64,000 nucleotides of DNA from the NCBI GenBank assembly GCA_015999985.1, contig JAECRA010000018.1:1-64000 (forward strand), written 5' to 3'. The position numbers and the translations under genes were made by a program. A model generated the notes under the pieces. It saw only the letters and a program-made list of their open reading frames with translations, had not been told where the DNA came from and made no database searches. The stretch comes from Comamonadaceae bacterium. Its GTDB lineage: Bacteria > Pseudomonadota > Gammaproteobacteria > Burkholderiales > Burkholderiaceae_C. Positions 1-64,000 of this stretch are shown here, piece after piece. Each line of letters begins with the position of its first letter. Positions within the stretch are counted from its first letter, which is position 1.

Positions 1-53
1 GCCAGAGCTGGTAGCTGCGCATCTGGCCCCCTTGCCAGGGGTGGAAGCCGGGT

Positions 54-824
54 TTAGATTCCCTTGAACACAGCCTTGCGCTTCTCTCGGAAGGCGCGTG
101 CGCCTTCTTGATGGTCTTCGCTCAGTACTGCCAGGGTCTGACCCCACATCTCTGCGGCCATATAGTTCTCGAGTGACGGTGCGCGCAGTTGCCGCATCAG
201 CTTTTTTCCGATGGAATACGCCAGAGTAGGTCCCTCTGCGAGTTCACGAGCGAAGGACATCGCCGACTCGTCCAGTTCGGCGTCAGGAACGACCCGGTTG
301 ACTAATCCACATGTCAATGCTTCGTTTGCGGGCATACGCCGCCCAGTCAGAACAAGGTTTTTTGTTCTCAGGACGCCAATGTTTTGAGTCAGCAGTTGCA
401 ACGCGCCACCGTCAGGTACCGCGCCGATATTCTTGAAGGATTGTGAGAAGTGCGCAGTGTCGGATGCTACGATCTGGTCGCACACCAAAGCCAAACTCCA
501 ACCGATGCCCGCGACCGCACCGCGTACGGAGGCGATGACCGGCTTATCCATAGCATCAATATCGAGGAGTAGCCGCTGCGACACCATGAGCCTCTCCTCA
601 AGTGACTTTGCAGAAAAAGCGCCCATTGTGCTGACGTCGCCGCCGGAACAAAAGGAACGCCCATTACCGGTAAGCACAATGGCACGTACGCCGTTGTCAC
701 TTGCGAGGCTCGAAAAAACCTCGATCAGAGCGGCCTTTATAGGTTCGTTGAGTGCATTGAGTTTTTCCGGGCGATTTAACTTGACGATTGCCACGCCATT
801 CTCGCGTTCCACTTGGAGTTCCAT
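54..824 (-). CDS. Enoyl-CoA hydratase/isomerase family protein (PaaG-like crotonase)
   Basis: A 256-residue crotonase-fold protein, cytosolic, expected to act on an acyl-CoA intermediate. The oxyanion-hole segments are visible as FCSGGD at 58-63 and GAVAGIGWSLALVCD at 102-116. The two glutamates that hydrate the double bond in classical enoyl-CoA hydratase align with Ser110 and Phe130, while Asp138 sits in VPDGG, as in PaaG-type isomerases. I therefore infer isomerase-type chemistry rather than simple hydration. It is the last gene visible in the minus-strand operon, 45 bp after the TetR gene; the operon may continue past the left edge of the window. The exact substrate cannot be read from the sequence. 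Confidence 0.85.
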   Translation of the reverse strand: MELQVERENGVAIVKLNRPEKLNALNEPIKAALIEVFSSLASDNGVRAIVLTGNGRSFCSGGDVSTMGAFSAKSLEERLMVSQRLLLDIDAMDKPVIASVRGAVAGIGWSLALVCDQIVASDTAHFSQSFKNIGAVPDGGALQLLTQNIGVLRTKNLVLTGRRMPANEALTCGLVNRVVPDAELDESAMSFARELAEGPTLAYSIGKKLMRQLRAPSLENYMAAEMWGQTLAVLSEDHQEGARAFREKRKAVFKGI

Positions 825-869
825 CTGAGGCCTTTTGGGAGAGATAACGGGGCAGTTCCGAGAGGCGTA

Positions 870-1523
870 TTAACTCGACGCGGCCAAGCCACTTAACAAG
901 AAGTCGGCCATGTCGTCAGCGATCTTTCTCTGGTGCTCTTCAGTTTCACCAGGGGCCGCTCGGTACCAGACCGTCATCCAGTTCAGAGCGCCGAGTAGAG
1001 GTTTTACTGCGAACTTGGGGTCGAAAGAGCGCAGGTCCCCGCACTGAATGCCCTCAGTGACGACATCGACAAAAATATTCTCGTATTGCTCTCGCATGAC
1101 AACCAGCGAGTGCAGCACTTCGCGCTGCTCGGCAGTCGTGCTACCTGCGAGATGCAGCTCCAAACCCTGAGCGGATGCACGCTGGAATGGCAAGCGCGTC
1201 ATGATGACCATCGCCTGGGCGCGGATCATGCGGCTCAACCGCTCCAACGGCTTTCCCTCGCTGTTGGCAATGCCGCTGACGGCATTGATGTTCATCAACA
1301 TGGCTTCGCGGTGCACCGCGAAAAACAGGTCGGACTTGCTCTCAAATTGGTAGTAAATACGGCCTTTTGTGCAGCCCAGAACGCCCGCCACTGTATTGAT
1401 TGAAGTGGCCGCAAAACCCTTTTGCATGAAGGCTTCGGCGGCGGCGTCCAGAATTTCGGCTCGGCCTTCTTCCTTGGACAGTGTGGTTCGCAATAAATCG
1501 AAGGGCGATGCAGCTTGTTCCAT
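870..1523 (-). CDS. TetR family transcriptional regulator of the catabolic operon
   Basis: A 217-residue TetR-type regulator. The N-terminal helix-turn-helix is clear at about residues 24-66, ending in the typical GRIYYQFESKSDLF recognition-helix and following segment. The C-terminal ligand domain has no residue that names a ligand. By family it should bind DNA as a dimer and release it when an inducer, often an acyl-CoA in beta-oxidation loci, is bound. It lies inside the operon, 9 bp after one crotonase gene and 45 bp before another. I infer autoregulation through the shared inverted repeats at 15694-15711 and 16691-16708, which are the best operator candidates in the region. No second regulator is present in the block. 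Confidence 0.88.
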   Translation of the reverse strand: MEQAASPFDLLRTTLSKEEGRAEILDAAAEAFMQKGFAATSINTVAGVLGCTKGRIYYQFESKSDLFFAVHREAMLMNINAVSGIANSEGKPLERLSRMIRAQAMVIMTRLPFQRASAQGLELHLAGSTTAEQREVLHSLVVMREQYENIFVDVVTEGIQCGDLRSFDPKFAVKPLLGALNWMTVWYRAAPGETEEHQRKIADDMADFLLSGLAASS

Positions 1524-1532
1524 AGCAGAAGA

Positions 1533-2354
1533 TTATCCTGCAACGGTCAACGCATTGACATCGAATCGGGCAGGCCGTTTCTCCAGGAAAGCATGGATGC
1601 CTTCACCGCATTCATCACCGTAAATACTTTCAACCACGAAGTCGCGCTCGGCATCCATCTGATCGCTGAGGCTACGGTGCTCAGCCGCATAGGTTAATGT
1701 CTTGACCCGACCAAAAGCGGCTGCGGGCCCCTGCGCCAGTACTGCGGCCCATGCCATGGCGTCTGATATTGCCTGCCCTTTTTCGGCGATTCGGTTGACG
1801 ATGCCGAGTTGCTGAAGGCGCGCAACTGGAAGCGACGAGGGGTCGAGCATCAGCTCCAAGGCCAATTGGTGCGGCAGTGCGCGCGAAAGCCAGTGCGTTG
1901 CACCGCAATCAGGAGACAATCCGATCCTAGTATGCGACATGAGCATCTTGGCGTCCTCTGCGGCAACCATCAAATCACAGGCCATTGCCAAGGCCATTCC
2001 CCCTCCAGCGGCAGCACCTTCCACCGCTGCGATGATAGGTTGGGGGCATTCACGCATCGCAAGGATCCAGGCGTGACATTGGTCAACATGCTCTGCCTGC
2101 AGGTGCTTCGGCTTGCCGCGCTGTTCCTGCATGCGTGTCAAGCTCCCTCCGCCACTGAAGTGGGCGCCGTCGCCGCATAACACGATGGCCCGGATGTCGG
2201 GGTTTCGGCGGAAGCTGCGAAAGAGTTCTAACCCTTGATCAAAAATTGTTCGTGTCAGCGCGTTGCGAGCACTGGGGTTGCTGATGGTCACGAGTGCAAC
2301 ATGTCCTTCCTGTTTCCAGGTAAGTGCGGAGGTGTTTGTGGTGGTCTGCGCCAT
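1533..2354 (-). CDS. Enoyl-CoA hydratase/isomerase family protein
   Basis: A 273-residue crotonase. The ATG at 2354 is preferred over an upstream in-frame ATG at 2459 because homology begins a few residues after MAQTTTNTSA and the longer form would run back into the SDR gene. Oxyanion-hole segments FSGGG (67-70) and AAGGGMALAMACD (115-127) are present. The hydratase glutamate positions align with Ala121 and His141, while Asp149 lies in LSPDCG, so this is probably an isomerase-like or otherwise specialised crotonase, as for the protein at 54-824. It sits between the SDR (28 bp) and TetR (9 bp) genes in the same operon. Specific substrate unknown. Confidence 0.83.
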   Translation of the reverse strand: MAQTTTNTSALTWKQEGHVALVTISNPSARNALTRTIFDQGLELFRSFRRNPDIRAIVLCGDGAHFSGGGSLTRMQEQRGKPKHLQAEHVDQCHAWILAMRECPQPIIAAVEGAAAGGGMALAMACDLMVAAEDAKMLMSHTRIGLSPDCGATHWLSRALPHQLALELMLDPSSLPVARLQQLGIVNRIAEKGQAISDAMAWAAVLAQGPAAAFGRVKTLTYAAEHRSLSDQMDAERDFVVESIYGDECGEGIHAFLEKRPARFDVNALTVAG

Positions 2355-2382
2355 GTTTTTCTGCTGTAAATTATTAAAAAAA

Positions 2383-3177
2383 TCAGCGCACGTTGCCGCT
2401 GTCGGCGCTGCGACGCAGCCCCCCGTAGCTCGACCAGGGTGTCGCGACGAGATAGCCAAGATCGACTGGAAGATTGATGCCAGTGATACCCGAAGCCAGG
2501 TCGCTGGTCAGGAAAGCCACGGCGGCTGCTATTTCTTCGGGTTGCACCAAACGCCCGATGGCCGAACCAGCCACCATATCGTGCGGGCTGAGGTTCTTGG
2601 AGGCAATCCCTTTCTCGAGCGCAGGCGTAAGGGTAAAGCCGGGAGAAACGGCGTTCACGCGCACGCCCTGCGGGCCCCATTCGGCTGCCAGGCACTCGGT
2701 CAAGTGGATGACGGCAGCCTTCGCAGGCCCGTAGCTATGCAGGGGTGCAGAACGCATACCAGCCACCGATGCAATGTTGACAATGGTGCCTCGACCCCGG
2801 GCTGCCATGAGTGGCCCGAGGACCGCACAGCACAGATAGGTGCCCCGTAGGTCAACGTGCATAACCAGGTCCCATTCCTTCATGGAGAGCTCCCCTGGAG
2901 GCAGCGTGCGCTGAAGAATGCCGGCACAGTTGACGAGAGCGTCCACGGGGCCGTCTCTTTCAGCGGCATCCACGGCCTGCTTTACCTGGTGTTCATCGCT
3001 GATATCCAGGTGTAATGCGCTGCTACCGACGATTTCTTCGGCGACGCCTTGGGCCGCCTCCAGTTGCTTGTCCGCAATGATGACCTTGCCACCACGTGCA
3101 GCGAAAAACTGGGCGCACGCTTTTCCTATGCCACTGGCTCCGCCTGTGACGATGATGGTTTTGCCGTTAAATTTCAT
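2383..3177 (-). CDS. SDR family NAD(P)-dependent oxidoreductase
   Basis: A 264-residue classical short-chain dehydrogenase. The dinucleotide-binding motif TGGASGIG is at 11-18, NCAG at 83-86, catalytic Ser137 and the Y149-xxx-K153 pair (SYGPAK). The start at 3177 is fixed by an ATGA overlap with the stop of the monooxygenase gene, which implies translational coupling. It should oxidise or reduce a hydroxy/keto group on an intermediate. Asp36 after the second strand (IIAD) suggests a preference for NAD(H), as is known for the family. In this operon the natural guess is alcohol oxidation to the ketone used by the neighbouring monooxygenase, or a hydroxyacyl-CoA dehydrogenase step. Confidence 0.88.
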   Translation of the reverse strand: MKFNGKTIIVTGGASGIGKACAQFFAARGGKVIIADKQLEAAQGVAEEIVGSSALHLDISDEHQVKQAVDAAERDGPVDALVNCAGILQRTLPPGELSMKEWDLVMHVDLRGTYLCCAVLGPLMAARGRGTIVNIASVAGMRSAPLHSYGPAKAAVIHLTECLAAEWGPQGVRVNAVSPGFTLTPALEKGIASKNLSPHDMVAGSAIGRLVQPEEIAAAVAFLTSDLASGITGINLPVDLGYLVATPWSSYGGLRRSADSGNVR

Positions 3178-5078
3178 GCGGGCGTGAGGTGGTAGTCGTT
3201 CAGGGCGGCATCGTGGGTCATTCGCCAGTAGTTGACGAGCGTCCAAGGCATGGGTGCAAATACCCGTCCCTTTGCATTTCGGTACCAGTTGTTCATCCCG
3301 CGGTGTGACCACACCAGTTCGTTGTGCTCCGAGTCAACCCGCTCGATGTAATCGTCATGAACCTCGCGGCGTACCTCGATGGCGCTTATTCCCGTTTCCA
3401 GCATTTGCACGAGGCAACTGGTGACGTAGCGGGTCTGGCACTCAGCCTGAAATATGATGCTGCCACCGTGCGCCAGGTTGGTGTTGGGGCCGAACAAGCA
3501 GAAGAAATTGGGGAAATTCGGCGCCGTGATGCCTAGGTACGCGCGCGGATCGTCGTCGCCCCAGACATCGGACAGCAGTAGCCCACCGCGACCGCGTACT
3601 TGCATGGGGTGCAGAAATTTGCCGACCTCGAAGCCCGTGGCATAAATCAACACGTCGAACGGCCGAGACTCGCCGTCGGACGCAACGATGTTCTGGCCTT
3701 CGATATGGGTGACTCCAGTTGAGGCTAACTCTACGTTCGGCCGTTTAAGCGTGCGATACCAATGGTTGTCGATCAGGATGCGCTTTCCGTACGGTGGGTA
3801 GTCCGGCAGGACCTTGGGCACCAGGTCTGGGCGTCCCTCCAGCTCCTTCATCAAGTGCTCCGTGAGTTGCTCGCGGTGCTTGTCGTTGTGACGGTTCATG
3901 GCGCGCTCTGGATGCGGCCAGGCAGGGTCGCGCCGAAGGCTTCTGAGCAAACCGTCGCCGTAGCGCCACAGCAGGCCGAATCGGTACCAACGGAAGTAAT
4001 AGGGTACGTGCTCTAACAACCACTTGGTCTCTGGAGTGACTTTGCGGTGGTAGTCGACCGCCGGCTTGACCCATTGCGGAGAGCGCTGGAAAACCGTGAG
4101 ATGCCCCGCTGCTTCGGCGACGGTCGGCAGGAATTGCATGGCACTGGCGCCAGTGCCCAACACCGCTACGCGTTTACCGTGGAGGTCGATGTCATGACGC
4201 CAATGCGCCGAGTGAAACGCCTGTCCGGTGAATGTTTCTATCCCTGGGATTGCCGGCGTCTTAGGGCGGTTCAATTGTCCTACCGCCGAGATAATGGCAT
4301 TCGCTTGTTCGGTGACCTTGCTCCCGTCGGACTTCCGGATGACGGCACTCCAGGAGCGACTGCTCTCGTCCCAGGTGAGTGACTCCACTTCGGTGTCAAA
4401 GCGAATGCGCTCCAACACTTTCTTGCGCGCAGCGACTCCATGCACGTAAGCCTGAACTTCAGCAGATTTCGAAAAATAGCTCGACCAGCGAAAGTTAGGC
4501 TCGAACGAGTAAGAGTAGAAGTGGTTGGGCGTATCAACACCTGCATCCGGATAGGTGTTCTCGTACCAAGTGCCTCCCACTTGGGAGTTTTTTTCCACTA
4601 GAGTCCAAGCGATACCGAGTTCATCAAGCTTGATGGCGGCGCAGATCCCTGACACGCCGGCCCCGATGATCATCACGTTAAATTGCGAAGCTGCCGCGGG
4701 TTTGCCGTTCGTCCAAGGTACGCTTCGATCACTGAAGTGCATTTCCTCCATCATCATGGGCACATACTCAGGTGCGATGTCCTCCGCGACATTGACTCGC
4801 ATCATTCGCAGAAAGCGCTCGGCGGACGGCATCGGTGGCAGCACTCGTTCGCCGCGTTCGATTTCACCCAATACCTTCTCAGCGGCTTGGCGTACAACTT
4901 GTTGTGTGTTCTCGGGGAGGCCGCCAGATTCGTCGGCGAACAAATTGGTATCACGCCGCGGTCGGAAGGGCTCTTCCAGCCAGCGGTCATCCTCTGTGAT
5001 CTGAGCCAAGCACATGACAAGTGCAGGTATGGACGCGTGCTGCAGCATCTCGTGCAGCGTAGCTTTGGAATCAGTCAT
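3174..5078 (-). CDS. Flavin-containing Baeyer-Villiger-type monooxygenase (HAPMO-like)
   Basis: A 634-residue NAD(P)H/FAD monooxygenase. The FAD motif GAGVSG is at 139-144, the type I Baeyer-Villiger fingerprint FxGxxxHxxxW is complete at 283-293 (FTGQAFHSAHW), and the NADPH motif GTGASA is at 308-313. The roughly 130-residue helical N-terminal extension before the first Rossmann motif resembles 4-hydroxyacetophenone monooxygenase, which is about the same length (family knowledge). Type I enzymes insert oxygen next to a carbonyl to give an ester or lactone. The gene overlaps the AMP-ligase gene by 8 bp upstream and the SDR by 4 bp downstream. The ketone substrate is unknown; no esterase or lactonase is seen in the visible operon. 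Confidence 0.85.
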   Translation of the reverse strand: MTDSKATLHEMLQHASIPALVMCLAQITEDDRWLEEPFRPRRDTNLFADESGGLPENTQQVVRQAAEKVLGEIERGERVLPPMPSAERFLRMMRVNVAEDIAPEYVPMMMEEMHFSDRSVPWTNGKPAAASQFNVMIIGAGVSGICAAIKLDELGIAWTLVEKNSQVGGTWYENTYPDAGVDTPNHFYSYSFEPNFRWSSYFSKSAEVQAYVHGVAARKKVLERIRFDTEVESLTWDESSRSWSAVIRKSDGSKVTEQANAIISAVGQLNRPKTPAIPGIETFTGQAFHSAHWRHDIDLHGKRVAVLGTGASAMQFLPTVAEAAGHLTVFQRSPQWVKPAVDYHRKVTPETKWLLEHVPYYFRWYRFGLLWRYGDGLLRSLRRDPAWPHPERAMNRHNDKHREQLTEHLMKELEGRPDLVPKVLPDYPPYGKRILIDNHWYRTLKRPNVELASTGVTHIEGQNIVASDGESRPFDVLIYATGFEVGKFLHPMQVRGRGGLLLSDVWGDDDPRAYLGITAPNFPNFFCLFGPNTNLAHGGSIIFQAECQTRYVTSCLVQMLETGISAIEVRREVHDDYIERVDSEHNELVWSHRGMNNWYRNAKGRVFAPMPWTLVNYWRMTHDAALNDYHLTPA

Positions 5079-6705
5079 GTTGCTGGGCTCCCCGCTGTTC
5101 AGACATAAGCATGGTTCTCAGTTCCCCTTTTTGAATTTTTCCGGTTGCCGTCTGAGGCATAACACCGATGTAGTGCACAGCTACCGGCAGCTTGAATTTC
5201 GCCAGGTGTTGTTCGCAATGAGCCTGTATTTCTTGCAAGGAGAGTTGACGTGCGCCTTCATGGGCCACGAGGCACGCCTGAACTTCCTCTCCGAAAACCT
5301 CGTTATTGATGCCAATCACGGCCGCTGCAGCGATGTCGGGGTGCATCGTCAGGACCTGCTCTATTTCGGTTGAGTAGATGTTCTCGCCGCCCCGGATGAT
5401 CATGTCTTTCTTGCGGTCGACAAGAAACACGTAGCCCTCGTCGTCGCGATAGCCCAGATCGCCTGTGTGCAGCCAGCCGCCGCGCAAGGCTTCGGCAGTT
5501 GCATCAGGCCGCCCCAGATAGTGGCGCATGACGTTCGGCCCGCGTGTCACCAGTTCTCCTACTTCGCCCGGTGGGAGCTCCTGATCTGCTGAATCGACGA
5601 TGCGGATTTCGGTGCCGGGAATGGCGATCCCTACTGACCCGGCCTTCGCGAAGGCGTGCTCGCTGGGTAGGGTGAGGGTGGTACCGCAGCATTCTGTTTG
5701 CCCCATGCCGTGCACCAGGGCGGCATTAGGAAACATTTCCTGGACAGCCTTGAGCCGATGCGCCGGCATAGGCGCGGCGCCAAACACGACCTTCGTCACG
5801 CATGACAGGTCGTGCTCCGTCCGCCGGGGGGACTGCAGCATCATCAGCAACATGGACGGGACCGCGAAAAAGTAGGTCGTTTTGTGGCGCTCGATCAACC
5901 CGAAAATCTTGTCGACCTTGAAAGTGTCGATAACAAGCGTGCCACCAGCGCATAGCGACGGAAGGAAAACCGTGTGGTTCGCGATGTGGAACAGGGGCGT
6001 CGTTGCGAGGTTGACGACCCATTCCTGCCAGTACTCCCAGCCCAGCAGTCCCTGCAGCGCGCCGGCAATAAGGCTGCGGTGGGTATGGACTACCCCCTTG
6101 GGTTGACCAGTGGTGCCCGACGTGTAGTAGATCGCCGCGTCCGCTGTCAGAGGGACGTCAGTGTTCTGAAGGTCGGAAGGGCGTGGCGTTGGTTGTGTGG
6201 TGGGAGTAACAAGTGCCACCTCGCAGCGGTCTCCCAGGTCCTGGACCAGTGCGTCGAGCGTTGCTGAAAACTTTTTCTCGCTGAGCAGCAGGGAAGATCC
6301 CGAGTCGGCGAGCATAAAGGAAAGTTCTCGTGTCGTGAGCTTGATGTTCAATGGGACTGCCACGGCGCCCATTGCCAGAATGGCGAGATACCAGATCACA
6401 TAGAGATCGCTGTTATCAAGTAGCAAGGCGACTCTGTCCCCCTTGTCAACGCCATGAGTGGCTCGCAGATGGTCTGAAACACCCGCTATCGCCTGCACCA
6501 GTTCGCGATAGCTGTAATAGCGTCCGTCATACGCCAGTGCGATCTTGTCCGGAAGACGCAGGGCGGTGCGTGCCAGGAAGCTGGTGAAGGTGAGGCAGTC
6601 GTGTCGCCCGAGCTGCTGCTCCATGTGTGCGCAAAACGCTGCCACGCTTTCACGCTGGATGAGCTGAGGCGCAGCCTGGTGCACGGGAAGACGTGTGCTA
6701 GTCAT
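5071..6705 (-). CDS. AMP-forming acyl-CoA synthetase (fatty-acid/aryl-CoA ligase)
   Basis: A 544-residue member of the ANL superfamily that should activate a carboxylic acid to its CoA thioester through an acyl-adenylate. The P-loop-like A3 motif YYTSGTTGQPKG is at 193-204. GWLHTGDLGY, the hinge segment KKDMIIRGGENIYSTEIE and a C-terminal ATGKIQKGELR with the catalytic lysine follow in the usual order. The ATG at 6705 is chosen because it leaves a 4-bp gap after the upstream dehydrogenase; an in-frame ATG at 6747 would overlap that gene. It is one of two ligases of different chemistry in this operon, so two acids (for example the primary substrate and a ring- or ester-derived acid) may need activation. 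Confidence 0.88.
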   Translation of the reverse strand: MTSTRLPVHQAAPQLIQRESVAAFCAHMEQQLGRHDCLTFTSFLARTALRLPDKIALAYDGRYYSYRELVQAIAGVSDHLRATHGVDKGDRVALLLDNSDLYVIWYLAILAMGAVAVPLNIKLTTRELSFMLADSGSSLLLSEKKFSATLDALVQDLGDRCEVALVTPTTQPTPRPSDLQNTDVPLTADAAIYYTSGTTGQPKGVVHTHRSLIAGALQGLLGWEYWQEWVVNLATTPLFHIANHTVFLPSLCAGGTLVIDTFKVDKIFGLIERHKTTYFFAVPSMLLMMLQSPRRTEHDLSCVTKVVFGAAPMPAHRLKAVQEMFPNAALVHGMGQTECCGTTLTLPSEHAFAKAGSVGIAIPGTEIRIVDSADQELPPGEVGELVTRGPNVMRHYLGRPDATAEALRGGWLHTGDLGYRDDEGYVFLVDRKKDMIIRGGENIYSTEIEQVLTMHPDIAAAAVIGINNEVFGEEVQACLVAHEGARQLSLQEIQAHCEQHLAKFKLPVAVHYIGVMPQTATGKIQKGELRTMLMSEQRGAQQHD

Positions 6706-6709
6706 GAGA

Positions 6710-7876
6710 CTAATAGGACCTGGGGAGGCCCAGCACCTTCTCGGCAACGAAGCACTTGATGAGCTGCGGACTGACAGGCGCGAGACGAAAGAGCATGACT
6801 TCGCGCATCAGGCGCTCAACATGGAACTCTTTGGCGTACCCGTAGCCCCCATGCGTGAAAACGGCAGTCTGAGCGGCTTCGAATCCGGCTTCGGCGCACA
6901 TGAACTTCGCTGTGTTGGCTTCCGCGCCGCAGGGCTGACCTTGGTCGTACAGGGTCGCTGCCTTCAACATCATGAGATTGGCGGTCTCCAGTTTCATCCA
7001 AGCTTCTGCCAGAGGATGCTGAACACCTTGATTCTGACCGATGGGTCGATCGAAAACGATACGATCCTTTGCGTACTTGGTGGCGCGCTGAAGAGCATTG
7101 CGACCAAGGCCGATGGCCTCGGCAGCGATAAGAACTCGCTCAGGGTTTAGTCCATGAAGGATGTATTCGAATCCTTTACCTTCCTCGCCAATGCGGTCCT
7201 CTACCGGGATCCGCAGTCCGTCGATGAACAGTTGGTTGGCGTCGATGGAGCCACGCGACATCTTCTCGATGCGGCGAATCTCCACTTTGCTGCGGTCCAG
7301 ATCCGTATAAAAAAGCGTGAGTCCGAGCGTCGACTTGCTGACTTCATGAGGCTCCTGCGTTCGGGCCAGAAGCAGGATCTTGTTCGCGACCTGGGCGGAG
7401 CTGGTCCATACCTTCTCGCCATGGACCACGTACTCGTTTCCTTCACGCACGGCTTTTGTTTTGAGCTTCAGCGTGTTTGAACCGCTATTTGGCTCGGTGA
7501 TCGAGAAACAGGCTCGATCCGATCCTGCGATCAAGGGGGGAAGGAATCTTCGCTTTTGCGCTTCGTTTCCGAATACCACGACCGGATTCAGGCCGAAAAT
7601 ATTAAGGTGAATGGAAGATGCTCCTTGTCCACCAGCGCTTGATTCGCAAACGGCCTGCACCATGAGCGCCGCCTCCGTGATGCCCAAGCCTGCGCCACCG
7701 TACTCCTGGGGCATCGCGATACCCAGCCAGCCGGCATCGGCGAATACTTTGTGAAAGTCGAGCGGGTAGTCGCACTCGGCATCTTTTTTTAGCCAGTAGT
7801 CGTCGGAGAACTGGGCGCTCAACTTGAAGATCGCATCGCGTATAGCGTGGTGTTCGGGAGTCAGTGAGAAATCCAT
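6710..7876 (-). CDS. Acyl-CoA dehydrogenase
   Basis: A 388-residue FAD-dependent acyl-CoA dehydrogenase introducing an alpha-beta double bond. The N-terminal helical domain begins MDFSLTPEHHAIRD. The middle beta domain contains CFSITEPNSGSN, contacting flavin and substrate, and the C-terminal domain has GGYGYAKEFHVERLMRE. The tail LFRLAPVSPQLI followed by VLGLPRSY belongs to the subgroup with a RLAPIS-like end, where the usual EGTxEI glutamate is not found in place. Whether the base lies elsewhere cannot be decided here. It lies 18 bp after the ADP-forming ligase and 4 bp before the AMP-forming ligase gene. A second, diverged dehydrogenase opens the operon at 15625. Confidence 0.88.
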   Translation of the reverse strand: MDFSLTPEHHAIRDAIFKLSAQFSDDYWLKKDAECDYPLDFHKVFADAGWLGIAMPQEYGGAGLGITEAALMVQAVCESSAGGQGASSIHLNIFGLNPVVVFGNEAQKRRFLPPLIAGSDRACFSITEPNSGSNTLKLKTKAVREGNEYVVHGEKVWTSSAQVANKILLLARTQEPHEVSKSTLGLTLFYTDLDRSKVEIRRIEKMSRGSIDANQLFIDGLRIPVEDRIGEEGKGFEYILHGLNPERVLIAAEAIGLGRNALQRATKYAKDRIVFDRPIGQNQGVQHPLAEAWMKLETANLMMLKAATLYDQGQPCGAEANTAKFMCAEAGFEAAQTAVFTHGGYGYAKEFHVERLMREVMLFRLAPVSPQLIKCFVAEKVLGLPRSY

Positions 7877-7894
7877 AATTTTTCTAGTAGTGTT

Positions 7895-9982
7895 TCAAGC
7901 AGACAGCCAGACGCTGGCATCCACTGCCATCACCTCGTTGCCGCTACAAACCAAAGGGTTGACTTCTACTTCGCGGATGCTTTGATCTGCGAGGAACATT
8001 TCTCCCAAGCTGGCAACAACACGTGCGATCTCATCCAGAGGCGCCGCGCCTTTGCCCCGGAAGCCGGTGAAGAGCTTGCTAGTGCGCAGCCGCATGAGCA
8101 AGGTAAGGACGTCTGTGTGCGTTGCAGGTAAGAACACACGGACGATGTCGGGATCGACCTCCACGCTCACGCCGCCTCGCCCGATCACCAATAGCGGTCC
8201 AAGAACAGGGTCGCGGCGCAGGCCAACCAGGAACTCGAACTGGATGGGAATCATTTCTTCCAGCAGAACGCCCTCGCATGTCATGGCGTGACTTCGCGCT
8301 AGCGCTAGCATCTCATTGACAGCCTGGACTGCAGCAGTTTCGGATAGGCCCAGTCGGATGCCTCCGCTGCCGCTTTTATGGATCATTTCTGGGCATTGCA
8401 ATTTGGCTGCGAACGGCCCCTTCAGTGCGCTCAAAGCGCCTTTCACCTCAGACCCGCTACCGACCAGCACCCCGTTGGGATACTTCAGGCCTGAGCGTTG
8501 TAGGAGGAATGCCTTGCTGCGCTGCTCTGTAAGGCAGCTCGGGATGGAGCCTTCGTCTTGCAGTACGGGTGATGCCTCGAGAGGTGGAATCTGCGGCGGC
8601 GGCGCGTCCCAATAACCCGCCATCCGCGTGACTTGGCAGAGCGCCGTCACAGCAGGTGGGATCTCGGAAAAGACCGGGATCCCGGCGTCCCCGAGCATTT
8701 TGACCGCCAGTGCTCGGCTAGCCTGCCATATGACGACGGTAGGCCGATCCCATCCGGCAATACCGTGGATGATGCTTTCGGACAACTGCTGTTGGAGATT
8801 GCCCAGTCCCCCGCAGAACACCACCATTTCGTCGAACTCGTCGGATTCGACAATGACACGCAGCACCTTGCCCAGAAGGTCTGGATCGGTTGCGACCTGA
8901 GCGGTGACGTCCAATGGGTTTTGCGGGGTTGCGAATGAGGGCAGATAGGCCTTGAGCCGGGATTTTATTTTTTGCGAAAATTCAGGAATCTCCAGGCCAC
9001 CTGCAATGGCGGCGTCTGTCACGAGTACGGCAGCGCCTCCGGAAACAGACACCACACAAGTGCGCTTACCCGGTTTCACGGGTTGCATAAGTAGCACACG
9101 AGAAACGTCGAGCATTTCGGAGAGCGATTGGACCCGGCAAATGCCGTGCTGATCGAAAAAGGCCTGATACAGCGCGTCCTCACCAGCGAGCGCGCCCGTA
9201 TGCGAAGCTGCGGCGTGGGCGCCGACGGAAGAAGCCCCGGCCTTGAGGACCAGAACAGGCTTCCTCATTGCCAGAGCCTTCGCCGCCGCGCGTCGGAAAA
9301 GAGCTCCGTTGCGGATGCCTTCTATGTACAGGCCGATCACTGCTGTCTTCGGGTCATCAGCCAAATAGTCCAGGATCTCCGCTAGGTCGACGTCAGCCTC
9401 GTTGCCTGTGGAGACCCAGTTCGCTACGCCGTGTCCTGCCGCTAAGACCATGTCAAGCCAGTAGGTGCCGATGGCACCGCTTTGCGTTGCAAAGCTAAGT
9501 TTGCCTCCGATGAGAGTCCGGTCATTGATGGCAAACGTCGAGGATGCGGCCAAGCCGTTGTTGCCGTTCATCACGCCTAGGCAATTTGGGCCGATCATCG
9601 GCACACCAAGGTTTCCAACGAGCGCGGCCAGTCGCGCTTGGCGATGCGCGCCTTCCGCATCCTGTTCGGCATAGCCCGAGGACAGCACTATCAAGCCTCC
9701 CACACCTGCAGCTAAACATTGATTGACCTGATCTTCCACGTCGGACGCGGCGACAGCGATCACACACAGGTCAATCGATTCGGAGATGGCTCCTACGGAG
9801 GCGTAGCAGCGCAAGCCTTGGATCGCTTCGCGCTTTGGATTGATGGGGTACACGGTGCCTGAGTAGCTGCCGTTGCGCAGGAGATGAACAACTCTTCCGC
9901 CGACTTTGGCCAAATCGTCGGACGCGCCGATGACTGCAATAGTCGCGGCATCGAGTATTCTGGAGAGACGCTTCGTGGACAT
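7895..9982 (-). CDS. ADP-forming acyl-CoA ligase (acetate-CoA ligase family, fused subunits)
   Basis: A 695-residue protein with a CoA-binding domain at the N-terminus (IAVIGASDDLAKVGG near 15-29), a succinyl-CoA-ligase-like middle part and an ATP-grasp domain at the C-terminus (GVLLEEMIPIQFEFLVG, then LLVIGRGG). The segment ASHTGALAG carries the histidine that is phosphorylated in this family. Such fused AcdAB-type enzymes make acyl-CoA from acid, CoA and ATP with ADP release, and include feruloyl-CoA-synthetase-like members. The ATG at 9982 follows the stop of the binding-protein gene by 4 bp; longer in-frame extensions would overlap it. With the AMP-forming ligase at 5071-6705 it gives the operon two independent activation routes. 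Confidence 0.86.
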   Translation of the reverse strand: MSTKRLSRILDAATIAVIGASDDLAKVGGRVVHLLRNGSYSGTVYPINPKREAIQGLRCYASVGAISESIDLCVIAVAASDVEDQVNQCLAAGVGGLIVLSSGYAEQDAEGAHRQARLAALVGNLGVPMIGPNCLGVMNGNNGLAASSTFAINDRTLIGGKLSFATQSGAIGTYWLDMVLAAGHGVANWVSTGNEADVDLAEILDYLADDPKTAVIGLYIEGIRNGALFRRAAAKALAMRKPVLVLKAGASSVGAHAAASHTGALAGEDALYQAFFDQHGICRVQSLSEMLDVSRVLLMQPVKPGKRTCVVSVSGGAAVLVTDAAIAGGLEIPEFSQKIKSRLKAYLPSFATPQNPLDVTAQVATDPDLLGKVLRVIVESDEFDEMVVFCGGLGNLQQQLSESIIHGIAGWDRPTVVIWQASRALAVKMLGDAGIPVFSEIPPAVTALCQVTRMAGYWDAPPPQIPPLEASPVLQDEGSIPSCLTEQRSKAFLLQRSGLKYPNGVLVGSGSEVKGALSALKGPFAAKLQCPEMIHKSGSGGIRLGLSETAAVQAVNEMLALARSHAMTCEGVLLEEMIPIQFEFLVGLRRDPVLGPLLVIGRGGVSVEVDPDIVRVFLPATHTDVLTLLMRLRTSKLFTGFRGKGAAPLDEIARVVASLGEMFLADQSIREVEVNPLVCSGNEVMAVDASVWLSA

Positions 9983-9986
9983 GCGG

Positions 9987-10982
9987 TCACTCAGCCTCAA
10001 TCTTCGCGTCGCGAATGACCTTGGCATAGCGCTCAATGTCGCGGGCAAGGAACTTCGAGAACTCGTCAGGCGTGCTGCCGACAGTGTCGAGACCTTGCAC
10101 ACGCAACGCGGCTTTCACGTCAGGCATCTCGAGAACTGCTTTTATCGAGACGGCCAACTTGTCTACGATTTGGCGCGGCGTACCTGCAGGCGCTAACAAT
10201 CCCATCCACACGGCGGACTCATAGCCCGGCAACCCACTTTCATCGATGCTCGGCAAGGTCGGTACGTCGGCCGAGCGGCCGATTTTCCCCACGCCGATCA
10301 ATTTGATCTTGCCACTCTCAGCCAATGGTTTGGAGGTCGAGATCAGATCGAACATGATCTGGATGTCGTTGGCCATGAGGCCTGCAAGCGCTGGGGCTGC
10401 GCCTTTGTACGGCACGTGCACGATGTCAATGCCCGTCATGGATTTGAATAGCTCTCCTGCCAGATGAACGGACGAGCCAATGCCGGGAGATCCAAAATTG
10501 ATCTTCTTTGGGTTCGCGCGGGCATATGCGATGAGTTCTGCGGTAGTCTTCGCTGGTAACGCAGGACTGCCTACTAGGAAAAACGGGCCAGAGACCGCCA
10601 GGGAAATCGGAATGAGGTCCTTGCGCACGTCGTAAGGCAGGTTTTTCTTGAAGCTCGGATCGATGGCCAGCGTGCCGGAATGGAAAAGCAAGGTGTAGCC
10701 GTCGTTCGGCGATCGCACCACCAGTTCGGTACCTAGCGAACCTCCTCCACCTGGTCGGTTATCCACGATCATGCGTTGATTCAACTTATCCGAGAGCTTG
10801 GCCGTGATTAGCCGTGCTACAAGGTCAGTACCGCCACCGGCAGCATAGGGGACGATCACCTTCACAGGGCTTTGCGGGTAGTCTCCTGCGGCAGCCTGCG
10901 CTCCAGCGGAGAAGCCGAACAGACAGGCAGAGAACACGGCCGCGAGAGTGCGAACGAGGCGAAGGGGAGCTTGCGTTTTCAT
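9987..10982 (-). CDS. Bug family tripartite tricarboxylate transporter substrate-binding protein
   Basis: A 331-residue periplasmic binding protein of the TctC/Bug family. The ATG at 10982 gives a convincing signal peptide (MKTQAPLRLVRTLAAVFSACLFGFS, cleavage after AQA). The mature start YPQSPVKVIVPYAAGGGTDLVAR is the family hallmark. Bug proteins bind carboxylates and other small polar or aromatic acids and normally pass them to TctAB-like membrane proteins, none of which is seen here. It is directly followed, 4 bp on, by the ADP-forming ligase gene, and a paralogue lies 14 bp upstream. It probably captures the acid or ketone degraded by this operon, either for uptake by a distant transporter or as a sensor. 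Confidence 0.9.
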   Translation of the reverse strand: MKTQAPLRLVRTLAAVFSACLFGFSAGAQAAAGDYPQSPVKVIVPYAAGGGTDLVARLITAKLSDKLNQRMIVDNRPGGGGSLGTELVVRSPNDGYTLLFHSGTLAIDPSFKKNLPYDVRKDLIPISLAVSGPFFLVGSPALPAKTTAELIAYARANPKKINFGSPGIGSSVHLAGELFKSMTGIDIVHVPYKGAAPALAGLMANDIQIMFDLISTSKPLAESGKIKLIGVGKIGRSADVPTLPSIDESGLPGYESAVWMGLLAPAGTPRQIVDKLAVSIKAVLEMPDVKAALRVQGLDTVGSTPDEFSKFLARDIERYAKVIRDAKIEAE

Positions 10983-10996
10983 ATGGTTCCTGTTTG

Positions 10997-11962
10997 TTAG
11001 TCCACGCGGGCGCCAGTTGCCTTCACGACGACGCCCCATTTTTCGATTTCTTTCTTCACGAAAGAGCCGAAGGCGTCGGGAGTAGACGTGGCGACCTCCC
11101 AGCCGTTCGTTGACATTCGTGCTTTCACGTCGGGCATGCTCATCACCTTCACCAATTCGGCATTCATCCGATTGATGACTTCTCGCGGCGTATGCTCGGG
11201 CGCCCAGAATCCGATCCATGCCGTGAATTCAAAACCGGGATAGGTTTCGCTGATGCCAGGGATGTCCGGCGCCAGTGAACTGCGCGTGTGATTGGTAACA
11301 CCGAGTGCAACGACTTTCCCGGCGCGGACCAGCGGCAGCGCTACTGGGATAGCGTCAAGGGCCAAAGGCACATGGCCGGCGATCAGATCGGCGTTCGCTT
11401 GAGCGCCCCCTCGGTATGGAACGTGCTTAGCGTCTAGCCCTGACTGAGCCTTGAACATCTCCATACCTAGGTGCGAAGACGTGCCGTTCCCATTGGAGCC
11501 GTAGTTGAGCGTACCGGGCTTGGCCTTGCTGAGCGCGACCAGATCGTGCACTGACTTTACGCCGAGCGCCGGGTTAGCCATCATGATGAAACCGGTGTAG
11601 CCGATCAGCGTGATAGGGGCAAAGTCCTTGACCGCGTCGTACGGCATCTTGCTGTAGAGCGACACGTTGATGCCGTGGCTACTGCTGGTGCCAAGCAGGA
11701 GGGTGTAGCCATCAGGTGCCGACTTGGCGACGAAGTCGGAACCGCGGTTGCCACCAGCACCAGGCAGGTTTTCAACGAACACGGGTTGATTCAGCGCTTC
11801 GGACAACTTTGGCGCGATCATGCGAACGACCTGGTCAGAAGACGACCCAGCAGAAAGTGGTACGACGATCTTGATGGGTTTTGTCGGCCACGTTTGGGAG
11901 AACGCGGCCTGGGTGGCCGTGAGGCAGCAGGCCGCTGCCAATAGCCTTGTGATGGCTTTCAT
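10997..11962 (-). CDS. Bug family tripartite tricarboxylate transporter substrate-binding protein
   Basis: A 321-residue TctC/Bug binding protein and paralogue of the next gene. The start at 11962 is preceded by a GAGAGA-type ribosome site and gives a signal peptide MKAITRLLAAACCLTATQAAFSQ. The hallmark WPTKPIKIVVPLSAGSSSDQVVR follows. Two different Bug proteins in one operon suggest two related ligands or isomers; this is inference. No TctA or TctB gene is present in the window. An 86-bp gap separates it from the MaoC gene, a possible spot for an internal promoter, although I see no clear promoter motif there. Confidence 0.9.
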   Translation of the reverse strand: MKAITRLLAAACCLTATQAAFSQTWPTKPIKIVVPLSAGSSSDQVVRMIAPKLSEALNQPVFVENLPGAGGNRGSDFVAKSAPDGYTLLLGTSSSHGINVSLYSKMPYDAVKDFAPITLIGYTGFIMMANPALGVKSVHDLVALSKAKPGTLNYGSNGNGTSSHLGMEMFKAQSGLDAKHVPYRGGAQANADLIAGHVPLALDAIPVALPLVRAGKVVALGVTNHTRSSLAPDIPGISETYPGFEFTAWIGFWAPEHTPREVINRMNAELVKVMSMPDVKARMSTNGWEVATSTPDAFGSFVKKEIEKWGVVVKATGARVD

Positions 11963-12048
11963 TTGCTTGTCTCTCATGCTTTGAAATTTTGGTGGTGAAG
12001 CCGAGTTCCGCGAAGGCCGCGCCATGACTTCGCCGAAGTGCGATGGCT

Positions 12049-12420
12049 TCAAGTCTTCAATGTTGCGATGCCTACGATCACGTCTTCTCCTTTTTGGTTT
12101 CTCACCCAGACGTCGTAGACGTTGCTACTGTTTGCCTGTAGGGAGCCGCCACCCGAAACGGTGTCGTCTATTCGCACTGGACGGACAAAGCGAATATGTA
12201 AACTGGTGCGGCCCAAAGCCTCGATGCCTAAGGTGTTCTTCAGAGCCTGCCAGATAAGATTCACGGACATCGTGCCGTGCGCGATGATTCCCCCCATAGG
12301 GCTTTGGTCTGCAAATTCCTTGTCGACATGCGCCGGGTTGTAGTCGTTGGTCACTTCCGCGTACTTCATGATGGTCGCGAAATCGACGTGCTTGCTGGCT
12401 TGCTTGAGCATGCTGTTCAT
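12049..12420 (-). CDS. MaoC-type (hot-dog fold) dehydratase/hydratase
   Basis: A 123-residue single hot-dog protein. The segment DYNPAHVDKEFA near 26-37 followed by GGIIAHGTMS is the (R)-specific enoyl-CoA hydratase motif, with Asp and His in the positions known to be catalytic in MaoC/PhaJ enzymes. It lies 9 bp after a second, FAS1-type hot-dog protein. In actinobacterial steroid side-chain degradation such pairs form a heteromeric enoyl-CoA hydratase (ChsH1-ChsH2); I infer the same arrangement here because a DUF35 protein and a thiolase-like protein complete the set upstream. In this model it is the subunit that carries the catalytic residues. Confidence 0.85.
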   Translation of the reverse strand: MNSMLKQASKHVDFATIMKYAEVTNDYNPAHVDKEFADQSPMGGIIAHGTMSVNLIWQALKNTLGIEALGRTSLHIRFVRPVRIDDTVSGGGSLQANSSNVYDVWVRNQKGEDVIVGIATLKT

Positions 12421-12429
12421 GAGGCCCTC

Positions 12430-12831
12430 CTACTGTGCGACCAATGACGTCATGACGCCGGTGAACACGATGTCGCCGCGGTTCTTGCTGCGAGTTGTCG
12501 TCGCGGCGCGAACCCATTTCCTGCCCTTTTTTTCTTCCTTGTCCAGGCAGCTGACTTCGGTTAGGAGCGTCTCCCCGATACGAGGCATGCGGTGCAGATC
12601 CCAGGTCTGACCCCCGTGTACGCCTCCGGGTGGTCGCGGCGCATTGTGTGTCAACACAGCGTCAATGACGATCATTGCCAACATGCCTGCAGGCATCACG
12701 TCAGGTTCATTGTCTTCGGGGTAGACCGTGCGCCACTTGGCAATAACCGCTTCGTCGACGGTGAACTCCTGTTCGCCATAGACCTTGCCGGGTTGGTAGT
12801 ACTCGTATGTGAAAACTGGCTTCTCGCTCAT
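12430..12831 (-). CDS. FAS1-type/MaoC N-terminal dehydratase domain protein
   Basis: A 133-residue hot-dog protein of the N-terminal MaoC/FAS1-dehydratase type. The ATG at 12831 sits 1 bp after the stop of the DUF35 gene and is preferred to an upstream in-frame ATG at 12894 that lies inside that gene. It contains PAGMLAMIVIDAVL and a GGVHGGQTWDLHR segment typical of the non-catalytic or acyl-binding half of heteromeric hydratases; the D-x5-H signature is missing. It should pair with the MaoC protein at 12049-12420. Operon position and tight spacing support joint function. Confidence 0.78.
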   Translation of the reverse strand: MSEKPVFTYEYYQPGKVYGEQEFTVDEAVIAKWRTVYPEDNEPDVMPAGMLAMIVIDAVLTHNAPRPPGGVHGGQTWDLHRMPRIGETLLTEVSCLDKEEKKGRKWVRAATTTRSKNRGDIVFTGVMTSLVAQ

Positions 12832-12832
12832 A

Positions 12833-13252
12833 TCAAATTTTCTCCACTTGAGGAATTTTTTGCGTCGATCCGGGACGGCTTTCGTAGACGACACGCACGG
12901 TATCGCCTATGCCTACCGAGGCCGGGTCGCAGTGGATGACGTTGCACATGAAGCGAAAGCCTTCATCCATGTCTATCAGTGCGAGGACATAGGGGCTGTT
13001 GGTCCTGAAAGCGGGGGTGGGCGCGCGGTGCACGACGGAATAGCTTGCAACCTTGCCCAGTCCCTTGGACTGCTCCCACTTGAGTTCGCGTGCGCGACAG
13101 TGCCTGCACAGCGAGCGCGGATAGAACTGAGATTTCCCACAGGTGGAGCATCTCTGGAACATGAATCGTCCGTCATTGGCTCCTTGCCAGTACGGGGCGC
13201 TCTCGGCATCTGGCTCAGGTACCGGTTTTAGCGTTTCCAAACTATCAGACAC
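12833..13252 (-). CDS. DUF35 Zn-ribbon/OB-fold protein, partner of the thiolase-like protein
   Basis: A 139-residue OB-fold protein of the DUF35 family. Four cysteines form a rubredoxin-like zinc ribbon: C35-xx-C38 and C49-xx-C52 (CSTCGK, CRHC). An OB-fold domain follows with YVLALIDMDEG and VGIGDTVRVVYE. Proteins of this family bind thiolases and hydroxy-acyl-CoA aldolases, possibly holding the acyl-CoA; ChsH2 of steroid degradation carries the domain and partners Ltp2. The gene is separated by one base from the thiolase-like gene and by one base from the FAS1-type hot-dog gene, which strongly suggests one complex. Confidence 0.88.
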   Translation of the reverse strand: MSDSLETLKPVPEPDAESAPYWQGANDGRFMFQRCSTCGKSQFYPRSLCRHCRARELKWEQSKGLGKVASYSVVHRAPTPAFRTNSPYVLALIDMDEGFRFMCNVIHCDPASVGIGDTVRVVYESRPGSTQKIPQVEKI

Positions 13253-13253
13253 G

Positions 13254-14405
13254 TCACATCCTCCCCAAAACCATGGAGCAATGCCCCGAAAAAATGCCGC
13301 CTAGCGTGTGAGCAAAGGCCACTTCAGCGTCCTTGACCTGGCGCTGCCCAGCATCGCGGCGCAACTGGAGTACCGCTTCGACGACGTGGCTCATGCCACC
13401 GGCTGCACCGGAGGAGCCGTAAGACAGCAGACCGCCATTGCTATTGACTGGAAAGCGCCCCTTGATCGCCAGATCGCCGGCTAGCGCGGCGGGGCCGGCT
13501 TCTCCGCGCTCGAAGAAGCCCATTGATTCCAGGCAGATCAGAAGCGTGCTTGTGAAGCAGTCGTAGATGTGCGCCGTATCGACGTCGGATGGTTTCAGAC
13601 CGGCCTTGCCTAGGGCGATCGCAGTAGATTCCTTGCAACCAAAATCCATCAATGATGGGGACGCGAAGATGTGCTCGTGTGTGTGTCCTTCTCCGATGCC
13701 CAGAATTTGCACTGCCGTCTTCGGCAGGTCACGCGCTGCGTCGGCCGCGCTGACCACCACCGCCGATCCGCCGTCAGACACCAGGCAGCAATCGAGCATG
13801 CGCAAGGGTGAGGCGACCATCTTGGAGTTCTTTACGTCCTCATGAGTGATTGGCTTTTTCATGTGCGCATTTGGATGCAAGGCCGCGTTGGCGCGCTGGT
13901 TTACTGCGACCGCGGCCATGTGCTCATGCGTCATGCCAAATTCGTGCATGTAGTACTGCGCAGCCTGCGCGAACGCAGCGGGCACGCTCATTCCGTAGGG
14001 TTGTTCGTACTGGGGGTGGCCGACATTGGCAAGCGCTGCTTGTACCTTCTCGCCCATGCCTGTAAGGCGGTTGTCTCCAGTAACGCACAGTACGTGGCGA
14101 CACATGCCCGACTCCACCAAGGCTACGGCCTGCGCGACCATCAAACCGGCCGTAACCCCGCCCATCGAGATGGACGAGCACACCTTCGGCTGCATGCCCA
14201 CGTATTCTGCGAATACGTTGCCAAGCATGAGTTGCGGTGAGGTGAAGGAGTAGGCTGTCAACAAACCGTCTACTTCGGAGACTTGAAGACCTGCGTCCTC
14301 AATGGCTCCGAGCCCGGCTTCGGTGTGCAGTGTCATGCACGAACTCTCGGGGAGCGATCCGATGAGGGTGTCGTATACCCCGCTGATAATGGCTTTTCTG
14401 GTCAT
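13254..14405 (-). CDS. Thiolase-superfamily protein, probably acyl-CoA aldolase/Ltp2-like
   Basis: A 383-residue thiolase-fold protein. The ATG at 14405 is chosen over one at 14471 that would overlap the next gene. The segment where thiolases carry their nucleophile (C-A-S-G) reads GGVTAG at 82-87 with no cysteine, and the GHP motif near the C-terminus is replaced by GGLLSYGSSG at 324-333. Y281 in YDCFT and Y329 are candidates for the tyrosines used by Ltp2-type retro-aldolases; that assignment is inference. With the adjacent DUF35 and two MaoC genes the set matches the aldolytic side-chain cleavage module known from steroid catabolism. A plain thiolase function is less likely but not excluded. 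Confidence 0.78.
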   Translation of the reverse strand: MTRKAIISGVYDTLIGSLPESSCMTLHTEAGLGAIEDAGLQVSEVDGLLTAYSFTSPQLMLGNVFAEYVGMQPKVCSSISMGGVTAGLMVAQAVALVESGMCRHVLCVTGDNRLTGMGEKVQAALANVGHPQYEQPYGMSVPAAFAQAAQYYMHEFGMTHEHMAAVAVNQRANAALHPNAHMKKPITHEDVKNSKMVASPLRMLDCCLVSDGGSAVVVSAADAARDLPKTAVQILGIGEGHTHEHIFASPSLMDFGCKESTAIALGKAGLKPSDVDTAHIYDCFTSTLLICLESMGFFERGEAGPAALAGDLAIKGRFPVNSNGGLLSYGSSGAAGGMSHVVEAVLQLRRDAGQRQVKDAEVAFAHTLGGIFSGHCSMVLGRM

Positions 14406-14467
14406 TGTGTCCTTGGGCGTGCCGGGAAAGTAATGGTTCTGCTCGGGTGCATGCGGAGCGCGCTCAA

Positions 14468-15625
14468 TCAAAGGCCGAGCTCGCGCGCGAGGATGTCGCG
14501 CTGTATTTCCATGGCGCCACCGCCAATCTCGAACACTGGTGCGTCGCTCATGTGCATCGGCATACCCGATTCAAGGCAATAGCCGTAGCCGCCCATCAGA
14601 TGCTGGCCTGTGTAGGCGCAGTGCATAAACGTTTCGGCACCGGAAATCTTCGCGAATGAAGCCTCCCTGTGGCAGTGGCCAGTCGTGGCCAGCACAGCCG
14701 CACCGCGGTACGTGAACATTCGCGCGGCTTCCACCCGCATCTGCATGTCCACGATTTTGTGGCGTACCGATTGGAGCTTTCCTAAAGGTTTGCCGAACTG
14801 TTCGCGTTGTTTCACGTGAGCAATGACGTCATCGATGATGCCTTGCGCAGCGCCGACGCCAATGGCGCCGTGATAGAGCCGTTCGAGATCGAGCCCACGC
14901 AGCATTTGCTGCCAACCCTGGTTCTCGACGCCGATCAGCGCGGCCGCTGGCAGACGCAGGTCCGTGATCGAAAGAGAGTAGGTCGGTGCGAGCTGCATAC
15001 CCATCGTGTCCAACCTGCGGCACTCGATAGCCGGATTGGCCGCAGGCTTCTCAATGAGGAACAACGAAATGCCGTGCTGCTTGATGGCATCGGGATCGGT
15101 GCGTGCGCACAGAACGAGGAAATCGGCCCCCCCTGCCTGCGTGCAGTAGAGCTTGGATCCATTGATGAGCCAGGATCCGTCCAACTGCTGAACAGCTCGC
15201 GTTTTTAGGGACGACGCATCCGATCCAGCTTCGGATTCCGTCAGCGCCATAGACATGTAAGCCTCACCGGCGACTACCTTGGGCAACACCAGTTCCTGCT
15301 GCTCAGGGGTTCCAAATTTTGCGATCAGCGGGCCGAGGATGACCCCTGATCGTCCGTAAATCGTCGTTAAGGAAGAAGAGGCGCGGGCCAATTGCTCGAC
15401 AAAAGTGAGCATTCCCATCGGGTCAATATTGTCCTGGCCGCCGTACTTCGATGGCATGAGAAAGTTGTACATGCCCATCTCTCCGAGCTTTCGGAACAGA
15501 GAGCGCGGTGGCTCGACCCGGTCTTTCACCCACTCGAGGATTTTGGTTCTGGGTAATTCTTTCCTAACAAACCGCGCAGCGGTGTCCTGGATGGCTATTT
15601 GCTCTTCGCTCAGTTCGAAATCCAT
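14468..15625 (-). CDS. Acyl-CoA dehydrogenase (first gene of the operon)
   Basis: A 385-residue FAD acyl-CoA dehydrogenase starting MDFELSEEQIAIQDTAARF. The SMALTESEAGSDAS segment marks the middle domain and the C-terminal PVFEIGGGAMEIQRDIL holds a glutamate in the usual catalytic area. It shares only family-level likeness with the dehydrogenase at 6710-7876, so the two probably act on different intermediates. It is the promoter-proximal gene of the minus-strand operon: the putative TetR operator at 15694-15711 lies 69 bp upstream of its start. A 62-bp gap separates it from the thiolase-like gene. Confidence 0.9.
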   Translation of the reverse strand: MDFELSEEQIAIQDTAARFVRKELPRTKILEWVKDRVEPPRSLFRKLGEMGMYNFLMPSKYGGQDNIDPMGMLTFVEQLARASSSLTTIYGRSGVILGPLIAKFGTPEQQELVLPKVVAGEAYMSMALTESEAGSDASSLKTRAVQQLDGSWLINGSKLYCTQAGGADFLVLCARTDPDAIKQHGISLFLIEKPAANPAIECRRLDTMGMQLAPTYSLSITDLRLPAAALIGVENQGWQQMLRGLDLERLYHGAIGVGAAQGIIDDVIAHVKQREQFGKPLGKLQSVRHKIVDMQMRVEAARMFTYRGAAVLATTGHCHREASFAKISGAETFMHCAYTGQHLMGGYGYCLESGMPMHMSDAPVFEIGGGAMEIQRDILARELGL

Positions 15626-15693
15626 ATTTTTGCCTTTGCCCCGTCACGGACGAGGGTTCGATGTGTGCTCCGGCAGTCGGTTTATTTTGATGC

Positions 15694-15711
15694 ATACCCG
15701 GTAGTATTATC
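15694..15711. promoter_or_regulatory. Putative TetR operator and promoter of the 14-gene operon
   Basis: The 18-mer ATACCCGGTAGTATTATC contains an imperfect inverted repeat ATACC-CGGT-AGTAT. The same site with one difference occurs ahead of the crotonase gene at 16691-16708. On the minus strand it begins GATAATACT, so a -10-like GATAAT overlaps the operator, which fits repression. No good -35 hexamer is visible. The intergenic space 15626-15894 holds nothing else I can identify. Confidence 0.6.
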
Positions 15712-15894
15712 ATAAAGGGGGCACGGTATTTAATGTTCTCGGGTTTACCCGAGTAGAGGGAGCAGAGTGGCTTTTTTTATACCGAAGGTATGCTCGGCCT
15801 CGGTGCGCCGGTGTCGTGTCATAGGTGAGCTCTCCGCCAGCGCTGACAGGAGCCCATGCGCTAGGGGCAGATGAGGAAAACGCACCTCACTTTC

Positions 15895-16668
15895 CTAGGA
15901 AGCCACCGGACGTTGACTGCTTTGCCCATATGCTCTTCGCAAGGACTCATCTAACGTGAGCCCCGCGACGCTTACGAATAAACGTTTGGTTTCACGCAGT
16001 ACGCTCCGCTGGTGCGCCGCAAGTTGATTTGCTAGTCCCATGGCTGTATCGAGCACCCGTGAATCAGGCACCACGTGGTTGACGAGCCCGCGTGCTAAAG
16101 ATTGATCTGCTTGACAGGACGTACCAGAGGCAAGCATTTCATATGCAAATTTGCGGCTGGTGCGATGCTGCAAGTGACTGATTACCAGACTGGGAACCAT
16201 GCCGCGTGCGATCTCGGGGTAGCCGATTTGGGCACTTTCCCCCATCACGCTGAGATCGGCCGACACCGCGATTGCACCCCCTAAGCCGGCTGCCATGCCG
16301 GTGATCGCTGCGATCACGGTGACGTCTAGGTCTCCAAAGAGCTGCAACAATTCCAGCATGGCTAGATCACGTTGTTGTTGGGCTATCGGGTTGGTGAGTT
16401 CGCCCTCAAACTCCTTCAGATCGGCGCCTGCACAAAATGCAGGCCCGTTACCGGCAAGGACAACAGCATGTACCGTCGAGTCGCTATCGGCGGCTTTCAA
16501 TGCGGCAGCCAATGCGCTCGTTAAAGCGGTATCGAGAGCGTTTCGGCGCTCAGGGCGATTCAGCGTCAGCACGCGCACTTGGCCGTGCTCTGCGATATGC
16601 AGCGTGGTTGACGACGCAGTTTGCGTGATGGAGGTGTCAGGGTAGGTGACTGCCGAACGGACATTCAT
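15895..16668 (-). CDS. Enoyl-CoA hydratase/isomerase family protein
   Basis: A 257-residue crotonase with a roughly 20-residue leader before the fold starts at TLHIAEHGQVRVLTLNRPERRNALD. The oxyanion-hole segments FCAGAD (78-83) and MAAGLGGAIAVSAD (125-138) are present. Glu152 in YPEIARGMVP keeps the second catalytic glutamate of hydratases; the first aligns with Ala132. A methylglutaconyl- or branched enoyl-CoA hydratase is a fair guess. It is a separate transcription unit 269 bp upstream of the big operon, with its own copy of the operator 23 bp before the start codon, so it should be co-regulated. Its start codon has no strong ribosome site. Confidence 0.85.
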   Translation of the reverse strand: MNVRSAVTYPDTSITQTASSTTLHIAEHGQVRVLTLNRPERRNALDTALTSALAAALKAADSDSTVHAVVLAGNGPAFCAGADLKEFEGELTNPIAQQQRDLAMLELLQLFGDLDVTVIAAITGMAAGLGGAIAVSADLSVMGESAQIGYPEIARGMVPSLVISHLQHRTSRKFAYEMLASGTSCQADQSLARGLVNHVVPDSRVLDTAMGLANQLAAHQRSVLRETKRLFVSVAGLTLDESLRRAYGQSSQRPVAS

Positions 16669-16690
16669 TTGTCATCAAATAGCATTAAGA

Positions 16691-16708
16691 ATACTCGGTA
16701 GTATTATC
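16691..16708. promoter_or_regulatory. Second copy of the putative TetR operator
   Basis: ATACTCGGTAGTATTATC contains a perfect inverted repeat ATACT-CGGT-AGTAT and differs by one base from the site at 15694-15711. On the minus strand it reads GATAATACTACCGAGTAT, again overlapping a -10-like GATAAT, and lies 23 bp upstream of the crotonase start at 16668. Confidence 0.62.
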
Positions 16709-16751
16709 TGTTTTGAGCTAAGGCAATCTCGGGATAACCCGTAGGCGACCC

Positions 16752-16970
16752 GGCTGGACATGGCTGGTCAAAAAAGCCGATGGCTCTGTCGACATCGTCA
16801 ACATGGGCGCCGCCGGCACCCCCCTGACCACTGGCGACACCCCTGTGTTGACCGTGGACGTGTGGGAACATGCCTACTACATCGACTACCGCAATATGCG
16901 CCCTAAATTCGTAGAAGCTTTCTTCGAAAAGCTGGCCAACTGGGACTTCGCAGCCAAGAACTTCGGCTGA
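16752..16970 (+). pseudogene. sodB: 5'-truncated Fe/Mn superoxide dismutase (C-terminal remnant)
   Basis: Reading frame 16752-16970 encodes about 72 residues matching the C-terminal third of Fe/Mn superoxide dismutase: it opens GWTWLVKKADGSVDIVNMG, contains the metal-site signature DVWEHAYYIDYRN and ends NWDFAAKNFG. A complete enzyme is about 190-200 residues. Upstream, the frame meets a TAA at 16719-16721 after some ten unrelated codons, and no start codon or N-terminal part exists. The normal terminator follows at 17009-17035. The natural reading is that the 5' two thirds were lost when the catabolic block was inserted or rearranged next to it. Confidence 0.9.
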
Positions 16971-17008
16971 TCGACGCTCTCTGTAGCTGCCCTGACGCAG
17001 CAACAAGC

Positions 17009-17035
17009 AAGCCACCGTGAGGTGGCTTGTTTTTT
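17009..17035 (+). terminator. Rho-independent terminator of the sodB remnant
   Basis: An 8-bp stem AAGCCACC/GGTGGCTT with loop GTGA is followed by GTTTTTT. It lies 38 bp after the stop of the superoxide dismutase remnant, where the intact gene would have ended. Confidence 0.85.
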
Positions 17036-17376
17036 GGGGCTTTCGGTTTCACGTTTCATCAAGACTGATGTTCACACCCCGAAGCGCGAGTTGACCCAAT
17101 CCGAGCCACGCTTATTGGCTTGTACCGAGGCACTGGAGCGTAGAGAGATGTGGCGACTGTGCTGGTGGCACCCTTTGCGTTTTCGTTGAAGCTCTTACCT
17201 TCACCCCGCCCTCTCCCCTGGCCGGGCGCCCGCCTGCGGGAGAGGGAGAAATTCAATCTCAGAAGGTTGCGGAGCAAGCCATGTCAGGGCCACCGCGGAG
17301 CTGGCTTTGCCAGGCCGCCAGTGGCGTCCCTCCACCGGGGGAAGGCGCGCAAGCGCCTCAGGGGGGAGCTATTTCT
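17036..17376. repeat. Gene-free spacer with a CCCTCTCCC/GGGAGAGGG dispersed repeat
   Basis: About 340 bases between the remnant and the response-regulator gene. It holds an inverted pair CCCTCTCCC (17209-17217) and GGGAGAGGG (17238-17246), the same core found at 32996-33016 and 41532-41554. A GC-rich stretch with short G runs lies at 17330-17390. No gene is supported; small open frames here have no recognisable features. Confidence 0.55.
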
Positions 17377-18276
17377 TCAGGGGGGGGCTGCACCACCCGC
17401 GACGATAGCCGCAGCCGCGCTGCGTGTTTCGACCCCCAGTTTGGCAAAGACGTGCTCGAGATGTTTGTTGACGGTGCGCGGGCTCATCACCAGAATGTCG
17501 CCGATGTCGCGGTTGGTCTTGCCTTTGGCCAGCCAGGCCAGCACTTCGGTTTCGCGCGGGGTCAGCGACGCGCGGCGAAGCCTCTCGGCGGCGGGGTTGT
17601 CATCTGCAGCAGGAGTCAGAAGCAGCATGGATTCGCCCGGGTTGCTTTGTCCCATATGCCGTGCCAACAGGCGAGCGCGTGGTCCTTGCCCGCCCCTGGC
17701 TTCCCCATGCGTCAGGGCTTGCTTCAACCAGTTCAGTGTGTCTGCATCTGCCAGGTCACCTAACCAGTCACGAGCCTGGGGAGAGCACCAAGCCACGCGG
17801 CCATGGGAGTCGAGCATGACGCTGCCCATGCCAGCAACATCGACCGCGTCACGCGCCAGCCTGGCCACTTTGGCATTGCGCACGTGTGTTGCTAGGCGGG
17901 CCATGACCTCCGGTAACCGCAGTGGCTTGACGACGTAGTCAACGCCGCCGCTGGCAAAGCCCTGGAGGATTTGCTCGGTTTCCGACAAGCCGGTCATGAA
18001 CAGAACCGGTATATGCGCCCAAGCCGGGGTGGCCTTGATCTGAGAGCACAGCGAGAAGCCATCTCCGTCGGGCAGGATGCCGTCCATCAAAATGCCATCT
18101 GGCACGGTGATCGCAAGCCTGTCCAGCGCCTCCGCAACATCTCGCGCCGCGAGCACGTCGTAGCCTTCTAGTGTCAGCGCTTCGCAAAGCATATTCAGGG
18201 TGGGCAGTGAGTCCTCAACGACCAGGATCACGGGCATGGCAGTCGGAAGCGGCAGGTCAGGTGCGCCTTCAGTCAT
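17377..18276 (-). CDS. LuxR-type response regulator (REC - PAS-like - HTH)
   Basis: A 299-residue response regulator. The receiver domain spans about 15-130 (VILVVEDS acidic pocket, phosphoacceptor Asp in GILMDGILP, Lys in DYVVKPL). A short PAS-like segment around 145-175 (MGSVMLDSHGRVAWCSPQARDWL) follows. The LuxR helix-turn-helix occupies about 232-295 (LTPRETEVLAWLAKGKTNRDIGDIL, then SPRTVNKHLEHVFAKLGVETR). Its start overlaps the end of the kinase gene by 8 bp, so the two form a pair. Being next to and divergent from urtA-amiE, it is the likely activator of that operon; this is inference from position. The C-terminus is alanine-rich. Confidence 0.9.
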   Translation of the reverse strand: MTEGAPDLPLPTAMPVILVVEDSLPTLNMLCEALTLEGYDVLAARDVAEALDRLAITVPDGILMDGILPDGDGFSLCSQIKATPAWAHIPVLFMTGLSETEQILQGFASGGVDYVVKPLRLPEVMARLATHVRNAKVARLARDAVDVAGMGSVMLDSHGRVAWCSPQARDWLGDLADADTLNWLKQALTHGEARGGQGPRARLLARHMGQSNPGESMLLLTPAADDNPAAERLRRASLTPRETEVLAWLAKGKTNRDIGDILVMSPRTVNKHLEHVFAKLGVETRSAAAAIVAGGAAPP

Positions 18277-21200
18277 TTGTTTGTCTCTGAGAAAGTTTGA
18301 GCGTACTCATGAGGCCATCGAAATCGAATCTGTCCAGGCAGGCCAGCAAGGCTGCCAGCGTGCTTGCTTCGGCCGGAAGTGTGCTGGCGGCTTCGCGCAG
18401 GCGTTCACGCAAAGCCGGTGCCCGGCCCTGGCGGGCCATGCGCATCAGGTCTTCGTGCAGTTCCAGGGGCAGTGGAGCTAGCGCAAGTTCGGCATCTGCT
18501 GTCAAAGCTGCGGCGGTCATTGCGGGTTCGGCCCGTATCCACTGCAGCTTGAGTACGTTTTCCAGTGTGTCCAGTAGCTCGGTCTCCAGCACCGGCTTGG
18601 CTACAAATCCCTGGCAGAGAGCTTGCCTGATCTTGTCGCTTTGGTTGTCGATCATGTTGGCCGAAACGAAGACCACAGGCAGTTGGGACGCATCCAGTCG
18701 ATCGCGCACCTGACGTGCAGTTTCCCAGCCATCCCATCCATCCATGGAGATATCGAGCAGCAGCAGATCGGGAAGCTTCTGTTCCAGAATCTCCACACAC
18801 TCTTCACCACTGGCCGCTTCAATCACATTGAAACCCAGTGGAACCAGCAGGGCCGCCAGCAACTGCCGGTGCAGTGGCTGATCGTCTACCACCAAAAGCG
18901 TGCGGCGCGGACCCTCATACCCGGTCACAGGCCGCAGGCTGTGAGCCGCACGTTTGAGATGCGCGGGGTCAGGCACGGCCCGAGGCAGGTAGAGCCGCAG
19001 CGAGAACACGCTGCCTTCACCAGGTTTGCTGCGCAGCGAGATCTCCCCTCCCATCATCTGCGTGATCAAAAGGGTGATGGTCAATCCCAGGCCAGTGCCC
19101 GTTTCGGCCGCGCGGCGGCCGGCAGAACCACGCTCGAACGGGAGAAAGATGCGCTGCTGATCCTGCTCCGCGATGCCAATCCCGGTATCTGCCACTTCAA
19201 TGCGGGTCACCTGTTGTGTGAAATCCATCCTAAGCGTGACTTCCCCTTGGGGCGTGAAGCGGATGGCGTTGCCAATCAGGTTGATCAAAAGCTGGCGCAG
19301 ACGCTTGGCGTCGGTGCGAATCCAATCGGGGCGGTCGCCCTCAATGGCAATAAGGAATCGAAGTCCCTTGGCCTCGGCCTGTGGGCGCACCATGCGTTCC
19401 ACATCTTCAATGAGTGGGCCCAGCGGTAAGGGTGCCAAGTCCAGTTTCAACCTGCTGGCCTCGATCCTGGCAAGGTCCAGAGCATCGTCAATCAGCGCAT
19501 GCATATGTTGGCCACTGCGTTGCATGGTGGCCAAGGTGTCACGCACTGCGCCGGCTACGAGCGGGTTTTTGATCAGCAGTTCGGTATAGCCCATGATGCT
19601 GGTAAGCGGCGTGCGCAGCTCGTGCGTCATGCCGGCGACATAGCGGGTCTTGGCCAGATTGGCTGCTTCGGCGCGGTCGCGCGCGGACTGCAGTTCAGCG
19701 TCGGTTCGGCGGTGCGCGTCGATCTCTTTGAGCAGCAGTTGAGTTTGGCGTTCCGACTCATCCTGCGCCATTCTCCGACTGTCATTGGTCAGCACAATCC
19801 ACCAGGCGCTGACGGCGGCCAGCGCAGCCAGCAGGGCAAAAACCTTGAGGAACGGCCATTGCAACTGCGCGACATCACCTTGCGCGCTTTCCTGGGCATA
19901 CACCAGGCCAAACAGAAAGGCCATGGTGGCGCTCAGGGTGATAAAGACCATGAGGTAGTGGCCGAGCCGGAAGTTCACACGAGCAGCCAAGCGATCCGGC
20001 AGCAGCAGGTGCAGCCAACTGCGTATCTGATCTGATCCCCTGGAATTGGTCTTGCAGCGGTCGTGGCAGCGTGACTCCAGAGAGCAACACAGTGAGCAAA
20101 TAGCGCCCCCAAAGGCTGGGCAGCTCGCCATGTCTTCAGATTCAAACTGGTTGTTGCACACCACGCAGTTCACTGACTCTCCAGGCGCCCATTGGTCCTG
20201 CGGCTGGCGCGCCAGATAGTATCGCCCCCCCGTCAGCGCCGCCAGCAATGGAGAAAGCGCCATGGCGAGACCCAGGGCAATGAAGGGTGAAAACGCCTGC
20301 GCCACTTCTCCCATCAGTCCAGCATAGGCCATGCTGGAGACGGCAGCGGCGACCACCATGGAGCCAATGCCTACCGGGTTGAAGTCATAGAGATAGGCGC
20401 GGCGAAACTCGATCCCGCGCGGGCTCAGGCCCAAGGGCTTGTTGATGACAAGATCTGCCACCAGAGCACCCACCCAGGCGATGGCTACGTTGCTGTAGAC
20501 GCTAAGCACTTTTTCAAGACCGCTGAAGACGCCAAGCAGCATGAGCAGGGTGGCAATAGCGACGTTGAATACCAGCCACACCACGCGGCCAGGGTGGCTG
20601 CGTGTGACGCGGGCAAAGAAGTTGGACCAGGCCAATGAACCGGCGTAAGCGTTGGTCAGATTGATCTTGATCTGCGAGATGATCACAAACACCACCGTCA
20701 CCGCAACGGCCAGTACGGGCATGGACAGCGACTGCGTAAAGCCGGCCAGGTACATCTGCGTCGGCTCAATGGCGTGTTGGGGCGCCACGCCAAGCTGCAT
20801 GGCGGCGAATGCGAGGAAGGCCCCGCCAGCCATTCTCAGCATGCCCATGACTATCCAGCCAGGTCCGCTGACCAGTACTGCACCCCACCAGCGCCAACGG
20901 TTCTCGCGCGTCTTCTCAGGCAGGAAGCGCAAAAAATCAACCTGCTCGCCGATCTGAACCACCAGCGCAAAGATGACTGTGGTGGCAGCGCCGAAGAGCA
21001 GTGGCGAGAATTCGCTGGAGCCTGATTTCAGGCCTTTGAGGCTGGCGAAATCAGTGAACATCTGCGGTTGCGAGAGCGCTATCCAGATGAACGGAAAGAC
21101 CAGCAGAAACAGCCAGACAGGTTGTGTCCAGGCTTGCAGTTTGCTGATCAAGGTAATTCCGCGAATGGCCAGAGGCACCACCACCAAGGCCGAAACCAAA

Positions 21201-21757
21201 TAGCAAACCGGCAATGACCAACCTGTCGCCATCTGCACGGCGAGCGCCATGATGACGGCCTCCAATGCAAAAAATATGAAGGTAAATACGGCGTAGATCA
21301 GAGATGTGATGGTCGAGCCGAGATAGCCGAAGCCCGCACCGCGCGTGAGCAGGTCCATGTCCAGGCCGTACCGCGCAGCGTAATAGGCGATGGGCAGTCC
21401 AGTGAAGAAAATCACCAGGCCCACCACCAGAATCGCCCACATGGCGTTGGCAAAGCCGTAGTTGATGGCAATGGCACCGCCTATGGCTTCCAGGGCCAGG
21501 AAGGACAGCGAACCAAACGCGGTGTTGGCTACGCGCCACTCGCTCCACTTGCGAAAGGAGCGTGGCGTGTAGCGCAGCGCGTAGTCCTCCATCGTCTCAT
21601 CAGCCACCCAGGAGTTGTACTCCCGCCGGGAAGCGGAGATCTGCTGCGGAACGATGGGGATGGTGCGAGCAATCCGGTTCATGGGGCTCAGGGGGCGACC
21701 TGCGTGCGAGTGGCTTTCATGGGGCCTGGCACCAAGGCGGTGCATGGGTGAGTGCAT
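18269..21757 (-). CDS. NCS1-type permease fused to hybrid histidine kinase/receiver (transporter-coupled sensor)
   Basis: A 1162-residue fusion. Residues about 40-515 form an NCS1 purine/cytosine/allantoin-type permease with many membrane segments. Residues 531-568 carry eight cysteines (C531, C534, C546, C554, C557, C558, C564, C568), a likely metal or redox module. Two more membrane segments at about 600-622 and 636-656 lead into a kinase with His712 (GMTHELRTPL), N-box Asn830, DTGIG at 857-861 and GTGLGL at 887-892. A receiver follows with Asp958/959, phosphoacceptor Asp1002 and Lys1054, then a helical tail. Domain logic resembles CbrA and PutP-fused kinases, where transport and sensing are coupled. 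An alternative start is ATG 21682; the ribosome site does not decide. It lies divergent from the amide operon. Confidence 0.9.
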   Translation of the reverse strand: MHSPMHRLGARPHESHSHAGRPLSPMNRIARTIPIVPQQISASRREYNSWVADETMEDYALRYTPRSFRKWSEWRVANTAFGSLSFLALEAIGGAIAINYGFANAMWAILVVGLVIFFTGLPIAYYAARYGLDMDLLTRGAGFGYLGSTITSLIYAVFTFIFFALEAVIMALAVQMATGWSLPVCYLVSALVVVPLAIRGITLISKLQAWTQPVWLFLLVFPFIWIALSQPQMFTDFASLKGLKSGSSEFSPLLFGAATTVIFALVVQIGEQVDFLRFLPEKTRENRWRWWGAVLVSGPGWIVMGMLRMAGGAFLAFAAMQLGVAPQHAIEPTQMYLAGFTQSLSMPVLAVAVTVVFVIISQIKINLTNAYAGSLAWSNFFARVTRSHPGRVVWLVFNVAIATLLMLLGVFSGLEKVLSVYSNVAIAWVGALVADLVINKPLGLSPRGIEFRRAYLYDFNPVGIGSMVVAAAVSSMAYAGLMGEVAQAFSPFIALGLAMALSPLLAALTGGRYYLARQPQDQWAPGESVNCVVCNNQFESEDMASCPAFGGAICSLCCSLESRCHDRCKTNSRGSDQIRSWLHLLLPDRLAARVNFRLGHYLMVFITLSATMAFLFGLVYAQESAQGDVAQLQWPFLKVFALLAALAAVSAWWIVLTNDSRRMAQDESERQTQLLLKEIDAHRRTDAELQSARDRAEAANLAKTRYVAGMTHELRTPLTSIMGYTELLIKNPLVAGAVRDTLATMQRSGQHMHALIDDALDLARIEASRLKLDLAPLPLGPLIEDVERMVRPQAEAKGLRFLIAIEGDRPDWIRTDAKRLRQLLINLIGNAIRFTPQGEVTLRMDFTQQVTRIEVADTGIGIAEQDQQRIFLPFERGSAGRRAAETGTGLGLTITLLITQMMGGEISLRSKPGEGSVFSLRLYLPRAVPDPAHLKRAAHSLRPVTGYEGPRRTLLVVDDQPLHRQLLAALLVPLGFNVIEAASGEECVEILEQKLPDLLLLDISMDGWDGWETARQVRDRLDASQLPVVFVSANMIDNQSDKIRQALCQGFVAKPVLETELLDTLENVLKLQWIRAEPAMTAAALTADAELALAPLPLELHEDLMRMARQGRAPALRERLREAASTLPAEASTLAALLACLDRFDFDGLMSTLKLSQRQTND

Positions 21758-21945
21758 GCACGCTCAAAGTGCGCACGGTGTTGGTGCCACCACGTCCCTG
21801 GAAAGTGCATGAGGCAGTGAGCCGCAAGAATCATTCCAGCGCCGGCTTACGTTGTTTGACGTATGGGCACGAATGCGGGTCAACCCTAATCTAGCGGCAA
21901 GTCGGCATGAGGCCGATTTCCTTAACCAGCCCTAGGAGTCCATCC

Positions 21946-23214
21946 ATGAAAAAGTCCTCTCCCGAGTCCGACCGGTCTCTACTTGAGACGCCCGCAGCCA
22001 GCCGCCGCCGCATTCTCAAGACCATGGGCGCTGCAGGCCTGGCAGGTTTGCCGGCATGGAGCTTTGGCCAGCCAACCGCCTCGGTCAACACCACCAAGTT
22101 GGCAGTCACCGATAGCGAAGTGACTGTGGGCATCCTGCATTCATCCACCGGGACCATGGCCATTTCCGAGACAGGCTCCATCCAGGCGGAGCAACTGGCC
22201 ATTGACCAGATCAATGCCGCTGGGGGCATTCTGGGCCGCAAGATCAAGGTCATCAAGGAAGATGGCGCCTCCGACTGGCCCACGTTCGCGGAAAAGAGCA
22301 AGAAATTGCTCATCAACGACCGCTGCGCCGCCATCTTCGGTTGCTGGACATCCGCCTCACGCAAGGCCGTGCTTCCGATTTTCGAAAAAGAAAACGGCTT
22401 GCTGTACTACCCCACGTTCTACGAAGGCCTGGAGCAGTCGAAGAATGTGATCTACACCGGCCAGGAAGCGACGCAGCAGATTCTGTACAGCCTCGACTGG
22501 GCCAAGAAAGACAAAGGCGCCAAGTCCTTTTTCCTCATTGGTTCGGACTACATCTGGCCACGCACATCGATGAAGATTGCGCGCAAGCACATCGAGAACT
22601 TCCAGAAGGGCAAGGTTGTTGGCGAAGAGTATTACCCGTTGAGCGCCACCAACTTCGGATCGCTGGTCAACAAGATCAAGCTGCAGAAACCAGACTGCAT
22701 TTTCTGTGCAGTGGTGGGCGGCTCCAACGTGGCCTTCTACAAGGCGCTCAAAGCCGCAGGCCTCACAGGCGACAAGCAACTGCTGGTGACGCTGTCTGTG
22801 ACGGAAGACGAAATGACCGGTGTGGGTGGTGAGAACTTCAAGGGCTTCTACTCGTCCATGAAGTACTTCCAGACTCTGGACAACGAGAACAACAAGAAGT
22901 TCGTCGCTGCGTTCAAAGCCAAGTACGGCCCTAACGCCGTCATTGGTGATGTGACGCAGGCTGCTTACCTCGGCCCTTGGCTGTGGAAAGCGGCAGTCGA
23001 GAAAGCCAAGAGCTTCGATGTGACCAAAGTGGCGGCAGCTTCGCCGGGCATAGAGCTCAAGACTGCGCCGGAGGGCTACGTCAAGGTTGACGCGAACCAC
23101 CATCTGTGGAGCAAATCACGCATTGCTCAGGGACAGGCCGATGGCACCTTCAAGGTGGTTTCTGAATCTCCGGACCTGATCAAGCCCGATCCGTTTCCAA
23201 AGGGCTATCAGTGA
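21946..23214 (+). CDS. urtA: Urea/short-chain amide ABC transporter substrate-binding protein
   Basis: A 422-residue periplasmic binding protein of the UrtA/FmdD/AmiC family. The start at 21946 is chosen because AGGAG lies at 21934-21938. A Tat-like signal (SRRRILKTMGAAGLAGLPAW) is present. The mature part opens with EVTVGILHSSTGTMAISET and contains FGCWTSASRKAVLPIFE, typical of the urea/amide branch. In the cell it captures urea or short amides and delivers them to UrtBCDE. It is the first gene of the operon that includes two amidases and no urease genes, so amides are the more likely ligands here. The 188-bp divergent space upstream has no clear sigma-70 or sigma-54 promoter I would defend. 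Confidence 0.9.
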   Translation: MKKSSPESDRSLLETPAASRRRILKTMGAAGLAGLPAWSFGQPTASVNTTKLAVTDSEVTVGILHSSTGTMAISETGSIQAEQLAIDQINAAGGILGRKIKVIKEDGASDWPTFAEKSKKLLINDRCAAIFGCWTSASRKAVLPIFEKENGLLYYPTFYEGLEQSKNVIYTGQEATQQILYSLDWAKKDKGAKSFFLIGSDYIWPRTSMKIARKHIENFQKGKVVGEEYYPLSATNFGSLVNKIKLQKPDCIFCAVVGGSNVAFYKALKAAGLTGDKQLLVTLSVTEDEMTGVGGENFKGFYSSMKYFQTLDNENNKKFVAAFKAKYGPNAVIGDVTQAAYLGPWLWKAAVEKAKSFDVTKVAAASPGIELKTAPEGYVKVDANHHLWSKSRIAQGQADGTFKVVSESPDLIKPDPFPKGYQ

Positions 23215-23236
23215 TCCCTTGATCCTTTGATCTTGT

Positions 23237-23301
23237 GCACGGCGGCTTGACGCCGTGCGGGTTTCAAGAAGCGTGCGAGCTGGATGGAGCTGGCTCGCAC
23301 G
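23237..23301 (+). other. Two tandem stem-loops between urtA and urtB
   Basis: GCACGGCG-GCTTGA-CGCCGTGC at 23237-23258 (8-bp perfect stem) and a 9-bp stem CGTGCGAGC/GCTCGCACG at 23272-23301. Neither has a strong T-run, so partial termination or mRNA protection is likelier than full termination. This would give more binding protein than membrane protein, a common arrangement in ABC operons. Confidence 0.6.
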
Positions 23302-23360
23302 TACCTTGATACCTGAGTTTCTGCTTTCTTCGCTTGTTTCTTTTCCTCTGGAGTTGCACC

Positions 23361-24275
23361 ATGGCTTTCAACGACATGCTCAACATCGGTCTGATGCAGG
23401 GTTTTGCGGGCTTGAGCCTGTTCGCCGTGCTGTTGCTCATGGGCCTGGGCCTGGCCATCATCTTCGGACAGATGGGCGTCATCAATATGGCCCATGGCGA
23501 GTTCATGACCATCGGGGCTTACACGATTTTCCTGGGTTCCACACTGGCAGAAGCGGTGGGCGGCACCGCGACGTCCTGGTACTTCCCGCTCGCCATCCTC
23601 GCTGCTTTTGTGTTCGCATTCATAGCCGGATGGCTGCTCGAATGGGCGCTTATCCAACATCTCTATCAACGCCCGCTTGACACGCTTTTGGCCACCTGGG
23701 GTGTCAGCCTGGCCTTGCAGCAGACATTTCGTACTTTCATCGGTCCGAAGGAAGTCAGCCCTACGCTGCCCGAATGGTTGATGGGGTCCTGGGCGCCCGC
23801 AGAAGGTCTGGACATTCCGATCAACGGCATGTTTGTGCTTGCCCTCACATCGGTGGTCACCGTGACGGTCTTGTTGGCGCTCTACAAGAGCCGCTGGGGC
23901 CTGCGGGTTCGTGCCACCGTGGCTAATCGTGGCATGGCCAACGCCATTGGCATCAACACCCAGAAGACTGACCGGCTGACGTTTGCTATTGGTTGCGGTA
24001 TTGCCGGTGTGGCCGGAGCAGCTTTCACCACCATTGGATCTACAGGCCCGACCTCTGGCTCACTCTACATCGTGGACTCCTTCCTCGTGGTCACTTTCGG
24101 TGGCGCGGCCAGCTTGCTGGGGACCGTCATCTCGGCATTCGGGATCGCCCAGACGCAGTCGATCTCGGAGTTCTTCATGGGCGGCTCCATGGCCAAGGTG
24201 CTCACGCTTTCCGTCATCGTTGTGATCCTGATGTTCCGTCCACAGGGTTTGTTCGCCAGCAAGATTCGCCGCTGA
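23361..24275 (+). CDS. urtB: Urea/amide ABC transporter permease UrtB
   Basis: A 304-residue branched-chain-amino-acid/urea type inner-membrane permease (LivH family). The ATG at 23361 has GGAG upstream at 23350-23353. The typical segment GLGLAIIFGQMGVINMAHGEFMTIGAY is visible, as are many hydrophobic helices and a conserved EAA-like loop near the C-terminus before LTLSVIVVILMFRPQGLFA. Homology to UrtB is clear from the overall pattern and the neighbours. It forms the channel with UrtC. Confidence 0.92.
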   Translation: MAFNDMLNIGLMQGFAGLSLFAVLLLMGLGLAIIFGQMGVINMAHGEFMTIGAYTIFLGSTLAEAVGGTATSWYFPLAILAAFVFAFIAGWLLEWALIQHLYQRPLDTLLATWGVSLALQQTFRTFIGPKEVSPTLPEWLMGSWAPAEGLDIPINGMFVLALTSVVTVTVLLALYKSRWGLRVRATVANRGMANAIGINTQKTDRLTFAIGCGIAGVAGAAFTTIGSTGPTSGSLYIVDSFLVVTFGGAASLLGTVISAFGIAQTQSISEFFMGGSMAKVLTLSVIVVILMFRPQGLFASKIRR

Positions 24276-24293
24276 TAGCCAGGAGAAATTTCC

Positions 24294-25469
24294 ATGAACA
24301 CCTTAAAAGCCTGGGTCACCCGATATCAACTCGGAAGCCTCCTCATCCTGACCGTTTTGCTGGTGGTGGTGCTGCCACTTTCGCTGGATATCTTCCGCCT
24401 CAACCTGGTCGGCAAATACCTGACCTATGCATTTGTCGCCATCGGCCTGGTCATGCTCTGGGGTTATGGGGGCGTGCTCAGTCTGGGGCAAGGCGTCTTC
24501 TTCGGCCTGGGCGGTTATGCCATGGCCATGTTCCTGAAGCTGGAAGCTTCGGACCCGGAGAGCACCAAGATCCAGTCCACGCCAGGCATTCCTGACTTCA
24601 TGGACTGGAACCAGCTCACCGAACTGCCCACGTTCTGGCTGCCCTTCAAGAGCTTGCCCTTTGCGCTGGCTGCGGTGATCGTGATTCCTACCGTGCTGGC
24701 CTTTATCGTCAGCTTTGCGATGTTCAAACGGCGCGTGGGCGGCGTGTACTTTGCCATCATCACGCAAGCGGTGGCCTTGATTCTGACGGTGCTCATCATT
24801 GGCCAGCAAGGCTACACCGGCGGAGTGAACGGTATGACCGATCTGAAAACGCTGCTGGGCTGGGATGTTCGGACCGATAGTGCCAAGTACATCCTCTACT
24901 TTGTCTGCGTTGGGCTGCTGCTGGCGTCCATCGTTCTGTGCCGCTGGATTCAAACCAGCAAGCTGGGGACGCTGCTGCTGGCCATGCGCGACAAGGAAGA
25001 CCGTGTGCGGTTTTCCGGCTACGACGTAGCGAGCTTCCGGATCTTCGCCTTCTGCCTGGCAGCCGCTCTATCAGGCATTGGCGGGGCCATGTTCACGCTG
25101 CAAGTGGGTTTCATGTCTCCCAGCTTTGTGGGCATCGTGCCGTCTATTGAAATGGTCATCTTCGCAGCGGTCGGCGGGCGCATGAGCCTGGTGGGCGCCG
25201 TGTACGGCGCGCTGCTGGTGAACTGGGGCAAAACCTATTTCTCCGAGACCTTCCCTGACATGTGGTTGTTCCTCGTGGCGGCGCTGTTCATCGGCGTGAC
25301 CATGGCGTTTCCAATGGGCCTTGCAGGACTCTGGGCCGACAAGATTGTTCCATGGTGGAAGTCGCGCCGCACCAGCGTCTCCAAAGTGGACAGTGCTCCG
25401 CCCAAAGCCAAGCCTGCGTCTTTGACGCAAGACCCTGAAACGCCGGCATCGTCCATCCCAGCCGCTTGA
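24294..25469 (+). CDS. urtC: Urea/amide ABC transporter permease UrtC
   Basis: A 391-residue LivM-type permease. Hydrophobic helices start at about residue 14, and GYGGVLSLGQGVFFGLGGYAMAM is the family hallmark. The insertion around residues 82-120 (KLEASDPESTKIQ to LPTFWLPF) is characteristic of UrtC relative to LivM. The C-terminal 30 residues are a Pro/Ser/Lys-rich cytosolic tail. It follows urtB by 18 bp and pairs with it in the membrane. Confidence 0.92.
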   Translation: MNTLKAWVTRYQLGSLLILTVLLVVVLPLSLDIFRLNLVGKYLTYAFVAIGLVMLWGYGGVLSLGQGVFFGLGGYAMAMFLKLEASDPESTKIQSTPGIPDFMDWNQLTELPTFWLPFKSLPFALAAVIVIPTVLAFIVSFAMFKRRVGGVYFAIITQAVALILTVLIIGQQGYTGGVNGMTDLKTLLGWDVRTDSAKYILYFVCVGLLLASIVLCRWIQTSKLGTLLLAMRDKEDRVRFSGYDVASFRIFAFCLAAALSGIGGAMFTLQVGFMSPSFVGIVPSIEMVIFAAVGGRMSLVGAVYGALLVNWGKTYFSETFPDMWLFLVAALFIGVTMAFPMGLAGLWADKIVPWWKSRRTSVSKVDSAPPKAKPASLTQDPETPASSIPAA

Positions 25470-25507
25470 GGCGGCTGGGTGATTGAGACAAACCTGAGGA
25501 TCGAAAA

Positions 25508-26251
25508 ATGGGCAATATCGATTTCGCACTGACGGTCGAGGATCTGACCGTCTCCTTTGACGGCTTCAAGGCCATAGACAACCTTGCGCTCTACATCGAC
25601 AAGAACGAGCTGCGAGTGATCATTGGCCCTAACGGTGCCGGCAAGACGACGCTTCTGGATCTGATTTGCGGCAAGACGCGTGCGAGCGCCGGCAGCATCA
25701 AGTTCAAGGACGAAGAAATCATCGGCTTGCCTGAGCACGTGCGCGTGCGTCGTGGCATTGGCCGCAAGTTCCAGACGCCTTCCATCTACGAGAACCTCTC
25801 GGTGTTTCAGAACCTGGAGGTGTCCTATCCCTCTGGCCGTTCCGTGTTCGGCGCGTTGGCATTCAAGTGCACGCAGGAGGTGCGCTCGCGCATCGATGCA
25901 GTGGCCGCCGAGATAGGCATGTCCGACAAGCTGGACACGGAAGCTGGTTTGCTCTCGCATGGACAGAAGCAGTGGCTCGAAATTGGCATGCTGCTGATGC
26001 AGGAGCCCGAGCTGCTGATGCTCGATGAGCCCATCGCGGGTATGAGCGCCAAGGAGCGTGACCTCACGGCCGAGCTGCTGCACCGCATCTGCAAGAACCG
26101 GTCAGTGATCGTGATTGAACACGACATGGACTTTGTCAAGAAGATCGCTCACAAGGTGACGGTGATGCACCAAGGAAAGATTCTTGCAGAAGGCTCCATG
26201 GAAAAAGTCCAGGCCGATCCCAAGGTCGTCGATGTCTACCTGGGTCACTGA
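25508..26251 (+). CDS. urtD: Urea/amide ABC transporter ATP-binding protein UrtD
   Basis: A 247-residue ABC ATPase of the LivG/UrtD group. Walker A GPNGAGKTT is near 40-48, the signature motif reads LSHGQKQWLEIGM and Walker B is LLMLDEP. The stretch RGIGRKFQTPSIYENLSVFQN is UrtD-like. It powers uptake through UrtBC with UrtE. The start has AGGA upstream (gaggatcgaaaa). Confidence 0.93.
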   Translation: MGNIDFALTVEDLTVSFDGFKAIDNLALYIDKNELRVIIGPNGAGKTTLLDLICGKTRASAGSIKFKDEEIIGLPEHVRVRRGIGRKFQTPSIYENLSVFQNLEVSYPSGRSVFGALAFKCTQEVRSRIDAVAAEIGMSDKLDTEAGLLSHGQKQWLEIGMLLMQEPELLMLDEPIAGMSAKERDLTAELLHRICKNRSVIVIEHDMDFVKKIAHKVTVMHQGKILAEGSMEKVQADPKVVDVYLGH

Positions 26252-26275
26252 GCCCGCATCCAAGGGAGAACTGAA

Positions 26276-26965
26276 ATGCTGAAAGTCAAGGATCTGTTCG
26301 TAGCCTATGGTCAAAGCGAGGCACTGCACGGTATCTCGTTCGACGCACAGGCCAATGAGACGGTCGCCATCATGGGACGCAATGGCATGGGCAAGACCAC
26401 CTTGTTCAAAAGCCTCATGGGTGTCTTGCCCATCAAGACAGGCCAGGTCACTGTGGGGGGGCAGGATGTCTCCAAGGACCCGGCCTTCCGCCGCGTCGCC
26501 AAGGGGATTGCCTATGTGCCGCAGGGCCGCATGATTTTCCCTACGCTGACAGTGACGGAAAACATCCAGACGGGCCTGGAGAACGCCAAGGACAAGTCTA
26601 TCCCGGATGAGATCTATGCGCTCTTTCCGGTGCTGTGGGACATGCGCGGTCGCAAGGGGGGCAATCTCTCGGGCGGTCAACAGCAGCAGTTGGCCATCGC
26701 GCGCGCGCTGGTCACCAACCCCAAAGTCCTCCTGCTGGACGAGCCGACGGAAGGCATTCAGCCCTCCATCATCAAAGACATCGCCCGCGCGCTCAATGAG
26801 ATTCGCAAGATGCGCAAGCTGACCATCGTGGTGTCCGAGCAGGTGCTCTCATTTGCCATGGACGTGGCCGATCGCCTGTTCGTGATCGAAGGCGGACGCC
26901 TTGTGCACGAAACAGCCCGAGCGGACACCGACCAGGCACGCATCAAGTCTTATCTCTCTGTTTGA
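26276..26965 (+). CDS. urtE: Urea/amide ABC transporter ATP-binding protein UrtE
   Basis: A 229-residue ABC ATPase of the LivF/UrtE group. Walker A is GRNGMGKTT (37-45), the signature is LSGGQQQQLAIARAL and Walker B is VLLLDEPTEG. It partners UrtD. The gene starts 24 bp after urtD with a GGGAG ribosome site. The end is followed by a 77-bp gap before fmdA. Confidence 0.93.
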   Translation: MLKVKDLFVAYGQSEALHGISFDAQANETVAIMGRNGMGKTTLFKSLMGVLPIKTGQVTVGGQDVSKDPAFRRVAKGIAYVPQGRMIFPTLTVTENIQTGLENAKDKSIPDEIYALFPVLWDMRGRKGGNLSGGQQQQLAIARALVTNPKVLLLDEPTEGIQPSIIKDIARALNEIRKMRKLTIVVSEQVLSFAMDVADRLFVIEGGRLVHETARADTDQARIKSYLSV

Positions 26966-27042
26966 TTTTCTCAGTTAGCGGCCTTTCCAAGAAGAAAAGC
27001 TTGGAGCCCTCTTTATTTCCAGCCAACCACAAGGAGCACGTC

Positions 27043-28266
27043 ATGGCAGAAACCCTCGTCAAGGTCGATCTTTCTCAACCCGCCACCACCAACGAAAAAG
27101 TTCACAACCGTTGGCACCCGGACATTCCCATGGCTTGCTGGGTCAACCCCGGTGACGATTTCATTCTCGAAACCTACGACTGGACGGGCGGGTTCATCAA
27201 GAACAACGACAGCGCCGATGACGTCCGTGACGTCGACCTGACCACGGTGCACTACCTCTCCGGCCCTGTGGGTGTCAAAGGCGCTGAGCCAGGAGATCTG
27301 CTGGTGGTGGAACTGCTGGACATCGGTGCCAAGCAAGAAAGCCAGTGGGGTTTCAACGGGTTCTTCTCGCAGAAAAATGGCGGTGGTTTCCTGACCGATC
27401 ACTTCCCCTTGGCGCAAAAATCCATCTGGGATTTTGAGGGCATGTTCACCAAGTCGCGGCACATCCCAGGTGTGCGTTACGCGGGTTTGATTCACCCCGG
27501 TTTGATCGGTACGCTGCCCGATCCCAAGATGCTGGAAAACTGGAATACCCGTGAGCAAAAGCTCATTGACACCAACCCCACCGGCAACCTGGCCAACCCC
27601 CCCTTCGCGGGCACTGCCCACATGGGTTCCCTGAAGGGTGAAGCACGCGACAAGGCTGCAGCCACAGGCGCGCGCACGGTACCTCCACGCGAACACGGTG
27701 GCAACTGCGACATCAAGGATCTCTCGCGCGGCTCCAAGGTGTTTTTCCCGGTCTACGTGGATGGCGCCGGTCTGTCTGTAGGTGACCTGCACTTCAGCCA
27801 GGGCGATGGTGAGATCACTTTCTGCGGCGCCATTGAGATGGCCGGATGGGTGCACATGAAAGTGCAGATCATCAAGGGCGGCATGGCCATGTACGGCATC
27901 AAGAACCCGATCTTCAAGCCCAGCATCATCGCGCCTGCCTACAACGACTACGTGATCTTCGAAGGCATCAGCGTCGACGAAAGCGGAAAGCAGTACTACC
28001 TTGATGTCAATGTGGCCTACAAGCAAGCCTGCTTGAACGCCATCGAATACCTGAAGAAGTTTGGCTATTCCGGTGCGCAGGCGTACTCCATTCTGGGTAC
28101 GGCTCCGGTGCAAGGGCATATCAGCGGGGTGGTCGACGTGCCCAATGCCTGCGCCACGCTGTGGCTTCCGACGCAGATCTTCGACTTCGACATCAACCCC
28201 AACGCCTCGGGTCCGATCAAGCACATCGATGGCAGCATCGATATGCCCATCTCTCAAGACAAGTAA
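27043..28266 (+). CDS. fmdA: Formamidase (acetamidase/formamidase family)
   Basis: A 407-residue cytosolic amidase, the same length as the formamidase FmdA of Methylophilus methylotrophus. The ATG at 27043 has AAGGAG at 27031-27036. The family pattern is clear: HNRWHPDIPMACWVNPGD, the LSGPVGVKGAEPGDLL segment and the GGNCDIKDLSRGSKVFFPV block. These enzymes are metal-dependent and hydrolyse formamide, and sometimes other short amides, to ammonia and the acid. It lies after the ABC transporter and directly before fmdB, the arrangement known for fmd clusters. Expression is probably nitrogen or amide controlled through the divergent sensor pair. Confidence 0.94.
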   Translation: MAETLVKVDLSQPATTNEKVHNRWHPDIPMACWVNPGDDFILETYDWTGGFIKNNDSADDVRDVDLTTVHYLSGPVGVKGAEPGDLLVVELLDIGAKQESQWGFNGFFSQKNGGGFLTDHFPLAQKSIWDFEGMFTKSRHIPGVRYAGLIHPGLIGTLPDPKMLENWNTREQKLIDTNPTGNLANPPFAGTAHMGSLKGEARDKAAATGARTVPPREHGGNCDIKDLSRGSKVFFPVYVDGAGLSVGDLHFSQGDGEITFCGAIEMAGWVHMKVQIIKGGMAMYGIKNPIFKPSIIAPAYNDYVIFEGISVDESGKQYYLDVNVAYKQACLNAIEYLKKFGYSGAQAYSILGTAPVQGHISGVVDVPNACATLWLPTQIFDFDINPNASGPIKHIDGSIDMPISQDK

Positions 28267-28276
28267 AGGAGCCGTC

Positions 28277-28636
28277 ATGCCAACCTACGACTATGCATGT
28301 GATGACTGCGGCGAATTCGATGCGATTCGCAGGCTGGCAGATCGCAACGAGCCTTGTGACTGTCCGTGGTGCGGTACCGCTTCGCGGCGCGTCATGTCGC
28401 AGGCCCCGGCCCTGGCGTGCACCACACCGCAGCAACGCCGTGCGGTGGAGCTCAACGAGCGATCGCGGCATGCGCCGCGTTCCTCGCGCGATGTCGACCC
28501 CGGAAATTATGGGCGCTTGCGGCACCCCAGTGGTTGCGGTTGCTGCGGCACCAAGACCAAAGCCAAGGCCACTCCGACGGAGCAGCCAGCCATGAAAGCT
28601 CAGGTTGGCCGGCGCCCCTGGATGATCAGTCATTAA
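28277..28636 (+). CDS. fmdB: FmdB family zinc-ribbon protein
   Basis: A 119-residue small protein. The first 40 residues form an FmdB/CxxC zinc ribbon (YDYACDDCGEFD and PCDCPWCG). The remainder is basic and low in structure, with a second Cys cluster SGCGCCG near residue 96. The ATG at 28277 follows fmdA by 10 bp with AAAGGAG at 28265-28271. FmdB proteins were first proposed to regulate fmd genes, but the role remains unproved. Confidence 0.9.
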   Translation: MPTYDYACDDCGEFDAIRRLADRNEPCDCPWCGTASRRVMSQAPALACTTPQQRRAVELNERSRHAPRSSRDVDPGNYGRLRHPSGCGCCGTKTKAKATPTEQPAMKAQVGRRPWMISH

Positions 28637-28743
28637 GAAGGTGTGAACGAATCCCTCCTGCCCGCCTTGGATCGGGCGGCTTCTGAGGGCCCTTTTGGGC
28701 ACGCAGATTTCATTCGCACTTTCTAATTAACGAGCGTTTCACC

Positions 28744-29781
28744 ATGATTCACGGCGATATTTCAAGCAGTGACGACACAGTAGGTGTGGCCGTCGTCAAC
28801 TACAAGATGCCACGCCTGCATAACAAGGCGGAAGTACTGGCCAACGCCCACAAGATTGCCGACATGCTGATCGGCATGAAACGGGGTCTGCCGGGCATGG
28901 ATCTCGTGATTTTCCCGGAGTACAGCACCCAGGGCATCATGTACGACTCGCAAGAGATGTACGACACTGCGGCCTGTATTCCCGGCGACGAAACCGAGAT
29001 CTTTTCAGCGGCCTGCCGTAAGGCGAAAGTCTGGGGTGTGTTCTCTCTGACTGGAGAGCGCCATGAAGAGCATCCCAACAAGGCGCCTTACAACACACTC
29101 ATCTTGATGAACGACCAGGGTGAGATCGTGCAGAAGTACCGCAAGATCATGCCCTGGGTGCCGATCGAAGGTTGGTATCCCGGCAACTGCACCTATGTGA
29201 GCGAAGGCCCCAAGGGGCTGAAGGTCAGCCTCATCATTTGCGACGACGGCAACTACCCCGAGATCTGGCGTGATTGCGCCATGAAAGGCGCTGAACTCAT
29301 CGTGCGCTGCCAAGGCTATATGTATCCCGCCAAGGAGCAGCAGATCCTGATCAGCAAAGCCATGGCGTTTGCCAACAACACCTATGTGGCGGTGGCCAAT
29401 GCGGCGGGCTTCGATGGTGTCTACAGCTATTTTGGCCACAGTGCGCTCATCGGCTTTGACGGTAGAACGCTGGGCGAGTGTGGCGAGGAAGAATATGGCG
29501 TGCAGTACGCAGCGCTATCCAAAAGCCTCATTCGGGACTTCCGCAAGAACGGGCAGAGCGAGAACCACTTGTTCAAGCTGGTGCACCGAGGCTATACCGG
29601 CATGATCAACTCGGGCGATGGCGTTCAAGGCGAAGCCAACTGCCCGTATGACTTCTACGCCAGATGGATCAATGACCCCGAGGGCACGCGCAAATCCGTG
29701 GAGGCTTTCACGCGCAGTACCGTGGGCACGCCAGAGTGCCCCATCGAAGGCATCCCGAATCAGGCGCCTGAGCATCGTTGA
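28744..29781 (+). CDS. amiE: Aliphatic amidase
   Basis: A 345-residue nitrilase-superfamily amidase, nearly full-length collinear with Pseudomonas AmiE (346 residues), opening [22 protein letters not shown]. The catalytic triad positions are Glu59 (FPEYS), Lys134 (QKYRK) and Cys166 ([16 protein letters not shown]), exactly as in AmiE. It hydrolyses short aliphatic amides such as acetamide and propionamide to acids and ammonia, in the cytosol. The gene lies 107 bp after fmdB; the gap holds a weak GC hairpin. A second amidase beside FmdA widens the range of amides that the transporter-fed pathway could use. Confidence 0.96.
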
Positions 29782-29806
29782 GGTTTTAGCTATCTGGGAG
29801 AGGAAA

Positions 29807-30616
29807 GTGGTGCCGCATCCGCTTGATGGATTTCGTTTGGTCGATGAGCCCTACTACGCCCCCGTGGCAGGCGAGATCGAACTCTTCGAGCGTGCGTGGA
29901 AGCACCGTTTGCCGATGCTTCTGAAAGGGCCTACGGGTTGCGGCAAGACGCGGTTCGTCGAGCATATGGCCTGGCGCCTGGGCTTACCGCTGGTGACCGT
30001 GGCCTGCAACGAAGACATGACCGCGGCCGATCTGACCGGCCGGTATTTGCTGGATTCCGGTGGCACCTTTTGGCAAGATGGCCCGCTAACCTTGGCCGCT
30101 CGGCATGGAGGGATCTGTTATCTCGACGAGATCGTCGAAGCGCATGCCGACACCACCACGGCCATACATCCGTTGACCGATGCTCGCCGCATTCTGCCGC
30201 TGGAGCGACATGGTGAATTGTTGCGCGCTCACCCTGATTTTCTGTTGGTGGCTTCATACAACCCGGGTTACCACGGAAGAGGCAAGGGGCTGAAGGCATC
30301 CACTCGGCAGCGCTTCGGCAGCTTTTCATTTGGCTATCCGGCGCCGGAGGCTGAAGCCGCCATCGTGGCGCACGAGTCAGGGGTGGCGCTGGAGGTCGCG
30401 GAGCAACTCGTGAAGCTGGCAGGGCGCACGCGTGAGCTGCTCGAAGATGGGCTTGACGAGGGCGCCTCCACACGCATGTTGATCCGTGCCGGCTATCTGA
30501 TTCGCGATGGCGCAGACATCATGGATGCGGTGCGTTTGAACGTCACTCAGGCCCTTAGCGATGACCCCGAGGTGGAAGCCAGCCTGCAGGCGCTGGCTCA
30601 AGCCTGTGTCGGCTGA
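29807..30616 (+). CDS. MoxR/CbbQ-type AAA+ ATPase
   Basis: A 269-residue AAA+ ATPase. The GTG at 29807 (or 29810) is chosen because an AGAGG ribosome site precedes it and it follows amiE by 25 bp; the upstream in-frame codons lie inside amiE. Walker A GPTGCGKT is at 41-48, Walker B ICYLDEI at 103-109 and sensor 1 is VASYNPGY around 148-155. The length and pattern fit the CbbQ/NirQ/NorQ subgroup. These work with a VWA protein to remodel or activate a client enzyme; in CbbQ-CbbO the client is Rubisco. The client here is not known. Its operon place suggests an amidase or transporter component. Confidence 0.9.
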   Translation: MVPHPLDGFRLVDEPYYAPVAGEIELFERAWKHRLPMLLKGPTGCGKTRFVEHMAWRLGLPLVTVACNEDMTAADLTGRYLLDSGGTFWQDGPLTLAARHGGICYLDEIVEAHADTTTAIHPLTDARRILPLERHGELLRAHPDFLLVASYNPGYHGRGKGLKASTRQRFGSFSFGYPAPEAEAAIVAHESGVALEVAEQLVKLAGRTRELLEDGLDEGASTRMLIRAGYLIRDGADIMDAVRLNVTQALSDDPEVEASLQALAQACVG

Positions 30617-32174
30617 GCACCCGAAAAACCCTCTGAGAGGCGAAGCGCTGCTGTTACATGCGCTTTCGGGCAGGCCCGGTGGTGTGCAATTTCTGCCCAC
30701 AGAAGAGGGGGCTCATGCGCGCCCCATACTGACCGATTCCGCCTTGCTGTTTTCGTCCGACCTGGCCGCGGCGAGTCGCCATGCTGCAGTGGCACATGCC
30801 GCAGCGCACTGGTTGTATTCCACGCCACACCAGGCCACGGGCGCCATGAAGCCCATGGCGCTTGCGGTTGTGGCGAGCCTGGAGGATGCACGGGTAGAGC
30901 ATCTGCTCGTCCAGCAATTTCCCGGCACCAGGCATTGGTTTCTCAGCGCTCTGCGCGCGACTTCCGCCGATGGCCTCGGGATGGAGGCCCTGCTCGCGCG
31001 GCTTAGCCGTGCGCTATGGGATGAGCAGTGGGTGGATCCCAATCCCTGGGTCGGCAGAGCTCGTGAGCGCGTGGCTCAGGCTGCGGCTCAGTTCGGCTGG
31101 AGCGATGCGTCCGTGTATCGCCGTTTAGGCGGCGTCCTGGCCAATGAACTGGGGCAGATGCGCGTGCGTATGGAGCCGAAACACACGCAGCCCATCGCCT
31201 ATCGTGATGACCACAGCTGGCTTTGGTTGCATGAGGCCACCAGCGCGCAGGCGACCGATGTCGAGACTTCGCACGCCCCCGAACGCGCGAGCTCTGGTGC
31301 CTCGGGTCCGAGGCAGCACCTTCCCAACCCGTCCATCCATTGGTACCCAGAGTGGGACTATCGGATCAAGTACCTCAAGCCGGGATGGGCTGCCGTGCAT
31401 GAATATGCAAACGGAGCCTTGGCCATGCCTTGCGCCCGCGCCCGCACCAAATCCTTGCTGAATGAAAACAGTCCTCGCTCTCTCAAGCGTCAGCTTGATG
31501 GCTCTGCGCTTGATCTGGATTCTTGCGTGCGTCTGCGGGTCGATGAAGCCATGGGGGCGCCACCTGATACGCGTGTGTTCGAGCGCCCCCTTGCCCGGCC
31601 GCAGCCCTTTGCTTTGCTTATCCTTCTGGATCTGTCGGCTTCGATGAATGCCGAGCTTGCCCGAGGAGGCAGCCTGCTGGCGCTCGCGCGTGAGGCCAGT
31701 TTGTCTCTTTTAACAGTGGCTCGCTCCATAGGTGGAGTGGCCGCTATACATGGTTTCAACTCCAATACGCGGCAAGCCATACGTTATGAATGCCTGCTGG
31801 ACTTTGACATAGCCACGGATGAATCAACCCGATTGCACACGGCACAAGCGCAGCACTCAACCCGCCTGGGCAGTGCGCTGCGCCACGCCACGAAGCGCCT
31901 AGGTGCTCGGCCTGAACATCATCGCTTGCTGTTGGTGCTGACCGATGGAGCCCCCAGCGATGTCGATGTCTTCGAGCCGCGCTATCTGGTCGAGGATGCG
32001 CGCCATGCTGTTCTGGCCGCTCGCCGCGCGGGCATCCGTACGATGTGCCTGGCGGGTGGCGGTGAAGACCGTCCCGCGATTTCGCGGATTTTCGGGCATC
32101 AGGCCAAAGCAATCCGAGCCTTGCACCGCATTCCCCGGCAATTGCAGGGAATGTTGTTGCGGGCTCTGAATTAG
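30606..32174 (+). CDS. VWA domain protein of the CbbO/NorD/CobT type
   Basis: A 522-residue protein starting at GTG 30606, overlapping the ATPase gene by 11 bp. The N-terminal half is helical and of unknown detail. The C-terminal VWA domain from about residue 335 has the MIDAS motif D342-x-S344-x-S346 (DLSAS), a RLGSALRHAT segment and TDGAPSD at 446-452, which should bind a divalent metal. The family partners a MoxR-type ATPase as an adaptor to its target. The start is coupled to the ATPase stop rather than preceded by a good ribosome site. It is the last gene of the operon; the terminator-like hairpin at 32208-32228 follows. Confidence 0.88.
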   Translation: MSAEHPKNPLRGEALLLHALSGRPGGVQFLPTEEGAHARPILTDSALLFSSDLAAASRHAAVAHAAAHWLYSTPHQATGAMKPMALAVVASLEDARVEHLLVQQFPGTRHWFLSALRATSADGLGMEALLARLSRALWDEQWVDPNPWVGRARERVAQAAAQFGWSDASVYRRLGGVLANELGQMRVRMEPKHTQPIAYRDDHSWLWLHEATSAQATDVETSHAPERASSGASGPRQHLPNPSIHWYPEWDYRIKYLKPGWAAVHEYANGALAMPCARARTKSLLNENSPRSLKRQLDGSALDLDSCVRLRVDEAMGAPPDTRVFERPLARPQPFALLILLDLSASMNAELARGGSLLALAREASLSLLTVARSIGGVAAIHGFNSNTRQAIRYECLLDFDIATDESTRLHTAQAQHSTRLGSALRHATKRLGARPEHHRLLLVLTDGAPSDVDVFEPRYLVEDARHAVLAARRAGIRTMCLAGGGEDRPAISRIFGHQAKAIRALHRIPRQLQGMLLRALN

Positions 32175-32207
32175 AAGCCGCAGATCCAAGACCAGAGGAA
32201 AAGAAAA

Positions 32208-32228
32208 CGCCCCTGCGATGCAGGAGCG
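32208..32228 (-). terminator. Terminator between the amide operon and wrbA
   Basis: A 9-bp stem with one mismatch, CGCCCCTGC/GCAGGAGCG, and a three-base loop. Read on the minus strand it is followed by TTTTCTTTT, so it terminates wrbA well; on the plus strand the T-run is poor and it can only help end the amide operon. Confidence 0.75.
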
Positions 32229-32242
32229 CCTTGTACCTTTTC

Positions 32243-32845
32243 TTAAGCGGGGAACAGCTTGTTGGCTGTCTCGGCGATCAATTTCCCTTGGTGGCGGGCA
32301 CCGTCGAGTTCAATGGCGCTAGGCTGGCGTTGGCCTTGGCCGCCAGCTATCGTGGTCGCACCATAGGGGCTGCCGCCGACGATTTCGTCGATGGTCATCT
32401 GCCCTGCATGGCTGTAGGGCAAGCCGACCACCACCATGCCGAAGTGCATCAGGTTGGTGATGATGGAAAACAGAGTCACTTCCTGACCACCGTGTTGTGT
32501 GGCTGTGGATGTAAAGGCGCCACCGACCTTGCCGTTGAGGGCGCCGCGGGCCCACAAACCGCCCGCCTGATCAAGAAAGGCCGCCATTTGCGATGGCATG
32601 CGGCCAAAGCGGGTGGGCGCACCGATCACGATCGCATCGTAGTTTGCAAGTTCTTCGATCGTCGCGACGGGCGCTGCCTGGTCAAGCTTGAAATAGGCGG
32701 TTTTCGCCACTTCGGTTGGCACAGTTTCAGGTACACGTTTGACGTCGACTTGGGCACCTGTTGCGCGAGCGCCTTCAGCCACAGCGTTGGCCATGGTTTC
32801 GAGGTGGCCGTAGGAGGAGTAATAGAGAACCAGAACTTTGGACAT
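32243..32845 (-). CDS. wrbA: WrbA-type NAD(P)H:quinone oxidoreductase
   Basis: A 200-residue flavodoxin-fold protein. The FMN phosphate loop SSYGHLETM is at 10-18 and [13 protein letters not shown] at 75-87, both hallmark WrbA segments, with [11 protein letters not shown] further on. It makes two-electron reductions of quinones, avoiding semiquinone stress. It is convergent with the amide operon, not part of it. Length and motif order are complete. Confidence 0.94.
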
Positions 32846-33500
32846 GAATACGATGCTCGAAAAAGGTTGATGGAGATGTGGCGAAGACGACCGTCTTCGT
32901 AGGCATCAACCTTACCGGCAATCTGTGGCGACAAACACCCACCCTGGCTCAACACACTGTTTCACGGATGGCGGTAATCGATGTGAACTGTGACTCCCTC
33001 TCCCTATGGGAGAGGGTGGGGCGGGGCCGGCCAACCGGTGAGGGCAAGCGGCGATTGACTTGTTAACTGTGCTCTCTATCTAATTACGTTCTGCTCTTGC
33101 ATTGAGGTCGGAGGCCGGGGAGTGCGCCCGGCAGCGCAGTCACTTTCGTTCGCTCCGCCGAAAGAAAGTAACCAAAGAAAGGGCGGCCCCACCGTCCGTG
33201 TCCCTTCGCTACGCTGCGGGCAACCTGCGCTGCTCGCGCGAAGGGCGGTGTCGCAGAAACTCCCTGCGTTCACTTCGCTCACTTCGGTCAAACAACTGCG
33301 ACAAGCTAGATCACGAAGCAAGAGCATCTTGCAGTGCTCTTGCCCGCCCCTCGCACTGCGCTGCTCAGCACGTCCAGAGGGGTGAAACACCCACTCGGGC
33401 CATTGCTTCGCTCGGCCCTCGAATAACTAGTCGCTGGCGCGAGCATCTTGTTCTCTCTCCCAAAGGGAGGGGGAACAAGAAAAGACGCGATCAGCGGCTT
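32846..33500. repeat. Gene-free 655-base spacer with repetitive sequence
   Basis: It holds an inverted pair CCCTCTCCC/GGGAGAGGG at 32996-33016 and the following GTGAGGGCAAGCG (33040-33052), both also at 41532-41571. A stretch at about 33080-33420, read in one frame, gives peptides like FRSLRRKKVTKER and SLRCGQPALLARR that I recognise as a common repeated intergenic sequence of beta-proteobacteria often mis-annotated as a gene. A 30-base imperfect palindrome TTGTTC...GAACAA at 33449-33478 lies just past the cydB stop and may end that operon. No gene is supported. Confidence 0.55.
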
Positions 33501-34529
33501 TCAGTGATATCCAGCATCCGCCAGCACCTTGCCCTTGAACACACTGTAAGACCAGGCGGTGTAGCCCAGAATGAGCGGCAGCAAAAAGACCAGGCCCCAA
33601 AGCGCGAAAGCTTGCGATTCGGGTGGAGATGCCGCATCCCAGATGGTCAGTTGAGGAGGGACTATGAAGGGCCACATGCCCAGCAGCAAACCGGCAAAGC
33701 ACAGCAGAAACAGCAGCAGTGTCCAGAGAAAAGGTTTGGCGTCATGAGACTTTCTGCCCGGGGAGGGCAGGGCGTCTCGCCAAAGCAGGAAAGCCGTGCC
33801 TAGAGTGAGCACTGGCACAGGTGAGAGCCAGAGGAAATTCTCAGCCGAAAACCAGCGCGACATCAGGCGAGAGTCCAGAAACGGCAGGCTGACGCTCACC
33901 AGTCCCATGAAAACCAATACGGCCAGTACCAGCGGCCGCGCCATGCTCCGTGCCCTGCGGTGCAGGTCACCCTCGGTTTTCATGATCAACCAGCCGGCTC
34001 CAAGGAGCGCGTAGCCGAACACCAATGCGGCGCCAGTGAGCATGGAGAAAAGGCCGAACCAGCCAAACGCCCCGCCGGTGTACCGGCCATCGGTCAAGGG
34101 CAAGCCTGTGACCAGCGCGCCCAGAATGATCCCCTGCATGAACGCCGTCACGATGGAGCCCAGACTGAAGGCGGCACCCCAGGCGCGCTTGGCAAACCCC
34201 TGGCCCTTGAAACGGAATTCAAACGCCACGCCACGGAAGATCAAGGCCAGCAGCATCACCAGGACCGGTAAATACAGGGAGGAGAGCACTACAGCGTACG
34301 CTTTAGGGAATGCAGCCAACAGTCCGGCTCCTCCCAGCACCAGCCAGGTTTCGTTGCCATCCCAGATGGGGGCGGCCGTGTTCATCATGTGATCGAGTTG
34401 CGCCTCGTCTTTCGCAAAAGGCGCCAGAATCCCTAAGCCGAGCACGAAGCCGTCCAGCAGTACATACATCAGCACGCCAAAGCCGATGACGCCGAACCAC
34501 ACCACGGGCAACCATTCGCTAGCGGTCAT
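33501..34529 (-). CDS. cydB: Cytochrome bd-type (CioB/CydB) ubiquinol oxidase subunit II
   Basis: A 342-residue membrane protein opening MTASEWLPVVWFGVIGFGVLMYVLLDGFVLGLG, with WDGNETWLVLGGAGL and a series of hydrophobic helices, typical of subunit II. It overlaps cydA by an ATGA, indicating coupled translation. The subunit completes the quinol oxidase in the inner membrane. No cydX-like small gene follows. Confidence 0.92.
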   Translation of the reverse strand: MTASEWLPVVWFGVIGFGVLMYVLLDGFVLGLGILAPFAKDEAQLDHMMNTAAPIWDGNETWLVLGGAGLLAAFPKAYAVVLSSLYLPVLVMLLALIFRGVAFEFRFKGQGFAKRAWGAAFSLGSIVTAFMQGIILGALVTGLPLTDGRYTGGAFGWFGLFSMLTGAALVFGYALLGAGWLIMKTEGDLHRRARSMARPLVLAVLVFMGLVSVSLPFLDSRLMSRWFSAENFLWLSPVPVLTLGTAFLLWRDALPSPGRKSHDAKPFLWTLLLFLLCFAGLLLGMWPFIVPPQLTIWDAASPPESQAFALWGLVFLLPLILGYTAWSYSVFKGKVLADAGYH

Positions 34530-35956
34530 GACGTACCCCTTTCGGCAATGTCGGACTCGTCGGCGGCTGAGAGCGGACGTGCTGGCGTTTTCAGGCCCCC
34601 TTCGGGGTCCGGTGCCTTTTCATGGGGCTGGGGGCCCTTTTTCAACAGGCGGTACAAATACCAGATACCGGCGCCGAAGACGATCGCATAAACACTCGCA
34701 TAGCTCGCTAGTGAAGTGGCCACCTGCGCTGTGGTCAGATTGGGGCTCACAGCTTCTGATGTGCGCATGAGCCCATAAACCACCCAGGGCTGGCGTCCGA
34801 TCTCCGTGACATACCAACCGGACAGCAAGGCAATGAACCCGGCCGGACTGAGTAATCTCCAGGCGTTGAGAAGCAGGGGCGAGCGAAGTAGCCAACCGCG
34901 CCACCAGGCGAAAGCCGACACAGTAACCACCAAGAGCATGAGCATTCCCAACCCCACCATCACCCGAAAAGCATAAAACACTGGGGCGACCGGGGGGCGG
35001 TTTTCTGGCGGCACAGCGCTGAGAGGAGGGATAGTGCCATCCAGGCTGTGGGTCAAAATCAGGCTACCGAGCCTGGGGATGGCAATTTCGTAGTCGTTAC
35101 GGGCCTCGGCTTGTCGGGGAACAGCGAACAAGATCAGCGGTACTCCTTCGCCCGGCGGCCCGTCCTCCCAGTGGCCTTCCATGGCTGCCACCTTCATAGG
35201 TTGGTGTTGGAGCGTATTCAGCCCATGCTGGTCGCCCACCAGCACCTGAAGGGGCACGGCGATCACGCCGAATGCGACCGCCAGCTTGAGCATGCGCGCG
35301 GCCAAATCCGGTTGTGTACCGCGCCGCAGATGCCAGGCACTGACCCCGCCAATGACGAAGCAGGTGGTAATGAAGGCTGCCAGCACCATGTGCGCGAGGC
35401 GGTAGGGCATGGAGGGGTTGAAGATGATCGCCCACCAATCGGCGGGTACGAATATTCCGCCCACCACCTCATGGCCCTGGGGCGTGTGCATCCAACTGAT
35501 GGCAGAGATGATCCAGAAGGTGGAGATCAGGGTGCCGAGGGCCACCATGCAGGTACAGAAAAAGTGCACCAGGGGGGGGACCTTCTTCTGCCCAAACAGC
35601 ATTACGCCCAGAAAACCTGCTTCTAGAAAGAAAGCGGTGAGCACTTCGTAGCTGAGCAATGGCCCTATCACGCTGCCAGCCCGCTCGGACAGCAAGGCCC
35701 AGTTGGTGCCAAACTGAAAGCTCATCACAATGCCGGACACCACGCCCATGCCAAAGGAAATGGCAAACACCTTGACCCAGAACTGGTAAAGATCCATCCA
35801 CGCCTGTTGACGCGTACGCAGCCAACATCCTTCCAGAAACATCAACCAGCTGGCCAGACCAATGGTGAATGCAGGGAAAAGAATGTGGAACGAAATAACG
35901 AATCCGAACTGAATTCGGGATAGAAAAAGGGCGTCCATTCCCCATTCTGATCCCAT
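34526..35956 (-). CDS. cydA: Cytochrome bd-type quinol oxidase subunit I (CioA/CydA)
   Basis: A 476-residue membrane protein carrying the hemes. Visible are SRIQFGFVISFHILFPAF with His24, E104 in SYEVLTAFFLE, H189 in PYRLAHM and GWYVTEIGRQPWVVYG. The short Q-loop and the YGLMRTSEAVSP end match the cyanide-insensitive CioA subgroup rather than the long E. coli CydA. It oxidises quinol and reduces oxygen to water without pumping protons. The start at 35956 has AGGAG 10 bases upstream; an inner ATG at 35938 also exists. It is divergent from the isocitrate dehydrogenase gene. Confidence 0.93.
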   Translation of the reverse strand: MGSEWGMDALFLSRIQFGFVISFHILFPAFTIGLASWLMFLEGCWLRTRQQAWMDLYQFWVKVFAISFGMGVVSGIVMSFQFGTNWALLSERAGSVIGPLLSYEVLTAFFLEAGFLGVMLFGQKKVPPLVHFFCTCMVALGTLISTFWIISAISWMHTPQGHEVVGGIFVPADWWAIIFNPSMPYRLAHMVLAAFITTCFVIGGVSAWHLRRGTQPDLAARMLKLAVAFGVIAVPLQVLVGDQHGLNTLQHQPMKVAAMEGHWEDGPPGEGVPLILFAVPRQAEARNDYEIAIPRLGSLILTHSLDGTIPPLSAVPPENRPPVAPVFYAFRVMVGLGMLMLLVVTVSAFAWWRGWLLRSPLLLNAWRLLSPAGFIALLSGWYVTEIGRQPWVVYGLMRTSEAVSPNLTTAQVATSLASYASVYAIVFGAGIWYLYRLLKKGPQPHEKAPDPEGGLKTPARPLSAADESDIAERGTS

Positions 35957-36174
35957 TCACCGTTATCTCCTATATGACAATTTGTCGACGTCGGCGTGGG
36001 CCAGCCGGGCGCACTTCATGACATTAGGCAAGGCTCGTGTAATCAGGGTATGGGATGATCAGAAACTAGCGCCGCCGCGTTTTGTCAAAATACGCAGCGC
36101 GACTGATGCTCCCTGTACCGCCTTTGCCGGCAGTCCAGGCGTGGCAAGCAGAACCAGATTACCGGAGAAAACAC

Positions 36175-38412
<2,238 letters not shown>

Positions 38413-38437
38413 GTTTTTTACGGCTCTTTCCATCAGG

Positions 38438-38479
38438 AGACGTCAGGGAGAGTTCGCGCTTTCCCTGGCGTCTTTTTTT
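38438..38479 (+). terminator. Terminator of the monomeric isocitrate dehydrogenase gene
   Basis: A 12-bp near-perfect stem (AGACGTCAGGGA with TCCCTGGCGTCT) and a 12-base loop followed by TTTTTT. It lies 25 bases past the stop codon and 20 bases before the next gene. Confidence 0.88.
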
Positions 38480-38498
38480 ATTTTCCACAGGAAGCCCC

Positions 38499-38798
38499 AT
38501 GAGTACCGATCTACCTCCTGTCATTTTGAATGAGGCCCAAAACCGCTTCGAAGTGATCGTGGAAGGCTATACCGCCTACGAAGTTTTCGAGCGTTTTCCT
38601 GGAGGCATTGCCTATTTGCACACCGTCGTTCCCAAGGAATTGGGTGGCCGTGGAGTGGGCAGCGCGCTGGTCAAGCACATCCTCGATTACGCGGTAAGCC
38701 AGAATCTGAAGGTTCGGCCAGATTGCTCGTTCGTGAAGGCCTACATCGACAAACACCCTGAATACCAGGCCATTTCCCTGGCCCACAGCGCAAGGTAA
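38499..38798 (+). CDS. Small GNAT-like N-acetyltransferase (YjdJ type)
   Basis: A 99-residue single-domain acetyltransferase-like protein. The acetyl-CoA loop reads LGGRGVGSALVKHIL, with the RxVGSA pattern, and the C-terminal CSFVKAYIDKHPEY is typical of the YjdJ/GtlC1 group. It probably binds acetyl-CoA; the acceptor is unknown. It lies between icd and the pirin gene, the latter starting 5 bp after its stop, so the two are probably co-transcribed. Confidence 0.85.
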   Translation: MSTDLPPVILNEAQNRFEVIVEGYTAYEVFERFPGGIAYLHTVVPKELGGRGVGSALVKHILDYAVSQNLKVRPDCSFVKAYIDKHPEYQAISLAHSAR

Positions 38799-38803
38799 GA
38801 ACC

Positions 38804-39715
38804 ATGACTTCATTTGCACCTGCCCAACGTTACACCAGCCGTATCTCCGTCGTTGGTGAAGACACACCGGTCGCTCGGGCGCTGCCTTACCGTGAGCGGC
38901 GTACCGTGGGAGCATGGTGCTTCCTCGACCACGCCGGCCCGCAGCAGTTCGCGGCGGGCAAAGGCATGCACGTGGGCGCTCACCCGCACATCGGCTTGCA
39001 AACCTTTACGTGGTTGATCGAAGGTGAGGTGGTGCACCGCGACTCGCTAGGCAATGAACAGGTCATTCGTCCCGGCCAAGTCAACCTGATGACTGCGGGC
39101 AGGGGCATCTCACACACCGAAGACTCCCTTCACGATGGCACCCGGCTGCACGCTGCGCAGCTGTGGATCGCGCTGCCCAAGGGTGAACACGAACGCGAAC
39201 CGGCGTTTGAAAACTATCCTGATCTGCCCGCTCTTGATGTGGGCGGTTTTCGTGCCACTGTTTTAGCGGGCACTGCTTGGGGGCAGACGTCGCCGGCCAC
39301 CATTCATACCCCGCTGGTAGGTATCGATATGGCCGCCAATGGGGTGGCGAAGACCGAAGTGCCCTTGCGGTCTGATTTCGAATATGCGGCCATGGCTCTG
39401 CGCGGCACGCTCTCCGTGGGGGGCGAACCGATAAAGCCTGGTGAGTGGCTGTACTTTGCTCCCGGCCGCTCTTCACTGGAGGTGGCTTGTGACGCTGAGT
39501 CGCAACTATTGCTGCTGGGAGGTGTGCCTTTTGGCGAAGACATCATTCTGTGGTGGAATTTCGTGGCGCGAACTCAAGCTGAGCTGGAGCAGGCGCTGGC
39601 TGACTGGAATGCGCATCCAAACACTGGTGGCCGCTTTGGCCGCGTGCGAGAGGGATCCCAGTCTGCGCCCTTGAATGCGCCCAGTCTGGATGGGGTTCAA
39701 CTCAAGGCCGGGTAA
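38804..39715 (+). CDS. Pirin family protein
   Basis: A 303-residue bicupin. The metal ligands are visible as H60 and H62 in HPHIGLQTFTW and H104/E106 in GISHTE. Pirins bind iron and some have quercetinase-like dioxygenase activity or regulate partner enzymes. The ORF is complete with pirin-N and pirin-C parts. It lies 5 bp after the GNAT gene. Confidence 0.9.
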   Translation: MTSFAPAQRYTSRISVVGEDTPVARALPYRERRTVGAWCFLDHAGPQQFAAGKGMHVGAHPHIGLQTFTWLIEGEVVHRDSLGNEQVIRPGQVNLMTAGRGISHTEDSLHDGTRLHAAQLWIALPKGEHEREPAFENYPDLPALDVGGFRATVLAGTAWGQTSPATIHTPLVGIDMAANGVAKTEVPLRSDFEYAAMALRGTLSVGGEPIKPGEWLYFAPGRSSLEVACDAESQLLLLGGVPFGEDIILWWNFVARTQAELEQALADWNAHPNTGGRFGRVREGSQSAPLNAPSLDGVQLKAG

Positions 39716-39755
39716 GGTCTTCACCCGCTAGGGAACAGGTTCTGAGAGGCGTGCC

Positions 39756-40502
39756 TCAGCTGAATGGCCGCCAGGCCAACTCTATTCCCAGCAAGATCAA
39801 AAATGCCAAGAAGCATTGCTTGAAGCGCCTGGGGCTGATCCGGGCGCGGACTTTTTGCCCTGCCCACATGCCTAGCAGTGCTGGAATGATGGCGAGGCCC
39901 GAAAGTCCCCATTGATCCAGCCGAAATGCGCCATGCGCCATGAGCCCCAATGCCAGTGCGACGGTGGAAATAGTGAAGGACAGGCCTAAAGCTTGCACCA
40001 ACTCGTCCTTGTCCAGGCCCAGGGACTGCAGGTAGGGCACGGCCGGCATGACAAACACGCCGGTAGCGCCCGTGATCATTCCGGTTACAAGACCAACGAC
40101 GGGCGATAGCCAGGACTCCATGCGCCCTGGAACGGAGAAGTCTGGAGAGATCAGCGCGTAGCCCGCATAGGCTATGAGCATGATGCCCAGCGCCGTCCTC
40201 GACAAGGAAGGGTCGACCCGAACCAGTAGCGCCGCGCCGCCAACAGTGCCCAGCACAATGCAAAGCATCATCGGCCACAGGCGCCGCAACAATCTTCCTT
40301 TCGCGGGTCCTGCCAGAAGCTGCCAGACGTTGGTAACGAACGAGGGCATCACCAGCATGGCTGCTGCTGCCGCCGGCGGCATGGCCGTACCTAGCAAGCC
40401 CATGGCAATGGTGGGCAACCCCATGCCGGTCACGCCTTTTACCAACCCAGCGGCCAGGAAGGTGAGAATAAAAAGCGTCAGGGGCATGGAAAATTCACTC
40501 AT
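39756..40502 (-). CDS. TauE/SafE family sulfite/anion exporter
   Basis: A 248-residue membrane protein with about eight hydrophobic helices, starting MSEFSMPLTLFILTFLAAGLVKGVTGMGLPTIAMGLL. It contains GMITGATGVFVMPAVPYLQSLG, the family's repeated motif. The ATG at 40502 is preferred over one at 40535; ATG 40487 is also possible. The family moves sulfite, sulfoacetate and other organic acids. It is divergent from a LysR regulator 114 bp away, so it is probably controlled by it. Confidence 0.88.
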   Translation of the reverse strand: MSEFSMPLTLFILTFLAAGLVKGVTGMGLPTIAMGLLGTAMPPAAAAAMLVMPSFVTNVWQLLAGPAKGRLLRRLWPMMLCIVLGTVGGAALLVRVDPSLSRTALGIMLIAYAGYALISPDFSVPGRMESWLSPVVGLVTGMITGATGVFVMPAVPYLQSLGLDKDELVQALGLSFTISTVALALGLMAHGAFRLDQWGLSGLAIIPALLGMWAGQKVRARISPRRFKQCFLAFLILLGIELAWRPFS

Positions 40503-40556
40503 GCCTGCATTGGAACCGTACCAGTGCTCTCGCACAATGCGGTATTTTTGCTCTAT

Positions 40557-40575
40557 CCTTCGGTTTGTCCGAAGG
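40557..40575. promoter_or_regulatory. Inverted repeat, candidate LysR box in the TauE-LysR spacer
   Basis: CCTTCGG-TTTGT-CCGAAGG is a perfect 7-bp dyad that contains a T-N11-A core (T at 40560, A at 40572), the pattern known for LysR-type regulators. It lies between the divergent exporter and regulator genes. Confidence 0.6.
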
Positions 40576-40616
40576 CTTGGTTCAGGATCTCAGGCCAGCA
40601 AATGGGCGGTCAAACG

Positions 40617-41516
40617 ATGCGATTGGATATTTCAGACCTCACGCTATTTTTGTGTGTCGTGGATGCGGGCAGCATTACCCAGGGGGCTGAGCGCGCCAAC
40701 CTGGCGCTGGCTTCCGCTAGCGAGCGACTGCGCAACATTGAAGCAGATGCAGGCGTTCGTTTGCTGGAGCGGCGCGCGCGCGGGGTGGCCGCCACCGAGG
40801 CCGGAGAAACGCTGGCACATCATGCGCGGATGATCTTGCGTCAGCAGGCTGTTCTCAAGGACGAGTTGCGGGATTTTGCTGCTGGCGCGCGCGGAACGCT
40901 TCATCTTTATGCCAATACTGGTGCACTGACGGGGCTGATACCAAAGCAACTCGCGCCATGGCTAGCCGAGAGGCCACGCTTGCATGTCGATCTCAAAGAG
41001 CGTACCAGCGAGGAAATTGTCCGGCTCATCACCGCTGGATTGGCAGAAGCAGGCATCGTTTCAGACGCAGTGCAGCCTGGCGCTCTGGACGCTGGCTTGG
41101 TATTGCATCCGGTGGCAAGTGACCACCTGGTGCTGATCGTAGCTGCGGAGCATCGCCTCGCGGCGCATCGGGCAGTTTCTCTTGCGGATGTTCTGAACGA
41201 GCCCTTCGTCGGCCTTGCGCAAGGAAGCGCGCTACAGGAGCATATCGATGAGAAGGCGAGGGCACTGGGAGGACTACTGACGCTGCGCGTTCGTATGAAG
41301 ACATTCGAGGGGATGTGCGAAATGGTGGCGCACGGTATCGGCGTGGCCATTGTTCCTCAAAACATTGCGAGCCGATACAAGCGAAGCCTGGGCTATCGAA
41401 CCGTGACCCTCACCGACGACTGGGCTCGCCGGCAGCTCTGCATATGCTTTCGCGACTGGCAAGCCTTACCAGCCATCATGCGGAGCTTGTTACTGCACTT
41501 GGGCGCGCCTGGCTAA
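40617..41516 (+). CDS. LysR family transcriptional regulator
   Basis: A 299-residue LysR regulator. The winged HTH spans about 1-60 (LDISDLTLFLCVVDAGSITQGAERANLALASASERLRNIEAD). The effector domain follows from about 90. The ATG at 40617 is chosen at the natural start of the HTH; the longer form from 40524 would reach into the divergent promoter. It likely controls the TauE/SafE exporter and itself through the dyad at 40557-40575. Confidence 0.9.
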   Translation: MRLDISDLTLFLCVVDAGSITQGAERANLALASASERLRNIEADAGVRLLERRARGVAATEAGETLAHHARMILRQQAVLKDELRDFAAGARGTLHLYANTGALTGLIPKQLAPWLAERPRLHVDLKERTSEEIVRLITAGLAEAGIVSDAVQPGALDAGLVLHPVASDHLVLIVAAEHRLAAHRAVSLADVLNEPFVGLAQGSALQEHIDEKARALGGLLTLRVRMKTFEGMCEMVAHGIGVAIVPQNIASRYKRSLGYRTVTLTDDWARRQLCICFRDWQALPAIMRSLLLHLGAPG

Positions 41517-41531
41517 GGCAAGGACGTTTTT

Positions 41532-41571
41532 CCCTCTCCCGCTGCGGGAGAGGGCAGGGTGAGGGCAAGCG
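41532..41571. repeat. CCCTCTCCC/GGGAGAGGG dispersed palindrome
   Basis: CCCTCTCCCGC-T-GCGGGAGAGGG is an 11-bp perfect palindrome followed by CAGGGTGAGGGCAAGCG. The core recurs at 32996-33016 and, more widely spaced, at 17209-17246. It starts 16 bases after the LysR stop and could help end that transcript. Confidence 0.65.
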
Positions 41572-41709
41572 TCCGTTGATTGAAAAACAGCAGTTGTGAC
41601 TAGTCTCTGCTCTTGGATTTAGAAGCACGCATAAGCGCCATGCATGCGATATTGCCAAGAGACCGTGCGGGCTATGCCCCTCATCCCAACTTCATGGACT
41701 AGACTTAGA

Positions 41710-42183
41710 TCAGCGCTTTACCTCAAACACCGGCCCGCGCAGCTTGGCACCCGCACGCACATGCCGCTGTTCAAACCACCCCTTGTTCATCTCCAGCACA
41801 TAGCGCACTGGTTTGACTGAGCAATGGCTTGCTTCATCCAGCGGCTTCATATCAACCAGGTTGGCAATCGTGCCATCGTCCAGGATGAAAGCGGCAGTGA
41901 GCGGTATCAGCGTATTTCTCATCCAGAAGCATTGAACTGCTGGCTCCTCGAAAATGAACAACATGCCTTCGTGCTGAGGCATTTCGCGGCGGTGCATGAG
42001 GCCGATCTGCCTCTGTTGCGGTGCGGCGGCGACTTGGGCATCTATTCTCAGCATGCCCGCGGAAATCGTGGTGCGCGGAAGATCAAGCTGGGGCGATCCC
42101 ACAGGCTCGCGTTGTGCAAGTGCGGGAACGGTCGACATCAACGCGGCGAAGCCGAGCAACAGGCTGCGAATGAAAGTGATCAT
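41710..42183 (-). CDS. Secreted DUF192 family protein
   Basis: A 157-residue protein with a signal peptide (MITFIRSLLLGFAALMSTVPALAQ, cleavage near 24). The DUF192 domain follows: VAAAPQQRQIGLMHRREMPQHEGMLFIFEEPAVQCFWMRNTLIPL is the hallmark block, and VLEMNKGWFEQRHVRAGAKL comes near the end. The family is small, periplasmic or secreted, and of unknown function. It stands alone in the window, convergent with LysR. Confidence 0.9.
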   Translation of the reverse strand: MITFIRSLLLGFAALMSTVPALAQREPVGSPQLDLPRTTISAGMLRIDAQVAAAPQQRQIGLMHRREMPQHEGMLFIFEEPAVQCFWMRNTLIPLTAAFILDDGTIANLVDMKPLDEASHCSVKPVRYVLEMNKGWFEQRHVRAGAKLRGPVFEVKR

Positions 42184-42259
42184 ATGGGGCAGTTCGAAGG
42201 TCAGAAGCCTTTCGGCTCATTCACAAGGTTTGGGGCGGATGGTAATGCTTTGTGACTTC

Positions 42260-42452
42260 GGAGGTTGTCGGACCTGGAAATCGCCGGCTGCAAATGGGCC
42301 GCAGCGGTCCATTTTTCACCGGTTGGCCGGCCCCCGGTTTTTTGGCCCATAGCTTGGCTATGGGCCTGCACATCCAAGGGGCGGCCACCCGCCGAAAACT
42401 GTCCTCGCTGGAGCTAATTCTCGCAATCGGCGCTCCAAGTCCGACAACCTCC
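42260..42452. repeat. 193-bp structured element with terminal inverted repeats
   Basis: Ends are a perfect 14-bp inverted repeat: GGAGGTTGTCGGAC at 42260-42273 and GTCCGACAACCTCC at 42439-42452. Inside, TTTTTT precedes a 10-bp hairpin GGCCCATAGC-TTG-GCTATGGGCC (42344-42366), then TGCA. The same core occurs in the element at 50489-50655. It occupies most of the 412-base spacer between DUF192 and icd; no gene is supported there. Confidence 0.75.
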
Positions 42453-42595
42453 TGGGGCGGCTAAAATCAATTTTTCCTCAGCAGGTCTTGCTCACCACGG
42501 GTTCACAAATCTATCCCAGGATAGGTTCGCAACATGCCCCAGGAGCAGGGGCTTGCCCCCAGTGACCCATTGTCAGTATTGCGGAGACGACAAGC

Positions 42596-43849
42596 ATGTA
42601 TCAGCACATCAAAGTGCCCCAGGACGGCCAGAAAATCACGGTCAATCAGGATTTCTCGCTCAACGTTCCAGATCATCCCATCATTCCCTTCATTGAGGGA
42701 GATGGTACCGGCGCGGACATTACGCCTGTGATGATCAAAGTCGTGGATGCTGCAGTGGAAAAAGCCTATGAGGGGCGTCGCAAGATTCACTGGATGGAAG
42801 TCTACGCTGGCGAAAAGTCCACACGCGTTTATGGTCCTGATGAATGGTTGCCTCAGGAAACGCTGCACGCGGTGCGCGATTACGTTGTTTCCATCAAAGG
42901 GCCCTTGACTACCCCAGTGGGCGGCGGTATTCGTTCACTGAATGTGGCGCTGCGCCAGGAGCTTGACCTCTACGTCTGCTTGCGCCCCGTGCAGTACTTT
43001 GAAGGCGTGCCGTCACCGGTCAAGGAGCCGCAGAAGGTCAACATGGTGATCTTCCGTGAGAACTCCGAAGACATCTATGCGGGGATTGAGTACGAAGCAA
43101 AAAGCCCGAAGGCGATCAAACTGATCGAATTTCTCACCAAGGAAATGGGTGTCACCAAGATTCGCTTTCCCGAGACTTCGGGCATCGGCATCAAACCGGT
43201 TTCCATTGAGGGCACTGAACGCCTGATGCGCAAGGCGATTCAGTACGCCATCGACAATGACAAGCCCAGCGTGACCATAGTGCACAAGGGCAACATCATG
43301 AAATACACCGAAGGCGGTTTCCGTGATTGGGCTTATGCGCTGGCCCAAAAAGAGTTTGGCGCCGCGCCGATCGACGGCGGACCCTGGTGCAAATTCAAAA
43401 ATCCCAAGACTGGCACGGACATTGTCATCAAAGACGCAATTGCCGACGCCTTCCTGCAGCAAATCCTGCTGCGCCCCGTGGAATACAGCGTCATTGCGAC
43501 CCTGAACCTCAACGGCGACTACATTTCCGACGCTTTGGCTGCCCAGGTGGGTGGTATAGGCATCGCCCCCGGCGCCAACATGAGCGACAGTGTGGCGTGC
43601 TTTGAGGCCACACACGGCACCGCGCCCAAGTATGCAGGCAAAGACTATGTGAACCCTGGCTCCGAGATCCTCTCAGCCGAGATGATGCTGCGCCACATGG
43701 GCTGGACAGAAGCGGCTGACTTGATCATTGCCAGCATGGAGCGCGCCATCGAAAGCAAGCACGTGACATACGACTTCGCACGGCTGATGGACGGGGCGAC
43801 TCAGGTCAGTTGTTCCGGTTTTGGGCAGGTCATGATTAACCACATGTGA
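42596..43849 (+). CDS. icd: NADP-dependent isocitrate dehydrogenase, dimeric type
   Basis: A 417-residue enzyme of the Icd family. The segment [17 protein letters not shown] with Ser114 matches the substrate and phosphorylation site Ser113 of E. coli Icd. [15 protein letters not shown] and [28 protein letters not shown] are conserved catalytic and metal-binding parts. It gives 2-oxoglutarate and NADPH in the TCA cycle. A strong terminator follows. It is unrelated in sequence to the monomeric enzyme at 36175. Confidence 0.96.
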
Positions 43850-43901
43850 TCTTCATGGATGCTTCAAGAGCGTCCTGAAGATGGGCTGAAGCCCAAAAAA
43901 A

Positions 43902-43929
43902 ATGCCACCTCAATTGGTGGCATTTTTTT
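43902..43929 (+). terminator. Terminator of icd
   Basis: An 8-bp stem ATGCCACC/GGTGGCAT with loop TCAATT and flanking A- and T-runs (TTTTTT), about 50 bases after the icd stop. Confidence 0.9.
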
Positions 43930-44026
43930 GTCTGTGACAGCCTGTGCTTCACCGAGCGCTTGTCTGCGCTCAATCCGCACATGCCGGAATAGTCGAGGCT
44001 CAGCCTGCTGTCCAGGCGCTTTCAAC

Positions 44027-45883
44027 TCATTGGCGCCGCCGGATGCGTCTCATGCCCGCTAAGCCCAGCAATGATGCGAGCGAGCTCAAACCCCACCAGC
44101 CCATCACTGGTACCGGGACGTGGGTAGGTGGTAATACGGTCACGGTAGCGGTTGTGCAGACAGCCTCGTTTGGAGCCGCCAAGCAGATGTTGTATTGGTA
44201 GGTCACCACCGTGGTGAGCCCACCAGCCGGCGGCGTGTAGGTGCAGACACCAGCGGAGCATGTGACTGAACCGACGGCTGGGGGCGAAGTCACCGCCACC
44301 GAGGCTGGGTTGACTGTACCCATGATTCCGGTGTCGTTGGTGGTCACATCAATCACACCTGGGCTGGTGTTGCTCAACAAGGTGACGGAGTCATCCCTGG
44401 CCACAACCGCAGGAGGCGGTGTTACCGTCACCGTGGCAGTAGTGCAAATCGTTTGATTCGGCGCCGCCAGGCAGACTGTGTACACGTAGTCTACCGGTGC
44501 GGTCAGTCCGCCGGAAGGTGGTGTGTACGTGCAGACACCAGCGACGCACGCAACGCTTCCCACGCTCGGCGGCGTTTGTACTTCTACAGAGTTCGGATCG
44601 ACCGTACCTCCCACACCGCTGTCATTCGTAGTCACCGTGGTTGATCCGGGACTGGTAGACGAGGTCAGGAGCAATGAATCATTTTCCGCGCTTATAGTGG
44701 GTGGCGCGAGGCTGACCGGTGCCGAGTTGTTGGTGCTGATGGGGTCAGGTGGGCTACCGGAGGTTGGCTGCGCGGTGACGTTGTGCGTGTCAGACGTCGT
44801 TACGCCAGGCCCTGTCCATGACACCGTGTAGACCGCTGTCTGTCCGGAGATCAATGGTTCGGTGGTGCTGACGGCGCCCGTGCCGGACGGCGTCGCGCAA
44901 GGGGCGGCTGGAGATTGCAACACGCATGTCCAGGTTGCTGAGCCACCGTTGGCGGTTCCCGGTAATGGGTCTGAGATGGACGCGGTCGTTGCGTCCGGTC
45001 CATTGTTGTACACATCAAATGTGTAGCTGTAGTTATTCTGGGAGCCCGCGGGCGTTGCCGAAACAGTACTGGCTGTCACGATGATTTCCGCCAGAGCTTG
45101 GCGGCTCATGGTGAACATGGTGTCGTCCCAGGACGCGCGGCCATCCGTGTTGGCGGGCGTACGGAATAGATAGAACCGCAGCGCGTAGTCGGTGCCGGGC
45201 TGCAAAGTGATTCCCGGTCCAGGGCCATCTGGAGGCCGCACGAATTGAAAGTCATCCGGGGTTGAGCCCGGTATATCACTCACCCGAGGGATCACCTGTA
45301 TCGGTCCAACAACGTGGTTGGCAGAGCCATCCACGATGTAGGCAGCATAACCGTACTCGCGCGGATGGACATTACCGTTCAAATTCCAGCGCTTGGCCGT
45401 GACAATCCCATTGACGTAGAACTGGGCGGCTGAGGGCTGAGCATCCGCGTAAAGCATGGTGCCGGTCCGAAACGGAAACTCAATGTACTGACCTTGTGCT
45501 ATCGCCGTGGCCGCGCTGATGTTTGTGGCCGAAAGTCCAGAAACTATCTGGTAGTCAGCAAATGCTGGTAGCGGGTCAGCTGACATCGTCATCCCAGAGC
45601 CTACCCTCTGCGGACCGGTCATGGACAGGAAAGTCGTATCGTGGGTATCACTGGTTGCAGGGCCGACACCAGCAGGTGCACTGGATCCGAGATACCAGTC
45701 CTGGTTGATTGTGCTGGCGGGCTTGTTGCTCATCCAACCTACTACCCATCCGTCTGCACCGCCGAAACTGGTGGGCGCGAATACATATTGCTGCGCAAGA
45801 CTGGCAGTAGACGCCGTTGCCAAAAGCAAGGATCCAAGGACAAGATTCAGCCGACGAGCCAAAATTGAGCGCTCAAAAATCAT
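44027..45883 (-). CDS. Secreted surface protein with DUF11-like and duplicated domains and IPTL-CTERM-like tail
   Basis: A 618-residue exported protein with signal peptide 1-30. Residues about 31-265 are a unique region. A DUF11/bacterial adhesin-like domain at about 270-392 (YNNGPDATTASISDPLPG) follows. Two tandem copies of a roughly 90-residue domain lie at 400-490 and 496-586, each with NDSGV/NDTGI, AGVCTYTPP and CLAAPN segments. The end is VPVPVMGWWGL (589-599), a hydrophobic helix and RRIRRR, an IPTL-CTERM-like sorting signal. An AGGAGG site lies 8 bases before ATG 45883. It probably is anchored or sorted to the surface; ligand and role are unknown. Confidence 0.88.
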   Translation of the reverse strand: MIFERSILARRLNLVLGSLLLATASTASLAQQYVFAPTSFGGADGWVVGWMSNKPASTINQDWYLGSSAPAGVGPATSDTHDTTFLSMTGPQRVGSGMTMSADPLPAFADYQIVSGLSATNISAATAIAQGQYIEFPFRTGTMLYADAQPSAAQFYVNGIVTAKRWNLNGNVHPREYGYAAYIVDGSANHVVGPIQVIPRVSDIPGSTPDDFQFVRPPDGPGPGITLQPGTDYALRFYLFRTPANTDGRASWDDTMFTMSRQALAEIIVTASTVSATPAGSQNNYSYTFDVYNNGPDATTASISDPLPGTANGGSATWTCVLQSPAAPCATPSGTGAVSTTEPLISGQTAVYTVSWTGPGVTTSDTHNVTAQPTSGSPPDPISTNNSAPVSLAPPTISAENDSLLLTSSTSPGSTTVTTNDSGVGGTVDPNSVEVQTPPSVGSVACVAGVCTYTPPSGGLTAPVDYVYTVCLAAPNQTICTTATVTVTPPPAVVARDDSVTLLSNTSPGVIDVTTNDTGIMGTVNPASVAVTSPPAVGSVTCSAGVCTYTPPAGGLTTVVTYQYNICLAAPNEAVCTTATVTVLPPTHVPVPVMGWWGLSSLASLLGLAGMRRIRRRQ

Positions 45884-46290
45884 ATGTCTCGCCTCCTGGG
45901 GGATTTTTACTGTAATTGAGTGTAAACCAATGACCTAGATAACTTGCCATGCGGGTAGCGGAGCCAGTCGCCTCCTTGCCGCTACGCGTGACGCTGTCGC
46001 GGTCAGCTCCTCTGATAGCGCAGCAGGATCTTGGCCTTTGCATGGCGGATGGCCATGCGGTAGCGAGCGTGAAGCGGGAATATCGTCCCAAGTTACATGC
46101 CACAAGGTCAGTGAGCACTCACAATCTATGTGATCTTGGCCGTTTTTTAGCGTTGGATTTCTCTGGCATGGGAGTAGCCAGGGAAGTCGAGAATCGGCAC
46201 TCCCGAATTTCGCCTCGCTAATCCTTGTTCAGTCTCGGGTGAACGCTCTGGTCTCCCGTGCCAGAACCAGCGTTTCTAACGCTTCCAGAC
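45884..46290. other. Gene-free spacer between the surface protein and the cold-shock gene
   Basis: About 407 bases. A 90-codon open frame on the plus strand (45949-46221) has no signal peptide, ribosome site or recognised motif and I do not call it. No hairpin with a T-run is clear. Nothing else is seen. Confidence 0.5.
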
Positions 46291-46566
46291 TCAGGCCCCA
46301 GCCTGTATATGAGCGTCTCCGCCAGCTTGACTTGCTGCGGCTTCGGGTAGAGGTGTCTCGGAATGTTCCGCCTGAATGTGCAGTGCCAACAGCCCTTTGG
46401 GGCCTTGGTCCAGCTCAAAGCTCACTCTGGCACCTTCTTTGAGGGTTTTGAAACCGTCCATCTCTATCGCTGAGAAGTGCGCAAAGGCGTCCGGGCCGCC
46501 CCCGTCGGGTTCGATGAAGCCGAACCCCTTCAGGTCATTAAACCACTTGACTTTTCCGCTGGGCAT
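46291..46566 (-). CDS. Cold-shock domain protein
   Basis: A 91-residue protein with a cold-shock OB-fold at 1-68: [20 protein letters not shown] contains RNP1, and DAFAHF at 26-31 is RNP2. A roughly 23-residue alanine/glutamate-rich tail lengthens it compared with CspA (about 67-70). The start has AAGGAG at 7 bases. It binds single-stranded RNA or DNA, probably acting as an RNA chaperone. Confidence 0.92.
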
Positions 46567-46860
46567 GGCTTGTCTCCTTAACTTCCGTTCTTATTTCCTC
46601 AAGTTTGCTGTAACAGCTTCCTACTTGTCAATATTCGTGACCAATTTGGCTGTCGCGCACATCAGATGGCACGGCTCTTGCAATTCCTGGGGACAGCCTC
46701 ATTTTTGACAAGGTGGCAGTACGCGAGATCGCATTGGCTCGTCCGACGCCCTCAAAGCTGAATTCACTCAAGGGCTGCGCACCAGTCGGATCAGTTTTCA
46801 CGCAAGTGTTTCTGCGCGCGTCCTCGTATGCCATTCAGCCAGCCCGATAGAATCATTTTC

Positions 46861-47232
46861 ATGGCCACATCCAATCCGATCAAACCCCCTTCGGGTCCCC
46901 CTGTTCCTTCTGCACCCACTCAAACTCCTGAGCGGGGCGGTGATGTTGTATTGGAGCGTGTACCGCAAAAAGTCAAGCCACCGCAAATGCACCAGGTGGT
47001 CATGCTCAACGATGATTTCACCCCTATGGAATTCGTGGTGGTCGTCATCCAGGAGTTTTTCAGCAAGGACCGTGAAGCGGCTACCCAGATCATGCTCAAG
47101 ATCCATCTGGACGGAAAAGGCGTTTGCGGCGTTTATTCGCGCGATGTCGCTGCCACCAAAGTTGACCAGGTTATGGACGCTGCACGGCAGGCTGGGCATC
47201 CGCTTCAATGCGTCAGCGAGCCTGTTGAATAG
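46861..47232 (+). CDS. clpS: ATP-dependent Clp protease adaptor ClpS
   Basis: A 123-residue adaptor with a proline-rich leader of about 40 residues and the core [25 protein letters not shown], followed by [25 protein letters not shown], which forms the N-degron pocket. ClpS delivers N-end-rule substrates to ClpA. ATG 46861 is chosen; ATG 46828 adds 11 residues. clpA starts 104 bp downstream, the usual arrangement. Confidence 0.94.
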
Positions 47233-47336
47233 CAGACTGTTGAATATCACCGAACTTCCCCCATTTTTGATTATCGAAACGTCGAGACATCACTGCAGTT
47301 CGGTAGTAAGGTAACGGCGTAAACAAGGAAACCATC

Positions 47337-49667
47337 ATGATTGCCCAGGAACTGGAAGTCAGCCTGCACATGGCCTTTGTCGAGGCAAGGCAACAGCGCC
47401 ATGAATTCATCACTGTCGAGCACCTGCTGCTCGCCCTGCTGGACAACCCCAGCGCGGCGGAGGTTTTGCGTGCTTGTTCAGCCAATATTGACGATTTGCG
47501 CAAGTCGCTTGCCAACTTCATCAAGGACAACACTCCACAGGTCGCCGGCACCGACGACGTCGACACGCAGCCCACGCTGGGTTTCCAGCGTGTGATTCAG
47601 CGTGCCATCATGCACGTCCAATCGACTGGTAACGGTAAGAAGGAAGTCACAGGCGCCAACGTCCTGGTGGCGATCTTCGGTGAAAAAGATTCACACGCCG
47701 TTTATTACCTCCATCAGCAAGGCGTGACGCGGCTTGATGTGGTCAATTTCATTGCCCACGGCATCCGCAAGAGCGATCCGCCTGAAGCCAGCAAACCCGC
47801 TGAGGGACAACCTGGTGCCAGCGAAGGCGAAGAAGGTGGCGAGAAAAATGAAAAAGCCTCGCCGCTGGAACAGTACACGCAGAACCTTAATCAGGCAGCT
47901 AAAGAAGGCAAGATCGATCCTTTGATCGGGCGCGACTACGAAGTTGAGCGCACCATCCAGATCCTCTGCCGCCGCCGCAAGAATAACCCCCTGTTGGTGG
48001 GCGAGGCGGGCGTGGGCAAGACAGCCATCGCGGAAGGCCTGGCTTGGCGCATCACTGAAGGCAGCGTGCCGGAAATTCTCGCCGAGGCCAATGTGTACTC
48101 GCTCGACATGGGAGCGTTGCTGGCAGGTACCAAGTACCGTGGCGATTTCGAGCAGCGGCTCAAGGGCGTTCTCAAGAACTTGAAGGACAAGCCCAACGCG
48201 ATTTTGTTCATTGACGAAATCCACACGCTTATCGGGGCCGGTGCGGCTTCGGGCGGTACCCTGGATGCATCGAACCTGCTGAAACCTGCTCTGTCCAGCG
48301 GGCAGCTCAAGTGCATCGGCGCTACAACCTTCACGGAGTATCGGGGCATCTTTGAAAAAGATGCGGCACTCTCGCGGCGCTTCCAGAAGGTCGACGTGGT
48401 GGAGCCCACCGTGTCTGAGACTGTGGATATCCTCAAGGGCCTGAAGTCGCGCTTCGAAGAACACCACAGCGTGAAATACGCCTTGGCTGCGCTGCAGGCT
48501 GCTGCGGAGCTCTCGGCCAAGTACATCACGGACCGTCATCTGCCCGACAAAGCCATCGACGTCATCGACGAAGCTGGTGCAGCGCAGCGCATTGCATTGG
48601 CATCCAAGCGCAAGAAGACCATTGGCAAGGCTGAGATCGAGGAAATCGTGGCGAAAATCGCACGCATTCCTCCGGCCAACGTCAGCAACGACGATCGCAG
48701 CAAGCTGCAGACGTTGGAACGCGACCTGAAATCGGTCGTGTTCGGTCAAGACCAGGCGCTGGACGTGCTGGCCTCTGCCGTGAAAATGGCGCGTTCGGGG
48801 CTGGGCAAAGGTGACAAGCCTATCGGTTCGTTCCTGTTCTCAGGTCCCACAGGGGTGGGCAAGACCGAGGCTGCCCGTCAGTTGGCCTACATCATGGGCG
48901 TTGACTTGATTCGCTTCGACATGTCGGAGTACATGGAACGCCACGCTGTGAGCCGCCTTATTGGCGCGCCTCCCGGCTATGTTGGTTTCGATCAGGGCGG
49001 TCTTCTCACCGAGGCCATCACGAAGAAGCCGCACAGCGTGTTGCTGCTCGATGAAATCGAGAAAGCGCACCCAGATATCTTCAACGTGCTCCTGCAGGTC
49101 ATGGACCATGGCACTCTGACCGACAACAACGGACGCAAGGCCGACTTCCGCAACGTCATCATCATCATGACGACGAATGCGGGTGCCGAGACCATGAACA
49201 AGGCGACCATCGGCTTCACCAACCCGCGGCAAGCGGGTGACGAAATGGCTGATATCAAGCGCCTGTTCACGCCAGAGTTCCGCAATCGGCTGGATGCCAT
49301 CGTCGGCTTCAAGGCGCTGAACGAGCAGGTCATCTTGCGCGTGGTGGACAAGTTCCTGCTTCAGCTGGAGCAACAACTCGCAGAGAAGAAAGTTGACGTC
49401 ACCTTCAGCGACAACCTGCGTAAGCATCTGGCGAAGAAAGGTTTCGATCCTTTGATGGGTGCGCGGCCTATGCAGCGGCTCATTCAGGACACCATTCGCA
49501 AGGCATTGGCCGACGAACTGCTCTTTGGTCGCCTGACAGAAGGTGGGCGCCTGAGCGTGGACCTGGACGACAAGAATGAAGTCTTGCTGGACATCACGCC
49601 TACCCCCAAGAGGGACCGTGCACGTGCTGAACCTGCGGAGCCCGAAGAGGAAGTAGCAGCCGATTAA
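47337..49667 (+). CDS. clpA: ATP-dependent Clp protease ATP-binding subunit ClpA
   Basis: A 776-residue AAA+ unfoldase. The N domain is at about 1-145, the first ATPase has Walker A GEAGVGKTA at 222-230 and the second has GPTGVGKTE near 503-511. An IGF tripeptide (ATIGFTNPRQAG) in the second module is the ClpP-docking loop. It unfolds substrates for ClpP, which is not in the window. A strong terminator follows. Confidence 0.96.
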   Translation: MIAQELEVSLHMAFVEARQQRHEFITVEHLLLALLDNPSAAEVLRACSANIDDLRKSLANFIKDNTPQVAGTDDVDTQPTLGFQRVIQRAIMHVQSTGNGKKEVTGANVLVAIFGEKDSHAVYYLHQQGVTRLDVVNFIAHGIRKSDPPEASKPAEGQPGASEGEEGGEKNEKASPLEQYTQNLNQAAKEGKIDPLIGRDYEVERTIQILCRRRKNNPLLVGEAGVGKTAIAEGLAWRITEGSVPEILAEANVYSLDMGALLAGTKYRGDFEQRLKGVLKNLKDKPNAILFIDEIHTLIGAGAASGGTLDASNLLKPALSSGQLKCIGATTFTEYRGIFEKDAALSRRFQKVDVVEPTVSETVDILKGLKSRFEEHHSVKYALAALQAAAELSAKYITDRHLPDKAIDVIDEAGAAQRIALASKRKKTIGKAEIEEIVAKIARIPPANVSNDDRSKLQTLERDLKSVVFGQDQALDVLASAVKMARSGLGKGDKPIGSFLFSGPTGVGKTEAARQLAYIMGVDLIRFDMSEYMERHAVSRLIGAPPGYVGFDQGGLLTEAITKKPHSVLLLDEIEKAHPDIFNVLLQVMDHGTLTDNNGRKADFRNVIIIMTTNAGAETMNKATIGFTNPRQAGDEMADIKRLFTPEFRNRLDAIVGFKALNEQVILRVVDKFLLQLEQQLAEKKVDVTFSDNLRKHLAKKGFDPLMGARPMQRLIQDTIRKALADELLFGRLTEGGRLSVDLDDKNEVLLDITPTPKRDRARAEPAEPEEEVAAD

Positions 49668-49690
49668 GGTTTGATCCTTGGTCTCCATGA

Positions 49691-49720
49691 AAGCCGGTCA
49701 GTTCAACTGACCGGCTTTTT
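49691..49720 (+). terminator. Terminator of clpA
   Basis: A 13-bp stem AAGCCGGTCAGTT/AACTGACCGGCTT around a single-base centre and a following T-run (TTTT) lie 23 bases after the clpA stop. Confidence 0.93.
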
Positions 49721-49910
49721 TAATGGGCTCTTCCTACCTATCTCACGTTTAAGTCCGAGGTGCCGTTAATCACCAGGAAATGTGTGATGCTCCGCACTGT
49801 TATCACAAACGATAGCTGGCAGGATGGCGGCTGACTGAAGGCGGGCAATGGGTTAGCATGGATGATCACCGTGCGCAGCAACAGCGGATGCATCTTTTAA
49901 GGAACAGCGC

Positions 49911-50480
49911 GTGAAAACAAGCAAGGGCAAAAATTTTGCGGCCGTGTGTGTGAGCCTTGTCGTCGCGCTCTTCAGCGTGACCAGCGGCGCCCAATCCCTC
50001 GTCGTTTATCGCGACATTGCGGCCAAGACGCCTCGCGTGATTGCAGTGCAAGCCAAAGGCTCCACATGGGAGCTAGGTGTTGATGAACTCGATAGTGACG
50101 GAGACCCCCGATTCACGCTGGATCACCGCGCGACCGAGGGCGACATCAGTTTCACACTGCAAGAACAGACGCTAAAAGTTGACCCAGCCCCGCACAACGC
50201 CTTTTGGCAGGCCTATGTCAAAGGTGCCAGGGAGCGATTGGCGGTTTTTATGGAAGTGCCGGTACCGTCCGAACTCAAGATGCCGAACGGGTTTGAATGT
50301 CATGCCAGCGAAGAGCCATTGATTAAAAAAACGGAGCTGGAAGTCACCCACATAGTTTGCACTACCGCCCGCGAGAAAACCAATGTCTTGCTGCACATCT
50401 GGTTAGACAAAGAGATCGGGTGGCAAAAGTATGCGGCTGACGTGAATGATTTACTGGCGACGGTGACTTTAAGGCCTTAA
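49911..50480 (+). CDS. Putative exported protein of unknown function
   Basis: A 189-residue protein with a likely signal peptide (MKTSKGKNFAAVCVSLVVALFSVTSGAQS). The mature part is mixed and without a family I recognise. Two cysteines (in FECHAS and IVCTT) could form a disulphide in the periplasm. The start has a weak AAGGA at 49899 some 10 bases upstream. It stands alone before the MITE-like element at 50489. Confidence 0.7.
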   Translation: MKTSKGKNFAAVCVSLVVALFSVTSGAQSLVVYRDIAAKTPRVIAVQAKGSTWELGVDELDSDGDPRFTLDHRATEGDISFTLQEQTLKVDPAPHNAFWQAYVKGARERLAVFMEVPVPSELKMPNGFECHASEEPLIKKTELEVTHIVCTTAREKTNVLLHIWLDKEIGWQKYAADVNDLLATVTLRP

Positions 50481-50488
50481 GGCGAGGC

Positions 50489-50655
50489 TAGGGAGCCTCT
50501 GCAAAACCCCTCACGGCCCCGGGACACTGCCCTCGGGCGCTCTGCGGCGTTGATTTTTTTGCCAATAGCACGAGCTATTGGCTGCAAAACTCGCCTTGCA
50601 GCCCATCCCAAGACCAGCGCCCGGCATCCGCGATGGGTTTTGCAGAGGCTCCCTA
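50489..50655. repeat. 167-bp MITE-like element with 21-bp perfect terminal inverted repeats
   Basis: Left end 50489-50509 and right end 50635-50655 are perfect inverted repeats of 21 bases (TAGGGAGCCTCTGCAAAA at the left end). The ends start and finish with TA, so a TA duplication is possible. A core hairpin GCCAATAGC-ACGA-GCTATTGGC lies at 50561-50582 behind TTTTTTT and before TGCA. No ORF is inside. The core is shared with 42260-42452. Confidence 0.85.
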
Positions 50656-50751
50656 AGCAAATTCTCGCGCGCACCCCATCGCGTAACTTGTTCAGCGTGG
50701 CGGTGAAGAAAAGAAGCGAATGGCCTCAACGCAGTTTGGCACTACCCGCTT

Positions 50752-51654
50752 ATGGCACTATCGGCTCCTTATATTTCCCCAAGTCTCTCCATGTTGGATG
50801 ACCAAGCCTTGCGCCAGTTTCACCCCGTCGTGATGACCCCTAGTCATGACGGTAAATATTTCTACAACTATGTGCTGTCGTTGCTCAACTTCAGCCACGC
50901 TTGTGGGGGTATAGGCATGCCGGTACAGGTCTACCTGACGCACGGGGAGAGCCTTGTGACTCGCGCCCGCAACAATACCGTGGCTGAATTTCTGGCAAAT
51001 CCGCAGTGGACGCACCTGTTCTGGGTTGATTCGGACATCGGATTTTCGCCCGAGGCCGCCCTGCGCTTGTTGCGATCAGGCTATGACGTGGCCGCCGGGG
51101 TGTATCCGCTCAAGCGGCAGACCTGGCCAGACGGCGATCCTGACGCTCGCCTGAGCCGGGACGAATACGAATTGCGCAGCCGGCGGTACACGGTCAATAC
51201 CCATCGGGGTGAAAAGCCGGAACGCATCGACCTGCAAGTCCAAGCAGATGGCTTCATGGAAATGAACGAGGCACCTACGGGTTTCATGGTCATCAAGCGC
51301 AGCGTGTTTGAGCGCATGATGGCAGCTTATCCAGATTTGCAATATGTCCCGGATTCACAGGGCGTGATTGACAGGGGCCTGCACTATCTTTTCTTTGACA
51401 CCAGCGTCGACCCGGTGTCTCGCCACTATCTCTCAGAGGATTATCATTTCTGCCGTTTGTGGAATCGCCTGGGAGGCAAGGTCTATGTTGACGCCTGCTC
51501 CAACCTGACTCATCAAGGGTCGAAAATGTTCACCGGTAACTTCGCCAGAACTTTGGTGGGTGCGCCGGAATTTGCGGTAGGGGCGCCGGCAGGTAGCACG
51601 CTTCACGTCTCTGGACTGGAGCATCTGCGCGAAAACCCGCAAGACGCTGCGTAA
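50752..51654 (+). CDS. Glycosyltransferase-like (GT-A fold) protein
   Basis: A 300-residue protein with the glycosyltransferase-like segments LVTRARNNTVAEFL (around 69-82), a DxD in WVDSDIGF (D93, D95) and a later SEDYHFCRLWNRLGGKVYVD, all typical of metal-dependent sugar transferases. No membrane segment or signal is visible. ATG 50752 is given; ATG 50791 would remove 13 residues and neither start has a good ribosome site. It is not in a sugar-biosynthesis cluster and its donor and acceptor are unknown. Confidence 0.75.
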   Translation: MALSAPYISPSLSMLDDQALRQFHPVVMTPSHDGKYFYNYVLSLLNFSHACGGIGMPVQVYLTHGESLVTRARNNTVAEFLANPQWTHLFWVDSDIGFSPEAALRLLRSGYDVAAGVYPLKRQTWPDGDPDARLSRDEYELRSRRYTVNTHRGEKPERIDLQVQADGFMEMNEAPTGFMVIKRSVFERMMAAYPDLQYVPDSQGVIDRGLHYLFFDTSVDPVSRHYLSEDYHFCRLWNRLGGKVYVDACSNLTHQGSKMFTGNFARTLVGAPEFAVGAPAGSTLHVSGLEHLRENPQDAA

Positions 51655-51707
51655 TGTGCGTGATAAGCGCGATTTCTGGATTTTCTGAGTTGACATAAAT
51701 ATATCGG

Positions 51708-53150
51708 ATGAGCAACCACACTTTTCTCTGGCACGACTACGAAACATTCGGGGTCAATCCGCGCCGTGACCGGCCTTCGCAGTTCGCAGCGGTGCGGACT
51801 GACGCCAATCTGAATGAAATCGGCGAGCCCATGATGTGGTATTGCCAGCCTCCGATCGACTCATTGCCGCAACCCGAGGCTTGTCTGATCACCGGTATTA
51901 CGCCGCAGCAGTGCCTGGCTCAAGGTATGCCAGAGCACGAGTTCGCTGCCCGGATTCACGCCGCTCTGGCAGAACCTGGCACGGTGGGTGTGGGCTACAA
52001 CTCCATCCGGTTTGACGATGAGGTCAGCCGACATCTTTTCTGGCGCAACCTGCGTGATCCCTATGGACGTGAATGGCAAAATGAATGTGGCCGCTGGGAC
52101 CTGCTGGATGTCGTCCGTTGTGCCCATGCCTTGCGGCCTGAGGGAATTGAATGGCCCAAGGGTGAGGACGGTCTGACCTCGTTCAAGCTGGAGCGGCTGA
52201 GCGCAGCCAATGGTCTTTTGCATGAAGCAGCGCACGATGCGCTTTCCGACGTACGCGCCACCATCGCACTGGCTCGTCTTTTGCGCCAGGCGAACGAAAA
52301 ACTCTTTGATTTCTGCCTTTCTCTGCGCAAGAAAGATCGCGTGGCACAGGAGCTGCGTCTGCCGACTACGCTCTCCAATGCTCGGCCGTTCCTTCATGTG
52401 TCCGGTATGTTCGGTGCTGCACGCGGTTGCCTTGCCCTGATGGCTCCTTTGGCCATGCACCCGAGCAACAAGAATGAGCTTTTGGCGTGGGATCTCTCTG
52501 CAGATCCTTCTGAGCTGGCAGACATGAAGCCAGACGTCATTCGCCAGCGCATGTTCACGGCCGCTGCGGACTTGCCTGAAGGCATGACCCGCCTGCCCAT
52601 CAAGAGTGTGCATCTGAACAAGTCGCCAATTGTCATCAACAATCTCAAAATTCTGAGCCCTGAACTGGCCGAGCGCTGGGGCATCGATATGGCTAGCGCC
52701 GAGCGGCACTTCGAACGCCTGCGGGCGCTGCCTGATATGAGCGCGATGTGGCCGCAGATCTATGAAAGGCCTCGCAGCGGCGAGCCCGTGGACGTGGACG
52801 AAGATCTCTACGGCGGCTTTGTAGGCAGCGGTGATCGGCGCCGTCTGGACGGACTGCTGCGCTTGCCGCCAGCTGAGTTGGCGCTGGCTCGCGCAGGCTT
52901 TGATGATGCGAGGCTGGGCGAACTGCTGTTTCGCTACCGTGCCCGCAACTACCCAGAGACTTTGAACGAGGGTGATGCAGAGCGCTGGCGCGCTCACCGC
53001 GTCGCAAGATTGATCGACGGTGAAGGCGGCGCGATGACCGTGCAGGCGCTCTTTGATCGCATTGATACGCTCAGCGAAACCGTTGATGAGCGCGGGCAGG
53101 AAGTGCTCGAAGCTCTATACGAGTGGGGAGAGCACGTCGCTCCTGAGTGA
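51708..53150 (+). CDS. sbcB: Exodeoxyribonuclease I
   Basis: A 480-residue DEDDh-type 3'-5' exonuclease for single-stranded DNA. HDYETFGVNPRRDRPSQFA carries the first acidic motif (D10, E12). NSIRFDDE and HEAAHDALSDVRAT supply the others including the general-base histidine. The C-terminal SH3-like and helical parts follow. It is involved in recombination and repair. It is convergent with serB. Confidence 0.95.
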   Translation: MSNHTFLWHDYETFGVNPRRDRPSQFAAVRTDANLNEIGEPMMWYCQPPIDSLPQPEACLITGITPQQCLAQGMPEHEFAARIHAALAEPGTVGVGYNSIRFDDEVSRHLFWRNLRDPYGREWQNECGRWDLLDVVRCAHALRPEGIEWPKGEDGLTSFKLERLSAANGLLHEAAHDALSDVRATIALARLLRQANEKLFDFCLSLRKKDRVAQELRLPTTLSNARPFLHVSGMFGAARGCLALMAPLAMHPSNKNELLAWDLSADPSELADMKPDVIRQRMFTAAADLPEGMTRLPIKSVHLNKSPIVINNLKILSPELAERWGIDMASAERHFERLRALPDMSAMWPQIYERPRSGEPVDVDEDLYGGFVGSGDRRRLDGLLRLPPAELALARAGFDDARLGELLFRYRARNYPETLNEGDAERWRAHRVARLIDGEGGAMTVQALFDRIDTLSETVDERGQEVLEALYEWGEHVAPE

Positions 53151-53176
53151 GCATTGCTTCAGGCTGTCTCCCTGGA

Positions 53177-53247
53177 AGCGCCAAGCTCCAGCTTGGCAAT
53201 TCGGAGGTATCTACCAGCACTGTAGTGCCAAGCTGGAGCTTGGCGCT
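53177..53247. repeat. 22-bp inverted repeat between sbcB and serB
   Basis: The arms 53177-53198 and 53226-53247 are perfect inverted copies of 22 bases, and each is itself nearly palindromic (CCAAGCTCCAGCTTGG). The loop is 27 bases. It could form a hairpin that insulates the two convergent genes; it may also be a dispersed repeat unit. Confidence 0.75.
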
Positions 53248-53285
53248 CCCAGAAGGGATAGCCCCCGGGTCAGGACCTTGCGGTC

Positions 53286-54038
53286 TCAGGGTTCAACGCG
53301 CACCACTTCCAAAAGCCGATCCAGCCCGCCCACATTGATCGCCACCATGGCTTTCTCACGCACCGCAGGCTTGGCATGGTAGGCGACGGAGAGGCCAGCC
53401 ACACCCATCATGGGCAGATCATTGGCTCCATCGCCCATAGCAATCGCCTGCGACGGATCAATACCCAAATCCACGCAGGTCTGCAGCAGCATTTTCCGCT
53501 TCTCGTCACCGTCGCAGATATCCCCCCAGGGTTGATCCACCATCCGGCCGGTGAGCACGCCGTCTTGCTCTTCCAGCACATTGGAGCGGGTGGAGTCGAT
53601 CTTCAGGCGATCCCGGATTCGATCAGTGAAAAAAGTGAAGCCACCAGAGACCAGCAAGGTTTTCAGCCCCGCTGCCTGGCAGGCCGCCACCAGTTCAGCA
53701 GCCCCCGGGTTCAGTTGCAGGCGCTCGTCGTACACCTGCTGCATGTGGGCCACAGTCACGCCTTTCAGGAGCGCCACTCGGCGCCGAAGGCTTTCCTTGT
53801 AGTCTGTGATCTCTCCCCGCATGGCGGCTTCCGTGATGGAAGCTACTTCGGCCTTGCGACCGGCGGCGTCTGCAATCTCGTCCACGCACTCGATGTTGAT
53901 GAGGGTGGAGTCCATATCGAACGCGATCAGCTTGAAATCCTGCAGTTTTAGTGGCGCAACGAAGCCCTGGCAGACGAGGCCTGGGGCCTGCGCTGTGGAA
54001 TCGGATGTGTTCGATGTAGCGGTCATGATGCTGTTCAC
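53286..54038 (-). CDS. serB: Phosphoserine phosphatase
   Basis: A 250-residue HAD phosphatase finishing serine biosynthesis. The catalytic DxDx(S/T) motif is DMDSTL at 41-46, a K in GDEKRKM follows and GDGANDLPMM is the last motif. The start may be at 54026 (MTATSN), 4 residues inside the given one. It is convergent with sbcB. Confidence 0.95.
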   Translation of the reverse strand: MNSIMTATSNTSDSTAQAPGLVCQGFVAPLKLQDFKLIAFDMDSTLINIECVDEIADAAGRKAEVASITEAAMRGEITDYKESLRRRVALLKGVTVAHMQQVYDERLQLNPGAAELVAACQAAGLKTLLVSGGFTFFTDRIRDRLKIDSTRSNVLEEQDGVLTGRMVDQPWGDICDGDEKRKMLLQTCVDLGIDPSQAIAMGDGANDLPMMGVAGLSVAYHAKPAVREKAMVAINVGGLDRLLEVVRVEP

Positions 54039-54091
54039 TCAATAGCTAAAAATAGGTCTGGAAATGCCCGCCGGGGATCACAGAAGCAGGC

Positions 54092-54724
54092 TCAGCGGAT
54101 CCTGGGGCGCTTGTGCGCGTCAACGGCAAATGGGAAAACCTCGGATAAGGTCTTGCTTTCAGGCAGTACGTACACCACGCCGGGGCGTGTTCCGAATAGT
54201 GGCTTGATGTGCCTGTCGTAGAAGTCCGCAGGAATGTTCACGCAGCCAAATGAAATCCGATTGTCTGCCACATCTTCCGTGGCCAGCCGCTTGACGCGGT
54301 TCTCGCCCGGTACGTTGCGGACCCTGTGCAAGGACATTGCTGAGTCGTAATCCAGCCAAACGATGTCTTCGCCGCTCAGGTTGCGCCCGGCTTCGGTCAC
54401 AAAGCGGCCGCTTGCAGTGATTTTCTCGTGCGGGCGAATCTTGCTCAAGGGCCGCGTGCCGATGTCTGCAGGCGCCACATCGCCCCGCGCCTGGCCCACC
54501 AAGACCGGGCTGCGGTCAAGGAGCTTGCCGCGCGCGTCGAAAATCCAGAGGGTTGCCCGTGGCTTGTCAATCACCCCGAAGGCCTTGCCTGCAGCATCGT
54601 TGGCCTGCATGACGTCAGCGGCGAAATTCTGGATGGCCGGGGGTGGCGCCGCGACCTCAGTGGACCATCCGGCACCACTCAAACTCAGCAAGGCTGAGCA
54701 CAGAAGGGTTGGTACGAGCTTCAT
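54092..54724 (-). CDS. L,D-transpeptidase (YkuD domain) family protein
   Basis: A 210-residue exported protein. ATG 54724 gives a signal peptide MKLVPTLLCSALLSLSGAGWS; an upstream ATG at 54868 is discarded because it would run into mfd. The YkuD catalytic block shows H133 (SLHRVRN) and S159-G-C161 (ISFGCVNIP), the expected His-Ser-Gly-Cys motif. Such enzymes make 3-3 peptidoglycan crosslinks or attach lipoproteins. It is shorter than typical LdtA-type proteins. Confidence 0.87.
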   Translation of the reverse strand: MKLVPTLLCSALLSLSGAGWSTEVAAPPPAIQNFAADVMQANDAAGKAFGVIDKPRATLWIFDARGKLLDRSPVLVGQARGDVAPADIGTRPLSKIRPHEKITASGRFVTEAGRNLSGEDIVWLDYDSAMSLHRVRNVPGENRVKRLATEDVADNRISFGCVNIPADFYDRHIKPLFGTRPGVVYVLPESKTLSEVFPFAVDAHKRPRIR

Positions 54725-54794
54725 GGAGGGTTGCTCCCTTGTGCAGATGAAGTGCATGGCCGCCAGCTTGTTTGGACTGATGCAGAGACGTATT

Positions 54795-57700
54795 TCAGGC
54801 TGCCACGGTAGTGGTAGTGGGCTTACCAAGATTCCGCAGCACGTCGCGCACCATTTGTGCGCGCGCATTAGGATCGGGCAGCTCCCGTTCTATACGAAGT
54901 TTGTCATTGCCCGCGAGCTTGATGTGGCGATTTTTCTGAATCATTTGAATGATGGCCATTTGATCGATGGGCGGGTTCGGCTTGAACGTAATGCTGATAG
55001 CGCCAGGCCCCGCATCAACCTTTTGGACGCCATAGGGCTGTGAGAGTACACGCAGGCGGTGTACGTCGATCAGCGTCTGGGCCTGCGCAGGAAGTTTGCC
55101 GAATCGGTCCACAATCTCTTCAAGCAATGAATCGATTTGGTCGTTGGTCTTGGCCGTGGCCAGTTTCTTATAGAACGATAGTCTCAGATGCACGTCGCCG
55201 CAATAGTCGTTAGGCAGCAGTGCCGGGGCGTGCAGGTTGATCTCCGTGGTGGCTTGCATGGGGCTCAGCAGGTCAGGCTCTTTGCCAGCCTTGAGGCTGT
55301 TGACCGCTTCCGACAACATCTCGTTGTAGAGCTGAAACCCGATTTCCATCATGTTGCCGCTCTGGTTTTCGCCCAGAACCTCGCCGGCCCCGCGGATCTC
55401 AAGATCGTGCATGGCGAGGTAGAAGCCGCTGCCCAGTTCTTCCATTTGCTGAATGGCGTCCAGGCGCTGAGACGCCGCCTTGGTCAGTCCGTCGATTTCC
55501 GGGACCATGAGGTAGGCGTAGGCCTGGTGGTGGCTACGTCCCACGCGGCCACGAAGCTGGTGCAACTGTGCCAGGCCAAATTTATCTGCCCGCGCGATCA
55601 CGATGGTGTTGGCCGTAGGCACGTCGATACCGGTTTCGATAATGGTCGAGCACAGAAGAACGTTAAAGCGCTGCGCGACGAAGTCGCGCATGACGCGTTC
55701 GAGTTCGCGCTCAGGCATCTGTCCGTGTGCGATCGCAATGCGCGCTTCAGGAAGGAATTTCTCCAGCGCTTGCCGGCGGTTTTCGATCGTTTCCACCTCG
55801 TTGTGCAGGAAGTACACCTGCCCACCGCGTTTCAATTCGCGCAGAACGGCTTCACGGATCACGCCCGTTCCCTCATTGCGCACAAAGGTCTTGATCGCCA
55901 GGCGTCGTTGCGGCGCTGTGGCAATCACACTCAGATCACGCAGGCCTTCCAGCGCCATGCCCATGGTGCGCGGAATCGGTGTCGCCGTGAGCGTGAGCAC
56001 GTCGACTTCGGCGCGCATCTGCTTCATGGCCTCTTTGTGGCGAACGCCAAACCGGTGTTCCTCGTCAATGATGAGCAAGCCGAGGTTCTTGAACTTGGTT
56101 TTCTCAGACAGCAACTTGTGCGTGCCGACCACGATGTCCACACTGCCATCGGCGATGCCATTGAGGGCGGCATTGACTTCCTTTGTAGAGCGGAAGCGGC
56201 TGATTTCTGCAATCTTCACAGGCCACTTGGCCATTCGATCCTGCAGGGTCTGGTAATGCTGCTCAGCCAGCAAGGTGGTTGGCGCCAGAAAGGCCACTTG
56301 CTTGCCGCCTGTGACTGCCACAAAGGCTGCTCGCAAAGCGACCTCGGTCTTGCCGAACCCCACATCGCCACACACCAAACGGTCCATGGGTTGGGGGCTG
56401 ATCATGTCCTGAATGACCGCGTGGATGGCCGCTTTCTGGTCTGCCGTTTCCTCAAAGCCGAAATCGGCCGCGAACTGCTCGTAGTCCTGTGGCGAATAAC
56501 GGAACGCATGACCTTCGCGTGCTGCACGTCGGGCGTAGATGTTCAAGAGCTCAGCTGCAGCGTCTCGTACCTGTTCAGCCGCTTTGCGCCGGGCCTTTTC
56601 CCATTGACCGCTTCCGAGCTTGTGCAGCGGAGCTTCATCCGCTGATACGCCGGTGTATCGACCGATCAGGTGCAATTGAGACACCGGCACATAAAGCACG
56701 GCATCGCTGGCATATTCAAGGTGCAGAAATTCCTGCAGGGCAGGGGACCCGTCGGAGTTCTTCCCCCCGAGATCCATGTTGATCAAGCCTCTGTAGCGCC
56801 CGATGCCGTGCTGGGTGTGCACCACCGGGTCCCCTACATTGAGCTCGCTCAGGTCCTTGATCAGCGCTTCAACGTCACTGACCTGCTCTTGTTTCCTGCG
56901 CCGACGCGCCACCGAGCCGGTGGCAAACAGTTCTGTTTCCGTGACCAGGTCGATGCCGCGCTCGACCCAGGTAAAGCCCTGCGCGAGGGCGGCGGTCACT
57001 ATGCCAATTTTTTCGTCTGGCGTGGCTTCGAACTCAGCCAGCGAGTCGAAGGCCGGTGGGTTGAGCCCGGATGCGCGCAAAAAATCCAGCAGGCTTTCTC
57101 GCCTACCATCGCTTTCGGCCAACAGCAAAACACGTTGCGGCGCCGACGCGATGTGGGCGTGAAGCTTCGCTAGCGGGTCGTCCGCGCCTCGAACGACAGT
57201 AAGAGGTGGGAGTGCGTCAAATTCGGCAAAAGCGCTTGCAGTTGCGCCAGTAGACGAACCTTCCGAAGAGGCCCCCGTCGCTGGAGAAGGGCGCATGGCC
57301 AGTTGGGCATGAGGCTTGGCCGCGAGGTAGAAGCTCTCGGCATCCAGAAAGAGGGTGTCGGGCGGGAGCACTGGCCGCTCCGGGTCGCCTTGAGCCAGTC
57401 GGTAGCGCTCTCGCGTATCTTGCCAAAACTGCTGGAATGAGGCTTCCAGGTCACCATGCAGCGCCAGGGTGGCGCCATCTCCCAGGTAGTCAAATACGGT
57501 GGCCGTCTGATCGAAGAACAGTGGCAGGTAGTACTCGATGCCCGCGGTAGCCACACCGTTGCCCATATCCTTGTAGATGCGGCTCTTGGTAGGGTCACCG
57601 TCCAGCAGTTCGCGCCAGCGGTTGCGAAATTTTGCCCGCGCGGCATCGTCCATAGGAAATTCCCGGCCCGGCAGAAGACGCACCTCCGGTACGGGGTAGA

Positions 57701-58304
57701 GGCTGCGCTGCGTATCCGGGTCGAAACTGCGAATGGAGTCGATCTCATCGTCAAATAGATCCACCCGGTAAGGCATGAGGCTGCCCATCGGGAAAAGATC
57801 GATCAAGCCTCCGCGCACCGCGTATTCGCCAGGAGCCGAGACCTGGGTGACATGCGTATATCCGGCCAGAGTCAATTGCGATTTAAGTGCCGCTTCATCC
57901 AGCTTTTGCCCGGTCTTGAAATGGAAGGTATAACCCGCCATGAACTCCGGGGGCGCCAGGCGGTACAGCGCCGTGGTCGCCGGCACAAATACGACATCCA
58001 CTTCGCGTTGCTTGATGGCCCACAAAGTGGCCAAACGCTCGCTGATCAGGTCCTGGTGCGGAGAAAAGCTGTCGTAGGGCAGCGTTTCCCAGTCGGGAAA
58101 CATCGCCGTGCGCAAGCCCGGGCTAAAAAAAGCCAGTTCGTCCTGGAATCTTCTGGCGTCGGAGGGGTCGGCCGTGAATATGGCCGTCAGGCGTCCAGCG
58201 GCTTTCTCTTGTGAGGCCAGTTGAGCCAATATCAGGGCATCGGCCGAGCCTGGGGGGCGGGGCAAGGTAAAACGCTTGCCTGGGTTTAGTTTGGGCAGAT
58301 CCAT
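54795..58304 (-). CDS. mfd: Transcription-repair coupling factor
   Basis: A 1169-residue protein (E. coli Mfd is 1148). The UvrB-homologous part is at the N-terminus. The RNA-polymerase-interaction domain starts VGDPVVHTQHGIGRY. The helicase has Walker A GDVGFGKTE near 645 and DEEHRFG near 743, and the TRCF domain is at the C-terminus. It removes stalled RNA polymerase and recruits UvrA. It is divergent from ispD across 215 bases, with a GC hairpin ACCCCC/GGGGGT at 58325-58349 in its leader. Confidence 0.96.
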   Translation of the reverse strand: MDLPKLNPGKRFTLPRPPGSADALILAQLASQEKAAGRLTAIFTADPSDARRFQDELAFFSPGLRTAMFPDWETLPYDSFSPHQDLISERLATLWAIKQREVDVVFVPATTALYRLAPPEFMAGYTFHFKTGQKLDEAALKSQLTLAGYTHVTQVSAPGEYAVRGGLIDLFPMGSLMPYRVDLFDDEIDSIRSFDPDTQRSLYPVPEVRLLPGREFPMDDAARAKFRNRWRELLDGDPTKSRIYKDMGNGVATAGIEYYLPLFFDQTATVFDYLGDGATLALHGDLEASFQQFWQDTRERYRLAQGDPERPVLPPDTLFLDAESFYLAAKPHAQLAMRPSPATGASSEGSSTGATASAFAEFDALPPLTVVRGADDPLAKLHAHIASAPQRVLLLAESDGRRESLLDFLRASGLNPPAFDSLAEFEATPDEKIGIVTAALAQGFTWVERGIDLVTETELFATGSVARRRRKQEQVSDVEALIKDLSELNVGDPVVHTQHGIGRYRGLINMDLGGKNSDGSPALQEFLHLEYASDAVLYVPVSQLHLIGRYTGVSADEAPLHKLGSGQWEKARRKAAEQVRDAAAELLNIYARRAAREGHAFRYSPQDYEQFAADFGFEETADQKAAIHAVIQDMISPQPMDRLVCGDVGFGKTEVALRAAFVAVTGGKQVAFLAPTTLLAEQHYQTLQDRMAKWPVKIAEISRFRSTKEVNAALNGIADGSVDIVVGTHKLLSEKTKFKNLGLLIIDEEHRFGVRHKEAMKQMRAEVDVLTLTATPIPRTMGMALEGLRDLSVIATAPQRRLAIKTFVRNEGTGVIREAVLRELKRGGQVYFLHNEVETIENRRQALEKFLPEARIAIAHGQMPERELERVMRDFVAQRFNVLLCSTIIETGIDVPTANTIVIARADKFGLAQLHQLRGRVGRSHHQAYAYLMVPEIDGLTKAASQRLDAIQQMEELGSGFYLAMHDLEIRGAGEVLGENQSGNMMEIGFQLYNEMLSEAVNSLKAGKEPDLLSPMQATTEINLHAPALLPNDYCGDVHLRLSFYKKLATAKTNDQIDSLLEEIVDRFGKLPAQAQTLIDVHRLRVLSQPYGVQKVDAGPGAISITFKPNPPIDQMAIIQMIQKNRHIKLAGNDKLRIERELPDPNARAQMVRDVLRNLGKPTTTTVAA

Positions 58305-58519
58305 GGAGAGATAGAAGCGACAAAACCCCCGGCCAGTCCGGACGGGGGTGTAGAGCGAATTTTACGGAAACCCACAAAAACGTGTTTGTTCTGGATCAGG
58401 GGCCATCTCAGGCTGTGAGGACACTCAGGCTGCCTAGCTTAAAGAGATCGGCGGGGTCCCCATGGGACATTCACGAGCGCAAGGTATTTCGCAGACTCTC
58501 CTTAGCTCTATAGTTCGGT

Positions 58520-59263
58520 ATGAGCGCAATGGAAATGCAATTGGCAGAGTCGACCAGCCACACTAACAAGCACCGCAAATGTTATGCACTTCTGCCCTGC
58601 GCCGGTATTGGGTCGCGCGCGGGCACGGCGCAGCCCAAGCAGTATGAACCTATCGCCGGCCGGTCCATGGTCGAGCACACTTTGCAGGCTTTCGCCGCAG
58701 TAGAGCGCATGGTTTGCATCCTGGTGGTGGTGGCAAGGGGCGACTCCATATTTCAGCCTCCGGAGTCACCCGTGGCGGTCGCTCGTTGCGGAGGCCAGAC
58801 GCGCGCAGAAAGTGTTTTCAACGGATTGGACTGGCTTCTTGCTCAAGGTGCAGATGCCAGGGACTGGGTGTTGGTCCATGATGCAGCGCGCTGCCTCATT
58901 ACGCCTGCACAGATCAACGCGCTGATCGATGCCTGTATGGCAGACCCTGTAGGGGGACTGTTGGCGCTGCCCTTGCCTGACACTTTGAAGGATGAGCGAG
59001 ACGGACGCGTGAACGCGACCATCGATCGCCGCCAGAAATGGTTGGCACAAACCCCTCAGATGTTCCCCATTGGCGCACTCAGGCTCGCTCTGGCGTCCCA
59101 TGCGAACTCAGGTTTTTCAGGGATCACCGATGAATCCAGCGCCATGGAAGCTGCCGGGCATCGTCCTCTCCTGGTCCCTGGCAGCGCAAGTAATTTCAAG
59201 GTCACTTACCCGGACGATTTTGCTTTGGCTGAAGCTGTTCTGGCAGCACGGGTCAAAGCATAG
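58520..59263 (+). CDS. ispD: 2-C-methyl-D-erythritol 4-phosphate cytidylyltransferase
   Basis: A 247-residue enzyme of the MEP isoprenoid pathway, making [37 protein letters not shown] carries the nucleotide-binding loop and a conserved Lys. [11 protein letters not shown] and PLPDTLK also fit. It is followed by ispF 86 bp away, the usual order. Confidence 0.94.
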
Positions 59264-59349
59264 TTTCAGCCCGCTCTTTTTCCTCACTCTTTCGGCTCTT
59301 CGCTCGGCATAGACTGAGGGTCACTTTTCGCTTTCTGGAAGCAAGACAG

Positions 59350-59844
59350 ATGAACGCTGGTTCCACCCCCCCTTTTCGTATCGGCGAAGGCTGGGACGTA
59401 CATGCCCTGGTCCCCGGCCGCGCGCTCATGCTCGGCGGTGTGCGTATTCCCCACACGCACGGCCTGCTAGGGCACTCGGACGCAGATGCACTGTTGCATG
59501 CCATCACAGACGCTCTTCTTGGTGCGGCTGGATTGGGCGATATCGGACGACATTTTCCAGACACTGACCCGGCTTTCAAAGGTGCGGACTCTGCGACTTT
59601 GCTGGCGGAGGCCGGCAAGCGTGTACGCCAGGCCGGTTGGCAAATTGGCAATGTGGACAGCACGGTGATCGCGCAGGCACCGCGCCTGGCGCCCTACATT
59701 GAAGCCATGCGGCAGACCATTGCGCAAGTGTTGCTTGTGGCGCCCGCCCAGGTCAATGTCAAAGCCAAGACTGCAGAGCGTCTGGGGCCGGTGGGGCAGG
59801 GAGCCGCCATAGAGACGCGTGCTGCTGTGCTTCTTTACTTGTAG
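59350..59844 (+). CDS. ispF: 2-C-methyl-D-erythritol 2,4-cyclodiphosphate synthase
   Basis: A 164-residue trimeric zinc enzyme of the MEP pathway. The metal ligands D16 and H18 lie in GEGWDVHAL, and [37 protein letters not shown] is the core motif. Convergent with the histidine kinase at 59894. Confidence 0.96.
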
Positions 59845-59893
59845 GCCGTATCCCGTCACGCGGTAGATGTTGCCCGGCCTTGTTGGGGTGCGT

Positions 59894-61357
59894 CTAGCGC
59901 TTTTTCTTTGGCACCGGGCGCTGATCCACTGCTTTTTGCAGGCGTATGGTGGCAACAAGCCCTCCGGTTGAGCTGTTGCTCAGCACCAGGGTGCCTCCCA
60001 TGTGGCCAACCATCTTGGTCACGATCGCCAAGCCCAGACCGGCACCCGTAGCGGACGTACGGGCCGTGTCTCCACGAAAGAACGGGCGGGTCAGTTGGGG
60101 CAGCAATTCATTACGTACGCCCGCACCATGATCGCGTACACGCAAAGTCACCCATTGCTCACGTGCTGCTGCCAATATATGCACACGCGTAACGCCAGTT
60201 TCTGGGCTCTGACCATACCGGCGCGCATTCTCGAGCAGGTTCGAGAGTACACGCGATAACTCGATTTCATCGGCCATGACCCTAAGATCGGTAGGCACTT
60301 CTATTTTGACGTGCATGTCCTCGCGTGAGGTAAATGGCAGGGCGCTGACGCTCACCAGATCGGCAAGCGGTATCGCCTTCAGATTGACATGGTCTGGCCT
60401 CGCGTAGTCAAGGAACTTGCCAATAATGGTGTCCACTTGCGCGATGTCGGCAGCCATATGCTCGCGCGCTTCAGGGTCGGGCACGCTCATCTCTGTTTCC
60501 AGACGCAATCGTGCCAGGGGTGTTCTCAGATCGTGAGAGATGCCTGCAAGCATCTCAGCTCGATTCTGTTCGATCATGGATAGCTGATCCGCCATGCGAT
60601 TGAACCCGATGTTGACGGCTCGGACTTCACTTGATAACACGCCTTCATCCAGCCGGCCGCGCTGGTAATCGCCGTCACGGACACGTGCTGCGGCAATGGA
60701 CAACAAGCGAAGCGGCCTGTTGATGAGACGCGCGAGCAGTGCAGCGCCAATCAGTGAAAGTACGCCCAGAGAGGCTAGCCACAGCAGCCAGGTACTCCCG
60801 CCCAGCAGCGCACCGACGCGCGAACGATCCATCAGCAACCAGTACGAATCTCCTTCAATACCAAAGCCGACCCATAAACCGGGTTCATCGTTGACGCGCC
60901 CTGCGACCACAGTATCTGGCCCCAGTCGCGCAATGAGCTCCCGGCTCATGCGCTGCTCCAGCTCGGTATTCGCGAAAAGATCGAACTTATCGCCAGGCTC
61001 GTGCGGCAAGATGCGCACTTTCTCCTGGTCGGCCAGCGTTTTGATCAGGGAGACGCGAGCAATGGCGTCGGAGTGGACGAGAGCCGCACGGGAGAGGTTA
61101 ACCAGCGAGGCGACTTGCCTGGCGTTATCTATGACACGAGGCTCGTATTCAAGTGTGCGAAAGAGCTGGTACCAACCCACCGAAGTACCCAGCAACAACA
61201 GGCTGAGCAGGAAAAAGGTCCGCCAGAACAGGCTAAAGCCTCCCCTGACTATTCCTTTTGAATTTCCCCCGTCCAGGGGGGCATTCATGGAATCCAATGG
61301 CGAAGCCTCCGGTTCGTGCGATACGCTGGATTCATAAAAATCAGAGGCCGCCGCCAT
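59894..61357 (-). CDS. EnvZ/RisS-type sensor histidine kinase
   Basis: A 487-residue membrane sensor. Membrane helices are at about 44-60 and 187-209, with a periplasmic part between. HAMP lies at 210-262 and the phosphoacceptor is His275 (GISHDLRTPL), followed by VLSNLLENARRYG and HATPase motifs GAGLGLAIV. It pairs with the OmpR-type regulator 22 bp upstream. The partner arrangement next to ispD-ispF-mfd resembles RisAS of Bordetella. The stimulus is unknown. Confidence 0.9.
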   Translation of the reverse strand: MAAASDFYESSVSHEPEASPLDSMNAPLDGGNSKGIVRGGFSLFWRTFFLLSLLLLGTSVGWYQLFRTLEYEPRVIDNARQVASLVNLSRAALVHSDAIARVSLIKTLADQEKVRILPHEPGDKFDLFANTELEQRMSRELIARLGPDTVVAGRVNDEPGLWVGFGIEGDSYWLLMDRSRVGALLGGSTWLLWLASLGVLSLIGAALLARLINRPLRLLSIAAARVRDGDYQRGRLDEGVLSSEVRAVNIGFNRMADQLSMIEQNRAEMLAGISHDLRTPLARLRLETEMSVPDPEAREHMAADIAQVDTIIGKFLDYARPDHVNLKAIPLADLVSVSALPFTSREDMHVKIEVPTDLRVMADEIELSRVLSNLLENARRYGQSPETGVTRVHILAAAREQWVTLRVRDHGAGVRNELLPQLTRPFFRGDTARTSATGAGLGLAIVTKMVGHMGGTLVLSNSSTGGLVATIRLQKAVDQRPVPKKKR

Positions 61358-61379
61358 TGGGTTCCTTCAGGGACGGGAC

Positions 61380-62111
61380 TTAGCCAGCACCATCGGGTAC
61401 GAATACGTAGCCCACTCCCCAGACGGTTTGAATGTAGCGCGGGCTAGCAGCGTCCTGCTCAATCAGTTTGCGCAGGCGCGAAATCTGCACGTCAAGGCTT
61501 CGGTCGAAGGGCTCGAATTCGCGTCCACGAGCCAACTGTGCCAGTTTTTCACGGGACAGCGGTTGGCGCGGGTGGCGTACCAAGGCCTTCAGCATGGCAA
61601 ATTCGCCTGTGGTCAAGGAGATTTCCTCGCCATTTTTGTGCAGTGTCCGGGCGCCCAGATCGAACTGGAATGGGCCGAATGCCACACTTTCGTTCTCTGC
61701 GGAAGGCGCACCCGGAGCCTCCTGTGGAGGGCGGCGTCGCAATACGGCATGAACGCGCGCCAGCAACTCACGAGGGTTGAAAGGTTTACCCAAGTAGTCG
61801 TCGGCTCCGACCTCAAGCCCCACAATGCGATCGACATCTTCGCCCTTAGCGGTGAGCATGATGATCGGGGTCTTGTCTCCGGTTGCCCGGAGCCGGCGGC
61901 ACACGGACAAACCGTCCTCACCGGGCATCATCAGATCCAGAACGATCAGATCAATGGTGTCCCGCAACATGATGCGGGACAGTGCCTTGGCATCTTCTGC
62001 CACGATCACTTCAAAACCTTCCTGCGACAGATAACGTCGCAGCAAGTCACGGATTCGCGCGTCGTCATCAACAACGGCGATCTTGTCGGTTCGGTGTGCA
62101 ACCTGGCTCAT
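61380..62111 (-). CDS. ompR: OmpR/RisA-type response regulator
   Basis: A 243-residue response regulator. The receiver has Asp59 as phosphoacceptor (LIVLDLMMPGEDG) and Lys109 (DDYLGKPF). The winged-helix DNA-binding domain spans about 140-238 (SLTTGEFAMLKALVRHPRQPLSREKL). The start at 62111 is the shortest sensible; ATG 62144 is in frame. It is co-transcribed with the kinase gene and divergent from a small secreted gene. Confidence 0.93.
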   Translation of the reverse strand: MSQVAHRTDKIAVVDDDARIRDLLRRYLSQEGFEVIVAEDAKALSRIMLRDTIDLIVLDLMMPGEDGLSVCRRLRATGDKTPIIMLTAKGEDVDRIVGLEVGADDYLGKPFNPRELLARVHAVLRRRPPQEAPGAPSAENESVAFGPFQFDLGARTLHKNGEEISLTTGEFAMLKALVRHPRQPLSREKLAQLARGREFEPFDRSLDVQISRLRKLIEQDAASPRYIQTVWGVGYVFVPDGAG

Positions 62112-62243
62112 TGGTGTCCCTGGTCGTATTTGTAACAGGCCCATTGTTACAGTGAATTCCTCGGCTTTTGGGGTTTTCCCTTGCAGCTTTTCAGAGAGTT
62201 ACAAATGTTGCCCCGGCTTCGGCAGATTAGAAGGACAAATACG

Positions 62244-62612
62244 ATGCCCCTATGCGAAAGTTCTAGTGTTATGGCAAAAAAAGTCGTTTATGTTGTCTTG
62301 AGCGCTGCCGCATTGGCTCCTTTGGCCCCCCCGACCCTGGCTCAGAGTGTCGGAGAGACCGCTTTGAGTACGCAAAGCACGAGCGAGGCGCCCGCCCAAT
62401 TCCAACCCAGCCACAGAAGCGCATTGTGGACGGCCGTGCAGACTCTACAGAGAGATGTCAGTGCGGAATCCGCATTGGAAGGTCGTCGGCTCACGCCTGC
62501 AGAGCGCTCCGAACTAAGAGATCAAGTCCGCCGAGCGGCAACAACGTCTGAGCCTGGCAGGGGTTCAGATGAGGTGTTGACCAAACCTGAAGGCTTTGCT
62601 CCGCGGCGTTGA
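62244..62612 (+). CDS. Small exported protein of unknown function
   Basis: A 122-residue protein with a predicted signal sequence (VVYVVLSAAALAPLAPPTLAQS). ATG 62244 is chosen for the AGAAGGA ribosome site 8 bases before; ATG 62271 is a possible shorter start. The mature part has the helical sequence LTPAERSELRDQVRRAA seen in many small Burkholderiales proteins of unknown role. It is divergent from ompR. Confidence 0.65.
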   Translation: MPLCESSSVMAKKVVYVVLSAAALAPLAPPTLAQSVGETALSTQSTSEAPAQFQPSHRSALWTAVQTLQRDVSAESALEGRRLTPAERSELRDQVRRAATTSEPGRGSDEVLTKPEGFAPRR

Positions 62613-62826
62613 GCCTTTCAAGACGTTGGGAAATACGCCGGGATACCTGCCGAAACAACGGCCAGGATAAACGCGGGAACGTTTCCTCGCGTTATGCTGT
62701 CTTTCTGTTCCTCTGCTTCTTTCTTTTTTTCTTCTTCTCAATTTCTATGTTCGTAGATGGCCGCGCAATCAGCACCAGCCCTGCCATCCATACGGACATC
62801 ATTTTTTTCATGAACGGACCCTAGAA

Positions 62827-63555
62827 GTGAAAAACCTCCACGTTCGCCCGCTACTGCTTGGCATTTCTCTCCTTGCTTGCGCCGCCTTTGCGCACGCACA
62901 AACCGCCGGTACTGTCATGAATCCATCGCAAAACGTTTTCCACTTGTCTGCCGCCGGACAAGTCGAAGTTGTTCAGGACACATTGATGATCACCCTCACG
63001 TCGACGCGCGAGGGTGCGGAGGCTGCTGGTGTGCAGGCTGAATTGCGAAAAGCGCTGGACAGCGCACTGGCCGAAGCTAAAAAATCTGCGCAAGCCGGAG
63101 CGATGGACGTTCGTACGGGCAGTTTCAGTGTCAATCCGCGCTACGGCAAAGAAGGCAAGATCAACGGTTGGCAAGGCCGAGTCGAATTGATTCTGGAAGG
63201 CAGGGATTTCCCCCGCATTACTCAGGCAGCAGCCCGCGCCACCACCATGTCCATTGGCAACATTTCCTTTGGCCTCAGCCGTGAGCAACGTGCCAAAGTA
63301 CAGACAGAGGCGCAGGCCCAAGCCATTGAGCAGTTCAAGGCGCGCGCGATTGAAATCACGAAAGCGTTTGGTTTTGCCAACTACAGCTTGAGAGAGGTCA
63401 CCGTCGATGCCAGTGACTCTGGCTATCCAGGCCCACGCCCCATGGCAATGGAAGCGCGAGCGTTTTCCAAATCCGCTGATGCTGCGCCTGTGGCTGTGGA
63501 GCCCGGCAAGAGCATCGTTCAGGTCAACGTGTCAGGGTCTGTGCAAGCGCGCTGA
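62827..63555 (+). CDS. SIMPL domain (DUF541) secreted protein
   Basis: A 242-residue exported protein, with signal peptide MKNLHVRPLLLGISLLACAAFAHAQ. The DUF541/SIMPL domain shows FHLSAAGQVEVVQDTLMITLTSTREG near the start and VNPRYGKEGKINGWQGRVELILEGRD in the middle. Proteins of the family are periplasmic or surface, of unknown function, and some affect membrane stress. It is separated by a 214-base gap from the small protein gene. Confidence 0.88.
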   Translation: MKNLHVRPLLLGISLLACAAFAHAQTAGTVMNPSQNVFHLSAAGQVEVVQDTLMITLTSTREGAEAAGVQAELRKALDSALAEAKKSAQAGAMDVRTGSFSVNPRYGKEGKINGWQGRVELILEGRDFPRITQAAARATTMSIGNISFGLSREQRAKVQTEAQAQAIEQFKARAIEITKAFGFANYSLREVTVDASDSGYPGPRPMAMEARAFSKSADAAPVAVEPGKSIVQVNVSGSVQAR

Positions 63556-64000
63556 GCGGGTAGGTTCCTAAAAGCGCTTTCTCCGTTGGAATTCCAGGAA
63601 GCCAATCATCAGAACCGTGGGTGAATCCTGGCTTTTCATGGTCTTCATCCGGGACAGGAAGGTGTGAGGGGCATGCGTTGCGGCCACCGAACATTGCGCC
63701 GTTTGCGCACTGGATATGCACCCTAGATGCACGCAGCACGTACTGCCACTATCAGATGAGACGAGAAGAGCCAGACCTCGAAAGCCTTGACTCCATAACC
63801 TTGAAACTGTGCCCCAAAGGCGTGCAAACATAGGGTTTTTTTGGGGTCCGGTCGACTTCTCCAAGGCTTGGTATCCCGTACATTCATGCGCCTGCGCAAT
63901 TGAATTACGATTCCAACGTCCCAACATCCTGAATTGAAGTTTGGCTGAACGGAGCCGCCCACTCCAAGGGTCATGTCGCATCAACACCGCTTGAGATATT
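63556..64000. other. Gene-free right end of the window
   Basis: About 445 bases after the DUF541 gene. Short open frames on both strands show no signal, motif or ribosome site. No terminator with a clear T-run is found. A remnant of a degraded gene is possible but unsupported. Confidence 0.5.

Follow-up and report, generated by a model that had tools for sequence, protein, structure and literature searches.

In this study, a 64,000-nucleotide stretch of DNA (hereafter the window; contig JAECRA010000018.1 of assembly GCA_015999985.1, Comamonadaceae bacterium) was analyzed around a gene for a permease-fused sensor kinase. The sensor is encoded by a single intact open frame on the minus strand. 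It overlaps by 8 bases the gene for a LuxR/GerE-type response regulator, which is the probable output of the sensor. Divergent from these two genes is a urtABCDE-fmdAB-amiE run (Table 1); the identities of UrtA to UrtE, FmdA and the aliphatic amidase were backed by NCBIfam models, fmdB not being among them. The open reading frames and NCBIfam matches agree with an earlier note on this DNA, made from the sequence alone, in which the sensor and its regulator were described as divergent from urea/amide transporter and amidase genes.

Table 1. Features of the sensor locus (positions are those of the window; residues are those of the sensor frame)
Feature	Position	Strand	Basis or remark
LuxR/GerE-type response regulator	17377-18276	-	PF00072 and PF00196
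Sensor ORF	18269-21757	-	1162 aa; probable start 21682, 1137 aa
Receiver domain, phospho-acceptor D1002	18563-18895	-	PF00072; Asp in 55/57 rows, 2 gaps
HATPase_c domain	18986-19312	-	PF02518
HisKA domain, phospho-acceptor H712	19457-19654	-	PF00512; His in 57/57 rows
Two further long helices, residues 596-682	19712-19972	-	Secondary structure of the model
Eight-cysteine module, residues 528-570	20048-20176	-	Alignments and model; predicted short strands and helix, treble-clef-like
NCS1-like permease part, residues 26-520	20198-21682	-	AlphaFold2 model, best PDB matches Mhp1 and CodB; relative matching PF02133
Probable operator TACGTT-GTTT-GACGTA	21848-21863	.	Between sensor and urtA; consensus TACGTY-N4-RACGTA
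urtA	21946-23214	+	TIGR03407; ORF opens at 21907, start 21946 inferred from preceding AGGAG
urtB	23334-24275	+	TIGR03409
urtC	24294-25469	+	TIGR03408
urtD	25508-26251	+	TIGR03411
urtE	26276-26965	+	TIGR03410
fmdA, formamidase	26962-28266	+	NF045496
fmdB-like protein	28277-28636	+	ORF, start from frame; homologues beside fmdA; name from annotated relative
amiE, aliphatic amidase	28744-29781	+	NF009802

Two further groups of genes flank the locus. After amiE, an AAA ATPase and, behind it, a further protein that we take to be its VWA-type partner are encoded at positions 29618-32174; homologues of the ATPase are likewise found after amiE in relatives and in Arthrobacter (L225, L228, L229, and L234), and the ATPase and its partner are perhaps needed for amidase maturation. 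On the other side, adjoining the regulator, translations read by eye for positions 13254-16668 were thiolase-like, acyl-CoA dehydrogenase-like, and enoyl-CoA hydratase-like.

The true start of the sensor is probably base 21682 (residue 26), because residues 1-25 are poorly conserved and a Met occupies the residue-26 column in 53 of 79 homologues. In the C-terminal part, the HisKA, HATPase, and receiver domains all scored above the Pfam cut-offs, and the catalytic residues of a hybrid kinase are kept (H712, N830, and D857 in 57/57 rows; D1002 in 55/57, with 2 gaps). Residues 596-682 are taken as TM13, TM14, and a signalling helix, on the topology suggested by the model. Open frame, Pfam domains, and fold model agree with the earlier description of one chain comprising permease, cysteines, two helices, histidine kinase, and receiver. 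The Pfam search at E ≤ 0.1 showed no sensor domain of the PAS, HAMP, or any other type; the signal therefore most likely enters by one of three routes, namely the permease, the cysteine module, or the pair of extra helices. The same Pfam search gave no SLC5 match, and no STAC linker was among its matches.

The permease part itself had no Pfam match at E ≤ 0.1. The family PF02133 did not match the window even at E ≤ 10, at which the sole match was Prok-RING_1 (E = 6.6), lying over the cysteines. When the permease or a 24-row profile (E ≤ 0.1) was searched against PDB sequences, no transporter chain was returned; only the fold search succeeded. A model of residues 26-705, built from 57 sequences (mean pLDDT 81, pTM 0.81), had as its best solved-structure matches in Foldseek the NCS1 transporters Mhp1 and CodB (2jln, E = 5.7e-11, TMt 0.66; 7qoa, TMt 0.76-0.79); SLC5 proteins, which belong to the same superfamily, ranked lower. 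Furthermore, a 552-residue single-domain relative, 28-30% identical, matched PF02133 at 3.6e-9. Because of these two results, the modelled fold is assigned to NCS1, a fold which does not fix the substrate; the CodB alignment on which sodium and substrate sites might be mapped was weak (probability 21%). The NCS1 part of the earlier label "NCS1-type nucleobase/allantoin permease" is thus retained on the model, whereas nucleobase/allantoin derives from the fold label alone, and six of nine relatives favour urea or amides (see below).

The eight cysteines between C531 and C568 were counted as in the earlier note (residues 531, 534, 546, 554, 557, 558, 564, and 568). All eight are invariant in 81/81 rows of one alignment and 57/57 of another, both including the window and overlapping in some genomes, and the pattern is therefore not due to chance; they are also present in all 6 fusions from plasmid-collection records. 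Free variation of these residues, which the earlier note had considered, is excluded for the aligned fusions. In nine single-domain relatives of the permease, read by eye in the alignment, the number of these cysteines kept is one, four, five, or eight: C531 alone in two Arthrobacter permeases and that of Tsukamurella; C531, C534, C554, and C557 in two Acinetobacter permeases and those of Klebsiella and Moraxella; these four and C546 in Streptomyces; and all eight in Methylovirgula. As judged from these alignments, the cluster corresponds, in a more complete form, to the tail of these permeases. The module described in the earlier note is real and conserved, but it is not confined to the fusion.

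The module was also modelled by itself (91 residues; pLDDT 74, pTM 0.52), which gave short strands with a helix. In Foldseek, RING, IBR/RBR, PHD, or FYVE appeared in the titles of at least 26 of the 50 matches listed, no match being significant (best E = 0.34), and profile searches for RING or treble-clef families gave no significant match either (Prok-RING_1, E = 0.093; a FYVE chain, E = 0.14). On the model, the module is likely a metal-binding treble clef. Cysteines 531, 534, 554, and 557, the set of the single-domain form, may make up one site and 546, 558, 564, and 568 a second one in the fusions. Assignment to Prok-RING_1 was also tried; a search of 200 genomes gave scattered matches, none above the family cut-off, and the module was therefore not placed in that family.

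Genomic linkage was assessed in 398 evenly drawn Pseudomonadota genomes. Some match to the sensor was found in 60 of them, and 52 were counted as sensor genomes after eight were dropped, seven because they matched other permeases weakly and one (G236) because its match was a fragment. These supplied 56 sensor loci from 51 of the 52 genomes, the window's own being omitted and two distant permeases (L175 and L176) excluded. Genes for urtA/B, fmdA, amiE, or urease were present in 54 of the 56 loci; the other two are cut by contig ends. The case allowed for in the earlier note, that homologues are never near amide genes, is contradicted by these loci. Formamidase FmdA (NF045496), counted at E ≤ 1e-100 with all matches over the curated cut-off, occurred in 40 of the 398 genomes, and 39 of these 40 also have the sensor, the exception being G114 (one-sided Fisher test for the 52 sensor and 40 FmdA genomes, 1.4e-41, relatedness ignored). 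In a second set, the 80 best-matching loci, from Burkholderiales wherever a genus is named, urtA was found in 74, fmdA in 56, and amiE in 38; the six loci lacking a urea or amide gene are 3.8 to 13 kb long, with the sensor near a contig end. The sensor of Ottowia thiooxydans DSM 14619 is 93% identical across the 634 residues used as query. Eight UrtA proteins of low identity were checked, and all matched TIGR03407. Among six sensors read in plasmid-collection records, two had no urt, fmdA, amiE, or urease gene nearby; none of these genes was found within 12 kb on each side of the Azospirillum lipoferum sensor or within 9 kb on each side of that of Acinetobacter baumannii. The link of the sensor to amide/urea nitrogen genes, which had been proposed earlier, is well supported by these neighbourhoods, by the co-occurrence with FmdA, and by the candidate operator before urtA and amiE described below.

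Several variants were observed in the course of these comparisons. A second subgroup of sensors in the window's family adjoins urease genes (L146, L151, L164, L169, L140, and L166). In L162 (7502-10183) and L163 (7666-10362), where the gene adjoins fmdA, the permease and eight-cysteine part is joined to another type of kinase, and the proteins (about 895 aa) end with no receiver; the ORF following that of L162 carries a receiver and an HATPase. One sensor gene (G444:C1:1577378-1580631) contains internal stop codons and is apparently decaying. Klebsiella accounted for 342 of the 531 matching records in the plasmid collection, and CP024483.1 (L207), one of the records, is a conjugative plasmid of the IncFIB/IncFII type that encodes the sensor and its regulator along with urtABCDE and amiF.

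An inverted repeat, TACGTY-N4-RACGTA, is the probable operator of the regulator, and binding of the regulator to its copy in the window is suggested by position, symmetry, and co-occurrence. Of 76 upstream regions, that of the window among them, 69 matched at least 10 of its 12 positions, a level reached by 17 of 1520 base shuffles, none of which reached 11. Six of the seven non-matching regions have a full site elsewhere in the locus, at 54 to 101 bases from a displaced urtA in five (L019, L020, L022, L032, and L078) and with urtA off the contig in L027; L041 has an imperfect site alone. The copy in the window is the only match in the 4.34-Mb assembly (79% complete). Among 150 genomes of the family, the exact site was present in 29 of 31 in which the amide-type sensor is intact (at least 62% identity; G475 and G481 are without the site) vs 4 of 119 others, G444 with its stop codons being counted among the latter. 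In 27 of the 29 genomes, the distance between site and sensor match is 77 to 375 bases, and none of the four sites in genomes without an amide-type sensor is beside an amide gene. A reversed control pattern was commoner, occurring in many of the 150 genomes as composition predicts; it is therefore the placement of the sites that counts and not their rarity.

Eleven extra sites were examined in the genomes with an amide-type sensor, nine before amiE, one before another urtA, and one before a porin gene; three further sites (G479, G472, and G526) fall outside these 11. The nine amiE sites are 63 to 114 bases before the AmiE match, the copies of G472 and G207 being on a contig other than that of the sensor. 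The copy at L231:5043-5058 lies directly before a porin gene (PF13609). In the 56 phylum loci, the site was present in 21, with a full match in 16, and it also lies between sensor and urtA on Burkholderia vietnamiensis and Klebsiella plasmids. In the loci of two groups from another class of the phylum (family codes f48 and f38, respectively), a related repeat, TACGC-N6-GCGTA, occurred in 6/8 and 5/6 and ATACG-N8-CGTAT in 8/8 and 4/6, as counts with no shuffle control. No operator repeat was found among the loci of the urease-linked sensors.

The nine single-domain relatives (44-56% identical) were a non-random choice among the plasmid-collection matches listed. Urease, fmdA, or amiE adjoins six of them (Tsukamurella, Acinetobacter NEB149, Klebsiella, Moraxella, Methylovirgula, and Arthrobacter U41), which is the main reason for predicting urea or short amides as the ligand; the other three (Streptomyces, Arthrobacter NicSoilB11, and A. 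baumannii) have no such neighbour. The gene order in Methylovirgula is fmdA, sensor, regulator, permease, amiE. In A. baumannii the single-domain copy is divergent from the sensor, with no urease, formamidase, or amidase gene nearby. These comparisons suggest that the sensor probably descended from a urea/amide permease. Sensors and the nine permeases differ at near-fixed positions that include three in TM1, F86/Y, L89/D, and E90/F: L89 was found in 143 and E90 in all of 149 sensor rows, vs D89 in 9/9 and F90 in 8/9 permeases (151 sensor rows were compared, some genomes being represented twice). From the alignment, these residues are candidates for the changes that turned a transporter into a sensor. 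In a tree of permease domains, the nine formed one group (99 SH-aLRT) near L162 and L163; this tree came from a short search with no bootstrap and has a very long outgroup branch, so that the root and the order of fusion and separation are not fixed. A Klebsiella pneumoniae gene annotated as cytosine permease behind ureG (L220:5971-7578) can be placed in this permease group and may encode a permease for urea.

We consider it reasonably likely that the locus encodes a two-component system devoted to the use of urea and short-chain amides as nitrogen sources, in which occupancy of the permease part leads to induction of urtABCDE-fmdAB-amiE. The N-terminal NCS1-fold part, derived from a urea/amide permease, would bind the nutrient from outside. 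The resulting conformational change would be transmitted by the eight-cysteine module on the cytoplasmic side, probably a treble clef that is stabilised by metal and packed on the permease, and the two extra membrane helices would relay it to the kinase. Phosphate would then reach the LuxR-type regulator, which would bind TACGTY-N4-RACGTA and turn on the urtABCDE-fmdAB-amiE run and, elsewhere, separate amiE, urt, and porin genes. The comparisons establish the architecture, its conservation, the genomic linkage, the co-occurrence, and the conserved site, whereas we infer the ligand, signalling by occupancy, metal binding, site binding by this regulator, activation over repression, and what is said of transport. 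In CbrA of Pseudomonas, signal perception is reported not to require the transporter domain (available text of PMC9100948), and therefore the permease part here might likewise not be the sensor.

The protein could also be a true transceptor that takes up urea and amides itself, with flux and not occupancy driving the kinase. The permease part is complete and has many invariant positions in common with the single-domain relatives, and CbrA is reported to transport histidine (available text of PMC13022988). However, the near-fixed TM1 residues L89/E90 of the sensors are replaced by D89/F90 in the permeases, a urea-type ABC system is already encoded in the window, and Ks-Amt5 is described as having lost transport on becoming a sensor (available text of PMC5764959); uptake by the sensor is accordingly regarded as unlikely.

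It is very improbable that the cysteine module is the input, with zinc, nickel, or redox state gating amide use. All eight cysteines are invariant in the aligned fusions, and urease, a nickel enzyme, neighbours one sensor subgroup; on the other side, metal biology leaves the linkage to aliphatic amidase unexplained. Sensing of metal or redox state by the cysteines was the weakest part of the earlier note, and a structural metal site is likelier because the permease tail persists with one cysteine (Arthrobacter and Tsukamurella), four, five, or eight. Least probable of all is that the permease part senses activity of the neighbouring ABC transporter and not the nutrient, in the manner of BceS, which works with BceAB (available text of PMC11109136). 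Such a role would suit the very tight linkage to urtABCDE, but for the sensors of L146, L151, L162, L163, L164, and L169, which adjoin urease or fmdA, the stretch read showed no urt-type match of at least 34% identity, and the single-domain relatives point to direct recognition. The preferred reading remains that of an occupancy-driven sensor of urea and short amides.

A wider scenario may be put forward tentatively, and we regard it as possible with somewhat less than an even chance. An unrecognised family of NCS1-like urea/short-amide permeases would have given rise, by duplication and a TM1 swap (D89-F90 vs L89-E90), to a non-transporting receptor joined to kinases via a metal-binding treble clef. 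Receptor and permease would coexist, even side by side, and with one operator would constitute an amide-nitrogen regulon across much of Pseudomonadota, also carried on conjugative plasmids. The analysis provides a candidate sensor, operator, and regulon for use of urea and formamide, and a probable urea/amide permease group with members that currently carry the annotation cytosine permease, allantoin permease, or hypothetical protein. How a transporter is converted into a receptor, and whether occupancy or flux drives the fused kinase, are questions posed for CbrA (available text of PMC13022988). They are directly testable here, since sensors and single-domain permeases coexist and differ at few near-fixed sites, and the likely ligands are inexpensive small molecules.

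In the literature searched, which left subscription journals mostly outside, no description was found of the fusion or of this transporter class, linker, and regulon together. The 2009 Dechloromonas genome paper lists a 1131-aa histidine kinase with receiver beside urtA, with no comment in the available text (PMC2907700). In Methylophilus methylotrophus, the fmd cluster is described as carrying genes for formamidase, for uptake of amides and urea, and for a porin, with formamide and urea as inducers and ammonia as repressor (PMC10781810); a porin gene in the regulon is a likeness to the present system, one genome here having a porin gene behind the operator, and the available text of that report does not mention a transporter-kinase sensor.

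Sensors made of a transporter and a kinase are a known kind. Mhp1 and CodB resemble the window sensor in the predicted N-terminal fold; unlike them, it has no PDB sequence match (24-row profile, E ≤ 0.1), is linked to urea/amide genes, and is fused to a kinase. CbrA, the histidine sensor, likewise combines a LeuT-fold transporter and a histidine kinase in one chain; it differs in being described as SLC5-STAC-PAS-kinase, with the sigma-54 type regulator CbrB and no cysteine module in the available text (PMC13022988). Ks-Amt5 is a nitrogen transporter recruited as a sensor and joined to a kinase, as proposed here, but it has the Amt fold, ammonium as ligand, and, in the available text, DHp and CA domains alone (PMC5764959). 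CrbS/CrbR for acetate and RpuS/RpuR for pyruvate are reported as SLC5/STAC hybrid kinases with a LuxR-type regulator, CrbR requiring an imperfect inverted repeat before its targets (available text of PMC5715377 and PMC9100948). They share with the window system the fusion of a transporter domain to a hybrid histidine kinase and the LuxR-type regulator, whereas the window sensor is NCS1-like and not SLC5, has an eight-cysteine and two-helix linker with no PAS domain detected, and has neighbours and an operator that point to urea/amide genes. In its proposed working, the sensor is closest to CrbS/R, RpuS/R, and Ks-Amt5, from which it differs in transporter fold and linker.
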